64,000 nt of DNA from Lewinella sp. LCG006 (GTDB lineage Bacteria > Bacteroidota > Bacteroidia > Chitinophagales > Saprospiraceae): NCBI RefSeq assembly GCF_040784935.1, contig NZ_CP160680.1:797501-861500 (forward strand). Reading direction: 5' to 3'. The stretch's first letter is position 1. Every line of letters starts with the position of its first letter. Under the pieces are notes generated by a model. It saw only the letters and a program-made list of their open reading frames with translations. It ran no database searches and was not told the DNA's origin. Below, in pieces: positions 1-64,000 of this stretch. Position numbers and translations under genes: made by a program.

Positions 1-2
1 AC

Positions 3-1058
3 GAGCCTTATTTCTTAACCAATGCTCGTAACTATTTGCGTTCTTGTCCTAAAGATGCTATTGTTTGCGCTTATGGGGATTCGGACACCTACACCTTATT
101 ATATGTGCAAGCGACCGAGGGCATTCGGACCGATGTAATAGTTGCTAATACTTCTTTGATGGCCGTTGATCGCTACAACAAGATGCTCCTCGCTGGCCCA
201 CTTGGAGCAACCGAACTCAAGAGCAACTTACCTCCCTACTACTCCCAATTGCCCATTAAAATTTGGGCAAAAAGTGTGAATCTATCAGATAGTGCAATGA
301 CCTATCAACAGTTATTAAATCTGATGTCGCGAGAAGACAGTTATTACATCAGTGGCAACACCTGGACTTTGCCCATTCCATCAGAACAAATTGCGATTGA
401 GCTTCCGGAAAGTATAAATTACCTTCATCCAGACAACAAGAACACCTTTGCCTATTGGCAGCCATTTATCAACAGAGGCTATCAATTCTCTGGCGGATAT
501 TTTCTACTTGATTTATTAGTTGCAAACCAATGGGAACGGCCGCTTTGCTTTCTACCAACAGTACTTACCAATGAATTACTACCCTGGCAAAAACACCTGG
601 CCTGGAATGGATGGGTTTATCAGGTGGTGCCAGACCAGCTGGATGACAATGATCTTAATGCTGGTGTTTATTACCATACCGACACTACGCTCCTGTTGTG
701 GCAGGAAGTTATGGAATACGATACCACCACCTACATTAGCCTCTTCGACAAACTCCCTTTTTATCAACATCAAGTTAAAAGTGCCGAAGAACTACTTAAG
801 GTGCTAATTACCGCTGGCAAGCTAGAACAAGCCCGACAGTTTGCCAATCAATTACCTCTTTGGTACCCCAATCGTATTCGTCCGTGGGATGGACAATGGA
901 TAGCCTTTGTCCCTATGTTTCGCCAATGTAAGGCAAACGAAGCCGCCAATAATATCCTAAAAACCATTGAAGAGAATGTCCTTGAAAATCGTATTGAATT
1001 TTTCAGCGAGGAACAACGGTGGTTGTTATTGCAACGGATCAGGGAGTTGAAGGAATGA
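3..1058 (+). CDS. C-terminal part of a DUF2723-like membrane protein (5' end outside window)
   Basis: The reading frame is open to the left edge of the window with no stop, so the TTG at 36 is not a real start and the gene begins upstream. The visible 351 residues match what I know of the soluble C-terminal part of Bacteroidota DUF2723 proteins (proposed glycosyltransferase-like, multi-spanning inner-membrane proteins of about 1000 residues): an early GDSDTYTLLYVQ segment followed by GIRTDV corresponds to the usual 'GDNDTFPLWY..EGIRTDV' stretch, then a conserved PLCF block and a helical TPR-like end. The catalytic and membrane part is not in view, so the function is not shown here. Stop at 1056-1058. 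It converges with the minus-strand TPR gene. Family assignment is moderately sure. Confidence 0.6.
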   Translation, partial: EPYFLTNARNYLRSCPKDAIVCAYGDSDTYTLLYVQATEGIRTDVIVANTSLMAVDRYNKMLLAGPLGATELKSNLPPYYSQLPIKIWAKSVNLSDSAMTYQQLLNLMSREDSYYISGNTWTLPIPSEQIAIELPESINYLHPDNKNTFAYWQPFINRGYQFSGGYFLLDLLVANQWERPLCFLPTVLTNELLPWQKHLAWNGWVYQVVPDQLDDNDLNAGVYYHTDTTLLLWQEVMEYDTTTYISLFDKLPFYQHQVKSAEELLKVLITAGKLEQARQFANQLPLWYPNRIRPWDGQWIAFVPMFRQCKANEAANNILKTIEENVLENRIEFFSEEQRWLLLQRIRELKE

Positions 1059-1110
1059 TGATTGGTTGGTTGGTTAGATGGTGTAAAAGTGTAAGGGTTG
1101 GGTGGGGGTA

Positions 1111-1156
1111 AATAAAAAGCGGGTGATTTTGTACACTGTTCGTACAAAATCACCCG
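1111..1156 (-). terminator. Rho-independent terminator of the coaX-OMP-TPR group
   Basis: A perfect 15-bp stem (1120-1134 with 1142-1156, loop ACTGTTC) is followed on the minus strand by CTTTTTATTT. The T-tract side shows it serves the minus-strand genes whose last stop is at 1359. It lies about 200 bases after that stop, beyond the 1185-1350 palindrome. The plus-strand side has no T-tract, but a stem this strong could also stop the convergent transcript. Confidence 0.7.
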
Positions 1157-1184
1157 TTGTAGAGATTGAATAAATCAATCAGGC

Positions 1185-1350
1185 CTAAGGGGTCGGCGAA
1201 GAATAACTTCCCCATTTGATGCGGCCCTCTTGCCGCCATACTTCGTTACTTCGTCGGTTGCGTAACTGGGCTACGCGCCCTCCTCGCGCCTCGTCTGGCG
1301 GCAAGATGGCTCGCCTGAAAAGGACAACTTATTCTTCGCCGACCCCTTAG
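1185..1350. repeat. Nested palindromic intergenic element, 166 bp
   Basis: Outer arms 1185-1206 and 1329-1350 are perfectly complementary over 22 bp (CTAAGGGGTCGGCG and onward). Inside them a second pair, TCTTGCCGCCA (about 1228) and TGGCGGCAAGA (about 1294), forms an inner stem. The stop of the TPR gene follows 8 bases beyond the outer arm. It resembles REP/MITE-like intergenic elements; other genome copies cannot be seen from here except the similarly built 12233-12426 element. Confidence 0.7.
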
Positions 1351-1358
1351 CCTTATGT

Positions 1359-2738
1359 TTAATCGCGGAAGCGTACTTTCACGGTTTCGCCGATACAGCT
1401 TACCGTTACACTTTGGCCTTCGCTAACTTTACGCATAAAGCCATCCTCACGACCAGGAAGTGAGGCGGTCAGGCGGCTGATCCGCGAGCTGGCATCACCG
1501 GCAACTTCTGAATCGATAGAACGCGCATAGCTGTACTTATCAATAGCAGCAATGGCGGCCAGGCGGCGGTTCCAGTCGTCACAAGCCGTTGCGCGCTTAG
1601 AGATGATATCACCCATCAGAATGTAAGGCTTACCCCAACCTCCTTTCAGGCTGGCAGCTTCACGAGCTTTGGCATTACCTTCCCCATACTGGCCTTTCTG
1701 CCAGGTGAGGATATGCGCCATTGAATAGAGTACCTGAGCTTTGACTTCATTGTCTTCCGTGGTGTTAATACACTCTTGGTAGCTAGCCAATGCTTTATCG
1801 TAATCTCCTTCTGTTTGGTAGTAAGTACCAGCATAACAAGGATCTTTCATGCGCTCCTGAAAAACCAGGGTTTCATAAATCCCCTTCAGCTCTGCAAGTT
1901 CAGGATCTGCTTCGTCACAACCTTGAGCCATCAGCTTCTGCCAGATGTAGTTGATGGTTTCCCAATCTTCCTTGTGTTCTTCCACTGAAGGAAGAAGGTC
2001 TTGCTTGAAGTAATCACAATCGAATACTTCCGAAGCGATTTCTGCGATATTAGCATCCATATTGGCTTTGCCAGACACGTAGTAATCCTTGTAGTAGTGG
2101 TCGTTCTCGATGTTATGATCAGCGAACGCAACTGCTTTGGTGTAAAGATCACGAACGGTGGCTTTGTCTATTTGACCATCTTTGTAGAGGTATACGAGGG
2201 TCAGACCAAGAGGATCCAAAAGGATATATTCTGACTCGTTACCGGCTGCTTCCATTGCTGTTTGCAATGCTTCCAATGTTTCCAATGTATAGCCATAGCC
2301 ATAAGAATAGAACATATCGAAAGCCTTACGACCAAGGATGAGCTTGCGGTCACCAGGGTAACACTCCAGGTACTCATCGTAGAGCTTCATGATGGTCTTT
2401 GCGTACTCGGCTTTTTGCTCCGTATCTTCTGTTTTGGCAATTTTTGCTTTGTAAAGCAGAATACCGTCAATGTAATGCGTAGGCCGTTGACCATCAGCGG
2501 CAGGTGCCAAGGTGTAAGCTTTTTGCCAATTGGTAAAAGCAAGATTAAAATCAGATTCTGCCAAGGCTTGAACGTCAGCTTCTGTTTTTTCTTTCAAATA
2601 GGGACGATACACCACGTGAGCATCCTCTGCTTCTCCTTTATTGGCGATTTCTTCCCAGTTGGTACACTGCGCAGAGAGCGAAGTGCTTCCTAAAAATAGG
2701 ATAGCCAACAGAATAGCCAGATTTTTTTGAATTGTCAT
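1359..2738 (-). CDS. Secreted TPR-repeat protein
   Basis: This is a 459-residue protein with a clear signal peptide (hydrophobic residues 6-20, cleavage probably after SLSAQ). The mature part is helical and reads as tetratricopeptide repeats (for example AKTIMKLYDEYLECYPGDRK and the segment around residues 290-345, GDYDKALASYQECI). It is probably periplasmic or attached to the outer membrane. It starts 2 bases after the stop of the outer-membrane gene 2741-4096, so the two are almost surely co-transcribed with coaX. In Bacteroidota a TPR gene commonly follows coaX and a barrel gene, often leading into LPS-export genes; that continuation is missing here because the downstream neighbour is convergent. 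The exact role is unknown. Confidence 0.8.
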   Translation of the reverse strand: MTIQKNLAILLAILFLGSTSLSAQCTNWEEIANKGEAEDAHVVYRPYLKEKTEADVQALAESDFNLAFTNWQKAYTLAPAADGQRPTHYIDGILLYKAKIAKTEDTEQKAEYAKTIMKLYDEYLECYPGDRKLILGRKAFDMFYSYGYGYTLETLEALQTAMEAAGNESEYILLDPLGLTLVYLYKDGQIDKATVRDLYTKAVAFADHNIENDHYYKDYYVSGKANMDANIAEIASEVFDCDYFKQDLLPSVEEHKEDWETINYIWQKLMAQGCDEADPELAELKGIYETLVFQERMKDPCYAGTYYQTEGDYDKALASYQECINTTEDNEVKAQVLYSMAHILTWQKGQYGEGNAKAREAASLKGGWGKPYILMGDIISKRATACDDWNRRLAAIAAIDKYSYARSIDSEVAGDASSRISRLTASLPGREDGFMRKVSEGQSVTVSCIGETVKVRFRD

Positions 2739-2740
2739 AC

Positions 2741-4096
2741 TTAATTGAATTTGCGTTTAAAGAACCACGAATTATCATTCAGCGTGAAGCCTAAATTAAG
2801 CCTCACAAAACTTTCTTCTAATACTCCGTCAACACCGGCCCGCCCTATCTCTACCGCAGTATTGATGAAGGACACTTGTTGGCGGGGTAGGATAACCGGA
2901 AAACCCAGTCCGAGCGTTACTGAATATCCTTCTACCTGCTGCCCATCGAGGGTACGCGGATCGGTACCATAACGGAATCCTGCACGGTAGCGGATTTTTT
3001 CCCAGTAGTGATTGTAAGAGTTAAAATTAGGGATATACTCCCCTCCTACTGCTACGTAATAGTTATCGAGTAACTGTTCATCTTTCAGTTCATTGCGATA
3101 ATTACTCCAAGCAGTGGCACCATACTCAACACCGATATTGAGACGATTTAAATCGTGAAAATGCACACCTAAGGAATAAGAAGCAGGTAAAACTCCTTTA
3201 CCCGTTATGTTTTCGTCCCGAAAGATAGTATCCGACACGACAGAAGTAAGGTACCGGCGAGTAAACTGAGTGCCTTCCATGGTGTAGTCGGCTTCGTTAC
3301 TCAAAGTAGCTCCAAGAACTACTCTTTTGCCGTTAGGTACTTTTTCACCAGCTTTGTTACCCTCTTTGAAGAGGAAGGCATACTGGGCACCAAAGGTCCA
3401 ACTTGTTCCGCGAAAGCTAATTTCATCCTGAAATTCTGTATTCAAAGAACCAGCCAAGGAGTCGAAATCTACCAAGCGGCTATTGATAAGGTTACCGAAA
3501 AGGAACCCGACCTCCGCACCTACTGAAAGTTGCTCATAGCGAAATCCCGTTCCCCACCGCAACTTTGTCGTACCACCTGATCCTTTTAGCGTGTTGGTAC
3601 TGATCTCTACGCCTGGCGTAAGGGTATCAATCAGACGGATATCGTAGCCTACTTGCGTTTGAGGGATCAGCGTGACACTCATGCCTGCATTCCAATCGTT
3701 GCTTTTGCGATCTAAGGCTTGGTTAATCGCATTCCGCAGAGGGAAACCTAGGGAAAGATACTGAAGATTGCCACCCCAAGTAACGTCTTCCACACTACCG
3801 CTGCTCAATTTAGAGCGCTTCGCGTACAGCCCTCCTTCGAAGGCAGTAGATTGCAAGCTGGCCAAAGAAGCGGGGTTGAGTATGTTGAGTTGGTAGGGAT
3901 CCTGCCAACCGGCACCAAGCCCTCCCATTCCAGCCGCTGCCGAAAAATACTGCGGCACAAAATCTCCTAAAGCAAACCGCGACAAAGGCGAATTTATCTT
4001 AGGACTAATATTACTGTTCTGCACCTGGCTCCACGCACTTTGTGTGATCAAGGTGAGAAGAAGTACCGTAAAAATTTTATGCCAAATGTTCGACAT
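2741..4096 (-). CDS. Outer-membrane beta-barrel protein (FadL/PorV-like, conserved next to coaX)
   Basis: The product has 451 residues and a signal peptide (cleavage probably after QSAWSQ). The mature N-terminus has the SPLSRFALGDFV and LNPASLASL motifs that mark a Bacteroidota outer-membrane family usually annotated as hypothetical or FadL-like; the rest alternates aromatic and polar residues like barrel strands and ends in a short strand with terminal aromatics (SWFFKRKFN). It overlaps the 3' end of coaX by 20 bases (4077-4096) and is followed after 2 bases by the TPR gene, so translation is probably coupled. The substrate is unknown. Gene order is the conventional Bacteroidota arrangement. 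Confidence 0.75.
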   Translation of the reverse strand: MSNIWHKIFTVLLLTLITQSAWSQVQNSNISPKINSPLSRFALGDFVPQYFSAAAGMGGLGAGWQDPYQLNILNPASLASLQSTAFEGGLYAKRSKLSSGSVEDVTWGGNLQYLSLGFPLRNAINQALDRKSNDWNAGMSVTLIPQTQVGYDIRLIDTLTPGVEISTNTLKGSGGTTKLRWGTGFRYEQLSVGAEVGFLFGNLINSRLVDFDSLAGSLNTEFQDEISFRGTSWTFGAQYAFLFKEGNKAGEKVPNGKRVVLGATLSNEADYTMEGTQFTRRYLTSVVSDTIFRDENITGKGVLPASYSLGVHFHDLNRLNIGVEYGATAWSNYRNELKDEQLLDNYYVAVGGEYIPNFNSYNHYWEKIRYRAGFRYGTDPRTLDGQQVEGYSVTLGLGFPVILPRQQVSFINTAVEIGRAGVDGVLEESFVRLNLGFTLNDNSWFFKRKFN

Positions 4097-4814
4097 TATA
4101 AGTTAAAATTTTGTGTAGCCCGTAAAGGACTAAATTTGAATGCACAAATATCTCGCATTCTATGCTATTCGCCAAAAAACTGGCGTCTCCACCAGTTAGT
4201 AAGACTTTCAATTCTGGCCATTGCTGCTTCAAACGTGCAATCAATGCTTCTATTTCCAGCGCTACTCCTAGTCCGCCGCCATTTTGTAGCGCGGTCGTAG
4301 TGCTCGTGCCCCACAATTGATCCGTTTTCGCCGGTTCTACCAATGGGAGCCGAGCGGTAAACGCGTGCATTGCTCTTAGTCGCATTCTTACTCCTGGAGA
4401 GATATTGCCTCCCAAATAGGTGGCATCTGCCCGAAGTAAGTCCATTGTCACACAGGTTCCAGCATCAATCACCAAACAACTACTGCCAGGGTAATGATAC
4501 TGTGCACCCGCCACAGCTGCTAATCGGTCTTTACCGAGGGTAGCCGGTGTGGCGTAGCTATTGACAAAGGGCAGGGCCGTTTGTTCACTAAGTCCCCAAA
4601 CCCGGTAATTTTGCTCCAGCAAAACAGTCCATTCCTGGGGCCAAAATTCAGCCACGCTTGAATAGATGATATTTTGAACCCGGTGGTTGGTTGCCAAACG
4701 GGAAATATCTTCCAGTCTTACCGTTGCGTCAAGCTGTTCTTCTACCAAATCATTCTGGTGAAAGATGCCGTATTTTACGCGGGTATTTCCTATGTCAATG
4801 ACCAAATTGCGCAT
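4077..4814 (-). CDS. coaX: Type III pantothenate kinase
   Basis: This is the first step of coenzyme A synthesis: ATP-dependent phosphorylation of pantothenate in the cytoplasm. The 245 residues match the family length. Visible motifs: N-terminal phosphate-binding DIGNTRVKYGIF (residues 6-17), the DAGTCVTMDLL segment with the catalytic Asp and the family GT, LGGNISPGVRMRLRAM, and a C-terminal TGGDA that closes the ATP site, as in the acetate/sugar kinase fold. It heads the minus-strand group with the outer-membrane and TPR genes and overlaps the former by 20 bases. Start ATG at 4812-4814. Identification is sure from the motifs. Confidence 0.93.
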   Translation of the reverse strand: MRNLVIDIGNTRVKYGIFHQNDLVEEQLDATVRLEDISRLATNHRVQNIIYSSVAEFWPQEWTVLLEQNYRVWGLSEQTALPFVNSYATPATLGKDRLAAVAGAQYHYPGSSCLVIDAGTCVTMDLLRADATYLGGNISPGVRMRLRAMHAFTARLPLVEPAKTDQLWGTSTTTALQNGGGLGVALEIEALIARLKQQWPELKVLLTGGDASFLANSIECEIFVHSNLVLYGLHKILTYNVEHLA

Positions 4815-4931
4815 AAACGCTTCGTTATTTGCCCGACATTTATCCGTTCCCGAACTTATCCAGGCCGTTTTATAACGTCGTATTCGTTCATTATGACGCC
4901 CACACTGGAGGCGGGGTAACTTAAGGTACTG

Positions 4932-6458
4932 TTAATGTTTAAAATGACGGTGCCCTGTCATCACCATGGCCATCCCATGTGCATCACAATAAGCAATACT
5001 GTCTTTGTCTTTGATGGATCCGCCTGGTTGAATGACCGCTTTGATACCTTCTCCATCGGCAATTTCCACACAATCCGGGAAAGGGAAAAAGGCATCGGAA
5101 GCCATGACCGCACCGTCCAGGTTAAAGCCAAAAGCTTTCGCTTTAGCAATGGCTTGCTTGAGGGCATCCACCCGGGAAGGCTGGCCACAACCCATACCGA
5201 TCAACTGCTTGTTTTTAACCAAGGCAATCGCGTTCGACTTGAGGTGTTTGACGGCAATACTGGCAAACAAAAGGTCACTTACCTGTTCCGGGGTAGGTGC
5301 TACTGCCGTTACCGTGTCCAGGTCGGCAATGGTTTCCTGGCGCATATCAGTGTCCTGCTCAACTACCCCATTCAGCAAAGAACGGAAAGAGCGACTACCA
5401 ATCGCATAGTCCTTCAATTTGAGCAGAATACGATTCTTTTTACTTTTCAACAAGGACAAAGCATCTTCATTGAAATCAGGGGCGATCAATACTTCGTAGA
5501 ACAACTCGTTGATGGCTTCGGCAGTGGCCAAATCCACGCTGGTATTACAAATAAAGATGCCTCCGAAGGCCGAGACGTTATCGCATTCCAGTGCTGCATC
5601 CCAAGCCTCTTTGAGCGTAGTACGCACGGCAAGACCACAAGTATTGGTATGCTTCAGGATGGCAAAAGCCGGGTCTCCGACTCTCAGCTCCCGCATGATT
5701 TGTACAGCAGCGTCGATATCTACCAGGTTGTTGTAGGAAATATCTTTACCATTGAGCTTATCGAATACGGCATCGAAATCACCGAAGAACACACCTGATT
5801 GGTGAGGATTCTCGCCGTAGCGGAGGATATCAGACCGGTGAATACTGTACTTGAAGGCGATATCGGTCGTGCCTTCGTTGAAGTAGTTGAAGATGGCAAT
5901 ATCGTAATTCGAAGAGATCTTGAATGCCCGACGCGCTAATTCACGGCGATCGGTCAAATCCAAGTTGCCTTCTTTTTCTTTGAGCATCTCTAGAAACAAG
6001 CCGTATTCTGCTCTGGAAGGAACAACCACTACGTCTTTGTAATTCTTGGCTGCTGCCCGAATTAACGAGATGCCACCAATATCAATTTTCTCAATAATCG
6101 CGGACTCTTCATTGGTAGTCGCTACGGTCTCTTCAAAAGGGTAAAGATCGACGATGACCAAGTCAATTTCTGGAAGATTGTATTCCTTAAGCTGCTCCAG
6201 GTGATCGGGCTCACGGCGGGCCAAAATGCCCCCGAATACTGCTGGATGCAAAGTCTTCACCCGCCCATCGAGAATCGAAGGATAGGAAGTAATGTCCTCT
6301 ACCGCAGTAACTGGAATGTCCAGCTGAGCGATGAATTTCTGCGTCCCCCCTGTAGAGTAAATTTGTACCCCTTGGCGGTGTAACTCTTGCACAATTTCGT
6401 CGAGTCCATCTTTGTGGTAAACTGAAATGAGTGCGGAGCGAATTTTAATAGCTGACAT
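4932..6458 (-). CDS. purH: Bifunctional AICAR transformylase / IMP cyclohydrolase
   Basis: This enzyme catalyses the last two steps of purine synthesis: AICAR to FAICAR with 10-formyl-THF, then ring closure to IMP. The product is 508 residues from the ATG at 6456-6458; the frame is open a further 23 codons upstream, but the family begins with the IKIRSALISVYHK segment, so the inner start is chosen. The N-terminal MGS-like cyclohydrolase domain shows STGGT and DGRVKTLHP; the C-terminal transformylase shows the catalytic KHTNTCG pair (about residue 268) and SDAFFPFPD near the end. A promoter-like TAnnTTTG box lies at 6490-6497. The gene is transcribed alone, divergent from the M20 peptidase. 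Confidence 0.95.
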   Translation of the reverse strand: MSAIKIRSALISVYHKDGLDEIVQELHRQGVQIYSTGGTQKFIAQLDIPVTAVEDITSYPSILDGRVKTLHPAVFGGILARREPDHLEQLKEYNLPEIDLVIVDLYPFEETVATTNEESAIIEKIDIGGISLIRAAAKNYKDVVVVPSRAEYGLFLEMLKEKEGNLDLTDRRELARRAFKISSNYDIAIFNYFNEGTTDIAFKYSIHRSDILRYGENPHQSGVFFGDFDAVFDKLNGKDISYNNLVDIDAAVQIMRELRVGDPAFAILKHTNTCGLAVRTTLKEAWDAALECDNVSAFGGIFICNTSVDLATAEAINELFYEVLIAPDFNEDALSLLKSKKNRILLKLKDYAIGSRSFRSLLNGVVEQDTDMRQETIADLDTVTAVAPTPEQVSDLLFASIAVKHLKSNAIALVKNKQLIGMGCGQPSRVDALKQAIAKAKAFGFNLDGAVMASDAFFPFPDCVEIADGEGIKAVIQPGGSIKDKDSIAYCDAHGMAMVMTGHRHFKH

Positions 6459-6489
6459 GAATGAAGTGCCTTGTTTTAAAAAGAAAGCG

Positions 6490-6521
6490 CAAAGGTAGTT
6501 AATTGGAAGAGGTTTTTTCAA
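6490..6521 (-). promoter_or_regulatory. Bacteroidota-type promoter of purH
   Basis: Read on the minus strand: TTG at 6521-6519, a 21-base spacer, then TACCTTTG at 6497-6490. This fits the TTG / TAnnTTTG consensus recognised by the primary sigma factor of Bacteroidota. The implied start of transcription leaves a leader of roughly 25 bases before the chosen ATG at 6458, which also supports that start. Confidence 0.6.
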
Positions 6522-6605
6522 CCACATCGTAACATAGTTTCCCTTTTACAAGCTGAAGCCACCTACTTTATAGGGAAATTCTGATCTTGCGATAAATATT
6601 CAGCT

Positions 6606-7799
6606 ATGTTAGAAGCGATAAAAGATAAAGCGGCACTACTACACAAAGAAGTGATTGACATTCGGCGGCACCTGCACACCTACCCAGAACTTTCCTTTGA
6701 GGAATACGAAACGGGAAAATATATTGCAGGGCGGCTTCAAGCCTGGGGCATTCCTCATCAATATCCTTTTTCGGGAACTGGTGTGGTAGCACTTATAGAA
6801 GGTGGTAAAGGTACTGGCCCCGTGATAGCATTGCGTGCAGACATTGACGCACTACCTATATCTGAAAAAAACAAGGTCAGTTATTGTTCTCAAAACGAAG
6901 GCATTATGCATGCCTGCGGGCACGATGTGCACAGTTCCAGCTTACTGGGAACCGCTAAAATCCTCTGGGATTTACGCAAGGAATTTGCCGGAACCATCAA
7001 GCTTATCTTTCAGCCGGGCGAAGAAAAAGCACCCGGTGGAGCGAGTATTATGATTAAAGACGGGGTGTTGAAAAACCCGGCTCCTGCTCACATCTTCGGG
7101 CAGCACGTGCACCCGCCGCTGGAAGTTGGCAAGATTGGTATTCGGCCTGGTTTGTACATGGCTTCTGCTGATGAACTTTACCTGACGGTCACCGGACGAG
7201 GCGGCCACGGGGCTTTACCCCAAAACACGGTCGATCCGATTGTCATTACTGCGCAGATCATTACCGCCTTGCAAACCTTGGTAAGCCGGGAAGGTGACCC
7301 TATCCTCCCCTCCGTACTCACCTTCGGGCAGATTGCCTCCACCGGAGGGGCCACCAACATCATCCCCAACGAAGTAAAACTGAAAGGCACCTTCCGCACA
7401 ATGGACGAACAATGGCGAGCCCACGCGCTGCGGCGCATCCAGGAGATAGCCGATGGTATTGCCAAGGCCATGGGGGGCTCGGCGCAACTGGATCTTATTC
7501 ACGGTTATCCCTTTTTACACAATGACGAAGCGCTTACCGCCCGCGCAACGGAGTATGCCCGAGCGTACATGGGCCAAGAAAATGTGGTAGAACTCCCCAT
7601 CCGCATGACCAGCGAAGATTTTTCTTATTACTCTCAGGAGATTCCCGCTTGTTTTTATCGCCTAGGCACAGGGAATCCTGCGCGAGGTATCACCTCTCCT
7701 GTTCACACCAATACTTTTGATGTGGATGAAGAATGCCTCTTGCACAGCACGGGTTTGATGGCTTGGTTGGCGATGCGGGAGTTGGGTTCGAAGGTGTAA
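6606..7799 (+). CDS. M20-family metallopeptidase / N-acyl-amino-acid amidohydrolase
   Basis: The 397-residue cytoplasmic zinc amidohydrolase belongs to the M20D group (hippurate, IAA-amino-acid and N-acyl-amino-acid hydrolases). Metal ligands are visible: ACGHDVHSS with H106, D107 and H109; the catalytic pair QPGEEKAPGG with E139/E140; FGQHVHP; and SSRGGHG-like GRGGHGALPQN at the dimerisation lid, followed late by TSEDFSYYSQEIPACFYRLG and a terminal SPVHTNTFDVDE histidine region. No signal peptide. It probably hydrolyses an N-acylated amino acid; the substrate cannot be read from sequence. Start ATG at 6606, 147 bases from the divergent purH start. Followed by repeats and an insertion sequence. 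Confidence 0.88.
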   Translation: MLEAIKDKAALLHKEVIDIRRHLHTYPELSFEEYETGKYIAGRLQAWGIPHQYPFSGTGVVALIEGGKGTGPVIALRADIDALPISEKNKVSYCSQNEGIMHACGHDVHSSSLLGTAKILWDLRKEFAGTIKLIFQPGEEKAPGGASIMIKDGVLKNPAPAHIFGQHVHPPLEVGKIGIRPGLYMASADELYLTVTGRGGHGALPQNTVDPIVITAQIITALQTLVSREGDPILPSVLTFGQIASTGGATNIIPNEVKLKGTFRTMDEQWRAHALRRIQEIADGIAKAMGGSAQLDLIHGYPFLHNDEALTARATEYARAYMGQENVVELPIRMTSEDFSYYSQEIPACFYRLGTGNPARGITSPVHTNTFDVDEECLLHSTGLMAWLAMRELGSKV

Positions 7800-8073
7800 G
7801 GGTTGGAAAGGTGTAAAGGTGTAAAGGTTAAAGCGTTTTTAAGTCGGATCCCGAGGTGTCGGGAGGAGGTCGGCCCCGAAGGGATGTGATGTACGACAGG
7901 ATGATTCCTGTGCTTAAAACGATATAATGTCACCCATTTTTTGCACGCTGAAAACTTTGAATTGGTGAAATTGAAGTTGCTTCTATTCCTTTTATCCCGG
8001 CAACTGAGAGCTACTTGTTCGACCTCATCCGAGGTCGGATTAGTTTTAAGATGGGGTAAAACTACCAATATGG
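7800..8073. other. Repeat-rich intergenic sequence left of the IS630 element
   Basis: No gene. Short GTGTAAAGG words repeat at 7796-7830 right after the stop. Small hairpins follow: CCCGA-GGTG-TCGGG near 7850 and CGACCTC-ATC-CGAGGTCG-like near 8028. An arm at 7887-7905 has its exact complement beyond the insertion sequence at 9307-9325. Confidence 0.6.
7887..7905. repeat. Left arm of a 19-bp inverted repeat that brackets the IS
   Basis: TGATGTACGACAGGATGAT here is perfectly complementary to 9307-9325. Removing the 1.1-kb insertion sequence would bring the arms to roughly 300 bases apart, so they look like the ends of an older palindromic intergenic element. Confidence 0.65.
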
Positions 8074-8075
8074 TA

Positions 8076-8092
8076 CCTCTCTAGGTAAGTAC
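8076..8092 (+). repeat. Left terminal inverted repeat of the IS630 element
   Basis: CCTCTCTAGGTAAGTAC, directly after the TA at 8074-8075. It pairs with 9161-9177 with two mismatches at positions 5 and 6. Confidence 0.85.
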
Positions 8093-8133
8093 AAATATAT
8101 TTTGTATATTCTTGTGTACCAAATACTTAAGTC

Positions 8134-8598
8134 GTGACAGCTACTGAGCACAAAGAACATATTCACAAAATCATTTATCGCCTTGCGGAACAGGGATTAA
8201 CACAAAAAGATATTGCCCTTGCGACGGGTTATACCCAGGCAGGAATAAGCCATACGCTTGCCAAAATCAAATCCGCGAATGGTGTAGAAAACTACAAAGT
8301 AGGCAAGCCTAGTGGTAGACCAGCAAAGCTTAAACGTCATCAGCGACAAGAATTGAAGAGGTTGCTAGCCAAAGGAGCTAAGGCCAATGGTTTTCCAAGC
8401 GATGGTTGGACTCGGATGAGGATTCAATCCTTTATAAGTGTTCGTTTCCAAGTAGATTATAGCCTTCCTCATATTAGTAGGTTAATGACCAGACTAGGTT
8501 ACAGTCTTAAGCAGCCTCAAGTCAAAGACACTAGACAGCGTTCTGAACAAATAGCTTATTACGAAACAGAAGTAATCCCGGAGCTAAAAAAAAACTAA
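8134..8598 (+). CDS. IS630-family transposase, ORF A (helix-turn-helix part)
   Basis: This 154-residue frame starts at a GTG (8134). The N-terminal half is a DNA-binding helix-turn-helix (GLTQKDIALATGYTQAGIS, residues about 21-39), followed by a basic GRPAKLKRHQRQELKRLL linker and a second winged-helix region ending SLPHISRLMTRLGYSLKQP, as in IS630 transposases. It ends right after an A9 run and its TAA (8596-8598) overlaps the ATG of ORF B. Alone it would lack the catalytic domain and could act as an end-binding repressor; a -1 shift on the A-run would join it to the DDE part. Confidence 0.85.
   Translation: MTATEHKEHIHKIIYRLAEQGLTQKDIALATGYTQAGISHTLAKIKSANGVENYKVGKPSGRPAKLKRHQRQELKRLLAKGAKANGFPSDGWTRMRIQSFISVRFQVDYSLPHISRLMTRLGYSLKQPQVKDTRQRSEQIAYYETEVIPELKKN
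8586..8594 (+). promoter_or_regulatory. A9 slippery site for programmed -1 frameshifting
   Basis: Nine consecutive A's. In the ORF A frame they read A-AAA-AAA, the classic slippery heptamer. A shift of -1 enters the ORF B frame (…KKKLMEPDQ) without any stop, giving a fusion of about 340 residues, the usual IS630 transposase length. The overlapping stop/start TAATG at 8596-8600 also allows independent initiation. Confidence 0.7.
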
Positions 8599-9152
8599 TG
8601 GAGCCAGATCAAAACATCGTTTTTGTAGATGAGAGCAGCTTTTGTAGTGCCTCTAGTTCTACTAAAGTCTATGAATTGATTGGACATAGTCCGGTACTCA
8701 AGGAAGTAAACAGTGTAACTGAAAGAGTTTATGCCATTAGCGGCATAACACCACGAGGAGAGTTGTTTAGTGAGGTTTACCGCACTGCTATTAGCACGAA
8801 GCAGATCATCGCTTTTTTAAAACTTTGCCTGAACAAAATGGAAGGTCAACTCAATATCATTTGGGACAATGCAAGTATCCACAAGAGTAAAGAGCTAAAA
8901 CATTTTTTACGATCAGATTCACAAGCACGTAATCGCTTACAACTCTATTCAACCCCTGTATACTGCCCCCAGTACAACCCTGACGAACAGGTTTGGAACT
9001 TCTTGAAATCGGAATTCCTAAAGCACCGCTGGTGCAAAACTAAGAGCCAGCTTCACAAAACGGTAGAGGCTGGGCTGGAATACTTAGCGATGATGCCAGA
9101 TAGAATCCGTGCGGCTTTTAGGCATTCCGATGTCAAAATAATGGAATATTAA
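8598..9152 (+). CDS. IS630-family transposase, ORF B (DDE catalytic part)
   Basis: This 184-residue catalytic part (DDE superfamily endonuclease type) has the three acidic residues in place: FVDESSF near residue 10, IIWDNASIHKS near residue 95, and YCPQYNPDEQVWNFLK near residue 133, where the Glu is followed by the usual W-N-x-L-K. No frameshift or stop interrupts it. It is probably made mainly as a fusion with ORF A by -1 slippage. It ends at 9150-9152, just before the right inverted repeat. Confidence 0.88.
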   Translation: MEPDQNIVFVDESSFCSASSSTKVYELIGHSPVLKEVNSVTERVYAISGITPRGELFSEVYRTAISTKQIIAFLKLCLNKMEGQLNIIWDNASIHKSKELKHFLRSDSQARNRLQLYSTPVYCPQYNPDEQVWNFLKSEFLKHRWCKTKSQLHKTVEAGLEYLAMMPDRIRAAFRHSDVKIMEY

Positions 9153-9160
9153 TTTTTTAC

Positions 9161-9177
9161 GTACTTACCTACCGAGG
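9161..9177 (-). repeat. Right terminal inverted repeat of the IS630 element
   Basis: GTACTTACCTACCGAGG, followed by TA at 9178-9179; complement of 8076-8092 at 15 of 17 positions. Confidence 0.85.
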
Positions 9178-9455
9178 TACTTGTGAAGACCTCGGAGAGC
9201 CCGTCTGGCCAAGGCTTGCCGGACAGGGTCGCATTTTAGGAGTAGCCTTTCGTTAAATTTGGAAGTATAACAAGATAGGCATCTTTGTGTCTTTTAAATA
9301 TGGGATATCATCCTGTCGTACATCAGATGCCTATAGCAAAGTCGGAATTTCCAGCTATCTAAAGGGTGTAAAGGTTGGCTGTTCTAGCTGAGGGTAATGG
9401 GGATTATCCGCCATAAATGACGGGGACCGGCAAGACCCCATTCGCCTTACATGCC
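9178..9455. other. Intergenic sequence right of the IS, without a gene
   Basis: It holds the right arm (9307-9325) of the 19-bp inverted repeat that brackets the IS, a second 10-bp inverted repeat ATAGGCATCT (9275-9284) / AGATGCCTAT (9325-9334), and a GTGTAAAGG word near 9366. Confidence 0.6.
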
Positions 9456-9492
9456 AAAAAAAATCCCGAAACCTCAAGCGAGGAATCGGGAT
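9456..9492 (-). terminator. Rho-independent terminator of clpB
   Basis: Read on the minus strand: stem ATCCCGA / TCGGGAT with an inner CCTC / GAGG stem (9463-9492), followed by an unbroken run of eight T's (complement of 9456-9463). It lies 33 bases after the clpB stop. Confidence 0.85.
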
Positions 9493-9524
9493 AGTATGAT
9501 GACATAGGCGGTATACCTATGAGA

Positions 9525-12149
9525 TTAAGCGACCGTCTCTTCTTTTTTGATGGCTTGGCGGAAGACCACCACATCGTCAAAAACATCGAGTACGAGGTGC
9601 TGACCGGGCTGCACGCTGTTGGCGAGCAACTGCTTGGAAAGCTGCTTCAGCACCCGCTTCTGAATCACACGCTTGAGGGGGCGAGCACCGAACTCGGGGT
9701 TGTAGCCTTCGTCGGCGAGCCAGTCCATGGCGTGAGAGGTGATCGTCATCGAGATACCCTGCTCAGAGAGGGTAGCTTTGAGGTTATCCAACTGCAGCTT
9801 GACGATACCGCGAATGTCTCTCCTCGACAACGGGCGGAACATGATGATCTCATCAATCCGGTTGAGAAACTCGGGGCGAACCGACTTTTTCAGCAGGTCA
9901 AACAAGAGGTTCCGGGTTTTGTCAATCATCTCCTCTTCTTCGCCTTCGACCATGCGCTCGAAATTGTCGCGGATGATGTCGGAACCGATGTTGGAAGTCA
10001 TGATAATGATGGTATTCTTGAAGTTGACCACCCGGCCTTTGCTATCGGTGAGCCGCCCGTCGTCCAGAACCTGCAAGAGGATATTGAAGACATCAGGGTG
10101 GGCTTTTTCGATCTCATCCAGTAGCACGACAGAGTAGGGCTTGCGCCGAACGGCTTCCGTCAGTTGGCCACCTTCGTCGTAGCCTACGTAGCCCGGAGGC
10201 GCTCCTACCAGTCGGCTCACGGCGTGGCGTTCCTGGTATTCACTCATATCTATCCGCGTCATCAAGTCTTCGTCATCGAAGAGGTACTCCGCCAGGGCTT
10301 TGGCCAACTCGGTCTTACCCACCCCGGTGGTACCGAGGAATAAGAAAGAGCCGATCGGCTTGGCTTGACTGCTGAGGCCCGTACGATTGAGGCGAATCGC
10401 ATCGGCAACCGCTTCTACTGCTTCATCTTGTCCGATCACGCGATGATGCAGATCATCTTCCAGGTGGAGCAGTTTTTCGCGTTCGCTTTGGAGCATCCGT
10501 GTTACGGGAATACCCGTCCAGCGGCTGACAATTTCGGCGACATCCTCTGCTTCCACTTCTTCTTTGACCAACATCTTATTGTCGGCCTGCATTTCCTGTA
10601 ATTGAGCGTTGAAAGCCTCCAACTGGGCCTGTACCTCAGGTACTTTTCCGTAGCGAATTTCGGCTGCTTCCGCGTAATTGCCTTCGCGTTCGGCGCGATT
10701 GGCAGCTAGCTTCAGTTGTTCCATTTCCTCTTTGGCCTGCTGAATACCAAGTACTACTTCGCGCTCGCTTTCCCACTGGGCTTTGAGGGCGTTACGTTCT
10801 TCCTCCAGATTGGCCAGGTCCTCATTGATTCTGCCGATTTTCACGAGATCGTTTTCGCGCTTCATGGCTTCTCGCTCGATTTCGAGCTGGCGGATTCTAC
10901 GCTCGGTCTCGTCGAGTTCTTCGGGCATGGAGTTCATTTCCAGGCGCAAGCGGGCGGCGGCTTCATCGATCAAGTCGATGGCCTTATCCGGCAAGAAACG
11001 ATCCGCGATGTAACGGTTTGACAGTTGTACCGCCGCGACGACCGCTTCGTCCTTGATGTTGATCTTGTGGTGCGTTTCGTAGCGCTCCTTCAGACCTCGC
11101 AGGATAGAGATGGCATCCTCTTCGGAAGGCTCACCGACCATGACGGTCTGGAAACGTCGTTCGAGGGCCTTGTCTTTTTCGAAATACTTTTGGTATTCGT
11201 CCAAGGTCGTAGCACCGATGGTCCGGAGTTCTCCCCGTGCCAGGGCTGGTTTGAGGATATTGGCAGCATCCATTGCGCCCTGGGTTTGACCAGCACCGAC
11301 CAGGATGTGAATCTCGTCGATGAAGAGAAAAATCTGCCCATCGGCCTGGGTGACCTCGTTGATCACAGCTTTGAGGCGTTCCTCGAATTCCCCCTGGTAC
11401 TTGGCACCAGCAATCAGTGCGCCCATATCGAGGGTGTAGATATCTTTATCGCGCAGATCCTCGGGTACATCTCCGTTGATGATCCGGTGGGCGAGGCCTT
11501 CTACGATGGCCGTCTTACCAACACCGGGCTGACCGATGAGGATGGGGTTGTTCTTGGTCCGGCGTGCCAGGATGTGGAGTACACGACGGATTTCTTCGTC
11601 CCGACCAATGACTGGATCCAGCTTGCCGCTGCGGGCACGCTCGTTGAGGTTGATGGCGTACTTATTGAGGGCGTTGTAGGCACCTTCTGCGCTGTTGGTC
11701 GTTACACGCTGACCTTTGCGCAGGTCCTCGATGGCGGCAATGAGGCCCTTTTCGGTCACACCGCTGTCCTTGAGCATCTGCCCGACGCTGTCTTTGACGG
11801 CCACGATAGCAAGGAGGATATGCTCCAGCGCCACGTACTCATCCTGAAAAGTCTTCAGGTAAGTGTTGGCTTTCTGTAGTACTTCATTGGTAGTGCGGGC
11901 CAGGTATTGCTGACCACTGCTACCGGTTTGTTTGGGGTAAGAGGATACGATGCTTTCGGTAGCGCTCTTTACCGCAGTAAAATTGACGCCCAGCTTTTTG
12001 AGTACAAAGGGAGTGACATTTTCGTCGACCTCCAATATGCCCTGGAGCAGATGGCCAACTTCAATACTGGGGTTGTTGCCCTCCATGGCCAGTTGTTGGG
12101 CCCGCTGGACCGCCTCCTGGCTTTTGATAGTGAAATTATTCAAATGCAT
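9525..12149 (-). CDS. clpB: ATP-dependent disaggregase ClpB
   Basis: This hexameric AAA+ chaperone rescues aggregated proteins together with DnaK. It has 874 residues from the ATG at 12147-12149; the open frame extends 14 codons further up, but those come from an inverted repeat in the leader and the family starts with [12 protein letters not shown], so the inner start is chosen. Domains in order: N-domain (1-150), first AAA+ module with Walker [11 protein letters not shown] (about residue 207), the long middle coiled coil (about 400-530), second AAA+ module with [14 protein letters not shown] (about 607), and the C-terminal D2-small domain with [10 protein letters not shown]. No HSP33 or DnaK gene is nearby. 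A leader inverted repeat and a strong terminator flank it. Confidence 0.96.
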
Positions 12150-12166
12150 GTTATTGTTATTTGGAC

Positions 12167-12193
12167 TTTTGGACTTCCTCAAAAAGTCCAAAA
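12167..12193. promoter_or_regulatory. Inverted repeat in the clpB leader
   Basis: TTTTGGACTT (12167-12176) and AAGTCCAAAA (12184-12193) are perfect 10-bp complements with 7 bases between them, 18 to 44 bases upstream of the clpB start. It could be a repressor operator for heat-shock control or an RNA hairpin over the leader. The sequence is not that of CIRCE (HrcA), whose arms read TTAGCACTC. Confidence 0.45.
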
Positions 12194-12232
12194 AATACGT
12201 TTAATTAATACAAGGTGTTACTACTGAATTAT

Positions 12233-12426
12233 TAGAGTTGTTCTGCTGGGATCATTTCGGGGACAAATCGCGCCTTATCTTCCCACACTGTGCCTTTTTT
12301 AAGTCGCTTAGCTACGGCTAGGCTCCTCAAAAAAGGCTTCGCGTGGTCGATAATGCATCAATTTTAGCTTCGCTGATCGCCTTTGGCTCAGAGTTCCCAC
12401 CAAACTGACCCAGCAGAACAACTCTA
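12233..12426. repeat. Nested palindromic intergenic element, 194 bp
   Basis: Outer arms TAGAGTTGTTCTGCTGGG (12233-12250) and their exact complement (12409-12426) enclose an inner stem GCCTTTTTT (12292-12300) / AAAAAAGGC (12329-12337). The plan (18-22-bp outer arms, inner stem, 160-190 bp in all, no frame) matches the element at 1185-1350. Its segment 12361-12398 also resembles 46516-46560. Confidence 0.7.
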
Positions 12427-12648
12427 TTCAAGTAGAAGTACCGTTATCCATGGAACTGCAAAGGATATGCCAAGGGGGAAGCGGGGGGCAAACAGTGCCA
12501 TTGTGGCATGCCTGCTTAAAGCGAACAGTCATAAAGTCAGGTTATTTTATTTTTTTCTGTCAATTATGAGGGGTTATCGCAGCGGCGTAGGTGCAACCGA
12601 CGCCAAACAGAGGCGGGAGATTTGCTATATCCTCCTTGTGGCCAGAGC

Positions 12649-12709
12649 TCTCCTCCCCCGTCACTGTGTGACACCCCCTCCAAAGAGGGGGATATGGCAA
12701 CTGGGGAGA
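12649..12709. repeat. Cluster of hairpins, REP-like
   Basis: Outer arms TCTCC (12649-12653) / GGAGA (12705-12709) enclose GTCAC-TGT-GTGAC (12660-12672) and CCCCCTC-CAAA-GAGGGGG (12674-12691). This pattern of adjacent perfect hairpins is typical of extragenic palindromic repeats. Confidence 0.55.
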
Positions 12710-12752
12710 CGTGGCCGAATAGAGGGAATAAATCAGGTAGGGATAGTAGCGG

Positions 12753-12811
12753 TTCCGCTCCTTAGCTAAGGAGCGGAAAGAGCGGATAGCCCGGCCCCGC
12801 TACAGGCGGGG
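12753..12811. repeat. Perfect 26-bp palindrome followed by a GC hairpin
   Basis: TTCCGCTCCTTAG at 12753-12765 is followed directly by its exact complement to 12778. A second hairpin CCCCGC-TACAG-GCGGGG lies at 12795-12811. Similar 'GCGGATAGCCCGG' strings are, from memory, common in Bacteroidota intergenic regions; that is not verified here. Confidence 0.55.
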
Positions 12812-12819
12812 ACCTGCCT

Positions 12820-12862
12820 AAAAAAAACTCAGGCTAACATGAAGAGTTCACGTTAGCCTAAG
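12820..12862 (-). terminator. Rho-independent terminator, minus strand
   Basis: The arms 12828-12843 and 12847-12862 (core AGGCTAAC / GTTAGCCT) form a long stem with one mismatch near its base; on the minus strand it runs into eight T's (complement of 12820-12827). The nearest minus-strand gene ends 570 bases away, at 13430, so it may serve that gene or an unrecognised RNA in between. Confidence 0.7.
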
Positions 12863-13011
12863 ATAAAAAAGGTTTGCATAATACTCAAACACACACAAGA
12901 TCCGGGGTTAGGAGCCCCGGAGAGAAAAAGATTTAAAAGAGAGGAGCGCGCGCATTGTCCCCGTAAAATATGCTTCTTGAGGAGAGCGGATGTTTTTTAA
13001 ATCCCACCTTC

Positions 13012-13187
13012 CTGTCCCCGTCCGGGCAGGGTGCTGTAAAAGTCATTTGGTATTTTGGAGTATGCTCACCACAACACCGGACGGAGGAAATAAAAGTGAT
13101 TTCAGGTCATGCAGCACTGCTTCGTTGAAGTGTGGCAACATTTTGAGGGTTGCAACTACTGCCAAAAAAAACTAACAAGGGGGACAG
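13012..13187 (-). ncRNA. Possible structured RNA (weak candidate, 6S-like features)
   Basis: On the minus strand, CTGTCCCC (complement of 13180-13187) can pair with GGGGACAG (complement of 13012-13019), closing a 176-nt stretch. Inside it GTGCTG (from 13117-13112) pairs with CAGCAC (from 13036-13031). The central part carries GGTGAGCATACTCC (13070-13057), which resembles the GGUGAGCAUGCUCGG of E. coli 6S RNA as I remember it. Size and plan (closing stem, open middle, apical part) would suit 6S RNA, but the similarity is short and there is no adjacent terminator; the nearest is about 150 bases further on. Could be chance. Confidence 0.2.
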
Positions 13188-13429
13188 TAGTAGCTAGTTG
13201 CTATATCTGGAGTTGCTCTTTCCACTTCAAGAAAAGGAGCTTGTCCAAATCCCACAGTTTTGCAGACCTAAAATTCACTCTCTGAAAAAAGGATGATGAA
13301 TAGAAACTCGAAGTACAAGGCCCGCCAACCCACTCCCACGGGTTAATGGCGGAGCACCTGTGAAAACTAAAGGATGAAAAAGTTTTTAGGATGAAAAAAT
13401 TATATGTCTTAACATTGGTCAAAAATTAA

Positions 13430-14668
13430 TCATTTGGTTACTTGTCTTACCGTTGTGCCATTGCTGGTGGTCAGTTGGAGGAAGTAATTGCCTTTCGGCA
13501 AATTGGTCATATCCACCTGGGTTTCTTCAGCCTCTTTTGGCTGCTGATTGGTCAGCAATTGGCCTGCTGCGGAGAACAATTGTACGCTTTCCAGCACATT
13601 GTTTTCTCCGCTGGTGGCTATCGTTAATTGGTTGACTACCGGATTGGGGTAGACATTTATTTCAAAATTTTCTTCTTCGCCTGTAGGCACCGTATCCTCA
13701 AATAAAAGCTCATTGCCATCATTTGTCTGCTCTCTGTTGGCGACGGCATTTTCAGGCAAATCATCATGATTTGTTGTTGTAAGTGCCTGTGAGTTCGCCA
13801 AAATCGTAATGTGCTCAGTGCTTCCAGCAACGGGATATTCAATGAGGTTTTGATCTACCATTTTGATCTTCTCCACCGTAATCCCCGTGTTTATATCTTC
13901 CAGCAAGGCGATATCTTCTACAATAATCATGATAGAAGCGATATCTCCATGTCCATTTGTCTCCCCTAGTTCTTTGCGCAAGATGACCACTTCGATCTCC
14001 CCGGCTTCGTTGTTGAGCTGAATAAAAGCCTCTGCGCCGTTGCCATTGTTTCCATTGAGCCAGGTGTTTGGCAACAAATTCAGGCTGAATACATTGGGAT
14101 TCCAAAGTGGTGCCGTCAGCTCATCGGCAAAATATTGTGGATCAAACTTTATGGTAAAAGTGATCCCAAAAAAATGCTCCACTGACCGACTGGCATCTCC
14201 CAAACTGAGGTCTAAAGTCAGCACATCTCCTGCCTCAAGGCTGCTGCTACTGGCATTCAATTGCAACACCGGATCCCATGCTGCATCACCTATACTGTAA
14301 AGATCGGGATTGATTGTTCCGTGGGTATTGCCGTAATTCTGTCGCCATAATACCTTACGATCTCCCTGCTCTACCATACCACGGCCGTTCACATCAGCAT
14401 TGCTAAAGTTGATGCCGTCTGAAAAATTATTTTGCCAGGAAGGTGCAGGTGCATAGCCTTCCCATGTTGAGCCCGTTTCTGTTCTTTCCGGACCAATATT
14501 TCCTTCTGCTACTCCGTGATACAACAAGTCGACACCATTAACAATGCCGTTATCATTAATATCTCCCGGCCAAACCTGCTGAATCTGAGCCTGCAAGCTT
14601 GTAACCATTTGGGTTGTTAGCAATAAAATGACCGCTACCCTAAGGGCAGTAATGTGTAAATTTCTCAT
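13430..14668 (-). CDS. Secreted protein with dockerin-like and cohesin-like parts and a T9SS sorting domain
   Basis: The 412 residues start with a signal peptide (hydrophobic 10-26, cleavage near SLQAQ). Residues about 33-120 hold dockerin-like calcium loops (GDINDNGIVNGVDLL; NADVNGRGMVEQGD). Residues about 130-290 look like a cohesin-type beta sandwich (LNASSSSLEAGDVLTLDLSLGDAS; GITFTIKFDP). The end (about 335-412) is a type A T9SS sorting domain: EINVYPNPVVNQLTI … GQLLTNQQP … LPKGNYFLQLTTSNGTTVRQVTK. It should be exported through the type IX system and cleaved or anchored at the surface. A dockerin-like and cohesin-like pair in one small protein suggests self-association, which is inference. 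The binding target is unknown. AT-rich divergent region upstream. Confidence 0.8.
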   Translation of the reverse strand: MRNLHITALRVAVILLLTTQMVTSLQAQIQQVWPGDINDNGIVNGVDLLYHGVAEGNIGPERTETGSTWEGYAPAPSWQNNFSDGINFSNADVNGRGMVEQGDRKVLWRQNYGNTHGTINPDLYSIGDAAWDPVLQLNASSSSLEAGDVLTLDLSLGDASRSVEHFFGITFTIKFDPQYFADELTAPLWNPNVFSLNLLPNTWLNGNNGNGAEAFIQLNNEAGEIEVVILRKELGETNGHGDIASIMIIVEDIALLEDINTGITVEKIKMVDQNLIEYPVAGSTEHITILANSQALTTTNHDDLPENAVANREQTNDGNELLFEDTVPTGEEENFEINVYPNPVVNQLTIATSGENNVLESVQLFSAAGQLLTNQQPKEAEETQVDMTNLPKGNYFLQLTTSNGTTVRQVTK

Positions 14669-14749
14669 CCTTTCTAAAAATTTGGGAGTTATCTATTCAA
14701 ATTCACTTGAGAGCCATTCCTCAATTAGCTCTTTTCGTATTTGGTATTG

Positions 14750-14776
14750 CAAACATAGTGGAACAGGAAAGAGCAA
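14750..14776 (-). promoter_or_regulatory. Possible promoter of the 13430-14668 gene
   Basis: On the minus strand TATGTTTG (14757-14750) fits the TAnnTTTG box and TTG lies 16 bases upstream (14776-14774), slightly closer than usual. The surrounding 14669-14944 region is AT-rich and divergent. Confidence 0.35.
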
Positions 14777-14944
14777 AAAATTACATATTTTTAGCATTAT
14801 CAACCATTTTATCAAAAAAACAAAGCCCACATGACAAGCTAAATAATTTAAACTACTGTAAATCAACTATCTCAAAGATACAAATTATTATTAATCGTAA
14901 TGTATTAAACTTCTTTTTCCAACCAAAATGGCAGTACTTAACAA

Positions 14945-16363
14945 ATGAGAAAGGATAAAACATTGACTTTATTACGGTATTTTTCTCAAAAAAAGTTGAA
15001 TTCTTTCTTGGATTTCGTCGCATCGCCGTATTTCAACAAAAATCATCAACTGCTTGAATTCGCAAATTATCTGGCCACATATCATCCTCTTTTCCCAGAA
15101 GAGATATTATCATTGGACGCAATACCTCCTCAGGTCCTTCCAGTGGAAAAACGTACTCAGAAAGAATTGAGTTATTTAAAAAGTAACCTCAACAAACTAC
15201 TGAAAGCTTTTGTGGGGCAGCAATATTACCAAGAGAATACCAACGCACAAGAGCTCAATATCATTCAGGGCCTGATGAGGATTGGTAACAAGGATTATGA
15301 GCCCCATCTTAAATCATTCAAACATAAACTTGATCAGCTTCCAAAGCCGGGTAATGACGAACTCTGGTTGCAGTATACAGTAGCAAATATCTTGCGGGGA
15401 GAATTATCGGGTAAACCTGCTGAAGTAGAGATGATCTTGCAGGAGAGTATCAACCGACTGGATGAATACTATCTGATCAACAAACTGAGCTATGGTATAG
15501 AAATTCAAAACCAGCAACAAGTGATTCAGTTTGCTCCTTCATTTCAGAATGACTTAATGGACCAAATAGAGCTGCTGCTGGTTAATAAAAAGGAGATGAG
15601 TCCTCGATTATCTCTTTACTATCAACTTTATCTCTGCTTTAAGTACAAAGAGGAGGAAGCTCACTTTTATAGGCTGGTGCAACTGCTTCAGCAGCATCAA
15701 CTAAAAATTAAGCGGACGGAATGTCGAGCGATTTACCTCGCGACTATCAATATCTGTTTGAGGCAAATGCATATTGATTATGAAGGTTACGCGACCATCT
15801 GCCTTGGTCTTTACGAAGAAGGCATTAGAACAAAAATTCTCTTTGAAAGGGGCTTATTGACCGAGTGGACTTATCGTAATGCGATAAAGATTGGACTCCG
15901 GTTGGAGCGTTACAAATGGACGGAAGATTTTATTCACACCTACAATCCTTTTTTGGATGTAGAAGCACAAAAGAATGCCCTTTATTCGAATTTAGCAGAA
16001 GTTGCTTTTTCACAAAAAGACTTTGATCAAACTTTTGAGTATTTACATAAAATCAAGATTAACAATTTCCGCTACCACCTTATTACAAAGATCCTCCTGA
16101 TAAAAACCTTTTACGAGACGGAGAACATAGACTCTTGCCTCTCGGCACTTGGTGCCTTCACCGTCTATCTTTCGCGGCTCAAGGGGGTATCTTCAGCCGT
16201 AAAAAAGAACTGCCAGCATTTTTGTCAGCTCCTGCACCAAATCCTTATGCAGAGCAGCGATAAGAAAAAAGAGAAAACCAAAATCAAGATCCAGCAGCAG
16301 ACGCCACTAGCGGAAAGAGAGTGGTTGCTCGATGTTTTCAGTAGAGAACATCCACGCTTTTAA
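14945..16363 (+). CDS. Uncharacterised helical protein, 472 residues
   Basis: I do not recognise this protein. It has no signal peptide or membrane segment, is rich in Leu, Lys, Gln and Glu, and reads as nearly all helix, with repeat-like pairs in the C-terminal half (about 300-400: YKWTEDFIHTYNPFL…ALYSNLAEVAFSQKDFDQTFEYLHKIK) that look like degenerate TPRs. The C-terminus is strongly basic (DKKKEKTKIKIQQQ). Notable N-terminal phrase: SPYFNKNHQLLEF. A cytoplasmic scaffold or regulatory role is possible but unsupported. It is divergent from the secreted protein 13430-14668 and 100 bases ahead of the efflux genes, so it may or may not be in their transcript. Confidence 0.7.
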   Translation: MRKDKTLTLLRYFSQKKLNSFLDFVASPYFNKNHQLLEFANYLATYHPLFPEEILSLDAIPPQVLPVEKRTQKELSYLKSNLNKLLKAFVGQQYYQENTNAQELNIIQGLMRIGNKDYEPHLKSFKHKLDQLPKPGNDELWLQYTVANILRGELSGKPAEVEMILQESINRLDEYYLINKLSYGIEIQNQQQVIQFAPSFQNDLMDQIELLLVNKKEMSPRLSLYYQLYLCFKYKEEEAHFYRLVQLLQQHQLKIKRTECRAIYLATINICLRQMHIDYEGYATICLGLYEEGIRTKILFERGLLTEWTYRNAIKIGLRLERYKWTEDFIHTYNPFLDVEAQKNALYSNLAEVAFSQKDFDQTFEYLHKIKINNFRYHLITKILLIKTFYETENIDSCLSALGAFTVYLSRLKGVSSAVKKNCQHFCQLLHQILMQSSDKKKEKTKIKIQQQTPLAEREWLLDVFSREHPRF

Positions 16364-16462
16364 ATAATACCATTCAACCCGCTCATTCTACCATTCAGCC
16401 TTTTGGAGTGGAATGCCTGCAACACGACGCTCATCTTTGTCTGCATAACCAGATGAAGAATT

Positions 16463-17833
16463 ATGAGAGCCTTAAGCCTATTGTTATTACTGGGAGTGCT
16501 CCTCCCCTATTTACCCGGTCAGTCCTTAGACCAATACGTACAAATAGCCTTGGACAACAACCTGGAATTAGCCCAGAAGGACCTTAGCTACCAGGAAGCC
16601 CAAGCCCAACTGGAACAAGCCAAAGCTTTGTTTTGGCCCCAACTGGGAATCAATGGTCGCTTTAGTGTGGCCCAAGGTGGGCGCACGATTGATATTCCGG
16701 CGGGTGACCTCGTCAATCCAGCCTATCAAAATCTCAATGCCCTCAACCAGCACCTTTCGGGGAATGATCCTACTTACCCCGTATTTCCCAATTACGGTAC
16801 CATAAACAATGAGTCAATCAATTTCCTCCGCGCTACGGAACAGGAAACGGTGGTCCGTTTGAGTATGCCTATTTTCAACAATTCAATGGTCCGCAATCGT
16901 CAGATCAAAGAAAGCATGCTGGCTGCTAGTGGCAGTGAGCTAGCTGGATTTCGCCGTCAGCTACAGCGTGATGTGAAGCAAGCTTACTATCTGTATTCAC
17001 AGGCACATTACGGTCGGAAAATCTACGAAGATGCGCTACGGCTGGTAGAAGAGAATTTGCGCACGACCCAAAGCCTACAGACCCATCATCAGGTGACTGC
17101 GGCCGATGTGTATACGGCCCAAGCCCAAGTAGCTAGTGTACAGCAACAATTGGCTGTAGCCGTACAACAAGAACAATCTGCACAAGCTTATTTTAATACC
17201 CTCCTGCGTAGGGAATATACGACTCCCATCTATATCGAAGAGCAGCCTACCATATCCGTAGATGCTATTGTAGGCCTGGAAGCCGCCCAACAGCAAGCCT
17301 GGCAGCAACGGGAAGAATTGGAACAGTTGAATTTCTACCTCGCTGCTGCCGAAGAAAACCGAAAACTGGCCAGCGGCAACCGGCTCCCTACCGTCAATTT
17401 GCAAGCGGATTATGGCATCCAGGGCACTACTTACAGCTTCACCGGGGAGGATGATTTCTTCCTTGGTTCGCTGGTGGTCCAGGTGCCCTTATTCAACAAA
17501 GCTACTACTGCCAAAGTACAGGAAGCACAACTGGCCCAACAACGTTTGCTTCAGCAAAAAGCTGCTGCGGAACAGCAGATCGGCCTCCAGGTCATCAATC
17601 AATACTATGCTTTGCAAGCTGCCCAAACCCAGGTTCAGCTGGCTCAAGAGCAAAAAACAGCCGCAGCGGAAGCCTTTCGTTTACAAAAACGACTTTACGA
17701 ACAAGGCCAGAGTAACCTCGTCACTTTTACCAATGCCCGAACAACCCTCACTACGGCTGAGCAGCAGTTGATCATTAACCGCTACAATTACCTCCAACAA
17801 CTTGCCGATTGGCAATGGGCGGTGGGAGACTAG
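16463..17833 (+). CDS. TolC-family outer-membrane efflux protein
   Basis: This is the outer-membrane channel of a tripartite efflux pump. It has 456 residues with a signal peptide (hydrophobic 3-15, cleavage near LPGQ). Two repeated helical halves typical of TolC/OEP proteins are visible: LDQYVQIALDNNLELAQKDLSYQEAQAQLEQAKALFWPQLGI at the start of the first (trimmed pattern: NNLELA … ARAL..WPQ) and a second ENRKLASGNRLPTVNLQADYGIQ half from about residue 300, with long Gln/Ala-rich coiled coils between (200-260, 360-430). It is followed by the fusion protein (17977) and the permease (19260), so one operon is likely. An 11-bp inverted repeat AGATTGTCCTT/AAGGACAATCT lies just after its stop. Confidence 0.88.
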   Translation: MRALSLLLLLGVLLPYLPGQSLDQYVQIALDNNLELAQKDLSYQEAQAQLEQAKALFWPQLGINGRFSVAQGGRTIDIPAGDLVNPAYQNLNALNQHLSGNDPTYPVFPNYGTINNESINFLRATEQETVVRLSMPIFNNSMVRNRQIKESMLAASGSELAGFRRQLQRDVKQAYYLYSQAHYGRKIYEDALRLVEENLRTTQSLQTHHQVTAADVYTAQAQVASVQQQLAVAVQQEQSAQAYFNTLLRREYTTPIYIEEQPTISVDAIVGLEAAQQQAWQQREELEQLNFYLAAAEENRKLASGNRLPTVNLQADYGIQGTTYSFTGEDDFFLGSLVVQVPLFNKATTAKVQEAQLAQQRLLQQKAAAEQQIGLQVINQYYALQAAQTQVQLAQEQKTAAAEAFRLQKRLYEQGQSNLVTFTNARTTLTTAEQQLIINRYNYLQQLADWQWAVGD

Positions 17834-17976
17834 ATAAGATTGTCCTTTCTGTATTCCTTAAAGATGGTACTCGAAGGACAATCTCATCGTACTGGGTACA
17901 GGGTATAGGGTACTGGGATTTAGACTACACCAAAGTCTAGTGAATCACTGAAATCAAAAAATAAAATCAAAAAATA

Positions 17977-19086
17977 ATGAAAAACATCTTAGCCATCCTC
18001 GCTCTTGCGATTGTGATCAGTGCTTGTACGACACAGGCGCAAAATCGCCAGCCTACTGCGGACGCGAAAAAAGTAGTCGCAGCCACTGCTACGCAAATCA
18101 ACTACCAGCCTACTGTTTTTGCTACTGGCCCCTTGGCTGCTGCAGCGGAAGCGAAACTAAGCTTCAAAACGGGCGGCATCATCGCTAAAGTACTGGTGAG
18201 AGAAGGGCAAAAAGTACGCAAAGGACAGCTCTTGGCCGAACTTAGGCTCGACGAAATACAGGCCCAGCAACAACAGGCCAACCTTGGCGAAGACCAAGCT
18301 GCTATCTCGTTGGAAAACGCCCGTCTTGCCCTGAAATTGGCTGAACGCGATTACCGCAATGTTGCTGGTCTTTACGCCGATAGCGTAGCAACCTTGGAGC
18401 AATTGGAAAATGTAGAAGTACAGCTCAATAATGCTAAAAACCAGTTGGCTGCTGCCGAAAAAGGACTTGCTTTTCGCCAACAAGGCGTAGAAGTTGCCCA
18501 ATTCAATCTACGTTACAGTAGCATTGTCGCGCCAGCAGATGGTATTATCCTGCGCCAGTTTGCCGAAACCAATGAGCTGGTCGGACCTGGCAACCCCGTC
18601 TTTCTGTTTGGCAGTCGCCAGGAGGCTCAGGTCCTTAAAGTGGCCGTTACCGACAAGGACATTATTCACCTGAACCTGGGCGACAGCGCTACCATCCATT
18701 TTGATGCTTATCCAGAAGTAACCTTCCTTGGCTTCGTGCGCGAACTGGCAGGCACTTCAGATCCCTTTACCGGCACTTTCGCGGTAGAAGTTGAGCTTGC
18801 CCCGCAGACGCTGCAACTCGTCAATGGCTTCATCGGCAGCGTCACGATACAGACCCAAGAACGTCATTCACTGATCAGCATCCCGGTGGATGGACTCCTG
18901 AAAGCGGATGGTGCTATTGGCCAGGTGATGGTCATCGACCAAGGGCAGGCCCGCCTCCGGGAAGTGAACATTCAGCAACTCCAGCAAAACCAACTCCTCC
19001 TACAGCAAGGGCTCACCGCTGGCGAGATGGTCATCACCGCCGGTGCCAGCTATATTGAGGAGGGTGATCGAGTGGAGGCTTTTTGA
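17977..19086 (+). CDS. RND efflux membrane-fusion lipoprotein
   Basis: This is the periplasmic adaptor joining the permease to the TolC channel. It has 369 residues with a lipoprotein signal: ILALAIVISAC with the acylated Cys at residue 17. Visible parts: biotinyl-lipoyl-like GGIIAKVLVREGQKVRKGQLLAEL (hairpin entry about 60-85), a helical hairpin of Gln/Ala/Leu heptads (88-165), then SSIVAPADGIILRQFAETNELVGPGNPVFLFG and the beta-barrel and membrane-proximal domains ending VITAGASYIEEGDRVEAF. All family landmarks are present. It lies between the channel and permease genes. The short 17834-17976 spacer contains GGGTACTGGG-like words. Confidence 0.9.
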   Translation: MKNILAILALAIVISACTTQAQNRQPTADAKKVVAATATQINYQPTVFATGPLAAAAEAKLSFKTGGIIAKVLVREGQKVRKGQLLAELRLDEIQAQQQQANLGEDQAAISLENARLALKLAERDYRNVAGLYADSVATLEQLENVEVQLNNAKNQLAAAEKGLAFRQQGVEVAQFNLRYSSIVAPADGIILRQFAETNELVGPGNPVFLFGSRQEAQVLKVAVTDKDIIHLNLGDSATIHFDAYPEVTFLGFVRELAGTSDPFTGTFAVEVELAPQTLQLVNGFIGSVTIQTQERHSLISIPVDGLLKADGAIGQVMVIDQGQARLREVNIQQLQQNQLLLQQGLTAGEMVITAGASYIEEGDRVEAF

Positions 19087-19217
19087 GGTCGGAAAGCGGA
19101 AGTCAGAAGTCGGAAGTAGTAAGGGTTGTTAGTTGATAGTTGATGGTTGATGGTTGATAGTCACTTTGACATTGTGCACCTGATACTTCCGATTTCCCAC
19201 TTCCGACTTCCGACTTA
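19086..19217. repeat. Inverted array of GTCGGAAGT-like words
   Basis: Tandem GTCGGAAGT-type words (19086-19115) and their complement ACTTCCGAC-type words (about 19188-19217) face each other around GTTGATGGTTGATGG direct repeats. The whole fills the gap between the adaptor and permease genes. It could fold into a long stem and lower permease expression, but that is inference. Confidence 0.55.
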
Positions 19218-19259
19218 TGGTATTTATTCTTTTTTCTAGATTTGACAATTTTATCTACA

Positions 19260-22200
19260 ATGAATATTCCTCAGTTTTCTATCCGCAATTATCAGCTCAC
19301 GCTGACGCTTTTTGCCATGCTCTTGCTGGCTGGCTTAGCTTCTTTTCTGGGCATGCCCCAGCAGGAAGATCCGGTGCTGGATATCCCCAACACCCTTATC
19401 ATTGCGGTTTATCCGGGAGCTAACCCACACGACATTGAGAGCCAGGTCGTCGATCCTATCGAAGAAGCGATCAAGGAACTTGATGACCTCAAGGAGTTGC
19501 GCACCGTCATCCGCGACGGGACGGCAGTGACGGAGGTGGAGTTTGAATTTGGTGTTGATGCTGATGATAAGTACGACCAAATCCAACGTCAGCTCAACCA
19601 ACTGGGGGATGTGCTTCCGGACGATCTTTACAGTCTTGAAGCTCGCCAGATTAATACCAATACCGTAAACATATTTCAAATTGCCCTGATCTCCGACGAA
19701 GCCAACTACCGCCAACTTTTTCAGGAAGCAGAGCGCATTAAGACCAAGATAGAAACGGTCAACGGGGTTCGTAAAGTAGAAATCGAAGCCTATCCCGAAG
19801 AGGAAGTACGCCTGGCTTTGGATCCCGTAAAAATGACCCAGGCCAACCTGAGCATCGACGATATCGAACGCGCCATTGCCGGCACCAATGCCAATATTCC
19901 CGGTGGTGCCGTAAAGGTTGCCAACAAACTTTTCGCAGTCAAAACCTCTGGTGCCTACGAAGACCTGGAGCAGATTCGCCAAACCGTAGTGGGGGTCTAC
20001 AACGGCAAAATGGTTTACTTGAAAGATGTCGCTGATGTTGATTTCAGCTACGAAGACGAGCGCTGGCTCGCACGATACAATGGCCAGCGCGCTATTTACA
20101 TCAATGTCACCCAGAAAAAAGGAGTCAATATTTTTGATGTGAGTGAGCCCATAAAAACGTCCCTGGCAGCACACTCCCTCCCCGGTGACATGCAGGTGGC
20201 CTATGTTTTCGACCAATCAGTGGGCGTACAAGATCGTATCAGCGGCTTTATCGGCAATCTCGGGCAGGGTATTCTACTGGTAGGAATCATTATTTTTCTA
20301 TTACTAGGTGTGCGTTCAGCTAGTCTGGTCATGCTGGCTATCCCACTCAGTATCATGATCGGCTTGCTCGTCGTCGATGGCATGGGCTATACCCTACAGC
20401 AAATGTCGATCGCTGGGCTCATCGTAGCATTAGGTTTACTGGTAGACAACTCTATAGCTATTACCGAAAACATCGAACGCCTGCTGGGCAAAGGCTACAC
20501 ACCCGCCCGCGCAGCCGCCGAAGGCACCCAACAATTGGTGACGCCCATTGGCAGTGCCACGCTTACTACCGTATTGGCTTTTGTGCCTATCGTGCTGATG
20601 CCCGATGTTACCGGAGCCTTTATTGCCGCATTACCCATTACGGTCATTGCCACCTTGCTGGCCTCTTACCTGGTTGCCATCATGCTCACGCCTTTCCTTG
20701 CCAGCCGTTTCCTCAAAGCGAGGCCTGAAAATCAAAAGAACAGCTGGCTATTCGAGCGCATGGGGAGCTTTATCCAAGGCCCTTACACGCGCACACTACA
20801 ATGGGTCAACCGCAACAAATGGACTACCCTGAGCCTGGCTGGCCTCAGCTTTGTGGGTGCGCTTGCGCTGTTTCCGCTTGTGGGGGTCAGCTTTTTCCCC
20901 AAAGCAGAGAAACCCCAGATGCGCATCACCGTCAATTTGCCGAAAGGCACCAACTTGGATGCTACCGACCGTGCCGTCACTTACGTCGAACAAACGCTCC
21001 AGGAATACGACCAGGTCGACTACTATGCTGCCAATGTTGGCCACGGCAATCCACGTATCTATTACAACATCGCCCCTACCAATTACAGCAATACCTACGG
21101 AGAGCTTTTCGTCACGCTCAAATCTTATGAGGTCGACGAATTCTATGCCTTGCTCAGTGAATTGCGAACCCGCTTTGGGGAATATACCGCCGCCCGCATC
21201 GAAGTAAAAGAATTCGTCCAGGGGCCGCCCAGTAAAGCTCCTGTAGAAATACAAATCAAAGGCAACAACCTCGAGGAGCTGCAAACCATTGCCCGCCGCG
21301 TCGAGCGCATCGTTAAGCAAACACCAGGTGCCGTCAATGTTTCCAACCCTTTGCGCGAAAACAGCACTGATCTTCATTTCAGTATCAACCGAGACAAAGC
21401 CATGCTCTTTGGCGTCCCTCTCTTTACGGTCGACAAAACCATCCGCTCCTTCGTCAATGGCAATGCCGTAGGGGTTTTTCGTGACACCGAGGGCGAAGAT
21501 TACAACATCGTGCTCCGCTACGAAGCTGGCGAAAACTTTCAACTCTCGGATTTTGACCGTCTGAGCATTCCTACCATGACTGGCAAGTTCCTCCCTCTCC
21601 GGCAGGTGGCCAATATCACCTTCGAAGAAGCCCCCAGCCAGATTGAGCACTACGACAACCAGCGCGTGACTACCATCCTCGCCGACCTCGAAAATGGCTA
21701 CACCCTCGACGCAGTCATTGCCGACATCGACGCCCAGCTTGTTCAAGAAGAGTGGGTCAAAGATTACCCCTACACCTACCTCGGCGATTTGGCCAACCGC
21801 AACAATTCTTTTGGTGGCATGGGGGTGGCCAGTCTTTTGGCTATCTTGCTTATTATCGGAGTACTCATTATCCAATTCAAGTCGTTCACCCAACCGCTCA
21901 TCATCCTTACGGCCTTGCCTTTAGCCATGATCGGTTCTATCTTGGCCTTGCTCTTCACGGGTATTTCTTTCTCCTTCACGGCTTTTATTGGTCTCACCAG
22001 CCTCATCGGCATCGCTATCAACAACAGCATTGTTCTGGTCGACTACGCCAATTCCGTCAGGGCCGAAGGGGCCACCATTGCAGAAGCCGCCATACAAGCC
22101 GGGCAGGTACGTTTCATTCCCATTGTGGCCACCACCCTCACCACTATCCTGGGGCTTTTACCCCTCACCCTCAATGGGGGCTCGCTGTGGGCACCTATGG

Positions 22201-22304
22201 GCTGGACCATCATTGGCGGACTCCTTACCTCAACCACCCTGGTCTTGCTGATCGTCCCCATCCTTTACCAGTTATTCACCCGCGAAGAGGTGGTAGCAAA
22301 CTAG
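19260..22304 (+). CDS. RND-family efflux permease (AcrB/HAE1 type)
   Basis: This proton-driven inner-membrane pump exports drugs, detergents or metabolites. The start is taken at ATG 19260 (MNIPQFSIRNYQLTLTLF), 6 codons inside the open frame, because the family begins this way. 1014 residues match RND pumps: first transmembrane helix at 12-30, FLGMPQQEDPVLDIPNTLI, large periplasmic loop, a helix cluster at about 335-480 with the proton-relay motif IVALGLLVDNSIAITENIERLL, the second loop, and a second cluster at about 850-1000 with GLTSLIGIAINNSIVLVDYAN. The second TM4-like motif has Asn-Asn where the first has Asp-Asn, as expected for the two halves. It is the last gene before the 22359 terminator. 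Substrate unknown. Confidence 0.93.
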   Translation: MNIPQFSIRNYQLTLTLFAMLLLAGLASFLGMPQQEDPVLDIPNTLIIAVYPGANPHDIESQVVDPIEEAIKELDDLKELRTVIRDGTAVTEVEFEFGVDADDKYDQIQRQLNQLGDVLPDDLYSLEARQINTNTVNIFQIALISDEANYRQLFQEAERIKTKIETVNGVRKVEIEAYPEEEVRLALDPVKMTQANLSIDDIERAIAGTNANIPGGAVKVANKLFAVKTSGAYEDLEQIRQTVVGVYNGKMVYLKDVADVDFSYEDERWLARYNGQRAIYINVTQKKGVNIFDVSEPIKTSLAAHSLPGDMQVAYVFDQSVGVQDRISGFIGNLGQGILLVGIIIFLLLGVRSASLVMLAIPLSIMIGLLVVDGMGYTLQQMSIAGLIVALGLLVDNSIAITENIERLLGKGYTPARAAAEGTQQLVTPIGSATLTTVLAFVPIVLMPDVTGAFIAALPITVIATLLASYLVAIMLTPFLASRFLKARPENQKNSWLFERMGSFIQGPYTRTLQWVNRNKWTTLSLAGLSFVGALALFPLVGVSFFPKAEKPQMRITVNLPKGTNLDATDRAVTYVEQTLQEYDQVDYYAANVGHGNPRIYYNIAPTNYSNTYGELFVTLKSYEVDEFYALLSELRTRFGEYTAARIEVKEFVQGPPSKAPVEIQIKGNNLEELQTIARRVERIVKQTPGAVNVSNPLRENSTDLHFSINRDKAMLFGVPLFTVDKTIRSFVNGNAVGVFRDTEGEDYNIVLRYEAGENFQLSDFDRLSIPTMTGKFLPLRQVANITFEEAPSQIEHYDNQRVTTILADLENGYTLDAVIADIDAQLVQEEWVKDYPYTYLGDLANRNNSFGGMGVASLLAILLIIGVLIIQFKSFTQPLIILTALPLAMIGSILALLFTGISFSFTAFIGLTSLIGIAINNSIVLVDYANSVRAEGATIAEAAIQAGQVRFIPIVATTLTTILGLLPLTLNGGSLWAPMGWTIIGGLLTSTTLVLLIVPILYQLFTREEVVAN

Positions 22305-22358
22305 TTTTCCAAGCACCAAAGACATGTAAGTTTTTTTTTAGAATTTCATTTACTTCAG

Positions 22359-22385
22359 GACACTCTCTTCGGGGAGTGTCTTTTT
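22359..22385 (+). terminator. Rho-independent terminator after the efflux genes
   Basis: Stem GACACTC / GAGTGTC extended by a T-G and a C-G pair around a UUCG tetraloop (22368-22371), followed by TTTTT at 22381-22385. It lies 55 bases after the permease stop. Confidence 0.85.
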
Positions 22386-22504
22386 ATTGGGGCCGTGCCG
22401 GGAACTGACGTCTCTGGCAAAAGCACGCATATCATTAGTAAAAAACAAGCTTACATATTAAAATATTCATCATACAAACATTATGGCGATATTTTCGGAG
22501 TGTG

Positions 22505-22512
22505 TATATTTG
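22505..22512 (+). promoter_or_regulatory. Possible promoter box of the hybrid sensor gene
   Basis: TATATTTG fits TAnnTTTG and lies 20 bases before the ATG at 22533. No good TTG is found at the usual distance upstream, so the call is tentative. Confidence 0.35.
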
Positions 22513-22532
22513 GGCTATAGATTCCATGATTT

Positions 22533-25500
22533 ATGATACGTGTCGTCGTGCTGTTTCTTTTGCTGTTAGCCAGCCCGCTTCTTGGGCAAAGGACAGGCGA
22601 CTCCTCCCTGCTTTCCGTAAACGATGGACTGTCGCAGGGCATGATCTTCGACATTCAGCAGAGCCGCGACGGCTTCATGTGGATAGCTACGAAGGACGGG
22701 CTCAATCGCTACGACGGTTATCGCTTCACGGTCTATACCAATGATCCTTTCGATCCCTTTTCCATTGTTTCCAACGAGGTTTGGAAGATTTTTGAAGACA
22801 GCCGGGGCTGGCTCTGGCTAGCCTGCCCGGGAGGACTGGATGTGCTTACCCCCTCCTCTGAACGTTTTTTTCATATCCTTCCTGATTTGGAGGGCTACAA
22901 TGGCGATTCCGTCACATTTACCGAAACTCCGGATGGGACGATATGGATGACCGTCACTGGTAAATGCTGGAAAATCGTAGTTCCTCCCAACTGTCTGGAA
23001 CAGGCGGTCGCTACGGGTGATGCTTCTCCTGACCTGCCGGCTGTATTAATCGAACGTCAGGGCACCTTGTTCAGCACGATTTTTTTCACCGGGGATGAAC
23101 GGCTGTTGGTGGGTAGTACCCAGGGGGTGTTTGAGGTGGACCCAAGCACCGGAACCCTTTACGAAAAGGTACTGAGCGGGATCTCCGTGGGCATCGTTGG
23201 CGAAGATGATCAGGGACGTATTTGGCTGGTTGAATTGGCACCCGATCTGGAGGGCCTTTTCCACCATGCAAAATACGATATGTGGCTCTGGGCGCCAGCT
23301 TCCGGACCACCCCAGCCGATAGCTTGCCTGCCTTACGGTCGCTTTCGCTTTGATCATCAGGGCAATCTCTGGGCCTGGAAAACCACTGATAATATTTTTC
23401 GAAAATGGACTCCAGACAAATTCCTCAGTGGAGCGGCTCCAGATCAGACCTGGATCAATGACCAACCTTTTAGTCAAAATTCCTCTTACTTTCCGACTAC
23501 TATTGCTTTTGATCGTTCCGGCAATTCCTGGGTGGGAACCAATGGCTTCGGTGTCATCAAGATCAATTTCCAATATCCTGGATTCAACAGCTACCTGCCG
23601 TCAACCTCCCAGCGTATGATCACCGAAGGTCCGGACGGCAATTTTTACCTCCAGTCTGATCATCGTCAGCAGTACTCGTCGTATGCTTTCCAGCATGGAC
23701 ATCCCTCGCCCTGGGCAATTCCCAAGTCCATCTCAGAAAAGATCGCCGTCATTGTTTTCGACGGGCAAGGAAACTGTTGGGCCAATAAGGATGCTGACGT
23801 ACTTTACCGTGTTGGCACATCTACCCAGCCCGGCAAACCTTACCCCTGGCAGGCACGGGGTTTGCTAGCCAGCCGTAGCGGCATGTTACTAGGCGTACGG
23901 GAGGAAGGGCTCCAGGTCTTTGATCCCGTCACAACCTATAGCCGTTTGGTCCCTTTTGACCGGCACCAATCGTTTCCGACCGACTTTCGGTATTCTCATT
24001 TCATGTATGAAGACCCGACCGGTACCTTATGGATATTTGCCTTCAGGGGATTGATAGAAGCCCGGCCAGCTGGCGACGGTTATGATTACCTGTACTATGA
24101 AAACAATTCGGCCGACCGCAATTCCCTGTCTAACAATACCATTCTGAGTGTTGCTGCCGACCCACTCGAACCTGCCCGCTACCTTTGGGTGGGCACTAAG
24201 GGTGGTGGGCTCAATCGTCTGGATCGGGAGACGGGCAACTTCCGACATTACAAGACCGAACAAGGCCTGCCTGACAACGTAGTCTACGGAATCCTGCCCG
24301 ATGAGGGAGGGCACCTGTGGCTGAGTACCAACCGTGGCTTGTGCCGCTTCCATACCAAGGAGGAAACCGTCCGTAATTTTACGGTGGCCGACGGACTGCA
24401 AAGCAACGAGTTCAACCAGTCGAGCTACCTCCGCACCCGGGATGGTCACCTGGTGTTTGGAGGCATTAACGGACTGACGGTTTTTCACCCCGACAGCCTG
24501 CAGTTCAATGAGCGTCGGCCAGCCATGGCCATTACCCGGGTTTGGGTGAATAACCAACCAGCCAGCCTCCGGATCAAAGATGAGACGCAGGATTTGCCTC
24601 CCTTACTGATCCGAAACGTGGAGCAGGCGCTGGAACTGAAGCTGACGCACCGTCAAAATCTGGTCTCCCTGGAGTTTGCCGCTCTCGAGTTCTCCAATTC
24701 AGCGCGAAATCAATACCGCTACCAGCTGATTCGCCAAAAGGCCCTGCATAAAACGGAAACGGAAGCCTGGGTAGACCTTGGTTATGACAATCGAGTGCAG
24801 TTTGCCAACCTGCGGCCGGGCCGCTATACCTTTAAGGTGCTGGGCAGCAACAACGACGGCGCCTGGAGTGAGCAGCCGGCTGTACTTGCTTTCACTATTA
24901 CTCCCCCCTGGTGGGCAACCTGGTGGGCCTTTCTGCTTTATTTTCTGCTAACAGGGGCAAGTCTTTATTTGCTCTATCGTTATCAGTTGCGCCAACGTCT
25001 GCAACTACAGGAAGCCGAACGACTGAAAGAACTGGATCAGTTCAAGAACCGCTTCTTCACCAATATTACCCACGAGTTTCGCACGCCGCTGACGGTCATT
25101 TTGGGGGTTACCAACCAGTTGCGCACGAAGGACAGCGCATTAACCCAGCGCGAATCACCGCACAAACTGGACCTGATCCGGCGCAACGGTGAAAATCTCC
25201 TGCGCCTGATCAATCAACTGCTCGACCTGGCCAAGCTGGAATCCGACGAGCTCCGGATCAACTACGTGCTGGGAGACGTGCTGCCCTATCTCCGCTACGT
25301 AGCCGAGAGCCTGCACTCCTTAGCCAATGTCCGCAATGTCATGCTCCAGGTCAGGAGTGACCATACTCCAATCATGATGGACTACGATCCTGAACGCCTG
25401 CAACAGATAGTGTATAACCTGTTGTCGAACGCCATCAAATTCACGCCTTCCGGCGGCCAGGTCATTCTGGAGGCCAAAGCAACAACCGATGAGCAACGGG

Positions 25501-26594
25501 GCCGCCATCTGATCTTGCGGGTAAGCGATACCGGGGTGGGCATCGCCGACAGTGATCTACCCCGCATCTTCGACCGCTTTCAGCAGGCTGATCATCTGGC
25601 CCAGGCTCATACTGGTGGTACTGGCATTGGTCTGGCCCTGACCCGCGAGCTCGTTCACGCCATGGGTGGCGAGATCAGTGTGGACAGCAAGCTGGGAGAG
25701 GGAACGATCTTTCAGGTAGTACTTCCTATCCACCGCCGTGCGCCAATGACTGCGCAGGGCGAGACCGATCCGGTAAATGAGGCTAAGGAATATCTACAGG
25801 AACTAGCTGCTAGCCCGGCAAACGCCAAGGACGGACGCCCCCAGCTTCTGATCATGGAGGACAACCCCGATGTGGTGGAGTATTTGTCTTCCTGCCTGCG
25901 AGACACCTATGAGTTAACATTTGCCTACAACGGCCGGATCGGCATCGAAACGGCATTGGAACAGGTGCCTGACCTGATCATCAGTGATGTGATGATGCCC
26001 GAAAAGGACGGTTTCGAAGTGTGTGATACCCTTAAGAACGATGAGCGCACGAGCCATATCCCCATTGTCTTGCTAACAGCCCGAGCGGGGGTGGAGGATC
26101 GCATTGCCGGCCTGCGGCGGGGTGCCGACGCCTATCTGGCCAAGCCGTTCCACGAAGAGGAATTGCGCGTCACGCTGGAGAACCTGTTCGACCTGCGGCG
26201 ACGGCTTCAGCAGAAATACCAGGATACCGTTTTCGAGATCACGACAGCACCCACAACCACTGCATCCGCCGCTGACCCTGAAAGTGAATTTCTGGTGCGA
26301 GCCCGGTCAGCCGTCATCAAGCACCTTGCTGATGCCTCCTTCACCGTTGGCGATCTTTGCCAGGAACTGGCCATGAGCCAGCCCCAACTGCACCGTAAGC
26401 TGACGGCGCTGACGGGCAAGAACGCCACCTTGTTCATTCGTTCCCTGCGCCTCGCCCAAGCCAGAGAAATGCTGGTGGCCAGCGGGAAAAACGTCAGCGA
26501 AGTAGCTTATGAGGTTGGCTTCTCTGACCCCAAGTATTTCAGTCGGGTCTTCACCGAGGAATTCGGTCTGCCACCCAGTAAGGTGAAAGTTTAG
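22533..26594 (+). CDS. Hybrid two-component sensor/response regulator (HTCS type)
   Basis: This 1353-residue one-protein signalling system is of the Bacteroidota kind. Order: signal peptide (to about 19); periplasmic Reg_prop beta-propeller repeats (20-690, e.g. NDGLSQGMIFDIQQSRDGFM, repeated SRDG/W.ATKDGLN elements); Y_Y_Y domain (about 705-790); one transmembrane helix (793-815); histidine kinase with THEFRTPL, phosphoacceptor H847; ATPase boxes NLLSNAIKFTPSGG (about 955), DTGVGIADS, GTGIGLALTREL; receiver domain with phosphoacceptor D1152 (ISDVMMPEKDG) and KPF; and a C-terminal AraC-type DNA-binding domain ending EVAYEVGFSDPKYFSRVFTEEFG. Such proteins normally sense glycans and switch on neighbouring uptake or surface genes; the next gene on the same strand is the giant beta-helix protein, a plausible target. 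Confidence 0.95.
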   Translation: MIRVVVLFLLLLASPLLGQRTGDSSLLSVNDGLSQGMIFDIQQSRDGFMWIATKDGLNRYDGYRFTVYTNDPFDPFSIVSNEVWKIFEDSRGWLWLACPGGLDVLTPSSERFFHILPDLEGYNGDSVTFTETPDGTIWMTVTGKCWKIVVPPNCLEQAVATGDASPDLPAVLIERQGTLFSTIFFTGDERLLVGSTQGVFEVDPSTGTLYEKVLSGISVGIVGEDDQGRIWLVELAPDLEGLFHHAKYDMWLWAPASGPPQPIACLPYGRFRFDHQGNLWAWKTTDNIFRKWTPDKFLSGAAPDQTWINDQPFSQNSSYFPTTIAFDRSGNSWVGTNGFGVIKINFQYPGFNSYLPSTSQRMITEGPDGNFYLQSDHRQQYSSYAFQHGHPSPWAIPKSISEKIAVIVFDGQGNCWANKDADVLYRVGTSTQPGKPYPWQARGLLASRSGMLLGVREEGLQVFDPVTTYSRLVPFDRHQSFPTDFRYSHFMYEDPTGTLWIFAFRGLIEARPAGDGYDYLYYENNSADRNSLSNNTILSVAADPLEPARYLWVGTKGGGLNRLDRETGNFRHYKTEQGLPDNVVYGILPDEGGHLWLSTNRGLCRFHTKEETVRNFTVADGLQSNEFNQSSYLRTRDGHLVFGGINGLTVFHPDSLQFNERRPAMAITRVWVNNQPASLRIKDETQDLPPLLIRNVEQALELKLTHRQNLVSLEFAALEFSNSARNQYRYQLIRQKALHKTETEAWVDLGYDNRVQFANLRPGRYTFKVLGSNNDGAWSEQPAVLAFTITPPWWATWWAFLLYFLLTGASLYLLYRYQLRQRLQLQEAERLKELDQFKNRFFTNITHEFRTPLTVILGVTNQLRTKDSALTQRESPHKLDLIRRNGENLLRLINQLLDLAKLESDELRINYVLGDVLPYLRYVAESLHSLANVRNVMLQVRSDHTPIMMDYDPERLQQIVYNLLSNAIKFTPSGGQVILEAKATTDEQRGRHLILRVSDTGVGIADSDLPRIFDRFQQADHLAQAHTGGTGIGLALTRELVHAMGGEISVDSKLGEGTIFQVVLPIHRRAPMTAQGETDPVNEAKEYLQELAASPANAKDGRPQLLIMEDNPDVVEYLSSCLRDTYELTFAYNGRIGIETALEQVPDLIISDVMMPEKDGFEVCDTLKNDERTSHIPIVLLTARAGVEDRIAGLRRGADAYLAKPFHEEELRVTLENLFDLRRRLQQKYQDTVFEITTAPTTTASAADPESEFLVRARSAVIKHLADASFTVGDLCQELAMSQPQLHRKLTALTGKNATLFIRSLRLAQAREMLVASGKNVSEVAYEVGFSDPKYFSRVFTEEFGLPPSKVKV

Positions 26595-26713
26595 TCGCCT
26601 ATCCTATCCCCTCCCGGCACCCAATAAGGCCGCTAAAAGGAGGATTTTCCATGCCTGAATGCTGTGTCCACCCATTTGAATGGAGAATGGGAATGGACTC
26701 ATCTGCCTGCCAA

Positions 26714-26721
26714 TACCTTTG
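26714..26721 (+). promoter_or_regulatory. Possible promoter box of the 2819-residue protein gene
   Basis: TACCTTTG fits TAnnTTTG about 75 bases before the ATG at 26796. The nearest TTTG upstream (26675-26678) is too far for a standard spacer, so only the -7 element is supported. Confidence 0.3.
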
Positions 26722-26795
26722 GAGGGTACACAGAAGCGCCTTTTTCGCGCTATTGCTAAACTCCAAAAATTTCAACAGGAAAATCCTTTAATGCC

Positions 26796-29700
26796 ATGCA
26801 ACAACTCAAACTACTTTTACTATTCTTTTTTTATCTGGCTATTAGTAGTCTTCCTTTACAGGCTGCCATCCGGTACGTAAAGCCAGTTGCCGCCGGATTG
26901 GCTGACGGCTCTTCCTGGGCCAATGCCGCTGCTGATTTACAGGCCATGATCAACGCTTCGGCTGCCGGCGATGAGGTATGGGCGGCTACCGGTACCTATA
27001 AGCCTACCAGTGGCACCGATCGTAACATAAGCTTTGTCATGAAAAACGGCGTAGCTATCTACGGTGGATTCCCCGGCATACCGGGGCAGGAAGGGAATTT
27101 CAGCGTGCGCAACTGGCAGGACTTCCCCAGTATTCTTAGTGGTGACCTAAACGGGAACGATGTCATTACCGGCAGTGGCCTGAGTTTGCAGATTATGAAT
27201 GACAGTGATAACAGCTACCATGTCATTAATAATGCTTTTACAATGGCGGCCCCGCTGACGACTTCTGCCGTACTAGACGGGTTTACCATTACGGGTGGTT
27301 CGGCGACCAATTTTACGGCAGGCTACAATGGCGGTGGCATGTACAATATTTATGCTTCACCAACACTGAATAATGTTCGGTTTGAAGGGAATTTTAGCCT
27401 GCAAGCAGGAGGCGGAATGTACAACACGCTAGGAGCCTCACCGCATCTTCATAACGTCATATTTGCCCGAAATATAGCGAATGGTGTTAATTCTGGTGGC
27501 GGCGGTGGTGGTATATTCAACTGGCCTGGTTCCGCGCCAGTATTGAACAATGTTCATTTTTCCGGCAACCTGTGCTACGGCTCCTTTGGCGGGGGCGGTG
27601 TGGGTAACTACCAAACCTCACCTACCTTCAACAACTGTAGTTTTACGGGTAATTATTCCTTTCCCGGTGGAGGGGGAGCGGCAAACGTAGAGTCGAATGC
27701 TACGTATAAAAACTGCTTGTTTGCAGCGAATGGCACCAATTTTAATGGCGGCGCCGTTTTCAATCAGTTTACAACTCCTGTTTTTACCAATTGTACGTTC
27801 TACGGCAATACCGGTCAGAATACGGGTGGTATGCACAACAATTCCGGTGCTATTCCAGTAATTCGAAATTGTATCATGTGGGGCAATACGGGTAATATTA
27901 GCAAGACTTTCGATGGATCTGCTACCGCAACATATTCCATTTTAGAGGGCAACCTCTATCCCGGTACGGGTAACTCGAATACCATGCCCACTTTCGCGAA
28001 TACCGGTAACCCTATCGGTCCTGATAACCAATGGGGGACGGCCGACGACGGTCTGCGCTTGCAGCTTTGCTCTGCAGGGCTCAACCAGGGGGATAATGCG
28101 AATTTGCCCGCGACCGATTTTGCCGGTAACACCCGTATCTTCAATAGCACGGTTGACATGGGGGCTTACGAATTGCAGGAAGTTTCTGGAGCGTTCCAAA
28201 CCTATTATCAGGACCAGGACAATGATACCTACGGCAACCCTGCTACCGCAATGGATGCCTGTGTGCCGATACCTGGTTATGTGACCAATGGCTCTGATTG
28301 TGACGATAACAACCCCAGCATTAATGTTTCCATGAACTGGTACCTCGATGGTGATGGTGACGGCTTTGGGGACGGTGCTCCCATTTTCGACTGCCAGGCT
28401 CCGGGGCCTGATTATGTGCTGCGAAATGGCGACTGTGACGATGCCAACGATGCAATCCATCCCAACGCTACTGAGGTTTGTGATGGGGTGGATAACAACT
28501 GTAACACCCTTACCGACGAGGGCGTGTTGTTGACTTTCTACCTCGATGCCGACGGCGATGGCTTTGGCGAAAGCAGCAATAGCCAGTTGGCCTGTAGTGC
28601 TCCCATGGGCTTCGTGGCCGATAATACGGATTGTAATGATGATGATCCTCTCGAAAAGCCAGACCAGGTCTGGTATAAAGATATCGATGGTGATAACTAC
28701 GCTGAAACAGGAGCCGCCACAATTACCCAGTGTACGCGCCCTAATGGCTATAAGGCCGGGAGTGAACTGAGTGCCACCACCGGCGATTGCAACGATAATG
28801 ATGCGACAATCCATCCGGGTACTATCTGGTATCAGGATACTGATGGAGATGGTTATTCCAATGGCGCAACCCTTATGCAATGTGCGCAACCCAACGGCTA
28901 TGCGCTGGCCATTGCGTTGACAGCCACTACCGGCGATTGTGATGACAATGATCCTGATATTAACCCGACAACCATCTGGTACAAGGATACAGACGGCGAT
29001 GGATATTCCGATGGGCAAACACTGGTTCAATGCGCCCAACCTGTCGGCTATGAACGGGCCATCTATCTGACGACTATCGGAGGCGACTGTGATGACGATA
29101 ATGACAACGTCTATCCCGGCGGTACCGAAATTTGTGACAACCTCGATAACAATTGCGACACCCAAATCGACGAAGGCCTCAACTGCTGCCCCGCTACCAA
29201 CATCCTCTACGTCAACGACGATGCCGTCGGCAACAACAATGGCACCTCCTGGACAAATGCCTTCACCGACCTGCAGGATGCTCTGGCGCTGGCAGGTAAC
29301 TGCAATAACGTGACGGAGATCTGGGTCGCCGAAGGCACCTACAAGCCTACCAGCGGTACTGATCGCAATATTTCCTTTTCTATGAAGAACGGGGTGGCGA
29401 TCTACGGAGGCTTTCCAGACGGTGGTAATCCCGGGCTGAATGACCGCGACTGGGCCGCCTACGCAACTATACTGAGTGGCGACATTGGAACATTAAATAA
29501 CAACAGTGATAATACCCGACGAATAATTTCCAATTCAGGGCTCAACAGCTCCGCAGTTTTGGATGGCTTCGTAATACAGGATGCGAGCAACGATGGAGGC
29601 TATTCTCCATCTGGAATAGGAGCAGGTATTTATAATTCAAATTCCAGGGTTACAATTCTGAATTGTATTGTGCAGAACAATTCTGCTGGAAAAGGAGGAG

Positions 29701-32700
29701 TAGGAGAAGTTGAGAATTCAGCTACAACTTATAAAAATTGTTTGTTCTTAAACAACACTGCGTTAATTGGTGGGGCTTTTTTCGTCGAGAGAAGTAACCC
29801 GGTATTTACCAATTGTACCGTATATGGAAATAGTGCAGAGCTCTATGGAGGGGCTTTTGGTAATAATCTACCTGGAGGCTCCGTATTAAAAAATTGCATA
29901 ATTTGGGGTAATACAGCAAGCTCGTTCAATCCAATCTGGAATAATCAAGGAGCTTCAACTACCGCAACTTACTCTATCATCCAGGGAGGCTATTCCGGCA
30001 CTGGCAACCTGAACGAAGATCCCCTCTTTCTGGATGCTACCAACGGCGATCTGCGCCTGCAACCTTGCTCTCCGGCCATCGATGCGGGTACGAGTAGCGG
30101 TGCTCCCTCCAATGACCTGGACGGCAACCTCCGCCCAGTCAACAACGGCATCGACATGGGTGCCTATGAGTTTCAGGATGCTCCCACACCGGTTGTCGCC
30201 GCTTGTCAGGAACAAACCGTCCATCTCGGTACCGATGGCTCCGTTTTTCTCCATGCCTCGGCGCTAGATGATGGCTCCACCGGCTGCGGTACGCTCGTCT
30301 TTACCGTGGACAATGCCAGCATGCTGAACTACAACTGTTCGAACCTCGGGCCCCATACCGTTACGTTGACCGTGACCGATGAGCGTGGGCAAACGGCTAG
30401 CTGTTCGACCACAGTTACCGTGGAGGATAATAGCATCCCTTCCGTCAGTTGCAGCCCAGACGTTACGATCTACACCTCAGCCGGCGGGACCGGGGATTGT
30501 TTCGCGAACTACGAAATTCGATATACCCTGAGTGACAACTGTGGTTCGTCTATTTCAGCGAATGAATACGTCGTGAACTCAGATGGAAGCGTGCTGCGGG
30601 ATGTTACTTTACAATTGGCTCAATACAACGTTGTGTCGGCCATCGGGCTACCCGTGGGAGACAATACGATCAGCATTACACCAACTGATGGAAGTAGTAA
30701 TGAAGGCGTAGCCTGTTCTTTCACCGTGACGGTTGTAGACGATGAAGCCCCCATGGCCACTTGCCAGAACGTAATGATTCAGCTGGATCATACCGGCAGT
30801 GGTTCCACTACGGCTGAAGCGGTTAACAGCGGCAGCTACGATAACTGCGGTGTCGCTTCCCTGGCACTCAGTCAGACCGCTTTCGACTGTTCGCATCTTG
30901 GCGACAACACGGTTACCCTTACCGTGACGGATATTAACGGCAACCCCGCCACCTGCCAGGCGATAGTTTCGGTATTGGGTGAGGTCAGTGCCTCCACCAT
31001 TTGGTACCTTGATGCTGATAACGACGGCTACTACACCGGCAACGGCATTATGCAATGTACGTCTCCCGGTCCCGGCTATCGGTACGAAGGACTGTCCGGT
31101 GACGACGACTGTAATGACAACAATGACGAGGAGTTTCCCGGCCAGACCTGGTACATCGATGCGGACGGCGATACCTATGGCGGCTCCACTATGATCAACT
31201 GTGAACGCCCTGAATATGGTTTTCTTTTGAGCGAACTGAACGGCACCGGTACCGATGACTGCGAAGACGGTGACGCTACGATCAACCCCTCCGCCATCGA
31301 AGTCTGTGACGGCATCGACAACGATTGCGATGGCTTTTTCGATGGCGATGATCCAGACTATATCGACAATACGATGCCAAGCCTGACTTGCCCGGCCAAC
31401 ATTGACCTGCCGATGGACGACGGTCTCTGTGGCGCAGTCGTCACCTGGACCGCCCCTACGGCTATCGATAACTGCGACGCCAACCTCGTTCCAACCCAAA
31501 GCCTGGGACTGACCAGCGGCTCCTTCTTCGGCGAAGGCACCCAAACCATCGAATACAGCGCCACCGATGCTGCCGGGAATACCGGTACCTGCTCTTTCTC
31601 GGTGACGGTGCAGCCTGATGCCGAGATGCCAAGCCTGACTTGCCCGGCCAACATTGACCTGCCGATGGACGACGGCCTCTGCGGTGCAGTCGTCAGCTGG
31701 ACCAACCCTACGGTGATCGACAACTGTGACGTAAATCTTGTTCCTACCCAAAGCCTGGGACAGACCAGCGGCTCCTTCTTCAGCGAAGGAACCCAAACCA
31801 TCGAATACAGCGCCACCGATGCCGCCGGGAATACCGGTACCTGCTCTTTCTCGGTGACGGTGCAGCCTGATGCCGAGATGCCAAGCCTGACTTGCCCGGC
31901 CAACATTGACCTGCCCATGGACGAAGGTTTCTGCGGCGCAGTCGTCAGTTGGATCAACCCTACGGCAACCGATAACTGCGACGTAAATCTCGTCCCAAAC
32001 CAAAGCCTGGGACAGACCAGCGGCTCCTTCTTCGGCGAAGGAACGCAGACGATCCAATACTCGGTAAGCGATGCGGCAGGTAATGCGACCAGCTGCTCTT
32101 TCACCATCACAGTACAGCCTAACACCATACCGCCCAGCATTAGCTGCCCAGCCGATATAACGGTCGAGTGTGGTGAAGCTACTGAACCCACAGCCACCGG
32201 TGAAGCTACTGCATCTACCATCTGTGGTGTGCCCACCGTCACCTGGACGGATGACTTCAGTGCTGCTTGTGGTAACACCGGTGTAATCACGCGCACCTGG
32301 ACGGCTACCGATCAGGATGGCCTGATGAGTACGTGTGAGCAAGTCATCACCATTGTAGATACCCAGGCACCAAGCATCACTGGACCACTGGCCAACGGCG
32401 CTACCATAGATATGGAGTGTAACTTGCTCGATCCGAACTGGACCGCCTTTGAGGACATCACAGCTGATCTGTTGCTGGAAGATGCCTGTACCGCGGCTGA
32501 GGATATTACACTAGCCTACGAGGAAGAGCTGATTGAAGAAGGCATTTGTGGAGTCTCTGACTTCCTGAGCCTCTGGCGCCGCAGCTGGACGGCTACCGAT
32601 GCCTGTGGTAACAGCAGTACCTATACCTTCTTCGTGCGGATTATAGATACCCAAGGCCCAGCCTGGACGTACTTCCCCACAGATGTGGAGATTGCTTGCA

Positions 32701-35255
32701 CCGATAATGTGCCTTTCCAGCAAGCTACGGCGGAAGATGGTTGCTCAACTACTGAGGTGTCCTATGAGGATGAAATTATCCCCGGTGATTGTGCGGGCAG
32801 CTACACGGTTCGCCGTCGTTGGACTGCCGCTGATGGTTGCGGCAACGCTACGATCAATGACCAGTTGATTCATGTGGATGACCATACCGCACCGCAGATT
32901 CGCTTGATCGACGAGTATGTTAGTAATTACAGCGATGGTCAGGAAGTCTACGTGGACTGTGGGCAATACGGTAAGATCATTGAACTGGCCTACGCCGCCC
33001 GTGCTGTTGATGACTGTAGCGGTGAAGCTGAAGTCATCTTTACGTACGAAGATTTCGGCCTGTTCAACTGTGCTGAGTTTGGCTACATCGGCCACCTGAC
33101 CACAACCTGGAGCAGCACCGATGATTGTGGTAACAGCAGTACAGTGTCGCTAAACTGGTACCTGACGGACAATACCGCCCCTACTTTCCAGGGTGTACCA
33201 ACGGATGCCTGTGCCAGCACTCTGCCTCCTGTACCAACGGTAACGGCAGTGGACGACTGTGAGTTTGCCGTAGTAGAATTCTACGCATCTGACCCCATCG
33301 ACTGTGAGGGTGGCCAGTACGTAGAACGCACCTGGACCGCTACGGATGTTTGTGGCAATACCACCAGCTATACCCAACGCATTACACTAACGAGTGGCGC
33401 AGAGCCAAGTATTACAGTAGACTATCCAGGGCTGCAAGGACTGCCGAGTGGTAGCACAGCTATCCTGGAGGCCGACTGTGTTGAAGACGGTGAAGTAGCT
33501 GTACCCAACTTGCGTAGCTACGTGGTCGTGAACGGTGGTTGTAGTGCCGCCTCTGCCAGCACTGATCTCATCCTTTTGCAGGAAGGCGAATGCGCCACCG
33601 ATGGTTTTCTGGCCCGCTATGCCTTGCGTATTAGCGCCCGTGATATTTGTGGTAATATTGGTGAATACGAACTCTTTATTGAATTTGTTGACACTACACC
33701 ACCCTCGATCAGCGGCCCCGCAGAACTGACGGTATCCTGTGGGGAGGACATTCCAACGGTAAGCGCTATTGACGGTTGCAACAGAAACCCCAGCCTTGAT
33801 TTTGTGGATAGCGACCCCATCGAAGCCAGTTGCCCCGATAGCCCACGCAGCTACGAACGGCACTGGACCGCTACGGACAAGTGTGGCAACACCAGCACGT
33901 TTACGCAGCTTGTCACCGTACTGGATGACCAGGGGCCGGTACTGTACAACGTACCCGCTGATGCCTGTAATAATTTGATCTTGACTAGCCCAGTAACGGC
34001 CTACGATGAATGCTCCGGTACTACCGTACCCGTAAGCATGACCCAGACTACGGCCAATGTGAACGGCTGTGGTCAGGTACTGACCCGCACCTGGAGCGCC
34101 AGCGATGCCTGTGGCAATGTAAGTACGGCCACCCAACAGGTCTTCTTTATCGACAATCAGGCACCGCGTCTGAGCTTTGCCCATCCGCTACTGGTAGGAC
34201 TGGAAGATGGCGATGAACTCGTACTCCCCATCAGATTTGAGTTTGGCAATCCGCAGCAACCTTATGACTTTGGTCAAAACGCCATTGCGATTGAGGATAA
34301 CTGTGCCGTCAACCTCCAACCAACTCTTGAAATCCACAATTTGCCAGCCGAAGATTGTGCTGCCTTTGGGTATCTGGGGCAACTGATCCTGCGTTGGAGC
34401 GTCGTCGATCCCTGTGGCAACGAAAGCAGTATTTCTCTGACCGTACTTTACGAAGACACCTACGGACCAGATATCTTTGGAGTACCAAACGACCTGACGA
34501 TCTACTGTGAAGATCCCATCCCGGCTCCGGCAGCAGTTTGGGTAAAAGACGATTACGACACCGATGTTGTCACCGTCTTTACAGAGCAGTACGTGGATAT
34601 TGAGCAAGGCCTACGCCTGGTGCGCACCTGGACGGCTACCGATGATTGCGGTAATACGACGGTAGCTACCCAGTATATTGACATCGTCGACAACATGCTG
34701 GATTATACCTTTTCTAATCACGAATGGGTAAACTGCAACAGTAGCCAAAACCGCATCGGCATTCAGGTAGAAGGGGGTACAGCACCGTACACCTACAGTT
34801 GGGAAATGACTGGAGGTGCAGGTTTCATCACCTCCGACCCCACCCGAGCTATGGTGCGCTTTTCGATGGGCTACAGCACGCAGCACTTCACGGTGACCGT
34901 TACGGATGTAAACGGCTGCCAGCGAGTCTGTACGACCAGTGTAAGCTGTCAAAGCGGAACGAATACGTTGTCCCTACAAGGCGGCGGTGGCCAAAATCTG
35001 AATGACTTCCAGCTGTACCCAAACCCGTCGGATGATTACACCATCCTACGGACCGCAGAAGCAGCGGAGGAAATTGCGACGGTAACTATCTACAGCATGC
35101 TGGGGCAGGAGGTATTTTGCCAGCAGATGACCTACTGGCCAGTCGAAGGATTAAGGTTGGATACGAGCCACTACCCCGAGGGTACCTACATCCTTCGCAT
35201 CGATCTCAAGGGTCAGGAACCCATCACAAAAAAGGTAGTAGTGCAACACCGCTAG
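26796..35255 (+). CDS. Giant secreted beta-helix / MopE / HYR protein with T9SS sorting domain, 2819 residues
   Basis: Signal peptide (residues 1-23), then a right-handed beta-helix of the polymorphic-outer-membrane type (25-460: repeated GGGGGGIFNW, NNVRFEGN, TNCTFYGNT phrases). Next come MopE-type Asp-rich metal-binding repeats (465-797, e.g. WYLDGDGDGFGDG and DCDDNDP), a second beta-helix (799-1125), HYR-like domains, a second MopE part (1400-1525), three near-identical 84-residue HYR units (31374-32129) and about ten more divergent HYR-like domains with the WTATD-CGN signature. It ends in a type A T9SS sorting domain (2737-2819, LNDFQLYPNPSDDYTIL … YPEGTYILRI). It should be surface-exposed, calcium-binding and adhesive; the ligand is unknown. 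It follows the hybrid sensor on the same strand and is closed by a strong terminator. Confidence 0.85.
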   Translation: MQQLKLLLLFFFYLAISSLPLQAAIRYVKPVAAGLADGSSWANAAADLQAMINASAAGDEVWAATGTYKPTSGTDRNISFVMKNGVAIYGGFPGIPGQEGNFSVRNWQDFPSILSGDLNGNDVITGSGLSLQIMNDSDNSYHVINNAFTMAAPLTTSAVLDGFTITGGSATNFTAGYNGGGMYNIYASPTLNNVRFEGNFSLQAGGGMYNTLGASPHLHNVIFARNIANGVNSGGGGGGIFNWPGSAPVLNNVHFSGNLCYGSFGGGGVGNYQTSPTFNNCSFTGNYSFPGGGGAANVESNATYKNCLFAANGTNFNGGAVFNQFTTPVFTNCTFYGNTGQNTGGMHNNSGAIPVIRNCIMWGNTGNISKTFDGSATATYSILEGNLYPGTGNSNTMPTFANTGNPIGPDNQWGTADDGLRLQLCSAGLNQGDNANLPATDFAGNTRIFNSTVDMGAYELQEVSGAFQTYYQDQDNDTYGNPATAMDACVPIPGYVTNGSDCDDNNPSINVSMNWYLDGDGDGFGDGAPIFDCQAPGPDYVLRNGDCDDANDAIHPNATEVCDGVDNNCNTLTDEGVLLTFYLDADGDGFGESSNSQLACSAPMGFVADNTDCNDDDPLEKPDQVWYKDIDGDNYAETGAATITQCTRPNGYKAGSELSATTGDCNDNDATIHPGTIWYQDTDGDGYSNGATLMQCAQPNGYALAIALTATTGDCDDNDPDINPTTIWYKDTDGDGYSDGQTLVQCAQPVGYERAIYLTTIGGDCDDDNDNVYPGGTEICDNLDNNCDTQIDEGLNCCPATNILYVNDDAVGNNNGTSWTNAFTDLQDALALAGNCNNVTEIWVAEGTYKPTSGTDRNISFSMKNGVAIYGGFPDGGNPGLNDRDWAAYATILSGDIGTLNNNSDNTRRIISNSGLNSSAVLDGFVIQDASNDGGYSPSGIGAGIYNSNSRVTILNCIVQNNSAGKGGVGEVENSATTYKNCLFLNNTALIGGAFFVERSNPVFTNCTVYGNSAELYGGAFGNNLPGGSVLKNCIIWGNTASSFNPIWNNQGASTTATYSIIQGGYSGTGNLNEDPLFLDATNGDLRLQPCSPAIDAGTSSGAPSNDLDGNLRPVNNGIDMGAYEFQDAPTPVVAACQEQTVHLGTDGSVFLHASALDDGSTGCGTLVFTVDNASMLNYNCSNLGPHTVTLTVTDERGQTASCSTTVTVEDNSIPSVSCSPDVTIYTSAGGTGDCFANYEIRYTLSDNCGSSISANEYVVNSDGSVLRDVTLQLAQYNVVSAIGLPVGDNTISITPTDGSSNEGVACSFTVTVVDDEAPMATCQNVMIQLDHTGSGSTTAEAVNSGSYDNCGVASLALSQTAFDCSHLGDNTVTLTVTDINGNPATCQAIVSVLGEVSASTIWYLDADNDGYYTGNGIMQCTSPGPGYRYEGLSGDDDCNDNNDEEFPGQTWYIDADGDTYGGSTMINCERPEYGFLLSELNGTGTDDCEDGDATINPSAIEVCDGIDNDCDGFFDGDDPDYIDNTMPSLTCPANIDLPMDDGLCGAVVTWTAPTAIDNCDANLVPTQSLGLTSGSFFGEGTQTIEYSATDAAGNTGTCSFSVTVQPDAEMPSLTCPANIDLPMDDGLCGAVVSWTNPTVIDNCDVNLVPTQSLGQTSGSFFSEGTQTIEYSATDAAGNTGTCSFSVTVQPDAEMPSLTCPANIDLPMDEGFCGAVVSWINPTATDNCDVNLVPNQSLGQTSGSFFGEGTQTIQYSVSDAAGNATSCSFTITVQPNTIPPSISCPADITVECGEATEPTATGEATASTICGVPTVTWTDDFSAACGNTGVITRTWTATDQDGLMSTCEQVITIVDTQAPSITGPLANGATIDMECNLLDPNWTAFEDITADLLLEDACTAAEDITLAYEEELIEEGICGVSDFLSLWRRSWTATDACGNSSTYTFFVRIIDTQGPAWTYFPTDVEIACTDNVPFQQATAEDGCSTTEVSYEDEIIPGDCAGSYTVRRRWTAADGCGNATINDQLIHVDDHTAPQIRLIDEYVSNYSDGQEVYVDCGQYGKIIELAYAARAVDDCSGEAEVIFTYEDFGLFNCAEFGYIGHLTTTWSSTDDCGNSSTVSLNWYLTDNTAPTFQGVPTDACASTLPPVPTVTAVDDCEFAVVEFYASDPIDCEGGQYVERTWTATDVCGNTTSYTQRITLTSGAEPSITVDYPGLQGLPSGSTAILEADCVEDGEVAVPNLRSYVVVNGGCSAASASTDLILLQEGECATDGFLARYALRISARDICGNIGEYELFIEFVDTTPPSISGPAELTVSCGEDIPTVSAIDGCNRNPSLDFVDSDPIEASCPDSPRSYERHWTATDKCGNTSTFTQLVTVLDDQGPVLYNVPADACNNLILTSPVTAYDECSGTTVPVSMTQTTANVNGCGQVLTRTWSASDACGNVSTATQQVFFIDNQAPRLSFAHPLLVGLEDGDELVLPIRFEFGNPQQPYDFGQNAIAIEDNCAVNLQPTLEIHNLPAEDCAAFGYLGQLILRWSVVDPCGNESSISLTVLYEDTYGPDIFGVPNDLTIYCEDPIPAPAAVWVKDDYDTDVVTVFTEQYVDIEQGLRLVRTWTATDDCGNTTVATQYIDIVDNMLDYTFSNHEWVNCNSSQNRIGIQVEGGTAPYTYSWEMTGGAGFITSDPTRAMVRFSMGYSTQHFTVTVTDVNGCQRVCTTSVSCQSGTNTLSLQGGGGQNLNDFQLYPNPSDDYTILRTAEAAEEIATVTIYSMLGQEVFCQQMTYWPVEGLRLDTSHYPEGTYILRIDLKGQEPITKKVVVQHR
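31374..32129 (+). repeat. Three tandem 252-bp HYR repeats
   Basis: The word GCCTGACTTGCCCGGCC recurs at 31381, 31633 and 31885, exactly 252 bp (84 codons) apart. The first two units are nearly identical in DNA; the third has begun to diverge in its second half. Confidence 0.85.
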
Positions 35256-35312
35256 AAATTAAATAAAAATGAACGTTAGTCATCCCTAGTTTTTGGAGAT
35301 GATACAACAAAA

Positions 35313-35377
35313 GGGCCTTCTGTGTAAATTCGAAGAATTATCGTACGCTTCGAAAATCACAGAAGGCCCATTTTTTT
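35313..35377 (+). terminator. Rho-independent terminator of the 2819-residue protein gene
   Basis: Perfect 12-bp stem GGGCCTTCTGTG (35313-35324) / CACAGAAGGCCC (35358-35369) with an inner TTCGAAG / CTTCGAA stem (35329-35335, 35348-35354) and seven T's at 35371-35377. Confidence 0.88.
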
Positions 35378-35669
35378 ACAACGCTTATTAGGCAATCCGG
35401 CTCATTCTCCTAATCAGTCATTTACTTACTACTTGGGTAAATTGATGTTTTTTCCAGCTCCTTTCTTCAACAACTTGACGCTTGGATCGACAAACGTCCG
35501 GCGCGTACCGTTTTCGGTCTCTTCGTAGAGATGCTAATACTTCGGTAACACCATACCATATAGGTTTACTGCACAGTGAGCTAGTAAGAATGGATATTGC
35601 CACTTACGTCATCATGATGTGGTTCAAAAAACATCTCCTTCTGTGCCCTTCTGTAACTCATGTGGTTCA

Positions 35670-35709
35670 AACAAAAGCGGCAGCTCCCATCTCCAGGAAC
35701 TGCCGCTTT
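35670..35709 (-). terminator. Rho-independent terminator of the 3354-residue protein gene
   Basis: Stem AAAGCGGCAG (35674-35683) / CTGCCGCTTT (35700-35709); on the minus strand it is followed by TTTTGTTT. It lies about 50 bases after the stop at 35762. Confidence 0.8.
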
Positions 35710-35761
35710 CTATTTTCATGGCCTAACCATCCAACGATCGAACGATCAAACCAGCAAACTA

Positions 35762-38700
35762 TTAATCCACTACAATCATCTGCTTCGTAGCTCGATGATC
35801 GCCGGCCTGTCCGGCTTCGCCATTGGCCAGACGGGTTTCTACGGTGTAGCTCAGTACGCCCGTAGCACCTTTGATCATCTGCTTGGTGACATTGATCGTA
35901 TTGTAACCAGCAGCGTAATCGCCTTTGATGATCGTCAGTACCCGTCCGCTGGCATCGTTGATCGTTACCGTTGCAGTTGCATCCTCTGGCAGGTTGAACC
36001 CAATCAAGGTTGCCGCTGCAAAAGGGTTCGGCGTGTTCTGGTACAATTCAAACTCCGCAGCAATGTTCCAACCATTGGTAAATTCAATCCCCAGGTCAAA
36101 CACCTGTTCTCCCCTCTCAGGGGAGATGTCCGTAAGGACAGAGGGGTAGGCCTCCGCAGCCGTGTAACGGCTAGAGATGCTCAGCGCTTCGCGCAGGGGC
36201 TGGTCTTCACTTGCTCGTAGTACCAGGCTGAATAGGACATCGGTTGTAGTACCGCCACCGTTGTGGTTCCAGCTCATGGTGATGGTGCCTTCGTCTACGA
36301 AGCGCAGGCCGAAGTTTTCGGCTTGTGCCTGTCCGTATTCGATGTCCACCAGTTCTACTCCACTTAGTTGTAGGGTACCCTGGTAGCCTTCGATCTGGTT
36401 CAGGTTCTCTGCTGTCACGGCTACGGTGTAGGTATTGCCCGCCTTCAGGTCGATGTCTTCCGCTTGGAGGTGGAAGGTGCCGTTGAGGGTACGGTCATCG
36501 CCGGCCAAAGCATTGGCTTGGGCGCTGCCGTTCACATCACCGATCTTCACACCCACGAAGTCCGCATCCAGCACATCTCCCGGGAGGTTGTTCTCATTGA
36601 TCAACTCAGGGAAAGTCTCGTACCAGGGGTTCGTGCTCTCTGGGAACTCGTAGTTTGCATCCACAAAGCGCCAGCTCGTATTGTTGGGGAACGCCGTGAT
36701 CACGTTGAGGATCAGCTTACGAATCTGGATCAAATCCAGCGTCGTAATCGTTCCACTGCGGTTGGCATCCGCGGCAATGCGCTTGTAAGGCCCAACGAGT
36801 GGCTCCACGTTGAGGATGTGCTTGGAGATCTTCACGATATCGAAGGTCGTCACTCCGTTCAGCGGGTTGGCATTCAGGTACGGTGTCACCGAGTAGTCAC
36901 CTCCCAGTGCCAGGTTGCTGAAGCTGTACGTTCCAGTCGTATTCGTAGTCATCGTAGCGGTCATGCCACCGTTGATGCTCACTTCCACGCCTTCGACCGC
37001 TTCGTTGCCTTCCGTCATGATGATACCTGCAATCGTGCCGGTTTCATCACCGCTACACGTAGCGTGCAGTTGTACCAGGACATAAGTCTCACAGTAGTCG
37101 TAGTTACCTTCTTCGTCAAAGGCGTACACGTAAACCACCGTGGTCTGCTCATCCGCATCCGTCAGTACCAATCCAATATCATCGGGGCTTGGTACAAAGT
37201 TTGGATCAGCTTCTACATCCGCTGCGCGGTAGATCGCATACTTCGTCACGCGAGGTAGACCGCCGAAGAGTTCTGGTCCCTGACCCGTACAGTCAGAAAT
37301 TGGGGAACCTTCAAAGTCTGCCGCCCAGATCGCCATCGCACAACCTTCACCCTCAGGTGTTGGCATCAGCGTTACCGTCAGGCCGTTGATACATACCGGA
37401 GCAGGGCCTTTGCAGTCGATCACATCGAAGACGATGGTCTCGCTGGTCTGGTTGCCACAGCCATCCTCAAACAGGATGCGTACCGCGTGGTAGATGTTAT
37501 CACCCATCGCTGAGGTAATGATCGGGAACGTTCCTGTGAACAGGTAAGTGCCGTCACCATTGCTGGTGATGTTGCTCAGTACGTTGGCATCAGCTACAAA
37601 CTCGTTCGACTTGATGTCACCGTCGCCGTTAGCGTCTACTGCGAAGGCATCCAGCTGGGCAGATACAATGTTGACCACCAGCACACCGTCCAGGTCAAAC
37701 AGTTCACACTCGTCAGCTACGCTGAATGGAATGCTGACTGCTTCCTGACAATCACCGTCGTCATCACCAAACTGACCAGGCAACAGGTTAGGACAGTTGG
37801 CCGTTGGGCCGCCGTATTCACCAACAGTTACCACTGGGGCTGTTGAGTCGTATACTTTCACGTATTGCGTGTAGATGTAGCGACCGAAGTTGCGACGTCC
37901 AAACTGATCGGCTGGAATACAACCGATGTTGTTGCCGGGGATGTTGTCGTAAACGGTGTTCGGAATATCAGAGTCTCCATCGCGGTCGGTGTGGTCACGG
38001 TCGATCACTACGCTGTACTGAATGCCCGGCTGAGCATCGGCGATGTTATCACAGTTGTTGTCTACAGGGCCAAAGCCACTCACTACCCGTACTACAGGGC
38101 GTTCGTTGCCTTCCACGGCGCGGTCAATCGGTAGTGATTCGCCGTCGTCTTCCGTCATGCGGGGCAGTACCAGTCCTTCGTATTCACCATCCCACACGCA
38201 CCAGTTGATGACATCGTAGGTGATCGAGTACTTGTAGCAAGCATCGCCGTTGGCGGTAAAGAAGACCGGATCGCCGATGTTCACACTCAGCACATCACAA
38301 CCAGCGGTGGTGGTGATGATCGTCGGTACTTCCGGATCGCCACAGTCAGCGGCCACATCTTCGGGGAAGTCGATGGTAAAGTCGTGTACTTCCGTGATCG
38401 TGATCAGCTGGCTACAGCTGTTCGTCGAGCGGAACACTTCGTTGATGTCGATCGCACCGTTGCCATTGGCATCGCCCTCGGGGCGCAGCTGCCAGGCTTC
38501 GAAACGACGCGTGATGGTTCCCCAGCCACAGTCGTTCACCTGGATGTTTGGCGTGCGCTCTACGATGGTGTCCACCGCACAGTTGTCCGTACCCGTAGCA
38601 CCGCCGAAGATCGAGCTCATCATGATCGAGGTCGCAGCGAAGTCTTCGTCGTAAGCCGTCTGGATGTCTCCAGGGAAGGCCAGCGGAAGGTCGTTGCAGC

Positions 38701-40770
38701 TCAGATTCACTGGTGCTGGTGCGTAGCAGTAAGGGTTCAGTTTATCTTCAGGTACGATGGTCATCCAGCAAATGTTCTGGTTGCCTGACTCGTCCGTTAC
38801 CCGTAGTTCAATCGTAATTTCGTTGTTGATATCGCAGCAGTAGAAGTCGATATACTCTCCCCATGGGCTCCAGCGGTTTTCGCTAGGATCACAGGTTTCG
38901 TTGCGCCAGTAGTTACGGCGAACTTCCAGGCTTACTTCCCCACAGTTGTCCGAAGAACCTTCGTCGACCGCGGTGGCAAAGATGCGCGCGATCCCTTCGA
39001 TGCCGTTGAGCACATCACCACCACCGATCGATACGTTGAGGTCGTCGTCACAGCTGGCTGTAGGTTCGATTTCGTCGCGGATGATCAGCGTGTATTCCTC
39101 GCAGGTCTCGTTGCCACAAGCATCTTCCGCACAAAGGATCAGCGTGTGGGTACCTACGGGTACACCTACCACATCGTTATCGGCGATGTTACCGCCAGCG
39201 AAGAAGCTCTCACCGTTGGCCAGGATGGTGTAGGTTGTCGTATGTACATCTGAACAGCCGTTGCCATCGGTGATCGTTGGCGTCGGGATCAGGACATTCG
39301 CTACACAGCTCAAGGGAGAGGTAGAGATTGTCAGCGTTGGCGCTACACCCGTCAATACGGGGCCGGTGAAGTCACCGACTTTGATCAGCTGGTTCAGCGT
39401 ACCAGAGCCTCCGGGGTTACACCAGTCGATGATGTTCCACTCGCGACGCAGCTTGTAAGTGCCTTCACACACCGTGATCCGGGGCTCATCGGAGTAAGAC
39501 GCGCCGATGTTGCAGTAGATCTGATCTAGATCGTAGAAGCCAAAGGCTGTACGTATCCAGGGGTAACCAGCCGTAGATGGGTGTGGGTTGCCATTGGCAT
39601 CCGTGGCATAGTCTTCATCACATTCAATCGGCACCACAAATGGAGGGAATACAATGTCTCCAACTGTAGGCTTGCGGAAGGTAATCACCTGGTTGCAGCT
39701 TACGGTGCGTGGTGCGCCGATACATACGCCGTCGTAGCGATCGGCTACCGTGAACGTACGCGTAATGCGCTCGTCGCCACAGTCACCATCACTGTCGGTA
39801 ACATCCGACAAGGTCACCAGTACGGGGCCACAGTTGTCGCCAACTACCGGGAAACCAGTCAGGTTCACCTTGGCGATGAAGGCGTTCAAAGCAGCCGTGC
39901 TTCCACCGAAGAAGGTGTTGCGCGTAGCCGTGAAGTCAAGTGTACCATCTGCACTGGCAATCCAGCTTTGAGGCGTCTCAAAGTGGATGAAGTCGATGTC
40001 GTTACAGACCAGGTCACGAGTTTGCGTTAATGCTACTGGCGTGAAGTCTGCACCCGTTACACCGGTGTTGTTGTCCGAATAGATCGTCACCGTCCAGTCG
40101 CCGAATTGAGTTGTCAACCAGTTCGTCAGCACCAGCGTATAGCTTGTGTTCGGCTGTAAAGGCAAGCTCAAACGAAGGGTAGGATCAAAGGGGTTGCCAC
40201 CAGGGACGAAACCATCATCGGAGGAACCGAGGATATTCTCACAAGGTGACGCAGGATCGAAACCACCCTGGAACAGGAACAAGCTTCCATCGCCCCAATC
40301 CGTATCCACCAGGAAGGTATACACATCAACCGGTAGTGCAAAGTCTGGCGTCGTGAACGTAATCACATCGTAGTTGTGTACGCCGTCGGCCAGGAAGCCC
40401 TGGTTCAAACAGCTGTTGTCGTTGAAGTTCAAGGTAGCATCAGCTGCATTCAGGTTACCGCTTGCCTGGTGAGCTTCGTAATCCATCGTCACACTGCTCG
40501 TGTTGGCGGGGCAGGTAACAACAGGATCGGTCTTGTCTTCGGCGAAGATGCTGCCCCAACAGGTGTAGACGATTTCACCGTCTTCGATCAGCTCGATCAT
40601 GTAGGTGTGCTCACCACAGCCAACCGCCTGATCAGAATCCAAACCATCGACCATCAGGTTGTAGCTGTCGATACAATCGTCGAAGCCCGTCACTACCATG
40701 TCAGGGGTGATGGTTGCGGCACAGTTAGCACCCAGCGTAACGTTCAAATCAGCAATACAGCCAAATTCGA
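35762..40770 (-). repeat. Shared tail, copy 1
   Basis: Encodes the last 1670 or so residues of the 3354-residue protein and corresponds to 46702-51710 in the next gene. Between about 36250 and 39392 the two copies differ at only scattered positions and keep a constant offset of 10931 over at least 37081-39241; beyond 39392 similarity falls abruptly to the protein level. Confidence 0.9.
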
Positions 40771-43700
40771 AAGGAACAGCAGCATCGTCGATTTCTACAA
40801 TAGCGGTACAAACATCGCTGTTACCAGCACAGTCGGTGACCGTCAGTTCTACCTCTGTGCCGCCAATCGCTCCGATGGTCAGATCGATGTCTGAACAATC
40901 GAAGAAGGTCTGGTCCACCATGTAGGTGAAGTCGACATCACAGTTGTCTGAAGAACCAGCAGCGATCGCGTCAATATCGGCTTGCGTCAGCGTGTACTGA
41001 CCGCTGGCAGATAAGAAGATACGGATGGTGTTGCACACGGGAGTCGGTGCTTGGGTGTCGACCACCGTCACGACTTGCGTATGCGAAATCGGGTTACCAC
41101 AATCATCAGCGGCATCCCAGGTACGCGTCAATGTGTATTCCTGTAGACAGCCTGTATTGGTGCGCATTTCGGTGAAGCCTACCGTTACATCCGTATCACA
41201 ATTATCGGTCACCGTCAGTACTGCGGGGGCAGGGACGGCATCACATTCTACTGTTTCGTCACCAGGTAAGGCTTGATCAAATTCTGGGTCAGTGGTGTCC
41301 TCTACGGTGTAGGTAGCGACAAAGTCGGTGCTGTTATCACAATCATCCGTGACGGTGTAGGTGACGGTTGTTGTACCGGTAGTCCCACAATCGACGACAA
41401 AAGGCGCATTAGCAAAATCGCTGGTCACGCTCAGATCATCACTACAGGCGTCGGTTGCACAAGCTGCCAATGCAACAAGGTTGGCAGCATGCCACGCGGC
41501 GATGTCGTCCTGTCCACATTCTGCGCTTGCGTCGCGGTTGGCGCATCCGGTGAGATCTGGATCTGTGGTGTCTTCTACGGTGTAGGTAGCCACAAAGTCG
41601 GTGCTGTTATCACAGTCGTCCGTGACGGTGTAGGTGACGGTTGTTGTACCAGTAGTCCCACAATCGACGACAAAAGGCGCGTTAGCAAAATCGCTGGTCA
41701 CGCTCAGATCATCATCACAGGCGTCGGTTGCACAGGCTGCCAGTGCAGCAAGGTTGGCAGCATGCCACGCGGCGATGTCCTCCTGTCCACATTCTGCGCT
41801 TGCGTCGCGATTAGCACATCCGGTAAGGTCTGGATCAGTGGTGTCCTCTACGGTGTAGGTAGCCACAAAGTCGGTGCTGTTATCACAATCGTCCGTGACG
41901 GTGTAGGTGACGGTTGTTGTACCGGTAGTCCCACAATCGACGACAAAAGGCGCGTTAGCAAAATCGCTGGTTACGCTCAGATCATTACCACAGGCGTCGG
42001 TTGCACAAGCTGCCAGTGCAGCCAGGTTGGCAGCATGCCACGCGGCGATGTCGTCCTGTCCACATTCTGCACTTGCGTCGCGGTTAGCACATCCGGTAAG
42101 GTCTGGATCAGTGGTATCCTCTACGGTGTAGGTAGCCACAAAGTCGGTGCTGTTATCACAGTCATCCGTGACGGTGTAGGTAACAGTTGTTGTACCGGTA
42201 GTCCCACAATCGACGACAAAAGGCGCGTTAGCAAAATCACTGGTCACGCTCAGATCATTATCACAGGCGTCGGTTGCACAGGCTGCCAGTGCAGCAAGGT
42301 TGGCAGCATGCCACGCGGCGATGTCGTCCTGTCCACATTCTGCGCTTGCGTCGCGGTTAGCACATCCGGTAAGGTCTGGATCAGTGGTGTCCTCTACGGT
42401 GTAGGTAGCCACAAAGTCGGTGCTGTTATCACAATCATCCGTGACGGTGTAGGTAACGGTTGTTGTACCGGTAGTCCCACAATCGACGACAAAAGGCGCA
42501 TTAGCAAAATCGCTGGTCACGCTCAGATCATTACCACAGGCGTCGGTTGCACAGGCTGCCAGTGCAGCAAGGTTGGCAGCATGCCACGCGGCGATGTCGT
42601 CCTGTCCACATTCTGCACTTGCGTCGCGGTTAGCACATCCGGTAAGGTCTGGATCAGTGGTGTCCTCTACGGTGTAGGTAGCCACAAAGTCGGTGCTGTT
42701 ATCACAGTCATCCGTGACGGTGTAGGTAACGGTTGTTGTACCGGTAGTCCCACAATCGACGACAAAAGGCGCGTTAGCAAAATCACTGGTCACGCTCAGA
42801 TCATTATCACAGGCGTCGGTTGCACAGGCTGCCAGTGCAGCAAGGTTGGCAGTATGCCACGCGGCGATGTCGTCCTGTCCACATTCTGCGCTTGCGTCGC
42901 GGTTAGCACATCCGGTAAGGTCTGGATCAGTGCTATCCTCTACGGTGTAGGTAGCGACAAAGTCGGTGCTGTTATCACAATCATCCGTGACGGTGTAGGT
43001 GACGGTTGTTGTACCGGTCGTCCCACAATCGACGACAAAAGGCGCGTTAGCAAAATCGCTGGTCACGCTCAGATCATTATCACAGGCGTCGGTTGCACAA
43101 GCTGCCAGTGCAGCAAGGTTGGCAGCATGCCACGCGGCGATGTCGTCCTGTCCACATTCTGCGTTTGCGTCGCGGTTAGCACATCCGGTAAGGTCTGGGT
43201 CAGTGGTGTCCTCTACGGTGTAGGTAGCCACAAAGTCGGTGCTGTTATCACAATCATCCGTGACGGTGTAGGTAACGGTTGTTGTACCGGTAGTCCCACA
43301 ATCGACGACAAAAGGCGCGTTAGCAAAATCGCTGGTCACGCTCAGATCATTACCACAGGCGTCGGTTGCACAGGCTGCTAGTGCAGCCAGGTTGGCAGCA
43401 TGCCACGCGGCGATGTCGTCCTGTCCACATTCTGCACTTGCGTCGCGGTTAGCACATCCGGTAAGGTCTGGATCGATATTGTCGATGACGGTGATGGTCT
43501 GCATGCAGGTCGCCATCAAACCAACACCATCTGTAGCTTTGAAGGTACGTGTGACGGTGAATCGGTTGGCGCAGCTACCCGGTGTAATTACATCGCCGCC
43601 AACCTGCATAGTAGTTGCCGTACCACAGTTGTCAGTAGCAACTACATCGTCAAAATTAACAGGAGGCACCAAACTGGCACAGCTTACTATTTCATTGGCC

Positions 43701-45826
43701 GGGCAAGTAATCATGGGAGGTGTAGTATCACCTATAATAAAGGTAATATTCAATCCTGAGATGCCACTTCTACAACCGCCCTCGCTGCCTTCATAAATAG
43801 TCAAGGTATTCATGACATATGTACCTACAGGCAACCCAGGAATAAAGAAAGTTACTGTACCAGACACAACCTCAATAATACTGGAAATACCCGTAATATT
43901 AGGCCCAGATGTAGGAATGATTTCAAACGCAACTTGGGCAGTACCTGTAAAAGGCAAACCGGAGATGATCACGGTCGCGGGTGAATTAGGACAAGCATCC
44001 AGTACCATAATTTGGTTACCCGTATAAACAACCGGCACACAAGGCTCTATGATCACACTGGTTTCATCATCGTCCGCAATATTATCACCAAGATCATCAG
44101 TTTGAAACCCTGAGTTCTGATCTGAATCCGGATCTATTTGATCTGCATCCGAAATCTGGGCGTAGTTTTCCCACCCGCCGCCATTATCCAATGCCTTGGC
44201 AGTATAAGTCAGGGTAATGGAACCATTGACAGGAACGCTTAATCCCGACCAGCAATATTCGGTAAAACCACCAGAAGCTGAATTGGTGGAACTAACAGCA
44301 GGTGTTGAGCCAGACGGCGCAATGAACATAATACCGTTTGGAATAAGATCACAAACGGTAACACCCGTTGCAGGGTCTGCACCTGAATTGGTTATAGTAA
44401 GTGTATAGGTTATTACTTCGTCGAAATTAGGTTTGCTATAACTTACAGCTTTTGCTATAGAAAGGTCAGAAACCTGAAGGTTACCCAGTGTCACAGTAGC
44501 ACTTGCATTGGGAGTGATATAAGATCCCACAGTCGCATTAGCCGAGTTGGTATAAGCCGCAGGATAAGGTGTCGCAGCTGTAATTTCGACCTCGTATACC
44601 ACACTGATACTTCCTCCAACCGGCAGGTAGTAATTGTTACCAGAAATATTCTGGTTGGAAGGAAAATCACCTGCATCAAACATGATGGCACCAGTTTGTC
44701 CAAGTGTCGGGACAGAGAGTGAGTTGGAAGCTGTAATCCCACTACCGGCCATAATATCGACATATTCAAACGTTGGTGAATTGGGTAATATGTCCGTGAT
44801 TTTTTGGAAAACCAGGGGCTGAGACGATATGTTGGTTACCGTTACGGTATAAGTAACCGTAGCTGGCAATTCAGTAGCCGGGTCTGGGATATTGGTTGGA
44901 GTTACCGATTTTGAAATAGAAATGGAAGGTTGGGGGTCCGGAATGACAATGGTATTATCTCCATAGTTGCCGGTGTATTTAAACTGAGTACCGCTCAATG
45001 TAGACGCATAAGGTAAAGCATTGGTGGTGCCGGTACTGGCACATGATACATAAAAAAAGTATCTGATGGTAACAGGTATACCGCTCCCATTGGCATTGCC
45101 AGTAGCGATGTAATAGAGTTGATTTTCGGTACCCACGTTGATGCCAGGAATACTGGATGCCAACACTTCGGCATCTACCAGTTGGAAACAATCTACGTTG
45201 AAACCAGGGTTCCCGGCGGGTTGCATGTGTACCTCATCACCTGTCTTGATATTACCAAAGGAATATTCTACATCGTAATACAATAACTGACCAACAAAAA
45301 CACCCGGGCCAATTATAACACTTTCTACCAATCCCCCTGCGTTTGCGCTGATGGTAGAGCGCGTAGAGACATTCTGGTTAAATGGTGCAGGTATTGGCCC
45401 TCCTGCTCCGTTGAGGGTAACTGTAAGCGTGGCATTTGCATCAAACACTGTCGGATATTGTATAAACCAATACACTACATCGGACTGGCCGGCGTTTAAA
45501 TTGCCTCCATTACCGATTTCGACTGTAGCAGATGAGCCGCCCACCAAAGCATACCCGGCGGCACCTGATATGCTAATGGTTGCGGTCAGGTTGGTATAGT
45601 CATTGGCGGAGGTGTTGGTAATTACAAAGCCAACGTGATTAGCTGTAGGCCCTTCAGTCCCAGGCATGTTACTATCCAACTCTAAAAAGGGAGAGGTAGT
45701 GTACGTGACCGTAAGTTGGGCAAATGAGACAACACTATAAAGCGAAAATGTTGCCCATAATAGTGTACTTCGACTTAATTTAAACACTGAAGCAAAAAAA
45801 GAGGTCGTCGTAAAGTAGTGTTTCAT
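35762..45826 (-). CDS. Giant secreted repeat protein with T9SS sorting domain, 3354 residues
   Basis: The N-terminus has a long hydrophobic signal (residues about 10-36, ending VVSFAQ). Two or three DUF11-type 'conserved repeat' domains follow (about 300-600; SISKSVTPTN, DLSIAKAVSYSKPNFDEVITYTLTITNSG), then HYR-like domains, eight almost identical 91-residue Cys/Asp-rich units (785-1512), further HYR units, and from about residue 1688 a tail shared with the neighbouring giant protein. The tail carries a CUB-like stretch, a Carboxypeptidase-regulatory-like fold (VEGVEVSINGG), a dockerin-like calcium loop (ADANRSGTITTLDLIQIRK, about 3010-3030) and a T9SS-type end (FELYQNTPNPFAAATLIGF onwards). 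It should be an exported surface adhesin or filament component. One palindrome lies in frame near its end (36111-36146). Confidence 0.85.
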   Translation of the reverse strand: MKHYFTTTSFFASVFKLSRSTLLWATFSLYSVVSFAQLTVTYTTSPFLELDSNMPGTEGPTANHVGFVITNTSANDYTNLTATISISGAAGYALVGGSSATVEIGNGGNLNAGQSDVVYWFIQYPTVFDANATLTVTLNGAGGPIPAPFNQNVSTRSTISANAGGLVESVIIGPGVFVGQLLYYDVEYSFGNIKTGDEVHMQPAGNPGFNVDCFQLVDAEVLASSIPGINVGTENQLYYIATGNANGSGIPVTIRYFFYVSCASTGTTNALPYASTLSGTQFKYTGNYGDNTIVIPDPQPSISISKSVTPTNIPDPATELPATVTYTVTVTNISSQPLVFQKITDILPNSPTFEYVDIMAGSGITASNSLSVPTLGQTGAIMFDAGDFPSNQNISGNNYYLPVGGSISVVYEVEITAATPYPAAYTNSANATVGSYITPNASATVTLGNLQVSDLSIAKAVSYSKPNFDEVITYTLTITNSGADPATGVTVCDLIPNGIMFIAPSGSTPAVSSTNSASGGFTEYCWSGLSVPVNGSITLTYTAKALDNGGGWENYAQISDADQIDPDSDQNSGFQTDDLGDNIADDDETSVIIEPCVPVVYTGNQIMVLDACPNSPATVIISGLPFTGTAQVAFEIIPTSGPNITGISSIIEVVSGTVTFFIPGLPVGTYVMNTLTIYEGSEGGCRSGISGLNITFIIGDTTPPMITCPANEIVSCASLVPPVNFDDVVATDNCGTATTMQVGGDVITPGSCANRFTVTRTFKATDGVGLMATCMQTITVIDNIDPDLTGCANRDASAECGQDDIAAWHAANLAALAACATDACGNDLSVTSDFANAPFVVDCGTTGTTTVTYTVTDDCDNSTDFVATYTVEDTTDPDLTGCANRDANAECGQDDIAAWHAANLAALAACATDACDNDLSVTSDFANAPFVVDCGTTGTTTVTYTVTDDCDNSTDFVATYTVEDSTDPDLTGCANRDASAECGQDDIAAWHTANLAALAACATDACDNDLSVTSDFANAPFVVDCGTTGTTTVTYTVTDDCDNSTDFVATYTVEDTTDPDLTGCANRDASAECGQDDIAAWHAANLAALAACATDACGNDLSVTSDFANAPFVVDCGTTGTTTVTYTVTDDCDNSTDFVATYTVEDTTDPDLTGCANRDASAECGQDDIAAWHAANLAALAACATDACDNDLSVTSDFANAPFVVDCGTTGTTTVTYTVTDDCDNSTDFVATYTVEDTTDPDLTGCANRDASAECGQDDIAAWHAANLAALAACATDACGNDLSVTSDFANAPFVVDCGTTGTTTVTYTVTDDCDNSTDFVATYTVEDTTDPDLTGCANRDASAECGQEDIAAWHAANLAALAACATDACDDDLSVTSDFANAPFVVDCGTTGTTTVTYTVTDDCDNSTDFVATYTVEDTTDPDLTGCANRDASAECGQDDIAAWHAANLVALAACATDACSDDLSVTSDFANAPFVVDCGTTGTTTVTYTVTDDCDNSTDFVATYTVEDTTDPEFDQALPGDETVECDAVPAPAVLTVTDNCDTDVTVGFTEMRTNTGCLQEYTLTRTWDAADDCGNPISHTQVVTVVDTQAPTPVCNTIRIFLSASGQYTLTQADIDAIAAGSSDNCDVDFTYMVDQTFFDCSDIDLTIGAIGGTEVELTVTDCAGNSDVCTAIVEIDDAAVPFEFGCIADLNVTLGANCAATITPDMVVTGFDDCIDSYNLMVDGLDSDQAVGCGEHTYMIELIEDGEIVYTCWGSIFAEDKTDPVVTCPANTSSVTMDYEAHQASGNLNAADATLNFNDNSCLNQGFLADGVHNYDVITFTTPDFALPVDVYTFLVDTDWGDGSLFLFQGGFDPASPCENILGSSDDGFVPGGNPFDPTLRLSLPLQPNTSYTLVLTNWLTTQFGDWTVTIYSDNNTGVTGADFTPVALTQTRDLVCNDIDFIHFETPQSWIASADGTLDFTATRNTFFGGSTAALNAFIAKVNLTGFPVVGDNCGPVLVTLSDVTDSDGDCGDERITRTFTVADRYDGVCIGAPRTVSCNQVITFRKPTVGDIVFPPFVVPIECDEDYATDANGNPHPSTAGYPWIRTAFGFYDLDQIYCNIGASYSDEPRITVCEGTYKLRREWNIIDWCNPGGSGTLNQLIKVGDFTGPVLTGVAPTLTISTSPLSCVANVLIPTPTITDGNGCSDVHTTTYTILANGESFFAGGNIADNDVVGVPVGTHTLILCAEDACGNETCEEYTLIIRDEIEPTASCDDDLNVSIGGGDVLNGIEGIARIFATAVDEGSSDNCGEVSLEVRRNYWRNETCDPSENRWSPWGEYIDFYCCDINNEITIELRVTDESGNQNICWMTIVPEDKLNPYCYAPAPVNLSCNDLPLAFPGDIQTAYDEDFAATSIMMSSIFGGATGTDNCAVDTIVERTPNIQVNDCGWGTITRRFEAWQLRPEGDANGNGAIDINEVFRSTNSCSQLITITEVHDFTIDFPEDVAADCGDPEVPTIITTTAGCDVLSVNIGDPVFFTANGDACYKYSITYDVINWCVWDGEYEGLVLPRMTEDDGESLPIDRAVEGNERPVVRVVSGFGPVDNNCDNIADAQPGIQYSVVIDRDHTDRDGDSDIPNTVYDNIPGNNIGCIPADQFGRRNFGRYIYTQYVKVYDSTAPVVTVGEYGGPTANCPNLLPGQFGDDDGDCQEAVSIPFSVADECELFDLDGVLVVNIVSAQLDAFAVDANGDGDIKSNEFVADANVLSNITSNGDGTYLFTGTFPIITSAMGDNIYHAVRILFEDGCGNQTSETIVFDVIDCKGPAPVCINGLTVTLMPTPEGEGCAMAIWAADFEGSPISDCTGQGPELFGGLPRVTKYAIYRAADVEADPNFVPSPDDIGLVLTDADEQTTVVYVYAFDEEGNYDYCETYVLVQLHATCSGDETGTIAGIIMTEGNEAVEGVEVSINGGMTATMTTNTTGTYSFSNLALGGDYSVTPYLNANPLNGVTTFDIVKISKHILNVEPLVGPYKRIAADANRSGTITTLDLIQIRKLILNVITAFPNNTSWRFVDANYEFPESTNPWYETFPELINENNLPGDVLDADFVGVKIGDVNGSAQANALAGDDRTLNGTFHLQAEDIDLKAGNTYTVAVTAENLNQIEGYQGTLQLSGVELVDIEYGQAQAENFGLRFVDEGTITMSWNHNGGGTTTDVLFSLVLRASEDQPLREALSISSRYTAAEAYPSVLTDISPERGEQVFDLGIEFTNGWNIAAEFELYQNTPNPFAAATLIGFNLPEDATATVTINDASGRVLTIIKGDYAAGYNTINVTKQMIKGATGVLSYTVETRLANGEAGQAGDHRATKQMIVVD
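36111..36146 (-). repeat. Palindromic element inside the coding sequence, copy-1 tail only
   Basis: CCCCTCT (36111-36117) pairs with AGAGGGG (36140-36146); inside it TGTCC-GTAA-GGACA forms a second stem, and CTCCCCT/AGGGGAG can pair as an alternative. The aligned tail in the other giant gene lacks it and is 30 bp shorter here (10 codons). The frame is kept: the protein gains a segment between AEAY and DLGIEF. Confidence 0.75.
41291..43475 (-). repeat. Eight tandem 273-bp (91-codon) repeats
   Basis: The phrase TGCANRDASAECGQDD returns every 273 bp (matching words at 41546, 41819, 42092, 42365, 42638, 42911, 43184, 43457). Units differ at few sites, for example ACGND / ACDND / ACDDD / ACSDD, HAAN/HTAN, and GQDD/GQED. 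No unit is broken. Near identity implies recent amplification or ongoing homogenisation. Confidence 0.93.
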
Positions 45827-46073
45827 GAGTATTAAAATTATTAATAATTAAAATCATTTGATAGACTGGAAAGGCCAGGTTGTAATTTTTCGTGTCCATG
45901 TAATACTCTTTTGTGTCCATCGTTTGGACCTGGAAGACAGTATAGAAATTTGACGAGAATAGATTCTGAATCTATTTAGTTCCCGTCCGGTAACAACGCT
46001 TGCCGGGCAAAGGAAGTAACAAACCGCCAAGAATCGGCCACTTGCCACTCGGACAAAAACTCAGACAAAATTA
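45827..46073. other. Leader region of the 3354-residue protein gene
   Basis: No gene. It holds a direct repeat (45892-45920), a CCAGGT/ACCTGG inverted repeat around it (45875-45880, 45928-45933) and a perfect 15-base palindrome centred on TAGATTC-T-GAATCTA at 45960-45974. No clear TAnnTTTG box was found. Confidence 0.5.
45892..45920 (-). promoter_or_regulatory. Direct repeat upstream of the 3354-residue protein gene
   Basis: GTGTCCAT occurs at 45892-45899 and 45913-45920, 21 bp apart, that is two helical turns, 66-94 bases before the start. Direct repeats with this spacing are used by dimeric response regulators; the sequence matches no operator I know. Confidence 0.35.
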
Positions 46074-46352
46074 TCAAGGCAGGCGGCTGTCGATACCGCC
46101 CAGCACTTCCACGGGAGCATCCTCCTGCCACACTACGCTGCCGCCCTCGTAGGCATTGTACAGCTTGAAGGTGAGTGTGGTGCCATCGGCTACCTAAATA
46201 CCACTGGCATCCTTGAGCGCGCCCTGGATGCTGAGGCGCGGCGTTGTGGCCTGCGCCGCCAAAGACAAGGAAAAGGCCAACACCAGGCAGGCAGTGCTAA
46301 AGAATTGAAAAAATGCTTTCCTGAGAAATTATGGTTGGTTGTTGAAATACAT
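46074..46352 (-). pseudogene. Remnant of a secreted Bacteroidota protein with two in-frame stops
   Basis: Read from the ATG at 46352: MYFNNQP, stop TAA (46331-46329), then a good signal peptide (FFQFFSTACLVLAFSLSLAAQA), then PRLSIQGALKDASGI, stop TAG (46196-46194), then VADGTTLTFKLYNAYEGGSV and VWQEDAPVEVLGGI before a final stop at 46074. The 'IQG.L.DA.G … V.DG…TFKLY … VW.E' pattern is the common N-terminal domain of many Bacteroidota surface proteins (those starting with a signal peptide and this beta domain). The usual long rest of such proteins is missing. Two stops and truncation make it a decayed gene, probably a relic of another surface-protein gene between the two giants. Confidence 0.65.
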
Positions 46353-46701
46353 ATCCAGGCTTACCCGTGCGCGGATAAAGCCAATAATAGCCAACAGCAA
46401 AAAGGTAAAGAGGTGAGAAAGCGTCGGTGAATGATAAAAAAAACGGGGGTGCGAACTGACCGGTAAAAAAGGGTAAGGAACGGCAATATAATAAACGAGA
46501 CAATTAAGCCGAGGAGATTTTAGTTCCGCTGATCGTCCCTTCGGTCCTCGGAGTTGTTCCAAGACAAGTCAAACTCAGAAGGGATGGAGCGGAAGCGAAA
46601 CCCCAAAACACAAACGGCGGCACCCCGTTAAGGATACCGCCGTTCGTTAGTCAGACTGATCGTTCGTCCGGCGAATTCATAAATTCACCGACAAGCCATC
46701 A
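46353..46701. other. Intergenic sequence with repeat remnant and terminator
   Basis: The stretch 46516-46560 resembles part of the 12233-12426 element (shared ATTTTAG, CGCTGATCG, GAGTT). The terminator of the giant gene lies at 46600-46643. A membrane-like 77-residue frame (46329-46562) is not supported as a gene. Confidence 0.45.
46600..46643 (-). terminator. Probable terminator of the giant GEVED protein gene
   Basis: ACGGCGG (46614-46620) pairs with CCGCCGT (46637-46643); on the minus strand it is followed by TTGTGTTTTGGGG, a weak T-tract. It lies 59 bases after the stop at 46702. Confidence 0.6.
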
Positions 46702-49700
46702 TTATTTTACAGCAATCATCTTCTTGGTTGCAGTGAACTCACCAGCCTGTCCGGCTTCGCCATTGGCCAGACGGGCCGTTACTGTGTAAGTCAATACACC
46801 CGTAGCACCTTGGATCATCTCCTTGGTCAAGTTGATCGTATTGTAACCAGCAGCGTAATCGCCTTTGATGATCGTCAGTACCCGTCCGCTGGCGTCGTTG
46901 ATCGTTACCGTAGCAGTTGCATCCTCAGGTAGGTTAAAGCCAATCAGGGTTGCCGCTGCAAAAGGGTTCGGCGTGTTCTGGTACAATTCAAACTCCGCAA
47001 CAGCATTCCAACCACTGGTAAATTCAATCCCCAGATCGGTCAGCTCGCCCGAGCGGTAAGCCTCCGCAGCCGTGTAACGGCTACTGATGCTCAGCGCTTC
47101 GCGCAGGGGCTGGTCTTCACTTGCTCGCAGTACCAGACTGAACAGGACATCGTCGTAGGAGACGGATTGCAATCCGTCTCTATCGCCACCGTTGTGATTC
47201 CAGCTCATGGTGATGGTGCCTTCGTCTACGAAGCGCAGGCCGAAGTTTTCAGCTTGTGCCTGTCCGTATTCGATGTCCACCAATTCCACACCGCTCAATT
47301 GCAGCGTGCCTTGGTAGCCTTCGATCTGGTTCAGGTTCTCCGCCGTCACGGCTACGGTGTAGGTATTGCCCGCCTTCAGGTCAATGTCTTCCGCTTGGAG
47401 GAGGAAGATGCCCTTCAAGGTACGATCATCGCCGGCCAAAGCATTGGCTTGGGCGCTACCGTTCACATCACCGATCTTCACACCCACGAAGTCCGCATCC
47501 AGCACATCTCCCGGGAGGTTGTTCTCATTGATCAACTCAGGGAAGGTCTCGTACCAGGGGTTCGTACTTTCCGGGAACTCGTAGTTTGCATCCACAAAGC
47601 GCCAGCTCGTATTGTTGGGGAACGCCGTGATCACGTTAAGGATCAGCTTACGGATCTGGATCAAATCCAGCGTCGTAATCGTTCCACTACGGTTGGCATC
47701 CGCGGCAATGCGCTTGTAAGGCCCAACGAGTGGCTCCACGTTGAGGATGTGCTTGGAGATCTTCACGATATCGAAGGTGGTCACTCCGTTCAGCGGGTTG
47801 GCATTCAGGTACGGTGTTACTGAGTAGTCACCTCCCAGTGTCAGGTTGCTGAAGCTGTAGGTGCCGTTTGTATTCGTGGTCATCGTAGCGGTCATGCCGC
47901 CATTGATGCTCACTTCCACGCCTTCTACCGCTTCGTTACCTTCCGTCATGATGATACCTGCAATCGTGCCGGTTTCATCACCGCTACACGTAGCGTGCAG
48001 TTGTACCAGGACATAAGTCTCACAGTAGTCGTAGTTACCTTCTTCGTCGAAGGCGTACACGTAAACCACCGTGGTCTGCTCATCCGCATCCGTCAATACC
48101 AATCCGATATCATCGGGACTTGGTACAAAGTCTGGATCAGCTTCTACATCCGCTGCGCGGTAGATCGCGTACTTCGTCACCCGTGGCAGACCGCCGAACA
48201 GTTCTGGTCCCTGACCCGTACAGTCACTGATTGGGGAACCTTCAAAGTCAGCCGCCCAGATTGCCATCGCACAACCTTCACCCTCAGGTGTTGGCATCAG
48301 CGTTACCGTCAGGCCGTTGATACAGACCGGAGCAGGGCCTTTGCAGTCGATCACATCGAAGACGATGGTCTCGCTGGTCTGGTTGCCACAGCCATCCTCA
48401 AACAGGATGCGTACCGCGTGGTAGATGTTATCACCCATCGCCGAGGTAATGATCGGGAACGTTCCTGTGAACAGGTAAGTGCCGTCACCATTGCTGGTGA
48501 TATTGCTCAGTACGTTGGCATCAGCTACAAACTCGTTCGACTTGATGTCACCGTCGCCGTTAGCGTCTACTGCGAAGGCATCCAGCTGGGCAGATACGAT
48601 GTTGACCACCAGCACACCGTCCAGGTCAAACAGTTCACACTCGTCAGCTACGCTGAATGGAATGCTGACTGCTTCCTGACAATCACCGTCGTCATCACCA
48701 AACTGACCAGGCAACAGGTTAGGACAGTTGGCCGTTGGGCCGCCGTATTCACCAACAGTTACCACTGGGGCCGTGGTGTCGTACACCTTCACGTATTGCG
48801 TGTAGATGTAGCGACCGAAGTTGCGACGTCCAAACTGATCGGCTGGAATACAACCGATGTTGTTGCCGGGGATGTTGTCGTAAACGGTGTTCGGAATATC
48901 AGAGTCTCCATCGCGGTCGGTGTGGTCACGGTCGATCACTACGCTGTACTGAATGCCCGGCTGAGCATCGGCGATGTTATCACAGTTGTTGTCTACAGGG
49001 CCAAAGCCACTCACTACCCGTACTACTGGGCGTTCGTTGCCTTCCACGGCGCGGTCAATCGGCAGCGCCTCACCGTCATCTTCCGTCATACGAGGAAGTA
49101 CGTAGCCAGTGTATTCGCCATCCCACACGCACCAGTTGATGACATCGTAGGTGATCGAGTACTTGTAGCATGCATCGCCGTTGGCAGTAAAGAAGACCGG
49201 ATCGCCGATGTTCACACTCAGCACATCACAACCAGCGGTGGTGGTGATGATCGTCGGTACTTCCGGATCGCCACAGTCAGCGGCCACATCTTCGGGGAAG
49301 TCGATGGTAAAGTCGTGGACTTCCGTGATCGTGATCAGCTGGCTACAGCTGTTCGTCGAGCGGAACACTTCGTTGATGTCGATCGCACCGTTGCCATTGG
49401 CATCGCCCTCGGGGCGCAGCTGCCAGGCTTCGAAACGACGCGTGATGGTTCCCCAGCCACAGTCGTTCACCTGGATGTTAGGCGTGCGTTCTACGATGGT
49501 GTCCACCGCACAGTTGTCCGTACCCGTAGCACCGCCGAAGATCGAGCTCATCATGATCGAGGTCGCAGCGAAGTCTTCGTCGTAAGCCGTCTGGATGTCT
49601 CCAGGGAAGGCCAGCGGAAGGTCGTTGCAGCTCAGATTCACGTTCGCCGGAGCGTAGCAGTAAGGGTTCAGTTTATCTTCAGGTACGATGGTCATCCAGC

Positions 49701-51710
49701 AAATGTTCTGGTTGCCTGACTCGTCCGTTACCCGTAGTTCAATCGTAATTTCGTTGTTGATATCGCAGCAGTAGAAGTCGATGTACTCTCCCCATGGGCT
49801 CCAGCGGTTTTCGCTAGGATCACAGGTTTCGTTGCGCCAGTAGTTACGGCGGACTTCGAGCGTTACTTCCCCACAGTTGTCCGAAGAACCTTCGTCGACT
49901 GCGGTCGCAAAGATGCGCGCGATACCTTCGATACCGTTGAGCACATCACCACCACCGATGGAGACGTTGAGGTCGTCGTCACAGCTGGCTGTAGGTTCGA
50001 TCTCGTCGCGGATGATCAGCGTGTATTCCTCGCAGGTCTCGTTGCCACAAGCATCTTCCGCACAAAGGATCAGCGTGTGGGTACCTACGGGTACACCTAC
50101 CACATCGTTATCGGCGATGTTACCGCCAGCGAAGAAGCTCTCACCGTTGGCCAGGATGGTGTAGGTTGTCGTATGTACATCAGAACAGCCATTGCCATCG
50201 GTAATCGTTGGTGTTGGGATCAACACATTCGCTACACAGCTCAAGGGAGAGGTAGAGATCGTCAGCGTTGGGGCTACACCCGTCAGGATGGGGCCGGTGA
50301 AGTCACCGACTTTGATCAGCTGGTTGTAGATGAAGGCATTGCCTGGATCACACCAATCGATGATGTTCCACTCACGACGTACCTGGTACGTGCCGGTACA
50401 TACGTTGATGCGGGGCTCATCCGAGTAGCTGGCGCCTACGTTGCAGTAGGTTTGTGCCAGGTCGAAGAAACCGGAAGCTGTCACCAAATAGGAGTAACCC
50501 GTGATGGTAGCTGCTGGGTTGTCATCAGGACCACCTACCGATCCATCGGTGGGGAAGTCTTCATCACACTCGATCACCGCCGTGAATGGTGGTACCGTAA
50601 GGTCCGTGATCGTTGGCTTGCGGATCGTGATCGTCTGGGTGCACTCATCCGTACGAGGCGTACCGATACACACGCCGTCGGCGCGATCAGCTACGCGGAA
50701 TGTACGGGTGATGGTCACATCACCACAATCGCCAGCAGCACTGACCACATCGCTAACAATTACGCTCACCGGACCACAGTTGTCACTGATTTCGGGATAA
50801 CCCGTCAGGTCGAGGATGTCGCGCAAGCTTGCCGACAGGGTACCCGGCAGGATGTTGCCATTGGCATCAACCGTATAGGTGCCCTGACCCTGGATTTGCA
50901 CCAAGTTGATATCATCACAGATCAGGTCAATCTCCACCGCCAGCGGGCCGGGAGCACCGAATGTGCCATTCAGCTGACCACCGTGGTCGCTCAGGGCAGC
51001 AATCAGGTAATCACCCAGATCGCCTGCCTGGTTGTTGGCAATCAAGATCGTATACGTCTCATTCGGACGTAGTGGCAGCGTAATGCGATAGCTTGGATCA
51101 GGGAAGGCAAACAAGCCGATCCCGAAGAAGCCATTCGCAAAAGCGTAGGTATCTTCCGTTCCTCCAATGATGTTCTGACATGGATTATCTGCATTAAATC
51201 CTCCCTGGTACAGGGCGATGTGTGCATCAAATTCAGCAGCCACCAGGAAGGTGTAGACATCCTGTCCAGCAGGTAGATCCGGAGAGGTCGTAAAGGTGTG
51301 CAGCTCGTATTGCTGACCGTTGCCGGTAGGACCAAACACATCCTGGAAACAGCTGTAATCACCCAAATCGAGTGTCGCTTCACCACCATCAAGCGATCCA
51401 TTGATCTCCTGAATGGTAAAGTCAACCGTTACCGCGTCAATATCCTCAGGACATTCAACGACAGGATCGGTCTTGTCTTCGGCGAAGATGCTGCCCCAGC
51501 AGGTGTAGACGATTTCACCGTCTTCCACAATCTGGATCATGTAGGTGTGTTCACCACAACCGGAGATCACATTGCTATCCGTTCCGTCGACCGTAATGAT
51601 GAAGTCATCAACACAGCCGTAGAGGCCCGTTAGAATCATGTCTTCCGTGATGGTAGCGCTACAGTTAGCACCCAGCGTCACGTTCAAGTTCGCGATACAA
51701 CCCAGCTCGA
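46702..51710 (-). repeat. Shared tail, copy 2
   Basis: Counterpart of 35762-40770. Nearly identical DNA over about 47190-50323; the CUB-like part (50324-51480) is recognisably homologous but clearly diverged. Confidence 0.9.
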
Positions 51711-54700
51711 TCGGAGGTTCTACAAAACCACCATCAACCGTTGGAATATCATCACCTGAGAACAGGTCGTAGAAATCCGTGGTAAACGTATTCTGATCCT
51801 GATCAGAATCCAGGGCATCGTCGCCAATATTAGGTCTTACAGCCAGTAAGATCGGTCCACACTCTTCGAGGGCCGTACTGGCATCAAAGATCACTTTGTA
51901 AGTACCAGGAGCCAGATTTTCGAACTTGTAGTAACCATTCTCATCAGTGGTTAATACCAGCATTACGGGCTGACCAATGTTATTGGTACCCATCAGGGTA
52001 ACCGTAACGCCTTCGATCGGAACATCAGGAACAGCACCAGTGCTCACCTGGGTATCGTCATTGTTCTGGTAGCTTTCATCCAACCAAACGTAGTCACCCA
52101 GTTCTGCGGGGATGTAAGCGCCGAAGTCGAAGCTCAGGTCATCCTGCATATCAGGGAAACCATTATTGCCACCAGGGTTATCGCCCGTGCCGTTCTCCCC
52201 TTCAGGTAAGCCCATCACATCTTCGATAGTGAATTCTACACCGGCATGGTCATCACTGTCGATTTCATCATCGCCAGGGATATCCGACCAAGTAGGCACA
52301 AAATCGCCAGGAAGTTCTGGAATACCGAGTGTATACGTTCCGTCGATCAAACCACAGAAGCTATATACACCGTCAACGCCATTTACATTTTGCGTCGTAG
52401 TTGTATAGCTTTGGTCATCAGCGGTACCAGCAATGCCATCAACACCGTACCAGATCAACTCTACTGTTACGTCGTTGATACCCAGCTCTGCAGCTTCGTC
52501 TTGTACACCATTACCGTTGTAGTCTTCCCAGACCAGGTTACCTACCTTGCTGAGCTTGATTTTGTAGTCTTCGATCTCACCGAAAGGTACAGCTCCCATT
52601 TGGTTATCTGGTGCAAGGCCACCATCAGGACTCAAACGAGCACGGATAAACAGTGCTCCTTCGCTGTAGGCAACAACGGCTGGTACTGGGAAGCAGTATT
52701 CTACCGCATCAACTCCGCCTACAGGGACAGTGGCATCATTGAAGACCAGTTCTTCACCAGCACCAAACATGCCGTCGCCGTTCCAATCTATCCATACTTG
52801 CAGTACCGCATCTTCATCCGTCATGTTCATCGCGGTAACCGTGATGCAGGACTCGTTGCCTGGAATCATCGGGTGGCTGAAGACGATACCATCTTCATCA
52901 CCTTCTCCTACACAATCCCCGAAGGTAAACAAGCCAGGATCGGCATCATCACCACCTTCCATCATACCCGCCATGGGTTCAGGGAAACCGTCTAGTTCTG
53001 TATCTACACAAGAACCTAGTTTTAGGCTTTCGGAGATAATATGGCGCGGCGCTTCGTCGCCCGTTGTCCCATAAGTGTCAGGTAAATCACCGTAGTCGAA
53101 ACCGATAATTTGAATCATGTAATCTTCTACCTCACCACTGTTGGCAACACCGGTGGAAGACATTACTTCGTCCATATCATTGGCCAAGCGAATACGCAGA
53201 CCTACATCCTGGCCAACTACCGCATCTGCAGGAATTGGGCCAACATTTACGGTCACTTCCGTATCACCATCAGCTACCGTAGCCGTAAATTTCTCCGTGT
53301 TTGGATCAAGGAAACCATCCTTGTTGAAATCTACATAAACAGCTATCGTAGCATCTTCTCCTGTCATGTTCATGACTGGAATCTCCAAATCGGTAGTCAA
53401 CGTAAGGATGAACAATGGAATATTGTCTAAATCCAAACCATCTTCATCGTCCACTTCATTATTATCATCACCTCCGGTGATACCAGCATCAGCACTTGGT
53501 TGACCGTCGGCTTCATCTTCTACTGCAGCACCGATTTTCAAAGTCACCATATCCTCTTCATTCGTGAGGATTTTGTGCGCAGGGCCGCCATCAGCAGCAG
53601 CTGTTTGGTAATCAGCAGGCGTGAGCGGTGCATCGGTATCCCCATTGGTGCCCGTAACGACGTCATTCAAGTCACCATAGTCGAAGCCCATCACTACGAT
53701 CTCGTAGTCTTCTATCTCACCGTCAGGCGCAACTCCTTCTGGGTTCATGCTTGCGGCCATGTCCGTACTCAGACGGATACGTAGACCCAAGTCGTCGTTC
53801 AAGGTCGCAGTAAGCGGTGGAACGATACCGTTGATTGCAGCCTCCGTATCACCGTCGGCTACCGTCGTAGCGTACATCTCGTCTGCACCAAACACACCGT
53901 CGTTGTTCCAGTCGATGAACACCGTCAACTTAGCGTCCATGCCCATCATGTTCATCACGTCAAACGTCAAGTCGATCGGTTGACCTGTTACGAACATGTA
54001 ATCACCAGGTGTGAAACCATCTTCATCCGCCCCGTCACCATCAGCATCAGCACTTGGCTGACCGTCAGCTTCATCATCGGCAGAAGCACCCAGTTTCAAC
54101 AACACCATATCCTCTTCATTCGTAATGATCTTGTGGCTTGGACCGCCGTTCGCAGACGCCGTCTCGTAGTCTTGCTCGCCTTCGCCGTCGCCAGCATCCG
54201 CCAAGTCACCATAGTCGAAGCCCATCACTACGATCTCGTAATCTTCTACCTCACCGTCAGGCGCAACACCTTCTGGGTTCATGCTTGCGGCCATGTCCGT
54301 ACTCAGACGGATACGTAGACCCAAGTCGTCGTTCAAGGTCGCGGTAAGCGGTGGAACGATGCCGTTGATTGTAGCCTCCGTATCACCGTCGGCTACCGTC
54401 GTAGCGTACATCTCGTCTGCACCAAACACACCGTCGTTGTTCCAGTCGATGAACACCGTCAACTTCGCGTCCATGCCCATCATGTTCATCACGTCAAACG
54501 TCAAGTCGATCGGTTGACCTGTTACGAACATGTAATCACCAGGTGTGAAACCATCTTCATCCGCCCCGTCACCATCTGCATCAGCACTTGACTGACCGTC
54601 AGCTTCATCATCCGCAGAAGCACCCAGTTTCAACAACACCATATCCTCTTCATTCGTAATGATCTTGTGGCTTGGACCTCCGTTCGCAGACGCCGTCTCG

Positions 54701-57700
54701 TAGTCTTGTTCGCCTTCACCGTCGCCAGCATCCGCCAAGTCACCATAGTCGAAGCCCATCACTACGACCTCGTAATCTTCTACCTCACCGTCAGGCGCAA
54801 CACCTTCCGGGTTCATGCTTGCGGCCATGTCCGTACTCAGACGGATACGCAGACCCAAGTCGTCGTTCAACGTCGCAGTAAGCGGTGGAACGATGCCGTT
54901 GATTGTAGCCTCCGTATCACCGTCGGCTACCGTCGTAGCGTACATCTCGTCTGCACCAAACACACCGTCGTTGTTCCAGTCGATGAACACCGTCAACTTC
55001 GCGTCCATGCCCATCATGTTCATCACGTCAAACGTCAAGTCGATCGGTTGACCTGTTACGAACATGTAATCACCAGGTGTGAAACCATCTTCATCTGCCC
55101 CGTCGCCATCGGCATCAACACTTGGCTGACCGTCAGCTTCATCATCCGCAGAAGCACCCAGTTTCAACAACACCATATCCTCTTCATTCGTGATGATCTT
55201 GTGGCTTGGACCGCCGTTCGCAGACGCCGTCTCGTAGTCTTGCTCGCCTTCGCCGTCGCCAGCATCCGCCAAGTCACCATAGTCGAAGCCCATCACTACG
55301 ATCTCGTAATCTTCTACCTCGCCGTCAGGCGCAACACCTTCTGGGTTCATGCTTGCGGCCATGTCCGTACTCAGACGGATACGTAGACCCAAGTCGTCGT
55401 TCAAGGTTGCGGTAAGCGGTGGAACGATGCCGTTGATTGCAGCTTCCGTATCACCGTCGGCTACCGTCGTAGCGTACATCTCGTCAGCACCAAACACACC
55501 GTCGTTGTTCCAGTCGATGAACACCGTCAACTTCGCGTCCATGCCCATCATGTTCATCACGTCAAACGTCAAGTCGATCGGTTGACCCGTTACGAACATG
55601 TAATCACCAGGTGTGAAACCATCTTCATCTGCCCCGTCACCATCAGCATCAGCACTTGGCTGACCGTCAGCTTCATCATCGGCAGAAGCACCCAGTTTCA
55701 ACAACACCATATCCTCTTCATTCGTGATGATCTTGTGGCTTGGACCGCCGTTCGCAGACGCCGTCTCGTAGTCTTGCTCGCCTTCGCCGTCGCCAGCATC
55801 CGCCAAGTCACCATAGTCGAAGCCCATCACTACGATCTCGTAATCTTCTACCTCACCGTCAGGCGCAACTCCTTCTGGGTTCATGCTTGCGGCCATGTCC
55901 GTACTCAGACGGATACGTAGACCCAAGTCGTCGTTCAAGGTCGCAGTAAGCGGTGGAACGATGCCGTTGATTGTAGCCTCCGTATCACCGTCGGCTACCG
56001 TCGTAGCGTACATCTCGTCTGCACCAAACACACCGTCGTTGTTCCAGTCGATGAACACCGTCAACTTAGCGTCCATGCCCATCATGTTCATCACGTCAAA
56101 CGTCAAGTCGATCGGTTGACCCGTTACGAACATGTAATCACCAGGTGTGAAACCATCTTCATCTGCCCCGTCGCCATCGGCATCAGCACTTGGCTGACCG
56201 TCAGCTTCATCATCGGCAGAAGCACCCAGTTTCAACAACACCATATCCTCTTCATTCGTGATGATCTTGTGGCTTGGACCTCCGTTCGCAGACGCCGTCT
56301 CGTAGTCTTGCTCGCCTTCACCGTCGCCAGCATCCGCCAAGTCACCATAGTCGAAGCCCATCACCATGATCTCGTAATCTTCTACTTCACCATCGGGCGC
56401 AGGACCTTCGGGGCTCATCACCATATCCGTCGTCAAACGAATACGGAAACCGATGTCGTCGTTCAGGGTCGCATCCAGTGGGGGGACGATGCCCATGATC
56501 GTCGCTTCGGTGTCGCCATTGGCCACTACCACGAAGTACATCTCACCCGGATCGTTGAAATCACCGTTGTTGTTCCAATCGATGTATACCGTCAACTTCG
56601 CGTCTACTCCCGTCATGTTCATTACGGGGAACGTCAGGTCGATCGGTTGACCCGTGACAAACATCTGTGCGTTGGGGTCGAAGCTATCGTCGTCGGCGCC
56701 GTCGCCGTCGGCGTCATCACTCGGTTGGCCATCAGCATCCGCATCGGCGCCGCCGCCCAATTTCAACAGCACCATATCGTTCTCATCCGTGATGATCTTG
56801 TGGCTTGGACCACCATTGGCTTCGTTCGTCTCGTAGTTGTTCTCACCAGTACCGTCGCCAGTATCCGCCAAGTCACCATAATCGAAGCCCATCACCATGA
56901 TCTCGTAATCTTCTACCTCACCATCGGGCGCAGGACCTTCAGGGCTCATCACCATATCCGTCGTCAAACGAATACGGAAGCCGATGTCGTCGTTCAAGGT
57001 CGCATCCAGTGGGGGGACGATGCCCATGATCGTTGCTTCCGTGTCGCCATTGGCAACCACTACGAAGTACATCTCGCCCGGATCATTGAAATCGCCGTTG
57101 TTGTTCCAGTCGATGTATACCGTCAACTTCGCGTCCATGCCCGTCATGTTCATTACCGGGAACGTCAGGTCTACTGACTCGCCAGCAACAAACATCTGTG
57201 CATTGGGGTCGAAGCTGTCTTCGTCGGCGCCATCGCCATCGGCATCATCACTGGGCTGGCCGTCGGCATCATCGTCCGCAGCAGCACCCAGTTTCAACAG
57301 CACCATATCGTTCTCATCCGTGATGATCTTGTGGCTTGGGCCGCCGTTGGCTCCGTTCGTCTCGTAGTTGTTCTCGCCGGTACCGTCACCAGTATCCGCC
57401 AAGTCACCATAGTCGAAGCCCATCACCATGATCTCGTAATCTTCTACCTCACCATCGGGCGCAGGACCTTCGGGGCTCATCACCATATCCGTTGTCAAAC
57501 GAATACGGAAGCCGATGTCGTCGTTCAAGGTTGCATCCAGTGGGGGGACGATGCCCATGATCGTCGCTTCGGTGTCGCCATTGGCCACTACTACGAAGTA
57601 CATCTCGCCCGGATCGTTGAAATCACCGTTGTTGTTCCAGTCGATGTATACTGTCAACTTCGCGTCTACTCCCGTCATGTTCATCACCGGGAAGGTTAAG

Positions 57701-60700
57701 TCGATCGGTTGACCCGTGACAAACATCTGTGCGTTGGGGTCGAAGCTATCGTCGTCGGCGCCGTCGCCATCAGCGTCATCACTCGGTTGACCATCAGCAT
57801 CCGCATCGGCGGCGCCGCCCAATTTCAACAGCACCATATCGTTCTCATCCGTGATGATCTTGTGGCTTGGACCACCATTGGCTTCGTTCGTCTCGTAGTT
57901 GTTCTCACCAGTACCGTCGCCAGTATCTGCCAAGTCACCATAGTCGAAGCCCATCACCATGATCTCGTAATCTTCTACCTCACCATCGGGCGCAGGACCT
58001 TCAGGGCTCATCACCATATCCGTCGTCAAACGAATACGGAAACCGATGTCGTCGTTCAAGGTCGCATCCAGTGGGGGGACGATGCCCATGATCGTTGCTT
58101 CCGTGTCGCCATTGGCAACCACTACGAAGTACATCTCGCCCGGATCATTGAAATCGCCGTTGTTGTTCCAGTCGATGTATACTGTCAACTTCGCGTCCAT
58201 ACCTGTCATGTTCATTACCGGGAACGTCAGGTCTACTGACTCGCCAGCAACAAACATCTGTGCATTGGGGTCGAAGCTGTCTTCGTCGGCACCGTCACCG
58301 TCGGCATCATCACTGGGCTGGCCATCGGCATCATCGTCCGCAGCAGCACCCAGTTTCAGCAGCACCATATCGTTCTCATCCGTGATGATCTTGTGGCTCG
58401 GACCGCCGTTGGCTCCGTTCGTCTCGTAGTTGTTCTCGCCAGTACCGTCGCCAGTATCCGCCAAGTCACCATAATCGAAGCCCATCACCATGATCTCGTA
58501 ATCTTCTACTTCTCCATCGGGCGCAGGACCTTCAGGGCTCATCACCACATCCGTCGTCAAACGAATACGGAAACCGATGTCGTCGTTCAGGGTCGCATCC
58601 AGTGGGGGGACGATGCCCATGATCGTCGCTTCGGTGTCGCCGTTGGCCACTACTACGAAGTACATCTCACCCGGATCGTTGAAATCACCGTTGTTGTTCC
58701 AATCGATGTATACCGTCAACTTCGCGTCTACTCCCGTCATGTTCATTACGGGGAACGTCAGGTCGATCGGTTGACCCGTGACAAACATCTGTGCGTTGGG
58801 GTCGAAGCTATCGTCGTCGGCACCGTCGCCGTCGGCGTCATCACTCGGTTGGCCATCAGCATCCGCATCGGCGGCGCCGCCCAATTTCAACAGCACCATA
58901 TCGTTCTCATCCGTGATGATCTTGTGGCTTGGACCACCGTTGGCTTCGTTCGTCTCGTAGTTGTTCTCGCCAGTACCGTCGCCAGTATCCGCCAAGTCAC
59001 CATAGTCGAAGCCCATCACCATGATCTCGTAATCTTCTACCTCACCATCGGGCGCAGGACCTTCAGGACTCATCACCATATCCGTTGTCAAACGAATACG
59101 GAAGCCGATGTCGTCGTTCAAAGTCGCATCCAGTGGGGGGACGATGCCCATGATCGTCGCTTCCGTGTCGCCATTGGCCACTACTACGAAGTACATCTCA
59201 CCGGGATCGTTGAAATCGCCGTTGTTGTTCCAGTCGATGTATACCGTCAACTTCGCGTCCATGCCCGTCATGTTCATTACCGGGAACGTCAGGTCTACTG
59301 ACTCGCCAGCAACAAACATCTGTGCATTGGGGTCGAAGCTGTCTTCGTCGGCACCGTCACCGTCGGCATCATCACTGGGCTGGCCATCGGCATCATCGTC
59401 CGCAGCAGCACCCAGTTTCAACAGCACCATATCGTTCTCATCCGTGATGATTTTGTGGCTTGGGCCGCCGTTGGCTCCGTTCGTCTCGTAGTTGTTCTCG
59501 CCAGTACCGTCGCCAGTATCCGCCAAGTCACCATAATCGAAGCCCATCACCATGATCTCGTAATCTTCTACCTCACCATCGGGCGCAGGACCTTCAGGGC
59601 TCATCACCATATCCGTTGTCAAACGAATACGGAAGCCGATGTCATCGTTCAGGGTCGCATCCAGTGGGGGGACGATGCCCATGATCGTCGCTTCGGTGTC
59701 GCCATTGGCCACTACTACGAAGTACATCTCACCGGGATCGTTGAAATCACCGTTGTTGTTCCAGTCGATGTATACCGTCAACTTCGCGTCCATACCCGTC
59801 ATGTTCATTACCGGGAACGTCAGGTCGATCGGTTGACCCGTTACAAACATCTGTGCGTTGGGGTCGAAGCTATCGTCGTCGGCGCCGTCGCCATCAGCGT
59901 CATCACTCGGTTGGCCATCAGCATCCGCATCGGCGGCGCCGCCCAATTTTAACAGCACCATATCGTTCTCATCCGTGATGATCTTGTGGCTTGGACCACC
60001 ATTGGCTTCGTTCGTCTCGTAGTTGTTCTCGCCAGTACCGTCGCCAGTATCCGCCAAGTCACCATAATCGAAGCCCATCACCATGATCTCGTAATCTTCT
60101 ACCTCACCATCGGGCGCAGGGCCTTCAGGACTCATCACCATATCCGTTGTCAAACGAATACGGAAGCCGATGTCGTCGTTCAAAGTCGCATCCAGTGGGG
60201 GGACGATGCCCATGATCGTCGCTTCCGTGTCGCCATTGGCCACTACTACGAAGTACATCTCACCGGGATCGTTGAAATCGCCGTTGTTGTTCCAGTCGAT
60301 GTATACCGTCAACTTCGCGTCCATGCCCGTCATGTTCATTACCGGGAACGTCAGGTCTACTGACTCGCCAGCAACAAACATCTGTGCATTGGGGTCGAAG
60401 CTGTCTTCGTCGGCACCGTCACCGTCGGCATCATCACTAGGTTGGCCGTCGGCATCATCGTCCGCAGCAGCACCCAGTTTCAACAGCACCATATCGTTCT
60501 CATCCGTGATGATCTTGTGGCTCGGGCCGCCGTTGGCTCCGTTCGTCTCGTAGTTGTTCTCGCCGGTACCGTCACCAGTATCCGCCAAGTCACCATAATC
60601 GAAGCCCATCACCATGATCTCGTAATCTTCTACCTCACCATCGGGCGCAGGACCTTCGGGACTCATCACCACATCCGTCGTCAAACGAATACGGAAGCCG

Positions 60701-63700
60701 ATGTCGTCGTTCAAGGTTGCATCCAGTGGGGGGACGATGCCCATGATCGTCGCTTCGGTGTCGCCGTTGGCCACTACCACGAAGTACATCTCACCCGGAT
60801 CGTTGAAATCGCCGTTGTTGTTCCAGTCGATGTATACCGTCAACTTCGCGTCTACTCCCGTCATGTTCATTACGGGGAACGTCAGGTCGATCGGTTGACC
60901 CGTTACAAACATCTGTGCGTTGGGGTCGAAGCTATCGTCGTCGGCGCCGTCGCCATCAGCGTCATCACTCGGTTGGCCATCAGCATCCGCATCGGCGGCG
61001 CCGCCCAATTTCAACAGCACCATATCGTTCTCATCCGTGATGATCTTGTGGCTTGGACCACCGTTGGCTTCGTTCGTCTCGTAGTTGTTCTCACCGGTAC
61101 CGTCGCCAGTATCCGCCAAGTCACCATAATCGAAGCCCATCACCATGATCTCGTAATCTTCTACCTCACCATCGGGCGCAGGACCTTCAGGACTCATCAC
61201 CATATCCGTCGTCAAACGAATACGGAAGCCGATGTCGTCGTTCAAGGTTGCATCCAGTGGGGGGACGATGCCCATGATCGTCGCTTCCGTGTCGCCATTG
61301 GCCACTACTACGAAGTACATCTCGCCCGGATCGTTGAAATCGCCGTTGTTGTTCCAGTCGATGTATACCGTCAACTTCGCGTCCATGCCCGTCATGTTCA
61401 TTACCGGGAACGTCAGGTCTACTGACTCGCCAGCAACAAACATCTGTGCATTGGGGTCGAAGCTGTCTTCGTCGGCACCGTCACCGTCGGCATCATCACT
61501 AGGTTGGCCGTCGGCATCATCGTCCGCAGCAGCACCCAGTTTCAACAGCACCATATCGTTCTCATCCGTGATGATTTTGTGGCTCGGGCCGCCGTTGGCT
61601 CCGTTCGTCTCGTAGTTGTTCTCGCCGGTACCGTCACCAGTATCCGCCAAGTCGCCATAATCGAAGCCCATCACCATGATCTCGTAATCTTCTACCTCAC
61701 CATCGGGCGCAGGACCTTCAGGGCTCATCACCACATCCGTCGTCAAACGAATACGGAAGCCGATGTCGTCGTTCAGGGTCGCATCCAGTGGGGGGACGAT
61801 GCCCATGATCGTCGCTTCGGTGTCGCCGTTGGCCACTACTACGAAGTACATCTCACCCGGATCGTTGAAATCACCGTTGTTGTTCCAATCGATGTAGACC
61901 GTCAGCTTCGCGTCCATACCCGTCATGTTCATTACCGGGAACGTCAAGTCGATCGGTTGACCCGTGACAAACATCTGTGCGTTGGGATCGAAGCTGTCTT
62001 CGTCGGCGCCGTCGCCGTCGGCGTCTGCGCTGGGTTGGCCATCTAGTTCATCATCAACCGTTGCACCTAACTTCAAGATAAGGTTGCCCATTCCATCGGT
62101 AACAATTTTATGGCTAGGACCGCCATTGGCTTCGTTGGTCTCGTAATTGTTTTCACCAACACCGTCACCAACGTCCGCTAAATCACCATAATCAAAGGCC
62201 ATTACCTGAATGAGGTAATCTTCTACTTCCCCATCAGGGGCACCACCACCAGGACTCATAACAGCGGCCATGTCCGTACTCAAACGGAAACGCACGGCTA
62301 GATTGGTATTGATAACCGCTCCTGCAGGAGGTGTAACACCTAGCAACACTCCGTTCACATCACCAGGCAAAATGTCATCACTGTACATTTCATTGGTTCC
62401 TGTGAAATCGCCATTGTTGTCCCAATCGATAAACATGGTCAATTTGGCGGTATTGCCAGTCATGTTCATTACAGGAATGGTGAGGTCTTGAGCCAGATAG
62501 CGGATAAACATTACAGCTCCTGGGTTGAAGCCATCTTCATCGGCACCATCACCATCGGCCATTGCTGTTGGCTGACCGTCGCCTTCAGTATCTACTGCAG
62601 CACCAATTTTCAACTGCACGATCGTAGGTACACAGTGTGTAGCAGCACCATTAGCGTTGGTCGTAGAATAAGGAGGATCTGGAAGATCTCCATAATCCAA
62701 ACCAAATACTACGACATCATCACTTGCACTATCAACACAGCCATTACCATCGGTATAGGTATAAGTAATGGTATGTGTACCAACGCCCGCAGCAGCAGGA
62801 TCGAAGCTATAAGTCATACCATTGCCGTCATCTGTAACACCAGCACCACTGTAGACACCGCCAGCTCCGGATGGAGTACCTCCACTGAGACCAGCTTGAA
62901 CGCCAGCATCTACACAAATATCGGCAGGAGCAGTAAAGTTAACCACTGGTAGAGGAAAGACTTCCACAGCATCCATCGCAGGGGTATTGCTACAACCGTT
63001 GGCGTCGGTATAGGAATAAGTAATGGTATGCGTACCAACGCCCGCAGCAGCAGGATCGAAACTGTAGGTCAGGCCGTTGCCATCATCCGTAACACCTGCA
63101 CCGCTGTAGACCCCTCCAGTGGGGAGGCCGCCACCAAGGCCGGCTTGGACACCCGCATCCACACAAAGGTCCGTAGGTGCTGTGAAGGTGATCGTTGGGA
63201 TAGCAAACACTTCTTTATTGTCACTCGCACTATTGGTACAGCCATTCCCATCCGTAAAGGTATAGGTGATCGTATGCACGCCGACGCCCGCAGCAGCAGG
63301 ATCGAAACTATACGTCATGCCATTGCCGTCATCGGTAACACCTGGACCACTGTAGACACCCCCTAGAGGAGAGCCACCACTTAGGCCAGCCGAGATACCG
63401 TCATTCAGACAGCAATCGGGGGGAGCGGTAAAGGTCACTACCGGAAGCGCAAAGACTTCTACATCGTCCGTGGCACTGTCTATACAACCATTACCATCGG
63501 TATAGGTGTAAGTAATGGTATGTGTGCCAACGCCCGCTACAGCAGGATCAAAACTATAGGTCATACCATTGCCATCATCCGTGACGCCGGGACCACTATA
63601 GACACCACCAGCTCCCGCTGGAGTACCACTACCAAGGCCAGCTTGGACACCCGCATCAATACACAGATCGGCAGGTGCGGTGAAGCCTGCTACTGGTAGC

Positions 63701-64000
63701 GGGAAGACCTCTACATTATCCGTGGCTGGCGTATTCGTACAGCCATTTGCATCCGTATAGGTATAGGTAATGGTGTGTGTTCCCACACCAGCAGCTGCTG
63801 GATTGAAACTGTAGGTCAGACCGTTGCCATTATCCGTAACGCCAGCACCACTATAGACTCCTCCCGTAGGAGAGCCGCCACCAAGGCCGGCTTGTACACC
63901 CGCATCTACACAAAGGTCGGTAGGTGCGGTGAAGGTAATGGTTGGGATAGCAAAAACTTCTTTATTATCACTCGCACTATTGGTACAGCCATTCCCATCC
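46702..64000 (-). CDS. Giant GEVED-repeat secreted protein with T9SS sorting domain, at least 5765 residues (5' end outside window)
   Basis: The frame is open to the right edge; the GTG at 63786 lies inside a repeat and is not the start. From the edge inward: PKD-like units of 82-85 residues (GVYSGPGVTDDGNGMTYSFDPAAAGVGTH pattern, to about 62700); 19 GEVED-type domains (FDYGDLAD … KLTVYIDWNNNGDF … PDGEVEDYEI) with Asp-rich ADGDGADED linkers (62690-52570); two SdrD-B-like domains (VGNLVWEDYNGNGVQDE; GDYVWLDES); then a tail of about 1670 residues shared with the 3354-residue protein, with a dockerin-like calcium loop and a T9SS-type end. It is probably a very long calcium-stiffened surface fibre or gliding/attachment protein. 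One palindrome lies in frame (47159-47180). Its real length and N-terminus cannot be seen. Confidence 0.87.
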   Translation of the reverse strand, partial: DGNGCTNSASDNKEVFAIPTITFTAPTDLCVDAGVQAGLGGGSPTGGVYSGAGVTDNGNGLTYSFNPAAAGVGTHTITYTYTDANGCTNTPATDNVEVFPLPVAGFTAPADLCIDAGVQAGLGSGTPAGAGGVYSGPGVTDDGNGMTYSFDPAVAGVGTHTITYTYTDGNGCIDSATDDVEVFALPVVTFTAPPDCCLNDGISAGLSGGSPLGGVYSGPGVTDDGNGMTYSFDPAAAGVGVHTITYTFTDGNGCTNSASDNKEVFAIPTITFTAPTDLCVDAGVQAGLGGGLPTGGVYSGAGVTDDGNGLTYSFDPAAAGVGTHTITYSYTDANGCSNTPAMDAVEVFPLPVVNFTAPADICVDAGVQAGLSGGTPSGAGGVYSGAGVTDDGNGMTYSFDPAAAGVGTHTITYTYTDGNGCVDSASDDVVVFGLDYGDLPDPPYSTTNANGAATHCVPTIVQLKIGAAVDTEGDGQPTAMADGDGADEDGFNPGAVMFIRYLAQDLTIPVMNMTGNTAKLTMFIDWDNNGDFTGTNEMYSDDILPGDVNGVLLGVTPPAGAVINTNLAVRFRLSTDMAAVMSPGGGAPDGEVEDYLIQVMAFDYGDLADVGDGVGENNYETNEANGGPSHKIVTDGMGNLILKLGATVDDELDGQPSADADGDGADEDSFDPNAQMFVTGQPIDLTFPVMNMTGMDAKLTVYIDWNNNGDFNDPGEMYFVVVANGDTEATIMGIVPPLDATLNDDIGFRIRLTTDVVMSPEGPAPDGEVEDYEIMVMGFDYGDLADTGDGTGENNYETNGANGGPSHKIITDENDMVLLKLGAAADDDADGQPSDDADGDGADEDSFDPNAQMFVAGESVDLTFPVMNMTGMDAKLTVYIDWNNNGDFNDPGEMYFVVVANGDTEATIMGIVPPLDATLNDDIGFRIRLTTDMVMSPEGPAPDGEVEDYEIMVMGFDYGDLADTGDGTGENNYETNEANGGPSHKIITDENDMVLLKLGGAADADADGQPSDDADGDGADDDSFDPNAQMFVTGQPIDLTFPVMNMTGVDAKLTVYIDWNNNGDFNDPGEMYFVVVANGDTEATIMGIVPPLDATLNDDIGFRIRLTTDVVMSPEGPAPDGEVEDYEIMVMGFDYGDLADTGDGTGENNYETNGANGGPSHKIITDENDMVLLKLGAAADDDADGQPSDDADGDGADEDSFDPNAQMFVAGESVDLTFPVMNMTGMDAKLTVYIDWNNNGDFNDPGEMYFVVVANGDTEATIMGIVPPLDATLNDDIGFRIRLTTDMVMSPEGPAPDGEVEDYEIMVMGFDYGDLADTGDGTGENNYETNEANGGPSHKIITDENDMVLLKLGGAADADADGQPSDDADGDGADDDSFDPNAQMFVTGQPIDLTFPVMNMTGMDAKLTVYIDWNNNGDFNDPGEMYFVVVANGDTEATIMGIVPPLDATLNDDIGFRIRLTTDMVMSPEGPAPDGEVEDYEIMVMGFDYGDLADTGDGTGENNYETNGANGGPSHKIITDENDMVLLKLGAAADDDADGQPSDDADGDGADEDSFDPNAQMFVAGESVDLTFPVMNMTGMDAKLTVYIDWNNNGDFNDPGEMYFVVVANGDTEATIMGIVPPLDATLNDDIGFRIRLTTDMVMSPEGPAPDGEVEDYEIMVMGFDYGDLADTGDGTGENNYETNEANGGPSHKIITDENDMVLLKLGGAADADADGQPSDDADGDGADDDSFDPNAQMFVTGQPIDLTFPVMNMTGVDAKLTVYIDWNNNGDFNDPGEMYFVVVANGDTEATIMGIVPPLDATLNDDIGFRIRLTTDVVMSPEGPAPDGEVEDYEIMVMGFDYGDLADTGDGTGENNYETNGANGGPSHKIITDENDMVLLKLGAAADDDADGQPSDDADGDGADEDSFDPNAQMFVAGESVDLTFPVMNMTGMDAKLTVYIDWNNNGDFNDPGEMYFVVVANGDTEATIMGIVPPLDATLNDDIGFRIRLTTDMVMSPEGPAPDGEVEDYEIMVMGFDYGDLADTGDGTGENNYETNEANGGPSHKIITDENDMVLLKLGGAADADADGQPSDDADGDGADDDSFDPNAQMFVTGQPIDLTFPVMNMTGVDAKLTVYIDWNNNGDFNDPGEMYFVVVANGDTEATIMGIVPPLDATLNDDIGFRIRLTTDMVMSPEGPAPDGEVEDYEIMVMGFDYGDLADTGDGTGENNYETNGANGGPSHKIITDENDMVLLKLGAAADDDADGQPSDDADGDGADEDSFDPNAQMFVAGESVDLTFPVMNMTGMDAKLTVYIDWNNNGDFNDPGEMYFVVVANGDTEATIMGIVPPLDATLNDDIGFRIRLTTDMVMSPEGPAPDGEVEDYEIMVMGFDYGDLADTGDGTGENNYETNEANGGPSHKIITDENDMVLLKLGGGADADADGQPSDDADGDGADDDSFDPNAQMFVTGQPIDLTFPVMNMTGVDAKLTVYIDWNNNGDFNDPGEMYFVVVANGDTEATIMGIVPPLDATLNDDIGFRIRLTTDMVMSPEGPAPDGEVEDYEIMVMGFDYGDLADAGDGEGEQDYETASANGGPSHKIITNEEDMVLLKLGASADDEADGQPSADADGDGADEDGFTPGDYMFVTGQPIDLTFDVMNMMGMDAKLTVFIDWNNDGVFGADEMYATTVADGDTEATINGIVPPLTATLNDDLGLRIRLSTDMAASMNPEGVAPDGEVEDYEIVVMGFDYGDLADAGDGEGEQDYETASANGGPSHKIITNEEDMVLLKLGASADDEADGQPSADADGDGADEDGFTPGDYMFVTGQPIDLTFDVMNMMGMDAKLTVFIDWNNDGVFGADEMYATTVADGDTEAAINGIVPPLTATLNDDLGLRIRLSTDMAASMNPEGVAPDGEVEDYEIVVMGFDYGDLADAGDGEGEQDYETASANGGPSHKIITNEEDMVLLKLGASADDEADGQPSVDADGDGADEDGFTPGDYMFVTGQPIDLTFDVMNMMGMDAKLTVFIDWNNDGVFGADEMYATTVADGDTEATINGIVPPLTATLNDDLGLRIRLSTDMAASMNPEGVAPDGEVEDYEVVVMGFDYGDLADAGDGEGEQDYETASANGGPSHKIITNEEDMVLLKLGASADDEADGQSSADADGDGADEDGFTPGDYMFVTGQPIDLTFDVMNMMGMDAKLTVFIDWNNDGVFGADEMYATTVADGDTEATINGIVPPLTATLNDDLGLRIRLSTDMAASMNPEGVAPDGEVEDYEIVVMGFDYGDLADAGDGEGEQDYETASANGGPSHKIITNEEDMVLLKLGASADDEADGQPSADADGDGADEDGFTPGDYMFVTGQPIDLTFDVMNMMGMDAKLTVFIDWNNDGVFGADEMYATTVADGDTEAAINGIVPPLTATLNDDLGLRIRLSTDMAASMNPEGVAPDGEIEDYEIVVMGFDYGDLNDVVTGTNGDTDAPLTPADYQTAAADGGPAHKILTNEEDMVTLKIGAAVEDEADGQPSADAGITGGDDNNEVDDEDGLDLDNIPLFILTLTTDLEIPVMNMTGEDATIAVYVDFNKDGFLDPNTEKFTATVADGDTEVTVNVGPIPADAVVGQDVGLRIRLANDMDEVMSSTGVANSGEVEDYMIQIIGFDYGDLPDTYGTTGDEAPRHIISESLKLGSCVDTELDGFPEPMAGMMEGGDDADPGLFTFGDCVGEGDEDGIVFSHPMIPGNESCITVTAMNMTDEDAVLQVWIDWNGDGMFGAGEELVFNDATVPVGGVDAVEYCFPVPAVVAYSEGALFIRARLSPDGGLAPDNQMGAVPFGEIEDYKIKLSKVGNLVWEDYNGNGVQDEAAELGINDVTVELIWYGVDGIAGTADDQSYTTTTQNVNGVDGVYSFCGLIDGTYTLGIPELPGDFVPTWSDIPGDDEIDSDDHAGVEFTIEDVMGLPEGENGTGDNPGGNNGFPDMQDDLSFDFGAYIPAELGDYVWLDESYQNNDDTQVSTGAVPDVPIEGVTVTLMGTNNIGQPVMLVLTTDENGYYKFENLAPGTYKVIFDASTALEECGPILLAVRPNIGDDALDSDQDQNTFTTDFYDLFSGDDIPTVDGGFVEPPIELGCIANLNVTLGANCSATITEDMILTGLYGCVDDFIITVDGTDSNVISGCGEHTYMIQIVEDGEIVYTCWGSIFAEDKTDPVVECPEDIDAVTVDFTIQEINGSLDGGEATLDLGDYSCFQDVFGPTGNGQQYELHTFTTSPDLPAGQDVYTFLVAAEFDAHIALYQGGFNADNPCQNIIGGTEDTYAFANGFFGIGLFAFPDPSYRITLPLRPNETYTILIANNQAGDLGDYLIAALSDHGGQLNGTFGAPGPLAVEIDLICDDINLVQIQGQGTYTVDANGNILPGTLSASLRDILDLTGYPEISDNCGPVSVIVSDVVSAAGDCGDVTITRTFRVADRADGVCIGTPRTDECTQTITIRKPTITDLTVPPFTAVIECDEDFPTDGSVGGPDDNPAATITGYSYLVTASGFFDLAQTYCNVGASYSDEPRINVCTGTYQVRREWNIIDWCDPGNAFIYNQLIKVGDFTGPILTGVAPTLTISTSPLSCVANVLIPTPTITDGNGCSDVHTTTYTILANGESFFAGGNIADNDVVGVPVGTHTLILCAEDACGNETCEEYTLIIRDEIEPTASCDDDLNVSIGGGDVLNGIEGIARIFATAVDEGSSDNCGEVTLEVRRNYWRNETCDPSENRWSPWGEYIDFYCCDINNEITIELRVTDESGNQNICWMTIVPEDKLNPYCYAPANVNLSCNDLPLAFPGDIQTAYDEDFAATSIMMSSIFGGATGTDNCAVDTIVERTPNIQVNDCGWGTITRRFEAWQLRPEGDANGNGAIDINEVFRSTNSCSQLITITEVHDFTIDFPEDVAADCGDPEVPTIITTTAGCDVLSVNIGDPVFFTANGDACYKYSITYDVINWCVWDGEYTGYVLPRMTEDDGEALPIDRAVEGNERPVVRVVSGFGPVDNNCDNIADAQPGIQYSVVIDRDHTDRDGDSDIPNTVYDNIPGNNIGCIPADQFGRRNFGRYIYTQYVKVYDTTAPVVTVGEYGGPTANCPNLLPGQFGDDDGDCQEAVSIPFSVADECELFDLDGVLVVNIVSAQLDAFAVDANGDGDIKSNEFVADANVLSNITSNGDGTYLFTGTFPIITSAMGDNIYHAVRILFEDGCGNQTSETIVFDVIDCKGPAPVCINGLTVTLMPTPEGEGCAMAIWAADFEGSPISDCTGQGPELFGGLPRVTKYAIYRAADVEADPDFVPSPDDIGLVLTDADEQTTVVYVYAFDEEGNYDYCETYVLVQLHATCSGDETGTIAGIIMTEGNEAVEGVEVSINGGMTATMTTNTNGTYSFSNLTLGGDYSVTPYLNANPLNGVTTFDIVKISKHILNVEPLVGPYKRIAADANRSGTITTLDLIQIRKLILNVITAFPNNTSWRFVDANYEFPESTNPWYETFPELINENNLPGDVLDADFVGVKIGDVNGSAQANALAGDDRTLKGIFLLQAEDIDLKAGNTYTVAVTAENLNQIEGYQGTLQLSGVELVDIEYGQAQAENFGLRFVDEGTITMSWNHNGGDRDGLQSVSYDDVLFSLVLRASEDQPLREALSISSRYTAAEAYRSGELTDLGIEFTSGWNAVAEFELYQNTPNPFAAATLIGFNLPEDATATVTINDASGRVLTIIKGDYAAGYNTINLTKEMIQGATGVLTYTVTARLANGEAGQAGEFTATKKMIAVK
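47159..47180. repeat. Perfect 22-bp palindrome inside the coding sequence, copy-2 tail only
   Basis: GAGACGGATTG is followed immediately by its exact complement. The aligned position in the other tail (about 36241-36251) lacks it and is 21 bp (7 codons) shorter. The frame is kept: HNGG-GTTT-DVLF becomes HNGG-DRDGLQSVSYD-DVLF. From memory this word resembles a palindrome frequent in Saprospiria intergenic regions, not verified here. Confidence 0.8.
53671..56341 (-). repeat. Five tandem 534-bp (178-codon) GEVED repeats
   Basis: Unit borders at 56341, 55807, 55273, 54739, 54205 and 53671, each 534 bp apart. The units carry DAGDGEGEQDYETASANGG, FTPGDYMFVTGQPIDL and NNDGVFGADEMYATT, and are nearly identical in DNA. 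They form a family separate from the 531-bp block. Confidence 0.93.
56341..62182 (-). repeat. Eleven tandem 531-bp (177-codon) GEVED repeats in alternating A/B order
   Basis: Borders every 531 bp from 62182 to 56341. Type A units read MFVTGQPIDL (words near 61948, 60886, 59824, 58762, 57700, 56638); type B read MFVAGESVDL (near 61416, 60354, 59292, 58230, 57169). A and B alternate strictly, so the true period is 1062 bp, with five A-B pairs plus one A. A and B differ in linked positions (GANGG/EANGG; DDDADG/DADADG; GADED/GADDD). Confidence 0.94.
62700..64000 (-). repeat. PKD-like tandem repeats, alternating 246 and 255 bp
   Basis: The phrase HTITYTYTDGNGC recurs with words at about 62771, 63026, 63272, 63518 and 63773: spacings 255, 246, 246, 255. 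Units carry VYSGPGVTDDGNGMTYSFDPA and PADLCVDAGVQAGL. The array continues past the window edge. Confidence 0.85.

Follow-up and report, generated by a model that had tools for sequence, protein, structure and literature searches.

A perfect palindrome in frame in a giant secreted-protein gene of Lewinella sp. LCG006 is a probable REP-type element

How does a perfect palindrome come to be translated as part of a giant secreted protein, and does it belong to a mobile family or did it arise where it lies? The window analysed here, a stretch of 64,000 nucleotides (797501-861500 of the one-contig, 7.5-Mb genome of Lewinella sp. LCG006), raises this question through the 22-bp sequence GAGACGGATTGCAATCCGTCTC at 47159-47180, whose 11-bp arms meet without a spacer. 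A preliminary description had reported this perfect palindrome, its in-frame position in a gene of at least 5765 codons, and its absence from the tail of the neighbouring giant gene. All three statements hold: the gene is a minus-strand open frame (46702-63999), and the aligned tails agree that the neighbour (35762-45826) lacks the palindrome. The features concerned are listed below.

46702..63999, minus strand: first giant gene, carrying site S1; 5765 codons in the window, 6570 aa as an open frame in the whole genome
47159..47180, minus strand: site S1, palindrome GAGACGGATTG/CAATCCGTCTC, translated in ...NHNGG-DRDGLQSVSYD-DVLFSLV...; the peptide stretch encoded across the repeat is DRDGLQSVSYDDVLF
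47155..47158, plus strand: GTAG foot, directly before the S1 palindrome
47180-47183, plus strand: opposite foot of S1, reading CTAT where C[TC]AC is expected
47153..47185, minus strand: 33-nt tract that replaces 12 nt of the neighbouring tail, a net gain of 21 bp
46744..46773, minus strand: site S6 of the window gene, a 30-nt in-frame extra stretch within ARLANGEAGQAG
35762..45826, minus strand: neighbouring giant gene with a paralogous tail; S1 empty, S2 occupied
36109..36146, minus strand: site S2, a different hairpin repeat (CTCCCCT CTC AGGGGAG and GTCC GTAA GGAC), in frame; the first giant gene lacks S2
35804..35833, minus strand: copy of site S6 in the neighbouring giant gene

The neighbouring tail is 89% identical to the S1 tail over 261 alignment columns, and the difference between them at S1 amounts to a net 21 bp, or seven codons, as the preliminary description had it. 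It is not the clean presence or absence that was proposed, because 33 nt in one tail correspond to 12 nt of different sequence in the other. Nor can the neighbouring tail be taken as an untouched empty allele, because it carries a hairpin repeat of its own, in frame, at 36109-36146. As single-stranded DNA, the S1 region (47150-47190) folds at -9.6 kcal/mol, with a z-score of -3.8. The encoded tail has a weak dockerin match in a profile search and a weak match to the T9SS type A sorting domain TIGR04183 (18.5 bits against a cut-off of 23); S1 lies ahead of this sorting domain and outside it. A loop between two beta segments had also been proposed for the insert. In a two-sequence AlphaFold model, predicted strands 81-86 and 104-112 do flank residues 92-102, which is suggestive of a loop only, as the pLDDT of 48 makes the model too poor for use and short of confirmation.

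Within the 2.06 Mb of the genome that was sampled, perfect palindromes with arms of at least 10 bp and spacers of at most 3 bp occur 39 times, as against nine in the control, a single Markov-simulated sequence. This excess, together with the outer ends that many palindromes have in common, rules out a chance palindrome. No part of the window matched Rfam at gathering scores.

The common outer ends define a family with fixed termini, GTAGAGACG...CGTCTCTAC, around a variable, self-complementary core. A family built on the exact core was considered and dropped after a scan of the order, in which the 20-bp inner form AGACGGATT...AATCCGTCT was found in one of 198 genomes, that of Lewinella sp. LCG006 itself; the family becomes visible only when the core is left free. 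Likewise, the inner 18 bases of GAGACGGATTGCAATCCGTCTC have one exact match in the genome. The preliminary description had regarded uniqueness in the genome as an argument against itself: the exact word is indeed unique, but the family with other cores is not. The pattern AGACG-N9-11-CGTCT occurs at 39 sites in this genome, against 21 for a backwards control, and core pairing reaches at least 4/5 (or 4/4) at 20 of them, 3/5 at 15 and less at four. The family is thus multicopy and dispersed, with 35 of the 39 sites pairing at 3/5 or better, or at 4/4. Six sites lie in giant tails, every one in the RD....VS frame. Judged by open frames alone, with no gene caller, the other 33 divide into 22 outside any open frame of at least 200 codons and 11 inside one; four of these 11 have largely unpaired cores and are probably background.

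Beyond this genome, the full form TAGAGACG-N4-14-CGTCTCTA, a search pattern that itself fixes the CTA of the 3' foot, has matches in 47 of the 296 phylum genomes scanned, and the backwards control in five. Among the matches listed, 77 sites in 25 genomes hold 54 distinct cores, in which 210 of 265 pairs are complementary, against 107 +- 8.5 when the halves are shuffled. The exact 20-mer recurs in Tenacibaculum finnmarkense and in metagenome-assembled genomes of Mucilaginibacter, Chitinophagaceae, Moraniibacteriota and Gracilibacteria, and four of these five genomes carry at least one full outer end with it. The GTAG foot also limits how such a palindrome can be translated: it places TAG in one of the three frames, so that only VETxxxxSL and RDxxxxVS remain, and coding copies with this foot are indeed found in the VET....SL and RD....VS frames. 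That only two frames are used is a consequence of the sequence and does not in itself point to selection.

The history of the site can be read from the tail family. Searching the genome with the 423-aa tail gave 35 matches, not all of them full-length; of the 30 retrieved, 23 were aligned, and L065 and L067-L072 were excluded as partial or distant. Extra or replaced in-frame sequence occurs at six sites (S1-S6). S1, S3 and S5 hold members of the AGACG...CGTCT family, and the repeats at S2, S4 and S6 are of three other types, S2 being the one of the three that was folded. S6, where tails L054 and L056 differ by 30 nt, appears by eye to be an imperfect hairpin. S1 is occupied in the window tail (L043) and in L049, L050 and L052, and is degenerate in L055; its cores are GATTGCAATC, GATTGACATC or the degenerate CGATGCATCT, all in frame. 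S3 has the core CTTTGCAAAG and S5 the core GATTGACATC, both again in frame, and the S5 core of L051 and L052 is the same as the S1 core of L050 and L052. At S3, L054 and L056 differ by a palindrome with no change in length, so sequence must have been replaced there. Cores GATTGCAATC and GATTGACATC have no copy in this genome outside the giant tails, and may therefore have spread by recombination.

A tree of 19 tails was built with four distant rows left out, the insert columns excluded and L061 as the root. None of the six sites is occupied in its basal tails (L058-L061 and L053), and the fewest changes required are four at S1, four at S2, two at S3, five at S4, two at S5 and four at S6. The converse of an insertion, a shorter tail that has lost an ancestral palindrome, finds no support in this distribution, in which S1 is present in only five of the 19 tails and the basal ones are empty. 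L057 is empty yet nested on the tree, so loss or gene conversion also takes place. Within the 2.06-Mb sample, the exact S2 and S6 motifs were not found outside the tails, where one looser S2-like copy occurs (L028).

Several related sequences came to light. An S2-like repeat, CCCCTCTGTCC...GGACATCTCCCCT, is present in six viral-contig stretches (L301-L306), twice in L305, and is therefore a cross-species repeat. The tail matches L065, L067 and L068 contain internal stop codons and are decayed members of the giant-gene family, and L063 (G000:C1:1517439-1518617) is a tail paralog within an open frame of 13,315 codons.

Where do palindromes of the AGACG family enter reading frames in other genomes? 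A survey of 44 further stretches and 30 loci, drawn from the matches listed, which do not extend to G287 (42 sites) and G303 (24), covered 30 genomes and gave 78 sites that differ in their surroundings. Most of these (59) fall between genes or within short frames; the remainder comprise six in-frame copies in RAYT genes (identified by motif), eight in frame in a T9SS sorting domain and five in other open frames, so that the T9SS loop and the loop after the HUH motif of RAYTs hold 14 of the 19 open-frame copies. All eight T9SS copies sit at one place, after ...YPNPFNPTTTIKYSIP and ahead of VTLKVYDxLGREV or close variants of it, in five genomes (G362, G306, G229, two in G447 and three in G214); these are numbers of copies and not rates per T9SS gene. 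TIGR04183 scores above its cut-off of 23 bits in all eight carriers, as it does in the Lewinella tails L051 and L052, and none of the eight has the halves of the domain in different frames. Six of the copies were compared, and their 150-nt flanks are 25-61% identical without gaps, so these six are not recent duplicates of a single gene. Immediately 3' of the palindrome, the three in G214 have a stretch that is nearly the same in all, which makes local gene conversion possible among them. Within the Lewinella tails, S4 and S5 appear, by eye from the alignment, to fall in the same loop; S1 does not.

What is new is the in-frame placement of eight of the 78 copies, from five other genomes, in a single loop of the T9SS sorting domain; searches of open-licence literature turned up no description of REPs lying in frame in such domains or in giant T9SS proteins. 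A further proposal, whose chances we regard as evenly balanced, is that across the phylum RAYT-type palindromes land in frame again and again in this loop of the type A domain (after ...NPFNPTTTIKYSIP). The T9SS sorting domain is removed after secretion, and insertions might be cheap in a domain that is cut off, which is perhaps why copies would collect there. A scan of viral contigs, covering 80 of at least 120 stretches, together with 30 phylum loci gave 106 sites, of which 23 are in open frames that continue for 50 codons or more in both directions. Sixteen of these 23 are in viral-contig stretches, which makes it harder to maintain that nearly all open-frame copies fall in the RAYT and T9SS loops.

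The association with RAYT genes points to a class of enzyme that could move such palindromes. A Y1 transposase (Pfam) is encoded in 11 of 12 palindrome-bearing genomes, and three of the 30 Y1 loci fetched from those 12 genomes hold an AGACG palindrome (L230, L238 and L246). G287 contains the full form 42 times, and one palindrome occurs there on both flanks of a RAYT gene (L230); in G274 an AGACG palindrome lies in frame within two RAYT genes. A fragment of such a gene that ends just after the HUH motif, and hence contains no palindrome, was used as the query against 395 genomes and matched in 165. The sample consisted of the best 30 of these 165, one per genome, as the nearest kin of the query and including its own locus (L270), plus the RAYT of the Lewinella genome. 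In this sample a palindrome follows the HUH codons at a distance of no more than 150 nt in every gene (31/31), where the rest of the frame would predict 0.04 palindromes per gene and sequence outside it 0.09. The palindrome is of the AGACG...CGTCT type in 12 of the 31, and others have related ends such as AGACT, GGGGC or GGGAC; that of L279 is AT-rich and may be a chance match, and the L282 gene has stop codons further upstream. In L291, L293 and L294 the core of a flanking palindrome is the same as that of the inner one.

Two in-frame palindromes after the HUH motif were observed in L274, L275, L276, L287, L291, L299 and L300. The last of these (G000:C1:4932451-4932690), with GGGCAGAC...GTCTGCCC and GGGCGAAC...GTTCGCCC in frame, is the one RAYT of the palindrome-bearing kind in the Lewinella genome, and it scores 58.4 bits against NCBIfam REP_Tyr_transpos (cut-off 80). 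Its palindromes are of the GTAGGGGC type instead of the AGACG type, and none of the four Y1 loci above the Pfam cut-off in this genome is flanked by an AGACG palindrome. No RAYT with an AGACG palindrome, and so no mobiliser for the window copy, was found there.

Much of this has precedent. Quentin et al. (2018; PMC6006769) place double-foot REPs (feet GT[AG]G and C[TC]AC) with TnpA_REP subclass 2.4, whose RAYT genes, from hosts including Bacteroidetes and Cyanobacteria, carry palindromes in frame after the HuH motif. Our 31 of 31 RAYT genes agree with that account (PMC6006769), and by resemblance in their NHxH motif, host range and inserted palindromes they would belong to subclass 2.4. The window copy is like the double-foot REPs described there in having GTAG as the 5' foot of a long hairpin. 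At the 3' foot, where C[TC]AC is expected, it reads CTAT, and this replacement makes its second foot imperfect; on the coding strand, the window tail, L050 and L052 have CTAC or CCAC after one extra base, and S1 of L050 and L052 reads GTAG...CCAC. It differs from those elements in sitting within a giant secreted protein, away from any RAYT. The same repeat in or beside a RAYT of the same genome, a feature of that system as described, was not found here, whereas AGACG palindromes show it in other genomes; the likeness is thus one of sequence and does not extend to a transposase of this genome's own.

The preliminary description had likened the palindrome to the Rickettsia palindromic elements, and the likeness extends to behaviour: dispersed copies, in-frame insertion in a protein gene, and paralogs of which some have the site filled and others empty. 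The two do not appear to belong to one family. RPE-4 and RPE-6 of Rickettsia conorii are characterised by Di Nocera et al. (2013; PMC3733652) as REPs tagged at one end by an unpaired CGTC and without an associated transposase, and the same source (PMC3733652) describes REPs in frame within protein genes, some of them hit at two sites. Compared with that description, CGTC is here inside the stem, the foot is GTAG, and related palindromes are RAYT-associated. In sequence terms, then, the window palindrome is best classed as a REP-type element of another family that acts like the Rickettsia ones. Overall, the earlier observation is partly confirmed and the interpretation placed on it partly supported. 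Between them, the two papers already cover double-foot REPs as well as REPs that lie inside RAYT genes or in frame in genes of other kinds. A further parallel may be found in Nostoc, in which Elhai and colleagues are said to have reported, in 2008, small dispersed repeats of 21-27 nt, with compensatory changes and nested insertions; the present family would resemble them in these respects.

We consider it very probable that the palindrome is a copy of a small GTAG-footed, REP-type mobile element of the TnpA_REP/RAYT kind, which was tolerated in frame and then spread among the tails. TnpA_REP/RAYT proteins are HUH enzymes acting on single-stranded hairpin DNA. A transposase of this type would act on the single-stranded hairpin and scatter copies widely, and one such copy would have entered a gene for a giant T9SS-type secreted protein. 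It survived, we suggest, because its net length change was a multiple of three and the frame in use had no stop codon. Further hops, gene duplication and gene conversion would then have carried copies among the paralogous tails, recombination having likely contributed to this spread within the giant tails. This account builds on ends and a self-complementary core common to a family, an in-frame position, sites that are occupied in some paralogs and empty in others, basal tails that are empty, and a link to RAYT genes in other genomes. To these it adds that a RAYT presumably did the moving, and that selection may have done nothing beyond filtering tolerated frames, with no function for the repeat. 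Several observations weigh against it: S1 has neither a clean junction nor a target duplication, the window copy is imperfect at its second foot, S3 involves no length change, and the cores GATTGCAATC and GATTGACATC are confined to tails in this genome. In addition, L300 carries other palindromes, the four Y1 loci of this genome lack AGACG palindromes on their flanks, and only three of 30 such loci elsewhere contain the palindrome.

Some of the same observations bear on other explanations. The insertions could be old, and their later spread between tails due to duplication and conversion only, with no recent transposition. The confinement of the GATTGACATC core to giant tails, the restriction of the exact S2 and S6 motifs to tails within the 2.06 Mb (one looser S2-like copy, L028, being outside), and the two to five changes per site on the tree, a number expected from conversion, all accord with this possibility. 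It is nevertheless doubtful, as one palindrome family occupies S1, S3 and S5, and conversion at a single site cannot yield three sites. Replication slippage or template switching could also have created the palindrome where it lies, outside any mobile family. This would explain both the uniqueness of the exact word and the untidy exchange at S1. We think it highly improbable, given that the ends and spacing match a family present in 47 of 296 genomes and that the exact 20-mer recurs in five other named genomes, four of which have at least one full outer end.

A further alternative is that the hairpin might be retained for a role in the mRNA or protein, such as translation pausing or a tunable loop, beyond mere tolerance. 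Such a role could account for a tail family that carries four types of repeat, at six sites, in its C-terminal part, for the repeated use of one loop in several T9SS proteins, and for the presence of a palindrome in every RAYT sampled. We judge it unlikely, since 14 of the 19 tails on the tree do without S1 and the cores are free to vary provided that pairing holds. Insertion of a REP-type element that was tolerated in frame thus remains the reading that we prefer.

In-frame REP insertions are known, but known examples are scattered. If the sorting-domain loop is a recurrent site, in a domain that is removed, then mobile hairpins can remodel coding sequence cheaply, and natural pairs of occupied and empty genes would be available for testing transposases of the RAYT class. 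There is also a warning here for annotation: peptides resembling RDGLQSVS or VETGHAPSL in Bacteroidota proteins can be translated repeats and not conserved motifs.

Two minor observations concern other palindromes in the Lewinella genome. A Y1 transposase gene (L079, G000:C1:1240579-1243917) has similar GTAGGATG...TCCTAC palindromes on both sides, in a REPtron-like arrangement that belongs to another family. Very long perfect palindromes are found at G000:C1:1642206-1642282, 64194-64251 and 688092-688142, with arms of 38, 28 and 25 bp respectively, and the last of these surrounds an AGACG palindrome.
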